DNA of 29,376 nucleotides from a virus: positions 1 through 29,376 of IMG/VR virus record IMGVR_UViG_3300037580_000056. One strand, written 5' to 3'. The notes under the pieces are model-generated. The model was not told the DNA's origin. It saw only the letters and a list, made by a program, of their open reading frames with translations, and ran no database searches. The position numbers were made by a program, and so were the translations under genes. Positions 1 to 29,376 of the stretch are shown here, in pieces. Numbering within the stretch: position 1 is the stretch's first letter; every line of letters begins with the position of its first letter.

Positions 1-266
1 TTGCAGCGATGGGAATGGGCGTTACGCTCACCGCAGCCGACCTCGCCGTATTCGTTACGAACACGTGGTCGCTGTCAGAACGGAAACAGGCTGAGGATCG
101 TATCCATCGGATAGGTCAGACCAAGACGTGCGTCTACATCGACCTCGTGTGTCCCAATACCATCGACAAGACCATCGTGACGGCACTCATGGCGAAAGCG
201 GGTCTGTCCAAGGCCGTCACCCGGAAGCAGTGGGCAAAGATGCTCGTCGGAGAAGGAACAGAATGA
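1..266 (+). CDS. SNF2-family DNA helicase/translocase, C-terminal end (5' partial)
   Basis: The reading frame is open from the left edge, so only the last ~88 residues are present. The sequence contains a helicase motif VI of SNF2/RAD54-type superfamily 2 ATPases (QAEDRIHRIGQ) with the arginine-finger region. It is preceded by the usual strand in which the enzyme reports on helicase-domain 2 (NTWSLSERKQAEDR) and followed by the typical tail in which the polypeptide runs on with Val/Ile strands (VYIDLVCPNTIDKTIV). Phage SNF2 proteins are ATP-driven double-stranded DNA translocases associated with replication or recombination. The stop overlaps the next start as ATGA. The N-terminal Walker A and B motifs lie outside the window, so activity cannot be judged. 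Confidence 0.88.
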   Translation, partial: AAMGMGVTLTAADLAVFVTNTWSLSERKQAEDRIHRIGQTKTCVYIDLVCPNTIDKTIVTALMAKAGLSKAVTRKQWAKMLVGEGTE

Positions 267-343
267 TTGAGGAAGGTCGCCCGAAGGATCGGTTTCAGTA
301 CCTTTGCTCGTCTTGTCAACCTCCTGCTAGGGATATGAAATGA
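263..343 (+). CDS. 26-residue micro-ORF with a CxxC motif, translationally coupled on both sides
   Basis: A tiny frame starts at the ATG inside the SNF2 stop (ATGA, 263-266) and ends in the ATGA that starts the next gene (340-343). An AAGGA-type SD lies just upstream (252-258 region). The product is 26 residues with one CSSC pair, which could be half of a zinc knuckle. The precise ATGA joints on both ends are the same junction type used by undoubted genes here (for example 1465, 6838, 7122, 7754), which argues for translation. It could still be only a coupling device or the remnant of a longer gene. No function can be assigned. Confidence 0.5.
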   Translation: MIEEGRPKDRFQYLCSSCQPPARDMK

Positions 344-1047
344 TCGGCCACGCCGACCTACGTCTGTTCTACGAAGCCCACGAACAGACTCATCAAGAAG
401 CTGCCGCATCGACCGCTATCGCTGGGGAACCAGTGACCTGTACGAAAGGCTGCTCGGCTTGTTGCTACCAGCATGTCGTCATTTCGTCCAGTGAGGCGCT
501 GAACATCGCTACTTTCGTCATGGAGTACCCCGTCCTGCGGGAGAACTTCCGCAAGTATCGGGTCATGCTTGAAAGCCACTGGTCACGTCCTGCGCTGGTC
601 AAGCGGTTCAAGAAGAAGTCGCCGCGAGAGAAGCAACGGTCGGAAGTCCACTGGTCTTTCCAGCTACCCTGCCCGCTGTTGACTGACAACGACGAGTGCG
701 TCATCTACGACGTGCCAGGACTCCGACCTCTCCGCTGCCGGACGCATCAGGTATCGTCGCCGCCTGAGAACTGCGCCCCTCTCAGGAAGGGCGGTAAGGG
801 GCAACGACCCGTAGTGATCGTCCAACCGGGTCCCACGACGCAGCAGGACATGCAGGAGAGGATGCAACGCGCCGGGTTGGGGTTTCGGTTCCGATCCATC
901 ATCGACCGATACCGACAGGAGGGACATGGGCTGCTAGGGAGCATCGTGTGGCACTCGATCCAGGCGTTGGAACGCAGAAACGTAACCAAGACGGAGGAAA
1001 CGGAGGTGGAAGTGATCCACGAACAGAAAGACATTGACGATGCCTGA
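340..1047 (+). CDS. YkgJ-family protein (CxxCxxCC zinc/iron-chelating domain)
   Basis: This 235-residue protein has a Cys cluster near residues 32-40 (CTKGCSACC), then a second set of conserved elements (CPLL near 110, CVIYDVPGLRPLRCRTH near 120-135). Together these match the putative zinc- or iron-chelating domain family (PF03692, YkgJ). The family's biochemical function is not known; metal or cluster binding is inferred from the cysteines. The last ~60 residues are charged and carry no motif I recognise. It begins in an ATGA overlap with the micro-ORF and overlaps the next gene by 8 bases, so it belongs to the replication operon. In phages these proteins appear as accessory genes. Confidence 0.75.
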   Translation: MIGHADLRLFYEAHEQTHQEAAASTAIAGEPVTCTKGCSACCYQHVVISSSEALNIATFVMEYPVLRENFRKYRVMLESHWSRPALVKRFKKKSPREKQRSEVHWSFQLPCPLLTDNDECVIYDVPGLRPLRCRTHQVSSPPENCAPLRKGGKGQRPVVIVQPGPTTQQDMQERMQRAGLGFRFRSIIDRYRQEGHGLLGSIVWHSIQALERRNVTKTEETEVEVIHEQKDIDDA

Positions 1048-1468
1048 TCTCAAAGCGCACCAACTCGGCGAGTTCTTCAATGGGAAGGACGACTCCTGGG
1101 TCGAGGACATGGCCAAGCCGCTCTGCAAAGCTCACTGGCGACACCCAGACTTCTACCTGAACGTCGGCGACCCGAATCACCCGGAACCGTGCTGGCGGAA
1201 GCCCATTGAAGAAGCCGAGTACGTCTGCTTTGAAGCGGAGGAAGGCTGCTCGGCTGTCCTTGAAAACATCACTATGTGTTACTTCCGCGTGATCGCCTTC
1301 AAACACGGTGGGAAGACCATCGACAAGAAGGCTACCTATACGTGGGAAGCCACGGAGAAAGAACGTGCGGTAGGGGCCGCTAGAAAGGCAATGTTCGAGA
1401 AGGCTTTGACTCTCGCCAAGAAGCTGTTATCCTCGATCCAGAACCCTCCGAAAGAACAGACGACATGA
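1040..1468 (+). CDS. Hypothetical protein in the replication/recombination operon
   Basis: I do not recognise this 142-residue protein. I start it at ATG 1040, which overlaps the YkgJ stop by 8 bases; an in-frame TTG at 1034 is less likely. The N-terminal half has scattered Cys, Trp and His residues (CKAHWRHPDF, PEPCWRKP, CFEAEEGC). The C-terminal half looks like a strand followed by a long amphipathic Lys/Ala helix (residues ~100-140). It ends in an ATGA overlap with the Cas4-like nuclease gene, so the two are probably co-translated. A role in DNA recombination is suggested only by its position. Confidence 0.72.
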   Translation: MPDLKAHQLGEFFNGKDDSWVEDMAKPLCKAHWRHPDFYLNVGDPNHPEPCWRKPIEEAEYVCFEAEEGCSAVLENITMCYFRVIAFKHGGKTIDKKATYTWEATEKERAVGAARKAMFEKALTLAKKLLSSIQNPPKEQTT

Positions 1469-2583
1469 GGTACGTTTCGCAGTCAGAACTAGGTACCTGG
1501 CTAGGGTGCCAACGGCGGCATGACTTCGCTTACAACCGGCGTATCGACTCGGTGAAGCGGTCAGAAGCCCTCAGCTACGGCTCGGCGTTCCATGCGGCGA
1601 TGGGACACCACTACGAACACTTCAACGACCCCGACAAGCGGATGCAGCAGCACCTTCCGTACCTTGTGGAGGGCGTCGCCAACGCGTACATTCCAGACCC
1701 CGAACCGACGTGGTTGCCAGAGGGGGTAGCCCCCGAAACCGACAGCTTGGAGTACAAGCGGTCGCGTTTCCAGGCTCACGTCATGGCCTATGTGGATCAC
1801 TACCAGCCGGAGTGGTTCGAAGAGTCGGCGTTCATTGAATACGAGTTCGAGGTTCCGCTGTTCTACTCCAAGGTTTGGGGGTTGAAGGGCATCCTCGACG
1901 GGCTTGTCCGCGACAGTCACGGGTACTGGTGGCTGTTTGAACACAAGACTGCCGCAGGGATCGACCTTGGGACGTTGGGCGCTCTCAGCTTCGACTTCCA
2001 GACGACCTACTACCTGATGGCGTGTCGTCTCATGCACAAGCGTTCGCCACGGACCTTCCCCGATGTGAAAGGCGTCCTCTATAACGTCTCCAAGAAGCCA
2101 CAGTGGCGTCCCAAGAAGGTGTGGGACACTGTCCTGGAAAGTGGGGAAGTGTTCACCGGCACGAAGGGTGCCGGAAGCGCGTGGGCGAAAGAGCAGCGGA
2201 TTCTCCATGACGCCAAGGAATTCGACCCCGGTGAGTACGGCCTTGCGAGTCAGATCGAACGTCGCGAGACTCCGACAGAGTTTGGGAAGCGTTGCCACGA
2301 CATGCTTCTTGAAGAACCGGGACGGTACTTCGTCCGTGATTGGGTCATCCCCAACGAAGACCTTATTTCGGACTTCACGAACCTCTTGTGGAGTGGGTTC
2401 AGGGACATGGCGAAAGGCCCGAAATACCACAACCCGAAGGGCTGCCAGTTCTGTCAATACAAGGTTCTGTGTGCTTCTCCGCGAGACGCCTGGGACGAAA
2501 TAATCAGCACCGAGTTTACGTTGAGGACTGGTCGCCGGGACGTTATAATACCAGTAGACGTTCTCCCCCATCACGGAGGTTAG
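1465..2583 (+). CDS. PD-(D/E)XK nuclease, Cas4/RecB-like with 4Fe-4S cysteines
   Basis: The protein has 372 residues. The N-terminus (SELGTWLGCQRRHDFAY) matches the start of the PD-(D/E)XK (PDDEXK_1) exonuclease family. The catalytic triad is visible as D145 (GILDGLV) and E159-x-K161 (FEHK), followed by the QTTYYLMA helix (motif IV-like Q/Y). Four cysteines, C15 plus C327, C330 and C336 (CQFCQYKVLC), have the Cas4/AddB arrangement that holds a 4Fe-4S cluster. It is expected to act as a 5'-3' or end-processing exonuclease that makes single strands for the Sak4-like protein encoded directly downstream. Its start is an ATGA overlap with the previous gene. Its 3' end contains a predicted promoter (2521-2549). 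Confidence 0.88.
   Translation: MRYVSQSELGTWLGCQRRHDFAYNRRIDSVKRSEALSYGSAFHAAMGHHYEHFNDPDKRMQQHLPYLVEGVANAYIPDPEPTWLPEGVAPETDSLEYKRSRFQAHVMAYVDHYQPEWFEESAFIEYEFEVPLFYSKVWGLKGILDGLVRDSHGYWWLFEHKTAAGIDLGTLGALSFDFQTTYYLMACRLMHKRSPRTFPDVKGVLYNVSKKPQWRPKKVWDTVLESGEVFTGTKGAGSAWAKEQRILHDAKEFDPGEYGLASQIERRETPTEFGKRCHDMLLEEPGRYFVRDWVIPNEDLISDFTNLLWSGFRDMAKGPKYHNPKGCQFCQYKVLCASPRDAWDEIISTEFTLRTGRRDVIIPVDVLPHHGG
2521..2549 (+). promoter_or_regulatory. Predicted sigma70-like promoter inside the end of the nuclease gene
   Basis: TTGAGG (2521-2526), then a 17-base spacer, then a perfect TATAAT (2544-2549). Transcription would start near 2556 and leave a ~78-base leader before the Sak4-like start at 2634. 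The hexamers and spacing are seen directly; promoter activity is inferred. Confidence 0.5.
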
Positions 2584-2633
2584 CCAGCCAAGCACTTGAC
2601 CGTATATAACAACACAACCTTATGGAGTCTCAG

Positions 2634-3503
2634 GTGAGCAATCCATTCGTTTCGATGAAGGAGATGACCAGTGGCACGGCAAAGGTACTGCTCTACGGTG
2701 AGTCGGGGTCGGGTAAGACCTTCGTTGCGTGTCGACTGAACAACGTCTTGGTGGTGGACTTCGAGGAAGGCTTGAAGTCCGCGCCAATGGACGGTTCGAT
2801 GAAGGGCCTGGAGGACCCGGCCAACCTACGCGCTGCCTTTGAAACGTCCCGTGACGACTTCCCCAACGTCTCCGTCACGGTGACGGAGGTCACGCAACTG
2901 AAGACCATCTGGACGCTCATCAAAGAGCATCCCGGCCGCTTCGATACGCTCGTCCTTGACAGTGTGACCACGCTCGGTGAAATGACCGAGGAATGGATAC
3001 GTACGCGGTTCTCCAGCGCGGGTACCCAACGTGTCCAGGCAGATAACAAGGCGGACGGCGACATCGTATCGTTGACCATGCAGGGGTGGGGCTACGCGCA
3101 GAACAAGCTCGGTGATGCGCTCAGTAGCTTCCGGTTCCTCCCGGTCAACATCGTCTTCGTCTTCCACGAGACTGCCATCGTGAACAAGGACCAGCCCACG
3201 CGGTACCTGCCCAAGTTCAAGGGCAAGGACCTCCCAGCCAAGATCAAGGGCTACGTGGACTTCGGCATACGGGTCGAGATCGCGACCCACAAGGTTGGGC
3301 CCAGGATAACGACCAGGCGGCAGTTCAGGTGTCACCCGACGCCGACCGTCTGGGCGAAGTGCAGAGACGGAGAAGGAGGACTGCTAGCCGAACACGAACC
3401 GGCAGACCTGAACGCCTTGCTGGCTAAGGTCACAGGCCGGAATGAAAAATCAACACCAGTAACGACAACGACAGCACAGACCCAACTCACAGCCGCATCG
3501 TAG
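2634..3503 (+). CDS. Sak4-like RecA-fold ATPase (phage single-strand annealing/recombination protein)
   Basis: The Walker A motif GESGSGKT lies at residues 22-29 and the Walker B-like FDTLVLDSVT near 103-112. The layout fits the AAA_24 / phage nucleotide-binding family (PF13479), which includes the Sak4 recombinases, and the length of 289 residues is typical. Such proteins bind single-stranded DNA and promote annealing or strand exchange with a phage SSB. I prefer GTG 2634, because GGAG (2624-2627) sits 6 bases upstream. The ATG at 2622 (4 residues longer) has no SD. Residues ~250-289 are a Thr/Ala-rich tail. Neighbours are a Cas4-like nuclease before it and an SSB-like protein after it, a common phage recombination trio. 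Confidence 0.85.
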   Translation: MSNPFVSMKEMTSGTAKVLLYGESGSGKTFVACRLNNVLVVDFEEGLKSAPMDGSMKGLEDPANLRAAFETSRDDFPNVSVTVTEVTQLKTIWTLIKEHPGRFDTLVLDSVTTLGEMTEEWIRTRFSSAGTQRVQADNKADGDIVSLTMQGWGYAQNKLGDALSSFRFLPVNIVFVFHETAIVNKDQPTRYLPKFKGKDLPAKIKGYVDFGIRVEIATHKVGPRITTRRQFRCHPTPTVWAKCRDGEGGLLAEHEPADLNALLAKVTGRNEKSTPVTTTTAQTQLTAAS

Positions 3504-3529
3504 ACGGCACATCCTGAGGAACGGTACGC

Positions 3530-4063
3530 ATGGCGAACACACAGAACGACGGCTTCGACGACGTTGAGGAAAATGGCCTCCCCATCGATTGGGATGAGGC
3601 GGATGAGGGATACAAGGCTGACGCGCACAAGGGCGCGGGTGAGACGGACATCCCGCTGGATGACTACCTCGTCCGTGTCGGGACACTCGAACTGAGGCGG
3701 GGGAAGAAGCCCCCGCACCGGCAGTATCTCGCCGGGCAGTTGTGCATCCTCCGCAGCACGACACTCGACGGCGATGCCGCCATCGAGAACGCCGGCATGA
3801 ACATCTGGTCGATGTTCATGATTCAGGGCAAGCCCTTCTCCCTGCGTCTCACACGACAGCTCGAAGCCGCCATCGGCATGAACGGTGACCACGGCATTCG
3901 CGAACTCGCGTCCGCTGCTCAGGACAGCACGGTGAGGGTCACGACCTTCATCGAGAAGTCCAAGCAGTACGGGTCGCAGTTGAAGGTCGAGACCATCGAA
4001 CCCGCCACCGAGGCTGACCTCGGCTTCGCGGCGGCTACGCTCGAGGAAGCGCCATTCGGTTAG
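3530..4063 (+). CDS. Probable single-stranded DNA-binding protein (DUF669-like)
   Basis: This 177-residue protein has an acidic N-terminus (residues 1-40, rich in Asp/Glu). A beta-rich middle follows (DDYLVRVGTLELRRGKK, then the GQLCIL strand), then a helix-containing stretch with SLRLTRQLEAAIG and a last pair of strands (VRVTTFIEKSKQYGSQLKVETI). That order resembles DUF669-type OB-fold proteins that replace SSB next to Sak4 genes. The match is by layout rather than by a signature motif, so SSB function is an inference from context. Its own SD (GAGGAA, about 3515-3520) precedes the ATG. Confidence 0.6.
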   Translation: MANTQNDGFDDVEENGLPIDWDEADEGYKADAHKGAGETDIPLDDYLVRVGTLELRRGKKPPHRQYLAGQLCILRSTTLDGDAAIENAGMNIWSMFMIQGKPFSLRLTRQLEAAIGMNGDHGIRELASAAQDSTVRVTTFIEKSKQYGSQLKVETIEPATEADLGFAAATLEEAPFG

Positions 4064-4086
4064 GCGTCAGATCGCTCGTTAATCGG

Positions 4087-4110
4087 GTCGGGAGGATACG
4101 CCCTTCCGAC
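4087..4110 (+). promoter_or_regulatory. RNA hairpin in the leader of the primase gene
   Basis: GTCGGGAGG (4087-4095) pairs with CCTTCCGAC (4102-4110) around a 6-base loop, a 9-bp stem with one G-U pair. It lies in the 72-base gap between the SSB-like and primase genes. There is no T-tract, so it is a poor intrinsic terminator. mRNA processing or attenuation are alternatives. Confidence 0.4.
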
Positions 4111-4135
4111 TCGTCTCGCCTAGCAGGAATACGAC

Positions 4136-6841
4136 ATGGCAATTTCGGAAAAGGAACTTGGTGAGCGCCTGGATTACCGGGCTATCTTCGGCCGTTATGT
4201 GGACATCCCTCCCGGTCGTGATAGCGTGGTCGTCAGATGCTGTATCCCAGGCCACGACGATACCGGAGCGTCGTTGTCCTTGGACTTGGAGGAAGGGCTG
4301 TGGTGTTGCCACGGGAACTGTCCATCGAACCAGGGTACTCGGCGTGGTGGGAACATCTACCGCTTTCTCCAGATCGTGGACGGTATCTCGAAGGCTGACG
4401 CGGTAACTCGCCTCGCCGAACTCGTCGGTGAGAAGGTCAGTGATGTCCTTGACGAGGTGGGGTTAGAACAACGTACGGAACAGTGTCGGCTCCGATTGTG
4501 GGACCCGGACAAGGCGGCTATGACGGGGCTACGTAGCCATCTGATGAAGCGTAGAGGATGGAATGAAGACACGCTTCGGAAGTGGAGTATCGGCTGGGAC
4601 GGGTTCAGGTTCACGTTCCCCGTCAAGGACGAGCATGGGGCCGTGGTCAATATCCGTCGTTACAAGCCAGACCCGAAAGAGCGCGAAGAAAAGTGGATGT
4701 CCATTGCCAAGCATGGGCAACCTCGGTTGTACCCGATAGACACGGTATTCGGTTCGTCTGAGATCGTACTGGTCGAAGGCGAGACCGATATGGTCACGGC
4801 ACAGCAAAACGGTGTTACTGCCGCGATCACCAGCACTGGTGGGGCGAAGTCGTGGGACCCCGAATGGAATGATCTGTTCGAGGGGAAGACGGTCTATATC
4901 TGCTACGACATTGACGACGCGGGCAAAGAAGGTGCTCGACTCGTGGGGATGAACCTTCACGAGATCGCCGGGGCGGTTTACGATGTCCGGCTCCCGTTGG
5001 ATGAGAAGGACTACCCAGGCGGAGATGTCAGTGACTTCTTCGGAAGTCTTGAAGGGACTGCTGAGGAACGCCGTGCAGTGTTCTATCGTGTTCTGAACGA
5101 GACGCGACCGTTTATCCCCACCGGCTCCGAGGACATCACATGGGCGCAAGTCAAAGTGCCGTTCCCGTACGAGATAGATGAGCAGTCAGTCGTCAAGAAC
5201 GTGGTCAAAGCGAATACGACTGAGCGACGGCGTATCAACACGGCCCCTACCTGGGTTAGCGGTTTCGGCTGGGACCCCGAACAGGAACAGGCGTACTTCG
5301 ATATCGTCTACCGTTCCGAGCGTGGGATTGAGACACGCCTGATCCCACGCGACCACGTACTCGACCGCGCCAAACTGCTCCGGCAGGCTCAATACGGGCT
5401 TCCTGTGAACAGCAAGAACGCCACGGACCTGTCCGAATACTACGACGAGTTCCAACGGGCTAACGCCCGCGACCTTCCCTCAATCCACGTGTCGTCACGG
5501 AACGGGTGGCGAGGGGAAGATTTCTCACAACGACAGACGTGGGAGGACAAGTTGTTCGTGCTGGGTGACCAGGCGTTTGGGATGAAGACGGGGGTCTCGC
5601 AGGCAGACGGGGAAGAAGCCGTCCGTCCATTCAAGAGCCGGGGAACCGCGTCGGTGTGGATGGACATTATGAACCGGGCGCACGAGGCGTCGCCCATCGG
5701 GAAGATGTACCTGTACGCCGCCTTCGCTGCACCGCTCCTGCGTCCTTTACAGGTCCGCTCAGGAGTTATCCATAACTACGGGACGACCCGCTCCGGTAAG
5801 ACCGCCTTCTTGAAGCTCACAGCGTCCGTCTGGGGGAACCCGCTGTCGATGCTCAACTCAATGAACACCACCCAGGTTTACATCGAGCGGGCCCTTAACC
5901 AGTTCTCCGACCTTCCGTTCTGCCTGGACGAACTTCAACTCAATCCCAATGAAGACTTCCTGAACAAGACCATCTACATGATCCCGCAGGAGAAGGGGCG
6001 CGGCCGTGGACGGCGAGAAGGAGGTGTCCATGAGACGTTGACTTGGAAGTCAATTGCGATGATCACGGGGGAACAACCGTTGGTCAGCAGCAAGAACCTG
6101 GGAGGTCAGGATACACGAGTCATCGAAATCCCCGGTGGGCCATCGCCCTCTGAGGAATTCTCGCAGGAGATGCACAGGACGTTGGAACAGAACTTCGGCC
6201 ACGCAGGCCCGCTGTTCCTACTGAGGCTCGTTAGAACACCGCTGTCTGAAATCCGCGCGACGATGGGTAAGTTCGAGCCGATGGTGCGGGAAGCCTTTGA
6301 GGGGAAGCTGGTCGGGTCGACGCTGGGGCTGACGACACTCATCCTGACTGCCGGCTACTACTTCGAGCGATGGATACGAGGGGAAGAACTGAGCCACCAG
6401 CAGGTCATCGACGGTGTTCTGGAAGGCTTCGAGGAAGTGAAGCAGAGAGACCGCTATTCGCTTCGAGTCTACGAGTACATCCGGGAACTCGTACTACGGT
6501 ATCGCCGCAACTTCGAGGAACCTCTGACGGAACGCCTGTTCGATGAAATCACCGAGAAGATCAGCCCCCGCCGCAAGTGGTATCTCAGCCGGAACATGGA
6601 GTGTTTCGGACGACTGCCGAGGGTGACGAACGAAGGCGTCATCATGGGTGAGGTTTGGTTCATCAAGTCCGCGCTAGAGAAGCTGTTGGAGCAGGGCGGG
6701 TTCAACTACGAGATCATGCGCCGCGAGTGTATCGCGGAAGGCTGGCTCATACCGGGCAATTCCACGCAGAACATCGCCGGGACGGGGAGGCACACGTTGA
6801 AATTCAAGTGGCTCACGGATGCGGAGATGGCCGCTGCATGA
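4136..6841 (+). CDS. DNA primase-helicase fusion (CHC2 zinc finger, TOPRIM, DUF927-like ATPase)
   Basis: The protein has 901 residues. Domains in order: a CHC2 zinc-binding module (C36-x3-H40 and C57/C58 with C62); a linker; a TOPRIM domain with LVEGETD near 211-217 and YDIDDAGKEG near 257-266, which coordinates Mg2+ for primer synthesis; and a helicase-like P-loop domain with GTTRSGKTA near 548-556 and a Walker B FCLDELQ near 595-601, resembling DUF927-type phage helicases. It should synthesise RNA primers and unwind DNA at the replication fork. AGGA (about 4125-4128) gives a suitable SD for the ATG. The stop overlaps the next start as ATGA. The absence of an RecF/DnaB-type hexameric core points to DUF927 rather than a T7 gp4-type enzyme. 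Confidence 0.9.
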   Translation: MAISEKELGERLDYRAIFGRYVDIPPGRDSVVVRCCIPGHDDTGASLSLDLEEGLWCCHGNCPSNQGTRRGGNIYRFLQIVDGISKADAVTRLAELVGEKVSDVLDEVGLEQRTEQCRLRLWDPDKAAMTGLRSHLMKRRGWNEDTLRKWSIGWDGFRFTFPVKDEHGAVVNIRRYKPDPKEREEKWMSIAKHGQPRLYPIDTVFGSSEIVLVEGETDMVTAQQNGVTAAITSTGGAKSWDPEWNDLFEGKTVYICYDIDDAGKEGARLVGMNLHEIAGAVYDVRLPLDEKDYPGGDVSDFFGSLEGTAEERRAVFYRVLNETRPFIPTGSEDITWAQVKVPFPYEIDEQSVVKNVVKANTTERRRINTAPTWVSGFGWDPEQEQAYFDIVYRSERGIETRLIPRDHVLDRAKLLRQAQYGLPVNSKNATDLSEYYDEFQRANARDLPSIHVSSRNGWRGEDFSQRQTWEDKLFVLGDQAFGMKTGVSQADGEEAVRPFKSRGTASVWMDIMNRAHEASPIGKMYLYAAFAAPLLRPLQVRSGVIHNYGTTRSGKTAFLKLTASVWGNPLSMLNSMNTTQVYIERALNQFSDLPFCLDELQLNPNEDFLNKTIYMIPQEKGRGRGRREGGVHETLTWKSIAMITGEQPLVSSKNLGGQDTRVIEIPGGPSPSEEFSQEMHRTLEQNFGHAGPLFLLRLVRTPLSEIRATMGKFEPMVREAFEGKLVGSTLGLTTLILTAGYYFERWIRGEELSHQQVIDGVLEGFEEVKQRDRYSLRVYEYIRELVLRYRRNFEEPLTERLFDEITEKISPRRKWYLSRNMECFGRLPRVTNEGVIMGEVWFIKSALEKLLEQGGFNYEIMRRECIAEGWLIPGNSTQNIAGTGRHTLKFKWLTDAEMAAA

Positions 6842-7125
6842 GGGCTATACCTGATCGATTCCTACGCAAAGGGGCGAGGCGGTGGATCAATCGGTCAATC
6901 AAGATTGCTAGGAACGAAGGCATGTTGGAATGGGGTCTGCCGTTGTTCGGCGCAGCGCAGTACGTTACGAATATAGCTGCACAGCGGGTCAAGATTCCCT
7001 GGACGACGGCTGAGTACAAGGCGGCCATGCAGTACTCCGCTCAGAGGTTGGAGTCCTATTACCCGACCAACAAGGGCAGTGACCGGAACGGGCTGCATCA
7101 CGAAGATAAGGCGATCCTGGAATGA
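6838..7125 (+). CDS. Small basic hypothetical protein
   Basis: This 95-residue protein starts at the ATG in the ATGA overlap with the primase gene, although the open frame extends further upstream inside that gene. The N-terminus is strongly basic (RFLRKGARRWINRSIK). The remainder is a mix of short helices ending in a His/Asp/Glu-containing tail. I do not recognise the family. The ATGA joints on both sides (6838 and 7122) support its reality and co-translation with primase and methyltransferase. A DNA-associated role would fit the charge, but nothing specific is visible. Confidence 0.68.
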   Translation: MRAIPDRFLRKGARRWINRSIKIARNEGMLEWGLPLFGAAQYVTNIAAQRVKIPWTTAEYKAAMQYSAQRLESYYPTNKGSDRNGLHHEDKAILE

Positions 7126-7757
7126 GCAACTTCCGGCCAACAGATGACAGTCCGTGGTTCGTCACCATCCAAGAGCTTCGTCGCCAATGCCTGGCGGTCG
7201 CGCTCTGCTCAGGGAAGACGCTCCTTGACGTGGGCTGCGGACGTGGCACGTTGAAGGATGTGGTGGGGCCGCTGATGACGTACACCGGCGTCGACATGGA
7301 GTTGGACAATGACGTGCCGTGTCAGCCGGGGCAACCGTTCGTTCAGGGCGACGTGTTCGACTACATGGAGGGTCAGGCGGCATCGTCGACGACGTGGGAT
7401 AACGTGGTCGCCTTGGAAGTCATCGAGCATGTAGACCCACGGCGGCAGCGTGAGTTCCTTGCCAGCATGTGGGCAGTCACGGCTCGGCGGATGATCTTCA
7501 CCACGGTGTCGCCTCACGTCCGGCATTGGTACCCGCATACCGATCTCATGGTCGGGGCGCATAACAACCCGTCACACAGCCGGGAGCTTGACGAACACCT
7601 CGTCCGGCGGTACATCCACGAAACGCTCACCGGGTACAAGCAGGTCATGGTGCTACGGAACTGGCTGCGCTCCAACGACGAGACGGTGTGGGACTTCGAC
7701 GGTGGCCCCTGCCATGGGTATCTCATCATGGTTGAGAAGGCTGGGTTTGGTTCATGA
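7122..7757 (+). CDS. Class I SAM-dependent methyltransferase
   Basis: This 211-residue protein has motif I LLDVGCGRG (residues 34-42), an acidic residue at the end of beta-2 (TGVDME near 57-62) and the motif IV region VVALEVIEHVDP near 92-104. These define a Rossmann-fold methyltransferase of the Methyltransf_11/23 type. No DNA-methylase catalytic motif (DPPY or PCQ) is visible, so a nucleobase-in-DNA target is not indicated. Small-molecule, protein or lipid substrates are possible. A His-rich stretch (HVRHWYPHTD near 128-137) may shape the substrate site. It is locked into the operon by ATGA overlaps at both ends. Confidence 0.82.
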   Translation: MSNFRPTDDSPWFVTIQELRRQCLAVALCSGKTLLDVGCGRGTLKDVVGPLMTYTGVDMELDNDVPCQPGQPFVQGDVFDYMEGQAASSTTWDNVVALEVIEHVDPRRQREFLASMWAVTARRMIFTTVSPHVRHWYPHTDLMVGAHNNPSHSRELDEHLVRRYIHETLTGYKQVMVLRNWLRSNDETVWDFDGGPCHGYLIMVEKAGFGS

Positions 7758-8161
7758 ACGAAGCTGAGTTCAGTGCGGCGTACCTCAAGAAGTGGCGCAC
7801 TGCCAACCCAGGTTCTCGCTTCCATCGCATCCATGACGGTATTCAGGGGTTCTCGCCCGAGGGCGACCCCTACTCAAACAAGAATCCGTTTGACCATTTC
7901 GGGGTCACTGCGCCGAGCGGTCAGGCAATCGCTTGGGAGTTCAAGTTCATGAACGGTGGGGCCACGTTCATCGTGGGAACGCATTTCAAGAAGCGGATGC
8001 ACCAGCTCTATCATCTCAGACAGTTCGCGGAGGCCGGGGGTATCGCCCTCGTCGTCCTCGGCTGGATTCCGAACAAGGCGCGTCGGTCGATCACATTGGA
8101 GTGGCCCATCTCGGAGATTGACGACGACAGTCGAATACCCTTGACACGCCCTACCCACTAG
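7754..8161 (+). CDS. RecU-like Holliday junction resolvase (PD-(D/E)XK fold)
   Basis: The 135-residue product shows D47 (PFDHFGV) followed by E62-x-K64 (AIAWEFKF). It then has a helix with a conserved His-Gln and GG-strand (KRMHQLYHLRQFAEAGGIALVVLGW, residues ~83-107). That order, D...ExK...HQ...L...GGIAxxV, is characteristic of RecU-type resolvases of phages and Firmicutes. The enzyme would cleave four-way junctions formed in recombination or before packaging. It is shorter than bacterial RecU (~200 residues), lacking most of the N-terminal arm. It is the last gene of the replication block, followed by an 84-base gap. Confidence 0.72.
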   Translation: MNEAEFSAAYLKKWRTANPGSRFHRIHDGIQGFSPEGDPYSNKNPFDHFGVTAPSGQAIAWEFKFMNGGATFIVGTHFKKRMHQLYHLRQFAEAGGIALVVLGWIPNKARRSITLEWPISEIDDDSRIPLTRPTH

Positions 8162-8245
8162 ACTCATCCTGTACGCACAGACGAACTACGCGCTCCGAGA
8201 TACGGATTCCCGTTTCTTGACCTATGAGCTACCAGGGGCGCATAC

Positions 8246-8641
8246 ATGCCGAAGACGAATCTATCCGGGGCAGTGGTACTCCGCGCCTCATTGATACCTA
8301 CTGCTTCGTACGTAGCGGCCGATCCCATCAACACCTTGATGGCTGACAGCGTGGCCATCTGGATCGACTACACCAAGGGGGCCGAGACGTCCCTTGAGGT
8401 CAAGGTCGAGTTCTCGCCGGACTGGCCCACCACGGCTGACGGTTCCTCCACATGGGTCCAAGAGACCAGCACCAGCGACGCGCTGGTTGAACATGCGTAC
8501 ACGGCTACCGGTGTATACCGGATCGCCCTGTCGGATGTCGTGGCGGGCAAGGTGCGCGTCTCTGTGAAGGGGACCACCGGTTCCAACTTCGTCGGGTCAC
8601 TGGCTGTGACGACGGCTCAGGTTCGCCGGAGGGCGCAGTGA
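8246..8641 (+). CDS. Hypothetical beta-rich protein, probable virion or fibre-associated
   Basis: The 131-residue product has almost only short strand-like segments rich in Ser, Thr, Val and Ala (AIWIDYTKGAETSLEVKVEFS, GVYRIALSDVVAGKVRVSVKG), which fit a small beta-sandwich. No signal peptide or catalytic motif is present. It is the first gene of a module that ends in a giant fibre-like protein, hence the virion guess. The SD AGGGG (about 8234-8238) precedes ATG 8246. Its stop shares one base with the next start (TGATG). Confidence 0.65.
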   Translation: MPKTNLSGAVVLRASLIPTASYVAADPINTLMADSVAIWIDYTKGAETSLEVKVEFSPDWPTTADGSSTWVQETSTSDALVEHAYTATGVYRIALSDVVAGKVRVSVKGTTGSNFVGSLAVTTAQVRRRAQ

Positions 8642-9138
8642 TGAACTGTACCGCTCTTAAGATGCGCTTGACCCTCGGGACTGACCCTGGAAAGCGGATG
8701 CTGTACCCCACGGCATTCTCGGAGCATATCCAGAACTCCGGCTTCACGAAGCTCTGCGACATCCAATACCCGCATGACAGCGGGTTCGACCACGGTGAGG
8801 AGGAGGAGTTCGTTCTCATCCTTGTCCCGACTGATGTTGCGGAGACGGTCTTGGCTAGTGCCACTGCCGACCAGTTTGAAGAACTGACTCTTGCTGAGTA
8901 CGACGAGGCGTATGCCGCCAGCTACGTCACCCGTGACTTCGTGGTGGACACGGACCTAATGTCTGCCATTACGAATCGGATCGCCATTGTCGGTAAGGAC
9001 TTGCTGACAACGGAGGAAGCCGAGGCTATGGACCCTGACAACGCCCGTAGAGGGATGACTCGTGAGAAGAAGACGGTCGCCACTCGGATGCCGTCCTTGG
9101 TCGTTGGGAACACTTCTGGCTATTCGCCGAGGGGCTGA
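8641..9138 (+). CDS. Hypothetical acidic protein
   Basis: The 165-residue product is not recognised. It contains an acidic cluster (HGEEEEF near 51-57), an Ala/Glu/Asp-rich helical middle and a basic C-terminal stretch (RRGMTREKKTVATR). I use ATG 8641, whose A is the last base of the previous stop. A GTG at 8638 would add one residue. The end also makes a TGATG joint with the glycosyltransferase gene. Co-translation with flanking genes suggests a role in the same module; no function is proposed. Confidence 0.68.
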   Translation: MNCTALKMRLTLGTDPGKRMLYPTAFSEHIQNSGFTKLCDIQYPHDSGFDHGEEEEFVLILVPTDVAETVLASATADQFEELTLAEYDEAYAASYVTRDFVVDTDLMSAITNRIAIVGKDLLTTEEAEAMDPDNARRGMTREKKTVATRMPSLVVGNTSGYSPRG

Positions 9139-9767
9139 TGCCAGATATTTCAGAGCAAGATTTCCCTGGTGTTCTACTGGCAATTCCGAACCTTGGGTGG
9201 ATTCAAACGCAGCTATGCGACTTGGTTCACCAGTGGCGTAGGTTCGGGATGCAGTACTATGCCCCGAAGGGATTGAAGCCCAACGACCACGCTAGAAATA
9301 GCTGTGTCCAGTACTTCCTGAACGAGACGGATGCGGAGTACCTGTTCTTCGTGGATCATGACACGATCCCGACCTTTCAAGCTCCGCTGGAACTACTGCG
9401 AGCCGGGAAGGACATCATCACTGGATTCACTCCCGTAGCCAGCATGGACGTCAATACGGGGTTGGTGGAGAAGTGGTACTCGGTATGCAGGTTCGGAGTT
9501 GCCAAGGACGGAACGACGGGGCTGGTGCCGATCAGCGAAGGAGCGGGGATCGAGAAGGTGGACGCCTGTGGCGCGTCCTGCCTGCTGATCCATAGGCGGG
9601 TCTTGGAAGCGGTGAAGTTCCCGTTCCGAGTCCGGTTCGATGAGGATGGGCTATCGGTTCTCGGACAGGACTTCTCGTTCTGTCTATCAGCCCTTGAGGC
9701 CGGGTTTGAAGTGTTCGCTCATTTCGACGTGCTGTGCGGTCACTACAAAGACGTAATGCTGAGGTAG
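9138..9767 (+). CDS. GT-A fold glycosyltransferase-like protein
   Basis: This 209-residue protein has an N-terminal strand (GVLLAIPNLG) and an RN-containing helix (HARNSCVQYFL) like those of phage GT2-type enzymes. A DxD motif, D73-H74-D75 (LFFVDHDTIP), binds a divalent metal and the nucleotide-sugar phosphate. Downstream, a GASCLLIHRRVLE segment and a DFSFCLSALEAGFEVFAH segment match the acceptor-side part (ED/QD motif) of these enzymes. Substrate is unknown. Candidate targets are virion proteins, such as the fibre encoded three genes later, or host surface glycans. It sits between two TG-overlapping genes. I do not see evidence that it acts on DNA. Confidence 0.74.
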   Translation: MPDISEQDFPGVLLAIPNLGWIQTQLCDLVHQWRRFGMQYYAPKGLKPNDHARNSCVQYFLNETDAEYLFFVDHDTIPTFQAPLELLRAGKDIITGFTPVASMDVNTGLVEKWYSVCRFGVAKDGTTGLVPISEGAGIEKVDACGASCLLIHRRVLEAVKFPFRVRFDEDGLSVLGQDFSFCLSALEAGFEVFAHFDVLCGHYKDVMLR

Positions 9768-9769
9768 CC

Positions 9770-10495
9770 ATGCCGCACTACGGCGAGGGCAACGTAGTCT
9801 ATCAGGACCGTAACGCGGACAGACTCCATCTGTTCGAGGGGTTCTCGAATACTCAGCAAGCCTACTTCAGTTCTGCGGATAGTATCCCGACGGATGTGGA
9901 CATCGGCCCCGGCGGGCATATGGTTTCTGTAGGCCAGTCGAACGACAAGGCGTACGTACACGACCCAGGATTCTCTAGTACTGTGCGGGACTCGTTCGCG
10001 GTCGGTGGGAGTTCTAACCCTGCCGGGATAGTGTTCGATGGGACTGACAACCTAAGTAGTAGCGCCAATACGGACAAGCTATACAAGCATACGGGGTACA
10101 CGGCCACGGTGCAGGATTCCTTCGCAGCGCACTCGAACACTAACGGCGCTGGGTGGGACGGCACTGACCTCTACTACACGTTACGAGGTGGCAGCTATAA
10201 GCGACATCGAAAGCTGACGGGGTTCTCGAACACGGTGCAGTCATCCATCGCGGCGGCAGGAGGTGGCACCGACCCGACCTGCATCACGATGGATCAGGAT
10301 AACTCGAACTTCTATACCTGCGGCACTAACTTGGACAAGATATTCCAACACACGGGGTTTACGACGACGGTGACGGACAGCTTCTCTACCCCGAGTGCTA
10401 ACCCGCAGGGACTCGCGTGGGATGCCCGTATGCCTCTAAACCCGCTTCTTAACTCGACCATCGTGAATACCGCAGGTATGGGGGCGGGCGTCTAA
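9770..10495 (+). CDS. Short beta-propeller-like repeat protein
   Basis: This 241-residue protein consists of about four and a half copies of a ~42-residue unit. The consensus runs TGFSxTVQDSF, a loop with NPxG, xxDGTDLYY, and DKxYKH; examples begin near residues 23, 67, 110, 154 and 200. The unit resembles blades of beta-propellers. The fifth copy is cut off after GLAWDA and replaced by an Ala/Asn/Gly tail. No signal peptide is seen. I start it at ATG 9770, two bases after the glycosyltransferase stop. It is probably an extracellular or virion protein; a receptor-binding role is inferred only from context. Confidence 0.7.
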   Translation: MPHYGEGNVVYQDRNADRLHLFEGFSNTQQAYFSSADSIPTDVDIGPGGHMVSVGQSNDKAYVHDPGFSSTVRDSFAVGGSSNPAGIVFDGTDNLSSSANTDKLYKHTGYTATVQDSFAAHSNTNGAGWDGTDLYYTLRGGSYKRHRKLTGFSNTVQSSIAAAGGGTDPTCITMDQDNSNFYTCGTNLDKIFQHTGFTTTVTDSFSTPSANPQGLAWDARMPLNPLLNSTIVNTAGMGAGV

Positions 10496-13400
10496 TGGAA
10501 AAGCTGGTCAAGGGTGGATCTACCAACGTAGAGGTCGTCATCCGCATCGTGGACAACGTGACGGGGCTTCCTGAGACGGGAGTGGAGCATAATTCGACCG
10601 GCATTGATATGTGGTACCGGCGGGAAGGCGCGGCTCAGACCTCCATCACGGAGGCTGCCTTGGCAGCGTTGACGACAGCCCATACCGACGGTGGTATTGA
10701 GCATATCGGCCACGGGTATTACCGTCTTGACGTGCCTGACGCAGCGTTCGCCATCGGGGTTGACTCGGTAATGATCGGCGGCCACGTAGACGATATGCAG
10801 GTGATCGGTTGCTTGGTATCCATCGTCGGTGTGGACATGCGGACAGAGTGGACTGAGGCGCTTACTGAGTCGGCGCTGGTAGACGCCATCTGGGATGAAT
10901 CTGCTGGTACCCACGTAGCCACGGGGTCAACTGGTGAGGCACTTCGTGAACCTTGGGAAGCCGCTGTATGGCGTCGAGAGACTGCCCAGGCCGGAGCAAA
11001 CGGGTCGATCACGTTGGATGCATCGGCACTAGCAACTGACGATATCTACGTTGGTTCGTACGTCACCATCACTGCGAATACTGGTAAGCATCAGAGACGC
11101 CTTGTAACTGCCTACAACGGCACGACGAAGGTAGCTACGATCACTCCTGACTGGGTGACGAATCCCAACTCAGCCTCGATATTTTCTCTCGGTGCAGGGG
11201 CCTACGGTTTCGCACATGTCGATAGCTACTCTCCCGCAGGTCTAGTCGCTTTGGACACCCAGGTGGACACCGCCCTTGCGAATGCCGAGGCGGGGCTGGT
11301 AGACGCCATCTGGGATGAAGACATCTTGGCGGCCCATAACACTGCCGATACCGCAGGTAATTTCCTCAGTGATCTTGGTCAAGCTGTCGTCGTTCGACAT
11401 AACACTGCACAGGCGGGAACGACGACTACGATCACGTTGGATGCTTCTGCATCGGCTGTAGACGCTCAATATGGTGCCATGAACATCACCCTAGTAGGGG
11501 GTACTGGAGCCGGGCAGGCCAATACCATCATCGGCTACGTCGGCTCATCCAAGTTGGCTACTGTTGATCGGGGTTGGGCAGTGACCCCTGACGCTACGAC
11601 GATATTCGCCATCACCGCCGGAGGCATCGGGTACTTCAGGCTGGATAGCCTGAGTGGCGCCGGTGTTATTGCCCTCACCGACGCCATGTGGGACGAGCCG
11701 ACCTCGGGTCACTCCATCGCTGGTACGTTCGGTCAGATGACGGAAGACATCGACGCGGCCACAGCCCTCATCACGTTGGCTGCGATCAACGCTGAGGTCG
11801 ATACTGCCATCGCGGATGGCGAGGCGTCCATCGTCAGCGCTGTATGGGACAAGGCTACTGCCAGTCACTTAGCCGAGGGTACGGCTGGTGCAGCAATGGC
11901 TGCGATGGTCCATGACAGCGCCACTGCTCAGGCGGGCGGTGCGGCGACGATCACCCTGGAATCCGGTGCCAGCGCCTCGGACAACGCGTACAACGGGCTG
12001 CACCTCTCGATCATTGACGGCACGGGGATTGGACAGACGCGTCGCATCACCGACTACGCGGGTTCGACCAAGATCGCCACGGTGACGCCGAACTGGCACA
12101 CTCAGCCGGATGCCACGTCGGTCTATGCACTGGTCGCTTCCGGCTTCGTGGATGTCTACACGCACAGCACCACCGCGAAGGCGAACATCAACGCGGAAGC
12201 AGACACTGCGTTGGCGGATGGCGAGGCGTCCATTGCCGCCCTCGTTTGGGATCAGTTGAAGTCTGCCCATACGATTGCCGATTCATTCGGGGATTACCTT
12301 GATGACGAGATCAGTTCACGTTCAGACTTCAATGAGTTACTGAACCCAGTAGAACTTCTGAATAGCGGTGGATCGGCAGGTACTTCCGCTGCTGAACTGG
12401 TCGTTGACATGGCAGTACCCAATGCGGCCGCAATCAACGCCGAGGTGGATACGGCACTAGCAGACGCCAAGGCTGGATATGTAGACGCCATCTGGGATGA
12501 GGACGTTGTAGCCGCGCATAACACCGCCGACACCGCCGGTAAGCTGCTCAGTGACATCGACACTGCCACCGCCAACGCGACGCCCACCGCTGCGACCACT
12601 GCCGCGTTGGTTTGGGATCAGTTGAAGTCTGCCCATACGATTGCCGATTCATTCGGGGATTACCTTGATGACGAAATCACTAGTCGATCAACTTTCGACC
12701 CGACTGCTACTGGTGTAGAGTTGCTGAATAGCGGTGGTAGCGCCGGGACATCTGCTGCTGAACTCGTTGTCGATATGGCAGTTCCTAATGCAGCGGCGAT
12801 CAACGCCGAGGTGGATACGGCGCTTTCCGACGCCAAGGCTGGATATGTAGATGCCATCTGGGATGAGGATTTGGTTGCCGCGCACAATACGGCGGATACT
12901 GCCGGCAAGCTATTCTCGGATCTGAATGAGGTTCACATCGTACGCCGGAAAACCGCGCAGTCTGGTGCCTCCGGTAACATCCGGCTGGACGCCAGCGCCA
13001 GTTCGATTGACGACTTCTACAACAACATGCTTGTCACCATCGTATCGGCAACGGGGATCGGCCAGACCCGCACTATCACGGACTACACTGGGTCTACGAC
13101 TACTGCCGATGTCACCCCGAACTGGGTAACCGCCCCTGACGTTACCTCCATCTTCATCATCTCGCCGCAGGGTGAGCCTACGGTGACACTCGACTCCCTC
13201 GACACGACTGCTATTGCAGATGCTGTGTGGGACGCCGCTACCAGTAGCCATGCTGACGCGGGTTCATTCGGTCTAGCTGTTGCGGACATTGACGGAGCGA
13301 CCGCGAATGCCACCCCAACTGCCGCGACCACTGCCGCGTTGGTCTGGGATCAGTTGAAGTCTGCCCATACGATTGCCGATTCATTCGGAGACTATCTGGA

Positions 13401-16400
13401 TGACGAGATCAGTTCGAGGTCGGATTTTGACGAGACTACCGATCCCGTTGAACTTCTGGATAGCGGCGGTTCGGCTGGGACCAGTGCGGCTGAGTTGGTC
13501 GTTGACATGGCAGTACCCAATGCGGCGGCTATCAACGCCGAGGTGGATACGGCGTTGGCGGATGCGAAGGCGGGATATGTAGACGCTATCTGGGATGAGG
13601 ACGTTGTAGCCGCTCACAACACAGCGGACACAGCCGGGAAGTTGCTGTCTGACATCGACACAGCTACCGCTAACGCAACGCCCACCGCTGCGACCACAGC
13701 GGCGGCAGTGTGGAACGCGTTGAAGTCCGCACACACCACACCGGACACGTTCGGGGATTACCTTGATGACGAGATCAGTTCCCGCAGTGACTTCAATGAG
13801 GCGACAGACCCAGTAGAACTTCTGGACAGCGGTGGGTCTGCCGGAACATCCGCCGCCGAGTTGGTCGTGGACATGGCTGTGCCGACCACTGCCCAGATCA
13901 ATGCTGAGGTAGACACGGCGTTGTCTGACGCTCAGGCTGGCTATGTGGACGCCATCTGGGATGAAGACATCTTGGCGGCCCACAATACCGCAGATACAGC
14001 GGGCAAGATGCTCAGTGACTTGGCGCAGCTTCAAGTAATTCGGCGCAACACCGCTCAGGCTGGCGCATCCACCACGATCACTCTGGATGCTTCGGCATCG
14101 GCCACTACTGCCCTATATATAGGTTCCCACATCGTTATCGCATCCGGTACGGGGCAGTATCAGAGACGCCTAATCGTCGGCTATAACGGGTCCACTAAGG
14201 TAGCGACTATTAGCCCAACTTGGGCCGTTACTCCGGATTCCACATCAGTATTCGTTATTGGAGCCGGGGGCTATGGATATGCACGGCTAGATAGCATTAG
14301 TGGGGCAGGTATCATTGCGATTACTGACGCTATTTGGGATGAAGCTACTTCTGGTCATACCACTGGTGGAACCTACGGGCTGGCCGTAGCAGACATCGAC
14401 ACTTCAACTGCGAATGCTACGCCTACGGCAGCGACCATTGCTGATGCAGTCTGGGACGAGCTTACGTCGGGTCATGCCATATCCGGTTCGTTCGGTGAAC
14501 AGATGCAGGACATCGACACGGCTGCTGCCGCCGCGTCTACTCATAGTGCAGCAGACGTATGGGCGGTCGGCACCCGAGACATCACCGGCGGGACTATAGA
14601 CACCGTTGGGGACAAGACAGGCTATGCACTGTCTACGGCTGGGGTAGATGCCATCTGGGATGAGGATGTCGTAGCGGCGCACAATACGTCTGACACCGCA
14701 GGAAAGCTGCTATCGGACATAGATACGGCGACTGCGAACGCCACCCCGACCGCAGCGACCATTGCCGCCCTCGTTTGGGATCAGTTGAAGTCTGCCCATA
14801 CGATTGCCGATTCATTCGGAGACTATCTGGATGACGAGATCAGTTCACGTTCAGACTTCAATGAGGCGACAGACCCAGTAGAACTTCTGGATAGCGGTGG
14901 GTCTGCCGGAACATCCGCTGCTGAACTCGTTGTGGACATGGCAGTACCCAATGCGGCCGCTATTAACGCCGAGGTGGATACGGCACTAGCCGATGCCAAG
15001 GCTGGATATGTAGACGCTATCTGGGATGAACTGGCGGCGGGCCACACGACCACGAACACCTTCGGAGACTATCTGGATGCCGAGGTCAGCGCCATTGATA
15101 CTACGACTACGCCCACGGTAGCTGAGATTTCCGATGGCGTTTGGAACGAGACAGCGAGTGGTCATGTCAGTTCCGGCACTACAGGTGAGTTCTTGCGGGA
15201 CGGACACGATGCTGCGGTGGTTAGACGAAGTACCGCCACAGCCGGTGCCACGGGGAGTATTACCCTTGACGCAAGCGCCTCTACTGTCAACGACTACTAC
15301 AACGACTCTCTGATCGTCACGGTCAGTGGGACCGGCTCAGGGCAGGCGCGGACGATCGCCGACTATGTAGGCTCGTCTAAGGTGGCATCGGTGACCCCGA
15401 ACTGGATCACTACCCCGGACGCGACCACCGTCTTTCTCATCACCCCCTCCGGGTCGACACCAATTGAGATCGACCTGACGGCGGACACGACTGCCATCGC
15501 GGCGGCCGTGTGGGACGAGGCGGCTTCCGGTCACACCACAGGTGGCACGTTCGGAAAGTATATGGATACATTCAGCACCAACATCGACGCGACCATGAGT
15601 AGTAGATCGGACTTCGATGAGACGTCTGACCCGGTGGAGTTGCTTGATAGCGGTGGTAGCGCAGGAACATCGGCGGCTGAACTCGTTGTTGATCTCGCGG
15701 TACCTACGGCAGCGACGATTGCAGATGCAGTCTGGAATGAGTCTCAGAGTGGTCACACCAATGCTGGATCGTTCGGGCTGTATCTCGATGCGGTCGTGTC
15801 CAACATCGACACCACGACGACCCCAACCGTCGCCCTGATAGCGGACGCTGTTTGGGACGAACTCACTGCCGCTCACGCGGGCGCTGGCACCTTCGGTCTG
15901 TCGGTCGCGTCGGCGGCCTCCGCGTCAGCAGTTGCCGACGCTGTGCTGGACGAACTCATCACGGATCACACCACGACCGATACGTTCGGGTGGATGATGA
16001 ATGAGATTAAGGAGAAGACCGACCTAATCACGACTGGAACCGTCACCGTCACGACGCCGGTCACGTCGACCAATGCCATCGTCCTCGTGCAGGGAGACGA
16101 GTACGCAAACGCTGATAGCCGGGCGTTGTCGTTCTCGAGTACCGGGTGGCCAGACCTGACCGGGTCCACGGTGACGCTCACCGCGAATGAGGTTCGTGGG
16201 ACGGGGACCATGAGTGTGTCCGGGACGCTGTCCAGCGTGGGTGGGGCGACGCAGACCATTTACTTTGAACCGACGGCAGTTCAGACAGCGGCGCTCACAC
16301 TTGGGCAGGACGCCTACAAGTTCGGAGTCCAGGCGGTCTTGCAGACATCTTCGAACCGGGTTACGCTGATAACCAGTTACATCACCGTGAACGAGGATCA

Positions 16401-16404
16401 GTAA
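10495..16404 (+). CDS. Giant repetitive fibre-like protein (1969 residues)
   Basis: This is the largest gene in the window. Residues ~1-105 form a distinct N-terminal domain (VEVVIRIVDNVTGLPETGV, then HGYYRLDVPD) that resembles heads of phage structural proteins. The middle (about 120-1840) is built from three repeat types. These are a short AVWDExxSGHxxxGTFG unit, a longer unit carrying ELLxSGGSAGTSAAELVVD (six copies), and six ~85-residue beta modules beginning VxRxxTAQAGA and ending xxTxPDATSVFxI. The last ~120 residues form a BppU-like beta domain (VLVQGDEYANAD onward), which fits a baseplate or fibre attachment site. Composition is rich in Ala, Asp, Thr and poor in Cys. A tail fibre, baseplate or cell-contact adhesin is the likely role. 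The start overlaps the previous stop (TAATG). Confidence 0.8.
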   Translation: MEKLVKGGSTNVEVVIRIVDNVTGLPETGVEHNSTGIDMWYRREGAAQTSITEAALAALTTAHTDGGIEHIGHGYYRLDVPDAAFAIGVDSVMIGGHVDDMQVIGCLVSIVGVDMRTEWTEALTESALVDAIWDESAGTHVATGSTGEALREPWEAAVWRRETAQAGANGSITLDASALATDDIYVGSYVTITANTGKHQRRLVTAYNGTTKVATITPDWVTNPNSASIFSLGAGAYGFAHVDSYSPAGLVALDTQVDTALANAEAGLVDAIWDEDILAAHNTADTAGNFLSDLGQAVVVRHNTAQAGTTTTITLDASASAVDAQYGAMNITLVGGTGAGQANTIIGYVGSSKLATVDRGWAVTPDATTIFAITAGGIGYFRLDSLSGAGVIALTDAMWDEPTSGHSIAGTFGQMTEDIDAATALITLAAINAEVDTAIADGEASIVSAVWDKATASHLAEGTAGAAMAAMVHDSATAQAGGAATITLESGASASDNAYNGLHLSIIDGTGIGQTRRITDYAGSTKIATVTPNWHTQPDATSVYALVASGFVDVYTHSTTAKANINAEADTALADGEASIAALVWDQLKSAHTIADSFGDYLDDEISSRSDFNELLNPVELLNSGGSAGTSAAELVVDMAVPNAAAINAEVDTALADAKAGYVDAIWDEDVVAAHNTADTAGKLLSDIDTATANATPTAATTAALVWDQLKSAHTIADSFGDYLDDEITSRSTFDPTATGVELLNSGGSAGTSAAELVVDMAVPNAAAINAEVDTALSDAKAGYVDAIWDEDLVAAHNTADTAGKLFSDLNEVHIVRRKTAQSGASGNIRLDASASSIDDFYNNMLVTIVSATGIGQTRTITDYTGSTTTADVTPNWVTAPDVTSIFIISPQGEPTVTLDSLDTTAIADAVWDAATSSHADAGSFGLAVADIDGATANATPTAATTAALVWDQLKSAHTIADSFGDYLDDEISSRSDFDETTDPVELLDSGGSAGTSAAELVVDMAVPNAAAINAEVDTALADAKAGYVDAIWDEDVVAAHNTADTAGKLLSDIDTATANATPTAATTAAAVWNALKSAHTTPDTFGDYLDDEISSRSDFNEATDPVELLDSGGSAGTSAAELVVDMAVPTTAQINAEVDTALSDAQAGYVDAIWDEDILAAHNTADTAGKMLSDLAQLQVIRRNTAQAGASTTITLDASASATTALYIGSHIVIASGTGQYQRRLIVGYNGSTKVATISPTWAVTPDSTSVFVIGAGGYGYARLDSISGAGIIAITDAIWDEATSGHTTGGTYGLAVADIDTSTANATPTAATIADAVWDELTSGHAISGSFGEQMQDIDTAAAAASTHSAADVWAVGTRDITGGTIDTVGDKTGYALSTAGVDAIWDEDVVAAHNTSDTAGKLLSDIDTATANATPTAATIAALVWDQLKSAHTIADSFGDYLDDEISSRSDFNEATDPVELLDSGGSAGTSAAELVVDMAVPNAAAINAEVDTALADAKAGYVDAIWDELAAGHTTTNTFGDYLDAEVSAIDTTTTPTVAEISDGVWNETASGHVSSGTTGEFLRDGHDAAVVRRSTATAGATGSITLDASASTVNDYYNDSLIVTVSGTGSGQARTIADYVGSSKVASVTPNWITTPDATTVFLITPSGSTPIEIDLTADTTAIAAAVWDEAASGHTTGGTFGKYMDTFSTNIDATMSSRSDFDETSDPVELLDSGGSAGTSAAELVVDLAVPTAATIADAVWNESQSGHTNAGSFGLYLDAVVSNIDTTTTPTVALIADAVWDELTAAHAGAGTFGLSVASAASASAVADAVLDELITDHTTTDTFGWMMNEIKEKTDLITTGTVTVTTPVTSTNAIVLVQGDEYANADSRALSFSSTGWPDLTGSTVTLTANEVRGTGTMSVSGTLSSVGGATQTIYFEPTAVQTAALTLGQDAYKFGVQAVLQTSSNRVTLITSYITVNEDQ
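10962..15450 (+). repeat. Six ~85-residue beta modules within the giant protein
   Basis: Modules begin near 10962, 11385, 11905, 12930, 14030 and 15211. Each encodes TAQ/TATxGA, then an ITLDASAS-type strand, a G-T-G-Q turn (xGTGxxQxR), a YxGSxKxATVxP strand and xPDATxxFxI. Spacers between them are the AVWDE-type units. The set is seen directly; independent folding is inferred. Confidence 0.75.
12247..14819 (+). repeat. Four identical 44-bp direct repeats inside the giant gene
   Basis: An identical 44-base tract starting TGGGATCAGTTGAAGTCTGC and ending in ATTCATTCGG occurs at 12247-12290, 12613-12656, 13345-13388 and 14776-14819. It encodes WDQLKSAHTIADSFG. Surrounding copies of the same protein repeat differ at many synonymous positions, so the identity here is unusual and suggests recent duplication or gene conversion. 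Confidence 0.85.
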
Positions 16405-16448
16405 GTCCTCGACGGTACGTAAACAGACAGACACTACGGATCGACAAC

Positions 16449-17276
16449 ATGCCATTGACCGTTTCGGAATCCTTCTTCTCCATCCAGGGAGAAGGGCGAT
16501 GGGCCGGTACCCCCGCTGTATTCCTGCGTCTCGCCGGGTGTAACCTCGAATGCCCAGGTTGGTCGTACCGCGCACCACCTACGCTTGAATCTACCATTTC
16601 CACCAGTCCGGACGGTGGGGCGATCTATCACAAGACCGACGTCACGCCGGGGGAACACCTCGGTTGCGACACGAAGCTCGTCTGGCGGCGCGGCGACAAG
16701 TACGAGTTCGAAGACCTGATCGCTGAGTGGGAAGAGAAGGGCTGGAACCACGCCTTCGCCCACAACGACGCCGACCTGATCGTGACCGGCGGCGAACCTC
16801 TCCTGCATCAGAAGCAACTGATCGAGTTCCTCCCCATCTGGGAGGACACTGCCTGTACCCAGTTCTCGAACGCGCAGTGCCAGATCGAAACCAACGGGAC
16901 CATCGTCCCGGATTGGAAACTGGCGAACCTCGTCCACCGATGGAACGTCTCCCCTAAGCTGTCCTCAGCGGGCGACCCGGTGGAGAAGCGAGTCAATCAG
17001 GAAGCTATTGCCTGGTTCAAGCAGCGCAGCATCGACTTTACGAGCGTCGGGTGGAAGTTCGTTGTGACCTGCAAAGCAGACGTGAAGGAGATGGAGGCTG
17101 TCTACCTCGAACCGAACGACATCTGGCGAGAGTGGGTCTGGCTCATGCCGGAAGGCGGTACTCGGGAACGGCTCCGCGAGACTGCCCCGGCTGTCGTGGA
17201 ACTCTGCAAGGAGTTCGGGTACCAGTACTCACCCCGACTACACATCGACATCTGGAATGAGGCCACCGGTGTCTGA
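16449..17276 (+). CDS. queE: 7-carboxy-7-deazaguanine synthase (radical SAM, QueE)
   Basis: QueE converts 6-carboxytetrahydropterin to 7-carboxy-7-deazaguanine using S-adenosylmethionine and a 4Fe-4S cluster. Visible marks are the family start SESFFSIQGEGRWAGTPAVFLRLAGCNLEC, here residues 5-35, with the QGEG and cluster cysteines C31 and C35. The third Cys, C73, lies in GCDTK, which aligns with the WCDTK of classical QueE, so a ~37-residue insertion separates it from C35. GGEP (114-117) is the SAM-binding motif, and ETNGT near 142-146 is also typical. The length of 275 residues is longer than the ~220 of E. coli. It is the first gene of the deazaguanine operon; no obvious promoter precedes it in the 44-base gap. 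Confidence 0.92.
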   Translation: MPLTVSESFFSIQGEGRWAGTPAVFLRLAGCNLECPGWSYRAPPTLESTISTSPDGGAIYHKTDVTPGEHLGCDTKLVWRRGDKYEFEDLIAEWEEKGWNHAFAHNDADLIVTGGEPLLHQKQLIEFLPIWEDTACTQFSNAQCQIETNGTIVPDWKLANLVHRWNVSPKLSSAGDPVEKRVNQEAIAWFKQRSIDFTSVGWKFVVTCKADVKEMEAVYLEPNDIWREWVWLMPEGGTRERLRETAPAVVELCKEFGYQYSPRLHIDIWNEATGV

Positions 17277-17805
17277 ACGATCTGCCAATCTCTACTCTCG
17301 GATAGTGATTCGTGAGGCAATCCAGAAGCACGTTCCCACTGTGGACAAGCTCATCTCCGAGCGGCCGGACGATAGCCCTGTCATGTTCCTCGGTGTCCTG
17401 AACGGCTGCTATCCGTTCATGGTCGACTTTCTCCGGGCGTCCCGCCATGCGGAGGGGGCGCTCATCTCGCATGTGGCGGTCAGAGACAACAAGCGGGTGT
17501 ACAACTTCGACGCCGAGGAATGTGTCGGCTACACGATCATCGTTCTCGATGACATCTGTGACCGGGGGGACACCCTTCACCATATCGTCCGGTACTTGGA
17601 AGGCGTTGTAGGACCCGATGGGGAAGTGTTGTCCGTGGTCCTGTGTGACCGGCCCGAACGACACCCACAGTTCACGTCGACTCTGGCGATGCTGACCGTA
17701 CCTGAGACGGCGGGGTGGCTGTTCGGGTACGGCATGGACGGCTACGACGGTTGCGACCGATACAGCCCAGACATCCGTCACTGTGTGCCGAGGGTCGAGG
17801 TATGA
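17269..17805 (+). CDS. Hypoxanthine/guanine phosphoribosyltransferase-like protein
   Basis: These enzymes join a purine base to PRPP, giving IMP or GMP. The PRPP loop is VLDDICDRGDTL (near residues 91-102), a variant of the usual DxxDTGxT. An earlier FLGVLNGCYPFMVDFLR resembles the HPRT loop I region (VGVLKGA...DLxR). A C-terminal GYGMDGYDGCDRYSPDIRH matches the GYGLDxxxxxRxxxxI base-binding end. I choose GTG 17269, because GAGG (17259-17262) lies 6 bases upstream; ATG 17257 lacks an SD. The length of 178 residues suits the family. It overlaps queE by 8 bases and queD by ATGA. Its base specificity cannot be read from sequence. Recycling of guanine released by DpdA is a hypothesis. Confidence 0.82.
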   Translation: MSERSANLYSRIVIREAIQKHVPTVDKLISERPDDSPVMFLGVLNGCYPFMVDFLRASRHAEGALISHVAVRDNKRVYNFDAEECVGYTIIVLDDICDRGDTLHHIVRYLEGVVGPDGEVLSVVLCDRPERHPQFTSTLAMLTVPETAGWLFGYGMDGYDGCDRYSPDIRHCVPRVEV

Positions 17806-18275
17806 AAACCACTGTCACGAAAGAGATTCAGTTCGACATGGGGCATCGTGTCCCGTTCCATGAGTCGAAGTGCCAGAACCCGCACGGCCACCGATACCGT
17901 GCGGAAATGGGTATCTCCGGGCGCATCATCACGGACCACGGCCACCCTGAAATGGGGATGATCGTAGACTACGGCCACATGAAGACGATACTCATGGAGA
18001 TCGTTCATGACCCGCTTGACCACGGCTTTATGGTTTGGGAACTGGACACCAACATGATGCCGTTCGTCCGTGACTCGCAGAATGATCACGGATGGAAGTG
18101 GGTCGTCGTTCCGTTCATCCCCACGGCCGAGGAAATCTCACGCTGGCTGTTCAGAAAGCTCGAGCGCCGCGTGACCGAAATCTATGGAGACGACGTGTGG
18201 CTAACGCATCTGTCACTCTGGGAAACCCCAACTTCAGTGGCGACGACGACATTCGGCGACGCAAGTCTGAAGTAG
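17802..18275 (+). CDS. queD: 6-carboxytetrahydropterin synthase (QueD)
   Basis: QueD converts dihydroneopterin triphosphate to 6-carboxy-5,6,7,8-tetrahydropterin, the second step to preQ0. The zinc ligands H15, H28 and H30 (FDMGHRVPFH and NPHGHRY) and the catalytic Cys C24 (ESKC) are all present. The HGFMV and PTAEEISRWLF segments match the family's D-H and helix elements. At 157 residues it is slightly longer than the ~120 of E. coli. The ATG lies in an ATGA overlap with the phosphoribosyltransferase gene. Its last 79 bases also encode the start of folE in another frame. Confidence 0.93.
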   Translation: MKTTVTKEIQFDMGHRVPFHESKCQNPHGHRYRAEMGISGRIITDHGHPEMGMIVDYGHMKTILMEIVHDPLDHGFMVWELDTNMMPFVRDSQNDHGWKWVVVPFIPTAEEISRWLFRKLERRVTEIYGDDVWLTHLSLWETPTSVATTTFGDASLK

Positions 18276-18799
18276 CTGGCCTCACGGGTCAGTTCCTGGC
18301 GGCCATTGGCGAGTACGGTGTGGAAGGCCGTACGGAGAACACGCCTGACCGCGTGGCTCGGTTCTGGTTGGACTGGCTGAACACGTCGGATGTCGAGGTG
18401 ACTACGTTTCCCAGCGATGGCTACGACGAGATGGTCGTGGTGCGTGACATCAGCTTCTACTCGGTCTGTGAGCATCACCTTCTTCCGTTCCATGGGACTG
18501 CCGACGTCGCCTACATCCCGAACAAGCGGATCGTGGGACTCAGCAAAATCCCCCGTATTGTCGAACACTTCTCCCGCCGGCTGCAGAACCAAGAGCGCAT
18601 CACACGCCAGGTGGCTGACGCAATCACCGAGTACGTCGAGCCGTGGGGCGTGGGCGTGGTGCTACGCGCCCGTCATATGTGCATGGAGATGCGGGGAGTG
18701 AAGCAGCAGGCGGAGACCGTGACCAGTCACTTGCTGGGGTCGTTCCGGCAGGACGACAAGCAACGCGCCGAGTTCCTAGCCCTATCAAGGAGCGGATGA
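18197..18799 (+). CDS. folE: GTP cyclohydrolase I (FolE), GTG start inside queD
   Basis: FolE converts GTP to dihydroneopterin triphosphate, the entry step to preQ0 as well as to folate. Zinc-binding residues C91, H94 (SVCEHHLLPFHG) and C162 (RHMCMEMRG) are spaced as in the E. coli enzyme (the two Cys 71 apart). TENTPDRVARFW and GLSKIPRIVEHFSRRLQNQE are also strongly typical. There is no ATG before the conserved domain in this part of the frame. GTG 18197 is preceded by GGAG (18186-18189) at 7 bases, giving a 200-residue protein. A longer ATG 18092 form would be buried in queD and add residues without family resemblance. The stop overlaps queC. Confidence 0.93.
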   Translation: MANASVTLGNPNFSGDDDIRRRKSEVAGLTGQFLAAIGEYGVEGRTENTPDRVARFWLDWLNTSDVEVTTFPSDGYDEMVVVRDISFYSVCEHHLLPFHGTADVAYIPNKRIVGLSKIPRIVEHFSRRLQNQERITRQVADAITEYVEPWGVGVVLRARHMCMEMRGVKQQAETVTSHLLGSFRQDDKQRAEFLALSRSG

Positions 18800-19674
18800 T
18801 GTCCCTGTTCCTCAATACGCTCGGTACTCTGTTCTCCGGTGGCCACATCAAGTTGCCGGAACAGTACCGGACTATCGTCGGGGAAAGTGTCACCGCGAAG
18901 GAAATCCTCGAGCAAGATCCCGACATCCTCGATCGGATAGAATGGCTCCCGAATCAGGAACACATCGTGTTGGCGTCAGGAGGTCTGGACTCCACCATCG
19001 CTGGGCTTCAGTACCCAACGGCGCAGCCGGTCTACATCGATCTCGGTCAAGCGTACGCCCACCACGAGATCAAGGCTGCCAGGACGATCTTCCCCCATCT
19101 GTGGGTTATCCGGTACGACACTATGTACCGCGCTTACCAGCACATCATCCCGATGCGGAACGCCATCGTCCTTCGTCTGGCGGGGGAACTGGTGACGCAG
19201 TACGCTTGGGCAGCCAAGCCTAGAATTGGGACCATCACGTTCTCCTGCGTGGAGGGGGAGACGCCGACGTCGGGCGGCGACAAGTCCATGGACTTCATGG
19301 ATGAGATCGGGTCCTGGCGTTGGGGGCCGGTGTTCAAGCTCCGTACGCCCTTGGTGAAGCTGTCCAAGGGCGCGGCCATCCGCATGTACCTTGACGGTGG
19401 CGGTGACGAGGCTCTCCTGCACCAGACAGTTTCGTGTTTCACTCCCCATGAGGGGGACCACTGTGGGGAATGCCGGGCGTGTTTCCGTCGCTGGATTGCC
19501 GGGCAGTACGCAGGGGTCGAGTTCGCGTTCGCTACCGACCCGTTGGGGTCCGAGTGGCCTGACTACTACCTAATTCGCATGGACCGGGCGTTGAAGACGG
19601 GTGACTTCACGCTCTACACGAAGCATCGCTGCGAGTACGTGACCGGCGTCCTGAACCCCTATCGAGGAATGTGA
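18799..19674 (+). CDS. queC: 7-cyano-7-deazaguanine (preQ0) synthase (QueC)
   Basis: QueC converts 7-carboxy-7-deazaguanine to preQ0 with ATP and ammonia. The PP-loop ATP motif SGGLDS is at residues 60-65. The zinc site C213, C222, C225, C228 (the last three in CGECRAC) is intact. The 291-residue length exceeds the ~230 of standalone QueC, mainly through ~50 N-terminal residues and insertions. No second amidotransferase domain (as in Gat-QueC) is visible. I choose ATG 18799 because AGGAG (18788-18792) lies 6 bases upstream; ATG 18796 is only 3 bases from it. The product joins FolE, QueD and QueE to give a full preQ0 pathway. Confidence 0.92.
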   Translation: MSLFLNTLGTLFSGGHIKLPEQYRTIVGESVTAKEILEQDPDILDRIEWLPNQEHIVLASGGLDSTIAGLQYPTAQPVYIDLGQAYAHHEIKAARTIFPHLWVIRYDTMYRAYQHIIPMRNAIVLRLAGELVTQYAWAAKPRIGTITFSCVEGETPTSGGDKSMDFMDEIGSWRWGPVFKLRTPLVKLSKGAAIRMYLDGGGDEALLHQTVSCFTPHEGDHCGECRACFRRWIAGQYAGVEFAFATDPLGSEWPDYYLIRMDRALKTGDFTLYTKHRCEYVTGVLNPYRGM

Positions 19675-19675
19675 C

Positions 19676-20851
19676 ATGGCGAACGCACGGGAGATTCCTG
19701 GCGGTGCCGTCAGAGTAGCTATCGTTGGCGTGGGGAACTGCGCATCAGCGTTCGTGCAGGGGCTGGTCTACTACGCCGAGCCTGGTGCAGGGGACTCGGG
19801 GATCATGATGCCGGAGATCGGCGGCTATACCATCTCGGATATCTACCCGGTCGCTGCGTTCGATGTGAACGAACGGAAGGTCGGGCAGTACTTGAGTGAC
19901 GCTATCTGGGCTGAGCCGAACTGCTGTGTCCCATTCCTTGACGAGTTCGAATGGCGTAGTGACATCAATGAGTCTCACGCCGGGAACGTGATCGTCCAGC
20001 AGGGGCCTGAGAGCGATGGGGTCGCCCAACACTATAGAGACACACTTTCGCCTCTGGAACCGTCTGGTGACGACCAGGGACGTATGGAGGTCGTCGCTGC
20101 GTTGAGGGAGTCCAAGACGGATGTCCTCATCAACTTCCTGCCGGTCGGTTCGGAGAAGGCGTCCCACATCTACGCCCGTGCCGCGTTGGAGGCGGGCGTC
20201 GCGTTCGTGAACTGTATCCCGACGTTCATCGCGTCGGACCCCGAGGGCTACTTCTTTCATGCGTTCGATGAGGCGGGCTTGCCACTTCTGGGCGACGACA
20301 TCAAGAGCCAGGTCGGTGCCACTATCACGCACCGGACGCTCATGCAGATGATTGAGCGCCAAGGGCAGGAGGTCACGTCCTCCTACCAGTTGAACGTCGG
20401 TGGGAACACGGACTTCCAGAACATGCTGGACCGTTCTCGGTTGGAGATGAAGCGTGAGTCCAAGCAACGGGCGGTGACGTCAGCCATCCCCTACGACTTT
20501 GACATGTACGCCGGGCCGTCAGACTACGTGCCTCATCTGCATGACATGAAAGTCTGCTTCATCCGTATCGAAGGTACTCAGTTCGGCGGGGTACCGTTCG
20601 AGATGGACATCAAACTCAAGGTCCATGACAGCCCCAACTCGGCGGGAGTCGTGCACAACGCCGTCCGCGTGGCCAAGGCGATCATGGACAAATACTCGGA
20701 TCTCGATCCTGGCTTGAAGACTTCCCGCCGAGCCGTCAGAGAATTGTCAACCTTAGCGTCCGCGTGTTTCTTCAAGCACCCACTGACTCAGATGGATGAG
20801 ACATATGCCAGAGGCAGACTCCAGTCTTTGCTCAACATCGGCAGAGAGTAA
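19676..20851 (+). CDS. ino1: myo-Inositol-1-phosphate synthase (INO1/MIPS-type)
   Basis: This enzyme isomerises glucose 6-phosphate to inositol 1-phosphate through an NAD-dependent oxidation-aldol-reduction. The NAD-binding start VRVAIVGVGNCAS (residues 12-24) is followed by FDVNERKVG, a Cys/Pro-rich patch, a substrate-site segment KSQVGATITHR (near 210-220), NVGGNTDFQNM (near 240-250) and SPNSAGVVHNAVR (near 320-332). All are marks of the actinobacterial-type MIPS family, and 391 residues is close to its usual length. Active-site Lys and Asp residues appear kept in these segments. It begins one base after queC ends and overlaps dpdA by 56 bases. Its placement in a DNA-modification operon has no known explanation. 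Confidence 0.92.
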   Translation: MANAREIPGGAVRVAIVGVGNCASAFVQGLVYYAEPGAGDSGIMMPEIGGYTISDIYPVAAFDVNERKVGQYLSDAIWAEPNCCVPFLDEFEWRSDINESHAGNVIVQQGPESDGVAQHYRDTLSPLEPSGDDQGRMEVVAALRESKTDVLINFLPVGSEKASHIYARAALEAGVAFVNCIPTFIASDPEGYFFHAFDEAGLPLLGDDIKSQVGATITHRTLMQMIERQGQEVTSSYQLNVGGNTDFQNMLDRSRLEMKRESKQRAVTSAIPYDFDMYAGPSDYVPHLHDMKVCFIRIEGTQFGGVPFEMDIKLKVHDSPNSAGVVHNAVRVAKAIMDKYSDLDPGLKTSRRAVRELSTLASACFFKHPLTQMDETYARGRLQSLLNIGRE

Positions 20852-21734
20852 GTTCAACGAGCGACCGCGTTGCTTGAGTTCCTTCTGGTACCTAAGGAAC
20901 CGCCCACTTCGGGACACTATCAGGGACACGTACGGTGGGAAGCCGCCTGCGTTCATGCTCGACTCAGGAGCGTTCACCGCTTGGAACGGTGGGCATGAAC
21001 TGGAACTCCAGTCGTACATCGACTTCATCCAAGAGTACCGGGACTTGTTCACGGTCTACGTGGCACAAGACGTCATCATGGACTGGAAGGCGTCCCGCGA
21101 GAACACTGAGGAAATGGAACGGCAGGGGTTGAAGCCCATCCCGGTCTACCACGCTGGGTCGCCCCTCAAAGAGTTCGACCGGATCATGGAACGCTATGAC
21201 TACTTCGCCCTGGGTGGGATGGCGTTCTGGCCTGCGGCGAAACGCCGGGCGATCATGCTCGACTGGTGGAAGCGGATCGAGGAACGCAATTACGAGGGGC
21301 GTGTCCACGGCTTCGCAGTCACCAGCATGGAATTGATGCGGACGTTCCCGTGGTATAGCGTGGACAGTAGCACTTGGACACAGCCGTTCAGGTGGGGATC
21401 GCTGACGCTGTTCAACGGGGGAATCATCAAGCAGGTCAAGGTCAACAACCGGCGGGCGATGTTCCGTCAAGAGCATCTGCTACGTCGGTACGGATATGAT
21501 ATTGCCCGGCTCATCAGTGATAATCGTAGTCGTGAGAGGCGTCAGGAGTTGGCCTGTATCTCCCTCATGAACTGGATGGACTGCGAGGATTGGATTACTG
21601 AGCGGAGAGGCAGCCAGTTCAGGATGTACTTCGCTCACACGATTGAATGGAACGAGTGGCCGCCCATCGTAGACCTCGTGAGGGAACAGTACCGTGCCAG
21701 AGACCGCCAGCGACACCGCCGCCGAACATCGTAA
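20796..21734 (+). CDS. dpdA: DpdA-like DNA-guanine transglycosylase (phage type)
   Basis: DpdA enzymes, relatives of tRNA-guanine transglycosylase (TGT), exchange guanine in DNA for a 7-deazaguanine. Seen here: FMLDSGAFTAWN (residues 53-64), in which D56 matches the DSGGF general-base Asp of TGT; YVAQDVIMDW near 88-97; HGFAVTS near 172-178; and VDSSTW with D190, the probable nucleophile. The C-terminal zinc motif of TGT (CxCxxC...H) is absent. At 312 residues it is compact. Start is ATG 20796 or 20805; neither has a strong SD, and coupling to the preceding gene is likely. Position after queC and MIPS, and 41-base overlap with a ParB-like gene, support the role. I infer insertion of preQ0 into phage DNA. 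Confidence 0.87.
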   Translation: MRHMPEADSSLCSTSAESKFNERPRCLSSFWYLRNRPLRDTIRDTYGGKPPAFMLDSGAFTAWNGGHELELQSYIDFIQEYRDLFTVYVAQDVIMDWKASRENTEEMERQGLKPIPVYHAGSPLKEFDRIMERYDYFALGGMAFWPAAKRRAIMLDWWKRIEERNYEGRVHGFAVTSMELMRTFPWYSVDSSTWTQPFRWGSLTLFNGGIIKQVKVNNRRAMFRQEHLLRRYGYDIARLISDNRSRERRQELACISLMNWMDCEDWITERRGSQFRMYFAHTIEWNEWPPIVDLVREQYRARDRQRHRRRTS

Positions 21735-22482
21735 GGTCATCCCCATCCGGCTCAAGTCCGTTGAGTTTGAGCCGATAGACGATCTCGTGGCTGTGGACGA
21801 CAATCCACAGGAACACGACATCGACGGGATCAAGAGGTCGATCCTCGAGTTCGGGTACATGCTGCCCATCATCATCAACCTCGACGGGAGGATTGTCGGT
21901 GGGCATGGCAGAAAAACCGCGCTATTGGAACTCCGGGACGAGGGCTACGAGCTTGAAGGCGGGGGAAGGATTCCCGTCCTGCGGGGGGACTTCACTGAGC
22001 GAGAGGCAGCGGTTCTGTTGCCTGGGCTGAACGAGTTGCAGGGCTACCCCGACCCGACCCGGTTGGGCGCGTACATCAACGAGCGGATGTCCGAGTTGGG
22101 CATGGAACTGGCCGATTTCGAACCCGCCGGCTACAGCCTGGGTCGGCTCGAGGAACTGTCCTCCCTCACCGACACCATGGAAATCTTGCAGGAGAAGATG
22201 GCGAAGGTGGCCGGCCAATCTTCTGACGGTCCTTCGGGGGCGCATCTGGTTATCAGGCTGACATCCTCTCAGGCGTACTTGTTCGAGGCGGTCTCCGGTT
22301 GGATCATTGACGACGAGGATACAATCGGTGCGATTGCCGCCGAGTACGGCAATGACAACGAGGTGGGCAATGCCATCTTCCGAATGTGCCAGATGATCTA
22401 CGCGGATCCGGACGTTCGTGCGGAGATAGGCCCCATAGAGGAACCTGTCGATGACTATGGATCTACCGACGAAGACGAGTGA
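21694..22482 (+). CDS. ParB-like N-terminal domain protein
   Basis: This 262-residue protein has a ParB/Srx-type N-terminal fold: the DLVAVDDNPQEHDIDGIKRSI strand-helix (near 22-45), FGYMLPIIINLDGRIVGGHGR with the GGHGR phosphate/CTP-binding box (near 65-75), and a VLRGDFTEREAAVLLPGLNE end (near 95-115). Phage copies of this fold are often called ParB-like nucleases and occur near methyltransferase, DpdA or terminase genes. The C-terminal 120 residues are acidic and have no helix-turn-helix that I recognise. The start is GTG 21694, with GAGGG (21680-21684) 9 bases upstream. The gene overlaps dpdA by 41 bases and terS by 32, so its role may link base modification and packaging. Confidence 0.82.
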   Translation: MPETASDTAAEHRKVIPIRLKSVEFEPIDDLVAVDDNPQEHDIDGIKRSILEFGYMLPIIINLDGRIVGGHGRKTALLELRDEGYELEGGGRIPVLRGDFTEREAAVLLPGLNELQGYPDPTRLGAYINERMSELGMELADFEPAGYSLGRLEELSSLTDTMEILQEKMAKVAGQSSDGPSGAHLVIRLTSSQAYLFEAVSGWIIDDEDTIGAIAAEYGNDNEVGNAIFRMCQMIYADPDVRAEIGPIEEPVDDYGSTDEDE

Positions 22483-23047
22483 TCCCGACGGCGAGGCCGC
22501 TTTTCTTGGGCATACCAAGAAGTGGCAGGTCGCCGAACTCGTTGTCGCAGGATCGTCTCAACGAGACGCTGCCCGTGCTGTCGGGGTGAATGAGTCGACC
22601 GTCAGCAACTGGAAGCGGCACCGTGACGCCGAGTACATGCAGTACCTTCGCGCTCACCTTCTCGACGTTGACGAAATCGACCACGAGATCCAATCGCTCC
22701 AAGCATCTCAGGACGCTCGTGTCGTCCTCCGGAGACTCGCCAGGAACGAAGACAACGATGCGGACACGAAGGAGCGTATCGATGCGGCACGGACTCTACT
22801 GAACGATGCGGCGGCCCGCCGACGAGTACGTGTCGAGATCACCGGTGCCGGGGGTGGGGCGGTACAGCACAGCATCATGGCTGAGGCCATCCTGAGAGCT
22901 CCCGACGCTGAGAAGCCCCCCAAGCCGGAAGGGTGGGACGAGACTTACGGTGTCCAGGGGGTCAAGGTGATCGACGTTGATGCCAATGTTGGCCCCGAAG
23001 CTGGCAGTACTGAATCCAGTGATGACCCGGCCCCCGAGGATTCCTAG
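22451..23047 (+). CDS. Terminase small subunit-like DNA-binding protein
   Basis: The N-terminal region contains a helix-turn-helix, SSQRDAARAVGVNESTVSNWKRH (near residues 36-58), typical of TerS proteins and related HTH_23 domains. Charged helices follow (DEIDHEIQSLQ, DTKERIDAARTLLNDAA), consistent with oligomerisation. The C-terminal 60 residues are Pro/Asp/Glu-rich and probably disordered. It would recognise the packaging site and regulate the large subunit encoded immediately downstream (3-base gap). Start ATG 22451 has AGGA about 8 bases upstream; ATG 22457 is possible. The assignment rests on the HTH and position, and a regulatory DNA-binding protein remains possible. Confidence 0.78.
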   Translation: MTMDLPTKTSDPDGEAAFLGHTKKWQVAELVVAGSSQRDAARAVGVNESTVSNWKRHRDAEYMQYLRAHLLDVDEIDHEIQSLQASQDARVVLRRLARNEDNDADTKERIDAARTLLNDAAARRRVRVEITGAGGGAVQHSIMAEAILRAPDAEKPPKPEGWDETYGVQGVKVIDVDANVGPEAGSTESSDDPAPEDS

Positions 23048-23049
23048 CC

Positions 23050-24555
23050 ATGTACCTAACACCCGATCAGGCACTCAAGCATTTCCTAGATAAGTACTAT
23101 TGGGACCCGCTTGGCTTCGTGCAAGACCCGGAAGCTCTGAACCACTTCCTGTGGACGAAACAGCGCGAGATCATCACGTCCGTGTTCAAGAACCCACGGA
23201 CAGCGGTGAAGGCTGGCCACAGTGTCGGCAAGACGTTCGTAGCAGCGATGGCTGCCCTCGCGTTCCTCTACCTTAGGCAGCCGTCCAAGGTCATCACGAC
23301 CGCGCCTACCGGGCGTCAGGTGCGTTCACTGCTCTGGTCAGAGATCAATGCCATCTTCAACCGCTCAGTGAAGCCCATCTTTGGCGGTGAGTGCCTGCAG
23401 ACCGGCCTGTCACTCGGCCCTGACTGGTACGCCTTGGGCTTCTCGACGGACGACCCAGACAACGTGTCGGGTTTCCACCAAGAACACATCCTCGTGATCG
23501 TTGACGAGGCAATGGGGATTGACCAGCCCATCTTCGACGCCTTGGAATCGCTGTGCGCGTCCGGGGATGCCCACATGCTGCTCATTGGGAACCCCTCGGG
23601 AGCGAGTGGCCCGTTCTTCAACGCCTGTGAGTCCACAGACTGGAACACGATTACCGTCTCCTGCTTGGACTCGCCCAACTTCACGGGCGAGAAGGTTCCC
23701 ACGCGGGTCCAGAACCGGCTGGTCACCAGGGACTGGGTTGAGTCGAGGAAGTCAGCGTGGGGCGAAGACTCGGCAGTGTACTCGGCTCGTGTTCTCGGCG
23801 AGTTCCCATTGGAAGGCCCCGACACGCTCATCCCGTTGGCTTGGATCGATGGGGCGATGCGCAAGGAGCTTGATCCAGGGGTGATTCTACCCAGGCATCT
23901 AGGTGTTGATGTGGCGTGGGAAGGCGACGATAGTTCCGTCTTGATGGCGAGGACAGGTGCACAGATTCATTGCGTGGGCCGTGTCCATCAGCGCGATCCG
24001 CTTGAAGTGGCGGAACTTGCTGCCTCCATCATGGAAGAACGAAGCACCGACATCTGCGTCGTCGACAAGGTGGGCATCGGTGCCGGGACGCTGGCCGCGC
24101 TTATGAAGAAGAACGTCGAGGGCTTCTTCACCAACGACACCCGTATCTTCGGCTTCAACGGCGCAGAGAAGTCACGCCGTGTGGATGACCACGGCATACC
24201 GCTGTTCCCGAACAGACGCTCCGAGTCGTGGTGGCACATGCGGGAAGCGTTGAACCCCGACACAGGATGGCTGGCGCTCGAACCCAACGACCAGATGCGA
24301 GCGGACCTATCTGCCCCAAGGTACGGGTACACCGGACGGAACCAGATCGTCGTGGAGTCCAAGGACAAGTTCAAGAAGCGGTTAGGGAGGTCGCCCGACT
24401 ATGGTGATGCCGCCGTGTATGCGTTAGACTGCGAACAGTGGAGGAATTACAAGGCATTGCTCACTGAAACACGCGGTGCTGTTAAAGCCAACGAGTATGA
24501 GAGTGGCGGCACACGAATCCCGACGTTAGCGTCCGCGCGTGACATGCCGTGTTAG
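23050..24555 (+). CDS. Terminase large subunit (packaging ATPase-nuclease)
   Basis: This 501-residue protein pumps DNA into the prohead and cuts it. The ATPase domain has Walker A AGHSVGKT (residues 55-62) and Walker B HILVIVDEA with D152-E153. The nuclease domain begins at HLGVDVAWEGDDSS (D287 as a metal ligand), continues with DICVVDKVGIG near 334-344, and ends with DYGDAAVYALD near 449-459, the three acidic clusters of the RNase H-like fold. The length and motif order are normal. A GAGGA-type SD (about 23036-23040) precedes ATG 23050. The gene ends 55 bases before a small membrane protein gene. Confidence 0.93.
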   Translation: MYLTPDQALKHFLDKYYWDPLGFVQDPEALNHFLWTKQREIITSVFKNPRTAVKAGHSVGKTFVAAMAALAFLYLRQPSKVITTAPTGRQVRSLLWSEINAIFNRSVKPIFGGECLQTGLSLGPDWYALGFSTDDPDNVSGFHQEHILVIVDEAMGIDQPIFDALESLCASGDAHMLLIGNPSGASGPFFNACESTDWNTITVSCLDSPNFTGEKVPTRVQNRLVTRDWVESRKSAWGEDSAVYSARVLGEFPLEGPDTLIPLAWIDGAMRKELDPGVILPRHLGVDVAWEGDDSSVLMARTGAQIHCVGRVHQRDPLEVAELAASIMEERSTDICVVDKVGIGAGTLAALMKKNVEGFFTNDTRIFGFNGAEKSRRVDDHGIPLFPNRRSESWWHMREALNPDTGWLALEPNDQMRADLSAPRYGYTGRNQIVVESKDKFKKRLGRSPDYGDAAVYALDCEQWRNYKALLTETRGAVKANEYESGGTRIPTLASARDMPC

Positions 24556-24582
24556 CCTTCACGAGGTCTCGACAACAGATGG

Positions 24583-24606
24583 CACTCCACCGTAACGAAT
24601 GGAGTG
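24583..24606 (+). promoter_or_regulatory. Hairpin whose 3' arm covers the SD of the small membrane protein
   Basis: CACTCCA (24583-24589) is a perfect reverse complement of TGGAGTG (24600-24606), with a 10-base loop. The right arm contains the GGAG (24601-24604) that lies 6 bases before ATG 24611. If it folds in mRNA, translation of that gene would be blocked until the stem opens. The pairing is seen; regulation is inferred. Confidence 0.6.
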
Positions 24607-24610
24607 ATAT

Positions 24611-24781
24611 ATGTTCGGATGGATAAAGTCCAAGACGGTTCTCTCTGCAATTGCCGTCGCGGGGATTGGGGTGCTTACCGCAACCGGAGTAGAAATCCCA
24701 GATGGGGTTCTCGAAATCGCTGGCGCACTCGGACTCATTGGGGTACGCCATGCCATCCATAAGCAGTCCGGTGACCGCTAA
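24611..24781 (+). CDS. Small membrane protein (56 residues), possibly holin-like
   Basis: The product begins FGWIKSKTVLSAIAVAGIGV, with a basic N-terminus and a hydrophobic stretch at residues ~10-24. A second less regular hydrophobic segment, VLEIAGALGLIGV, lies at ~33-45, and the tail is basic (RHAIHKQSGDR). This is the common make-up of small phage holins or superinfection-exclusion proteins with one or two membrane segments. No lysin gene is adjacent, so holin function is not proven. The SD GGAG is within the hairpin at 24583-24606. It overlaps the sigma-factor gene by 32 bases. Confidence 0.72.
   Translation: MFGWIKSKTVLSAIAVAGIGVLTATGVEIPDGVLEIAGALGLIGVRHAIHKQSGDR

Positions 24782-29376: not shown

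Follow-up and report, generated by a model that had tools for sequence, protein, structure and literature searches.

A predicted viral 7-deazaguanine DNA-modification operon with embedded phosphoribosyltransferase and inositol-1-phosphate synthase genes

Why would a viral operon for 7-deazaguanine DNA modification carry genes for a purine phosphoribosyltransferase (PRTase) and an inositol-1-phosphate synthase (MIPS)? The question is raised by IMG/VR record IMGVR_UViG_3300037580_000056, a viral sequence of 29,376 bases treated here as a fragment, the whole of which is called the window. Judged from sequence, the locus would be an operon for 7-deazaguanine DNA modification to which two modules have been added, guanine recycling by the PRTase and cyclitol decoration by MIPS, a reading to which we assign a probability of about 0.55.

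The seven-gene run and its preQ0 core

The genes for QueE, PRTase, QueD, FolE, QueC, MIPS and DpdA form a single run on the plus strand (Table 1). The initial annotation had described this run, with PRTase and MIPS embedded in it, and both the open reading frame coordinates and the family matches confirm it; profile searches with Pfam, PHROG and NCBIfam bore out the assigned families of all seven products.

Table 1. Coordinates and best family or structure matches of the features of the window
Feature	Coordinates	Strand	Matches
Class I SAM methyltransferase	7122..7757	+	PF13489 3.9e-8
Glycosyltransferase-like protein	9138..9767	+	PF13641 0.031, below cut-off; phrog_1574 3.1e-10; phrog_34859 6.7e-4
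QueE-like radical SAM 7-carboxy-7-deazaguanine synthase	16449..17276	+	phrog_2076 2.6e-53; PDB 6nhl 7.7e-8
HPRT-like purine phosphoribosyltransferase (PRTase), PRPP loop LDDICDRGDT	17257..17805	+	PF00156 7.4e-10
QueD (6-carboxytetrahydropterin synthase)	17802 (ATG)..18275	+	PF01242 3.1e-28; phrog_2389 1.9e-31
FolE (GTP cyclohydrolase I)	18092 (or GTG 18197)..18799	+	PF01227 9.1e-61; PDB 1is7 1.3e-46
QueC (preQ0 synthase), no Gat domain seen	18796..19674	+	PF06508 1.6e-14; 3bl5 E 0.0044
Inositol-1-phosphate synthase (MIPS/Ino1 family)	19676..20851	+	PF01658 3.4e-30; TIGR03450 2.9e-99
DpdA-like DNA-guanine transglycosylase	20796 (or TTG 20874)..21734	+	phrog_887 3e-50
ParB-like protein overlapping DpdA	21694..22482	+	phrog_498 1.8e-14; phrog_620 4.7e-14

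Homologues of all four enzymes FolE, QueD, QueE and QueC are present together, and the active-site and zinc residues described earlier as intact were located by alignment with solved structures or in the sequence itself. The CEHH and HMCM motifs of FolE line up with solved FolE structures, and the Cys and HGH of QueD with 7v0f. The zinc cysteines of QueC line up with 3bl5 in a weak match, and SGGLDS is present in its sequence. In QueE, GGEP and three Cys are present, the latter in an unusual CX3CX37C spacing that puts 37 residues between the second and third, where 28 of 72 scored QueE ORFs have 2 (38 of the 72 gave no pattern match); the protein falls below the NCBIfam QueE equivalog cut-offs. 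Since the FolE domain begins near 18270, the alternative GTG may be the true start of this gene. Profile searches of the scanned proteins, which represent part of the ORFs of this fragment, revealed no QueF, ArcS or Gat-QueC; QueF profiles matched FolE weakly, below cut-off.

The possibility that the last product of the run belongs to a family unrelated to DpdA was not borne out. Besides its PHROG match, its top match in BFVD was the queuine tRNA-ribosyltransferase of Sonali (1.8e-18), and its predicted structure (pLDDT 86.9) has a TGT-like TIM-barrel fold, VIA giving Z 17.0 and rmsd 3.2 over 248 residues against 1iq8, with TGT in all of the 50 best rows listed. The best 50 rows listed by a Foldseek PDB search of the same model held no TGT, all having E > 0.001 and being mainly other TIM barrels; re-ranking of Foldseek's 1000 rows by VIA placed TGT on top. 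The best PDB profile match was the DNA-guanine transglycosylase 7ui4 (E 0.12). D56 and D190, which we take to be the TGT catalytic Asp pair, are invariant across 22 aligned sequences and align with 7ui4 in weak, sub-threshold segments. ParB-like genes also adjoin dpdA in Sonali (gene 86) and, from sequence only, in viral record L035, and the ParB-like gene of the window possibly belongs to the module.

The predicted synthesis of preQ0 from GTP and its insertion into DNA by a DpdA-type transglycosylase are thus well supported by sequence, by predicted structure and by published work on Rosebush and CAjan, phages of group 2, as presented in the main text of Hutinet 2019 (PMC6884629). In comparison with those group-2 preQ0 loci the window adds a separate HPRT-like PRTase and MIPS, and the words "inositol" and "phosphoribosyl" are absent from that main text. 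The operon core is of an already known kind, and the MIPS link is the new part.

Elsewhere in the window, the methyltransferase, far from the operon, and the glycosyltransferase-like protein could speculatively be a further modification enzyme and a decorating enzyme, respectively. Of the PHROGs matched by the latter, phrog_1574 is of unknown function and phrog_34859 is a glycosyltransferase. No tandem repeats were found in the large gene upstream.

Inositol-1-phosphate synthase beside viral DNA-modification genes

The window MIPS passes PF01658 with 104.8 bits (cut-off 27), is identical at 89 of 100 columns near-invariant in 69 cellular MIPS, and keeps 13 of 15 conserved Lys/Asp, the changes D328N and K343L falling in or close to the divergent C-terminal part, a stretch of uncertain alignment. 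Among NCBIfam models it matched TIGR03450 (mycothiol INO1) alone, at 332.6 bits where the equivalog cut-off is 638, and the branch of the protein on the MIPS tree is long (1.86), so that its product could be another cyclitol phosphate. It is closer to Ino1 (1gr0, 302 bits) than to its second PDB match, Ari2 (6k96, 208 bits), a five-membered-cyclitol-phosphate synthase of the aristeromycin pathway that shares the MIPS-family fold.

The surroundings of MIPS were compared in 80 viral records, together with 80 viral DpdA loci and 50 random viral records as control. The MIPS and DpdA relatives were gathered from viral_contigs by alignment-based scans; single-protein scans with DpdA, MIPS and PRTase, whose patterns were too specific, had returned no relatives. 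Of the 80 MIPS records, 41 contain ADDT and 29 contain HMUDK_hel, the domain of the 5-hmdU DNA kinase, 9 of the latter also with ADDT, so that 61 carry at least one pyrimidine-hypermodification gene. In six further records, none of them with ADDT or HMUDK_hel, DpdA-like or QueC genes lie no more than 10 kb from MIPS, bringing those with a DNA-modification gene to 67/80. The random records contained no ADDT, HMUDK_hel, MIPS or DpdA phrog_887 (0/50 each). Clustering at 93% identity reduced the viral MIPS to 54, of which 50 come with a gene of one of these kinds. ADDT or the kinase was never seen in a MIPS record that has a deazaguanine gene near MIPS. A separate class for the 5-hmdU kinase loci was dropped, the kinase domain occurring in 9 of 38 ADDT records, and a single pyrimidine class was kept.

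On the MIPS tree 7 changes are required to account for the eight deazaguanine-linked rows, and starred branches force 6 or more of these, indicating that MIPS entered 7-deazaguanine loci several times. Among 50 MIPS records searched whole, phrog_887 itself was found in only three (L035, L037 and L137); the DpdA-like genes of phage Moby, L058 and L083 are other TGT-type branches, recognised by annotation or custom model, and L043 has QueC only. Of the 80 DpdA loci, only 2 contain MIPS, which is thus dispensable for the core.

Cultured phages show both kinds of neighbourhood. As in the window, MIPS lies among que genes in the Menderavirus locus of the Stenotrophomonas phages Moby, IME-SM1 and Ps15, which in Moby reads folE-MIPS-HAD-queC-dpdA-like-queE, the dpdA-like gene being annotated as queuine tRNA-ribosyltransferase; the Moby and window MIPS are 42% identical over 80%. 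Moby differs in being T4-like, in having a small HAD gene between MIPS and queC, in showing no PRTase in 17 kb, in the clade of its MIPS and in its transglycosylase, which does not match phrog_887. In the ADDT/5-hmdU-kinase loci of Cr30 and many viral contigs, MIPS likewise adjoins phage DNA-hypermodification enzymes, whereas pyrimidine chemistry replaces DpdA; in Cr30, no other gene separates ADDT, a TAGT-like gene and MIPS, and a HAD gene comes two genes later.

In 25 of the 54 clusters, no more than 1 kb separates MIPS from a small HAD phosphatase-like gene; the window, L035 and L137 showed no such gene. The nearest folds of the HAD protein by VIA are polynucleotide 3'-phosphatases (Z 10.5-11.2 to Pnkp phosphatases), suggesting that it may act on something other than inositol phosphate; Foldseek gave nothing below E 0.001 for this model. 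The eight deazaguanine-MIPS loci were not found to share any enzyme that could transfer inositol. In the seven loci other than the window, QueC-like ORFs are adjacent or close to MIPS, at gaps of 0 to 1994 bases, that of L137 having no SGGxDS and being left out of the QueC tree. MIPS-linked QueCs group on this tree (3 changes for 7 rows, where shuffling gave a mean of 6.8 and 0/500 values as low), which is only a hint of QueC as coupling enzyme, as the region has long branches and false joins are possible.

The presence of MIPS beside hypermodification genes in most viral records and its repeated entry into 7-deazaguanine loci suggest that its role is probably to provide a cyclitol with which phage bases are decorated, and instead of plain preQ0 the window may have a base that bears inositol. 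The earlier expectation of preQ0 unless another enzyme acts later is best reversed, the MIPS context making later decoration, by putative chemistry, the likelier outcome. The wider proposal, that phage MIPS cyclitols are attached to DNA bases in both pyrimidine (ADDT and/or 5-hmdU kinase) and DpdA loci, the window base being a Q-like cyclitol-bearing 7-deazaguanine, is tentative, at slightly under even odds. If instead the base were undecorated dPreQ0, as it is in Rosebush and CAjan, MIPS would merely sit in the operon and serve host-directed metabolism (osmolyte, phosphatidylinositol or mycothiol); the mycothiol INO1 match, sub-threshold as it is, and the 13 of 80 MIPS records in which the searches made found no hypermodification gene are consistent with this, but the contrast of 67/80 with 0/50 and the repeated joining of deazaguanine loci make it the less likely reading.

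The phosphoribosyltransferase and FolE

The window PRTase passes PF00156 (38.8 bits, cut-off 26.3), and its PDB matches are mostly HPRT/HGPRT, from 2.6e-7. It is named only HPRT-like since it scores below the HGPRT equivalogs TIGR01203 (40.9 vs 150 bits) and NF006605 (43.8 vs 181 bits); its PRPP loop has Arg in place of the usual Ser/Thr. INPHARED held a single distant match (27%), so the context of its own subfamily could not be studied.

PRTases recur at DpdA loci. PF00156 was found in 19 of 50 DpdA records and in none of 50 random viral records. Across the 80 DpdA loci, 35 of 70 FolE ORFs have a PRTase domain fused at the N-terminus, bearing PRPP and W..FPWE-type motifs, and five further loci (L128, L132, L149, L152 and L159) have a separate PRTase just upstream of FolE. 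A profile of ten fused domains matched the purine PRTase 1vdm (4.9e-13), in an alignment containing the W-I-x-F-P-W-E motif, and Gpt 1a95-1a98 (about 6e-10); Pfam detected FolE in 8/8 fused proteins and PRTase in 7/8 (over cut-off in 3). By sequence, the fused PRTase resembles xanthine-guanine PRTase (Gpt). Gpt-FolE fusions occur in the cultured phages VpKK5, PaMx25 and Quinobequin-P09, the last placed in the DpdA group in the main text of Hutinet 2019 (PMC6884629). As in the window, they tie a purine PRTase to FolE, whereas the window enzyme is a separate HPRT-type gene of another subfamily, for which we infer the same job. A literature search on PRTase with GTP cyclohydrolase returned no title or abstract covering the fusion.

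The comparison of DpdA loci, in which PRTase recurs beside FolE, and of MIPS loci indicates that neither gene is a passenger: unrelated phages repeatedly carry each of them beside DNA-modification genes. Because the Gpt-FolE fusion recurs, the PRTase likely returns DpdA-released guanine to GTP for FolE. HPRT-family enzymes can be promiscuous, and the window PRTase is divergent, below the NCBIfam equivalog cut-offs, as would suit an enzyme acting on a 7-deazaguanine (preQ0 or CDG ribonucleotide) or shifting host pools of another purine, with no guanine recycling; FolE as the recurrent fusion partner and the purine-binding motif of the xanthine-guanine-type domain argue against this, and we give it little weight.

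Least probable by far is a carbocyclic nucleotide, in which an Ari2-like MIPS would make a five-membered cyclitol phosphate and the PRTase of the same operon would join it to 7-deazaguanine: the Ari2 match is much weaker than that to Ino1, custom models placed no PRTase within the other seven deazaguanine-MIPS loci (PF00156 matched nothing in the L035 record and two proteins in L137, neither of them inside the locus, with the higher-scoring one about 5 kb past its end), the fused PRTases are Gpt-like and in loci without MIPS, and DpdA requires a free base rather than a nucleotide.

A predicted recycling and decoration pathway

By homology, FolE, QueD, QueE and QueC would convert GTP to preQ0, a pathway established in other phages, and DpdA would exchange guanine in DNA for the 7-deazaguanine. 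The PRTase would combine the released guanine with PRPP to give GMP, which host kinases would return to GTP for consumption by FolE; as each modified base would free one guanine and spend one GTP, the recycling loop would close. MIPS, from its family, would convert glucose 6-phosphate to inositol phosphate, which in this context would be dephosphorylated and then joined to the 7-deazaguanine, before or after insertion, by some further enzyme. The result would be a 7-deazaguanine that bears a cyclitol and shields the DNA from nucleases.

None of the titles and abstracts retrieved in the literature search linked an inositol synthase to phage DNA modification, and full texts elsewhere may mention such a link; the accessible parts of a carboxymethylcytosine paper and of a Rhodococcus phage note do not contain "inositol". 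The available part of the Ps15 paper (PMC9025141) takes the que genes as tRNA modification, adds that phages can escape restriction through 7-deazaguanines in their genomes, and regards MIPS as bacterial in origin.

If the proposed reading is true, cyclitol-bearing 7-deazaguanine would be a DNA-modification class absent from the literature searched. It would explain MIPS, a gene that one published description, that of Ps15, calls bacterial in origin, and would predict an unmeasured DNA base in the cultured phages Moby, IME-SM1, Ps15 and Cr30. The release of one guanine and the need for one GTP per modified base are the proposed reason why many phage FolE proteins bear a PRTase, and inositol synthesis would be linked to DNA protection in a directly testable way.

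Gene content and core pathway of the window operon

The window, a 29,376-base IMG/VR record, was treated as a fragment. It carries on the + strand seven abutting or overlapping genes in the order QueE, HPRT-like phosphoribosyltransferase (PRTase), QueD, FolE, QueC, inositol-1-phosphate synthase family protein (MIPS) and DpdA, a predicted DNA-guanine transglycosylase. The initial annotation had described this run as a 7-deazaguanine DNA-modification operon with an embedded PRTase and inositol-1-phosphate synthase, and its gene calls and coordinates were borne out, the families of all seven genes being assigned by profile matches; the true starts of FolE and DpdA may lie slightly 3' of the longest-ORF starts. 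The operon is followed, in order, by genes for ParB-like, terminase small-subunit-like, terminase large-subunit, sigma factor and portal proteins. The gene of the repetitive protein showed no tandem array at the DNA level.

Features of the window and of related viral loci (L-handles denote contigs collected around MIPS or DpdA relatives)
Feature	Location	Match or size
CxxCxxCC zinc- or iron-chelating domain protein	window 340-1047	PF03692, 4.1e-5
Repetitive protein encoded 5' of the operon, perhaps a fibre	window 10495-16404	1969 residues
Seven-gene operon	window 16449-21734
QueE	window 16449-17276	phrog_2076
Sigma-70-family factor, phage-encoded, between terminase and portal	window 24702-25307	PF04542, 1.2e-14
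Gpt-like PRTase-FolE fusions, examples from DpdA loci L088-L161	L093:10931-11803; L121:7084-7986
FolE ORFs with long inserts	L118:4854-6434; L142:5879-7708	527 residues; 610 residues
Architecture closest to the window	L035:7732-13886
MIPS with HMUDK_hel protein, without ADDT	L051, L065, L074, L077 (~7000-16300)

The core pathway is of an already known kind. The metal-binding residues of FolE, QueD and QueC align with those of solved homologues, the QueC alignment being weak. QueE matched phage QueE and, weakly, solved QueE. Its radical-SAM cysteines are spaced CX3CX37C, with 37 residues between the second and the third; among 72 QueE ORFs scored this gap was 2 residues in 28, 38 fitted no pattern, and the window gap was the longest of the 34 that could be read. 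The window DpdA matched phrog_887 (3e-50) in PHROGs and nothing in Pfam. Its predicted structure (pLDDT 86.9) has the fold of tRNA-guanine transglycosylases (TGT), which made up all 50 rows listed by VIA (Z 17.0 to 1iq8); Foldseek alone gave no TGT among the 50 rows listed. The best match in a PDB profile search was a solved DNA-guanine transglycosylase (7ui4, weak E 0.12), and D56 and D190 were invariant across 22 aligned DpdA.

PRTases at FolE and DpdA loci

PRTases are associated with viral DpdA loci in comparison with random records. The survey covered 80 loci from at least 572 relatives; these were not dereplicated and include near copies (for example L101, L102 and L106). An N-terminal PRTase domain was fused to FolE in 35 of the 70 FolE ORFs of these loci, as recognised by the PRPP motif DD..D[ST]G.T and, C-terminal to it, a W..[FY][PFW]WE-type motif, a pair present in none of 1551 ORFs of at least 100 residues from random viral contig stretches. 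Separate PRTase genes lie immediately 5' of FolE in L128, L132, L149, L152 (where about 240 bases separate the two) and L159, and directly before DpdA in L108. Pfam recognised FolE in all of eight fused proteins and the PRTase in seven, three of them over the cut-off. When 50 of 80 loci were taken from each set, PF00156 was found in 19 DpdA records (13 over the cut-off) and in no random viral record.

A profile of ten fused PRTase domains matched 1vdm, a purine PRTase, and the xanthine-guanine PRTase of E. coli (Gpt), and a WIxFPWE motif was visible in the alignment to 1vdm; in Gpt this type of motif binds the purine. A search of INPHARED with the fusion matched 381 records, of which 33 span 80% or more of it; among these cultured-phage proteins, 30 are annotated as GTP cyclohydrolase and three have no annotation. 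The main text of Hutinet 2019 (PMC6884629) does not contain the word "phosphoribosyl". In contrast to the Gpt-FolE fusions, the window PRTase is a separate gene and belongs to another subfamily (HPRT-like).

These associations suggest that the PRTase may serve in guanine recycling. The transglycosylase would expel one guanine per insertion and FolE would consume one GTP for each preQ0 made; a PRTase acting on guanine could, together with host kinases, close the loop by returning the released guanine to GTP.

In two FolE ORFs (L118 and L142) long inserts lie just 5' of the catalytic CEHH; in translation they appear intein-like, with an HNH-like stretch in that of L142.

Association of MIPS with DNA-hypermodification genes

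The window MIPS scored 302 bits against Ino1 (1gr0) compared with 208 against Ari2 (6k96), and kept 89 of the 100 near-invariant columns of cellular MIPS. Since it scores below the curated threshold set for the mycothiol INO1 equivalog, we call it a MIPS-family protein, not a proven inositol-phosphate synthase.

MIPS is rare in INPHARED, where 18 records (16 Stenotrophomonas phages and two Caulobacter Cr30) carry it. The gene order in the Stenotrophomonas phage Moby is folE-MIPS-HAD-queC-DpdA-like-queE, and in Cr30 MIPS is preceded by genes for ADDT, an amino acid:DNA transferase (1.3e-52), and for a TAGT-like protein (8.5e-4, under cut-off). An alignment-based scan of viral_contigs supplied the best 80 of 119 relatives, and all 80 records were searched. 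ADDT was found in 41. Of these, 22 belong to L037-L086 and all exceed the curated cut-off; the 19 from L008-L036 include 10 that exceed it. The helical domain of 5-hmdU DNA kinase (HMUDK_hel) occurred in 29, nine with ADDT and 20 without it, the match in L016 being below cut-off. At least one of these pyrimidine-hypermodification genes was present in 61 records. Six further records with neither gene (L035, L037, L043, L058, L083 and L087) had, according to our own models, a DpdA-like or QueC gene within 10 kb of MIPS, bringing the total with a pyrimidine-hypermodification or deazaguanine gene to 67 of 80. The other 13, several of them short fragments, were negative in the searches for ADDT, HMUDK_hel and DpdA-like/QueC genes, though our one-sequence ADDT model still matched two of these (L070 and L071). 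ADDT, HMUDK_hel, MIPS and phrog_887 were each absent from 50 random viral records, longer ones chosen from 80 listed for a random 14-mer. Clustering at 93% identity left 54 viral MIPS besides the window (Cr30 and the DpdA locus L137 included), and 50 of these occurred with a gene of these kinds (29 ADDT, 14 kinase without ADDT, 7 deazaguanine); L013, L034, L068 and L076 had none.

Among 50 MIPS records searched whole (48 of the 80, Cr30 and L137), phrog_887 matched L035, L037 and L137 only, which puts the DpdA-like genes in Moby, L058 and L083 outside this family. That of Moby is annotated as queuine tRNA-ribosyltransferase, and those of L058 and L083 gave 57 bits with our own mixed model. On L043, a 14-kb contig, only QueC was seen. 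Both the gene combination and the general link of MIPS to hypermodification appear to be new, being absent from titles and abstracts of the literature searched, the coverage of which excludes some relevant papers.

Neighbours and phylogeny of deazaguanine-linked MIPS

Downstream of many phage-type MIPS genes a small protein bearing HAD motifs (DxDG, TGR, SGxHK, EDD) is encoded, and its gene lies within 1 kb of MIPS in 25 of the 54 clusters. This protein had no HAD match in Pfam and grouped with polynucleotide kinase in PHROGs (1.1e-6); its predicted structure (pLDDT 87.2) matched Pnkp and T4 polynucleotide 3'-phosphatase (Z 10.5-11.2). The cellular-type MIPS-ADDT loci scanned (L012, L017 and L021) have instead a gene resembling dual-specificity phosphatases, with matches over cut-off in L012 and L017; L012 and L021 also carry a 5-hmdU-kinase-like gene, below cut-off, and L021 a thymidylate-synthase homologue. 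Thus a phosphatase-like neighbour is often found beside MIPS. None was seen in the window, where such a gene may lie beyond the fragment or the host enzyme may be used instead.

No transferase was common to all eight deazaguanine-MIPS loci. Candidate decorating enzymes are methyltransferases (L037, L043, L058, L137 and the window) and GT4-like glycosyltransferases (L058, with a Pfam match under cut-off, and L083, recognised by similarity to L058). Among the loci with HMUDK_hel and no ADDT, L051, L074 and L077 encode a C5-cytosine-methylase-like protein, and L077 a thymidylate synthase homologue.

The gene order of L035 is ParB-like (a call read from the sequence), DpdA, QueC, MIPS, a 110 aa protein, a Vut_1 (YhhQ-type) transporter and terminase-like genes. 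The 110 aa protein has a weak GTP cyclohydrolase PHROG match and is perhaps QueF-like.

On a quick IQ-TREE phylogeny of 124 rows the eight deazaguanine-linked MIPS, including that of the window, required seven changes, at least six of them forced by starred branches. Shuffled labels gave 7.8 changes, and 75 of 500 shuffles were as low; with seven so close to 7.8, the deazaguanine-linked MIPS are scattered and do not form a single lineage. Those of the window, L035 and L137 are among the cellular-type proteins, the exact place of the window MIPS being unsure because its end branch is long (1.86), and those of L037, L043, L058, L083 and Moby belong to a phage clade. Recurrent recruitment of MIPS to this type of locus speaks for a common function, which may be cyclitol decoration of the base.
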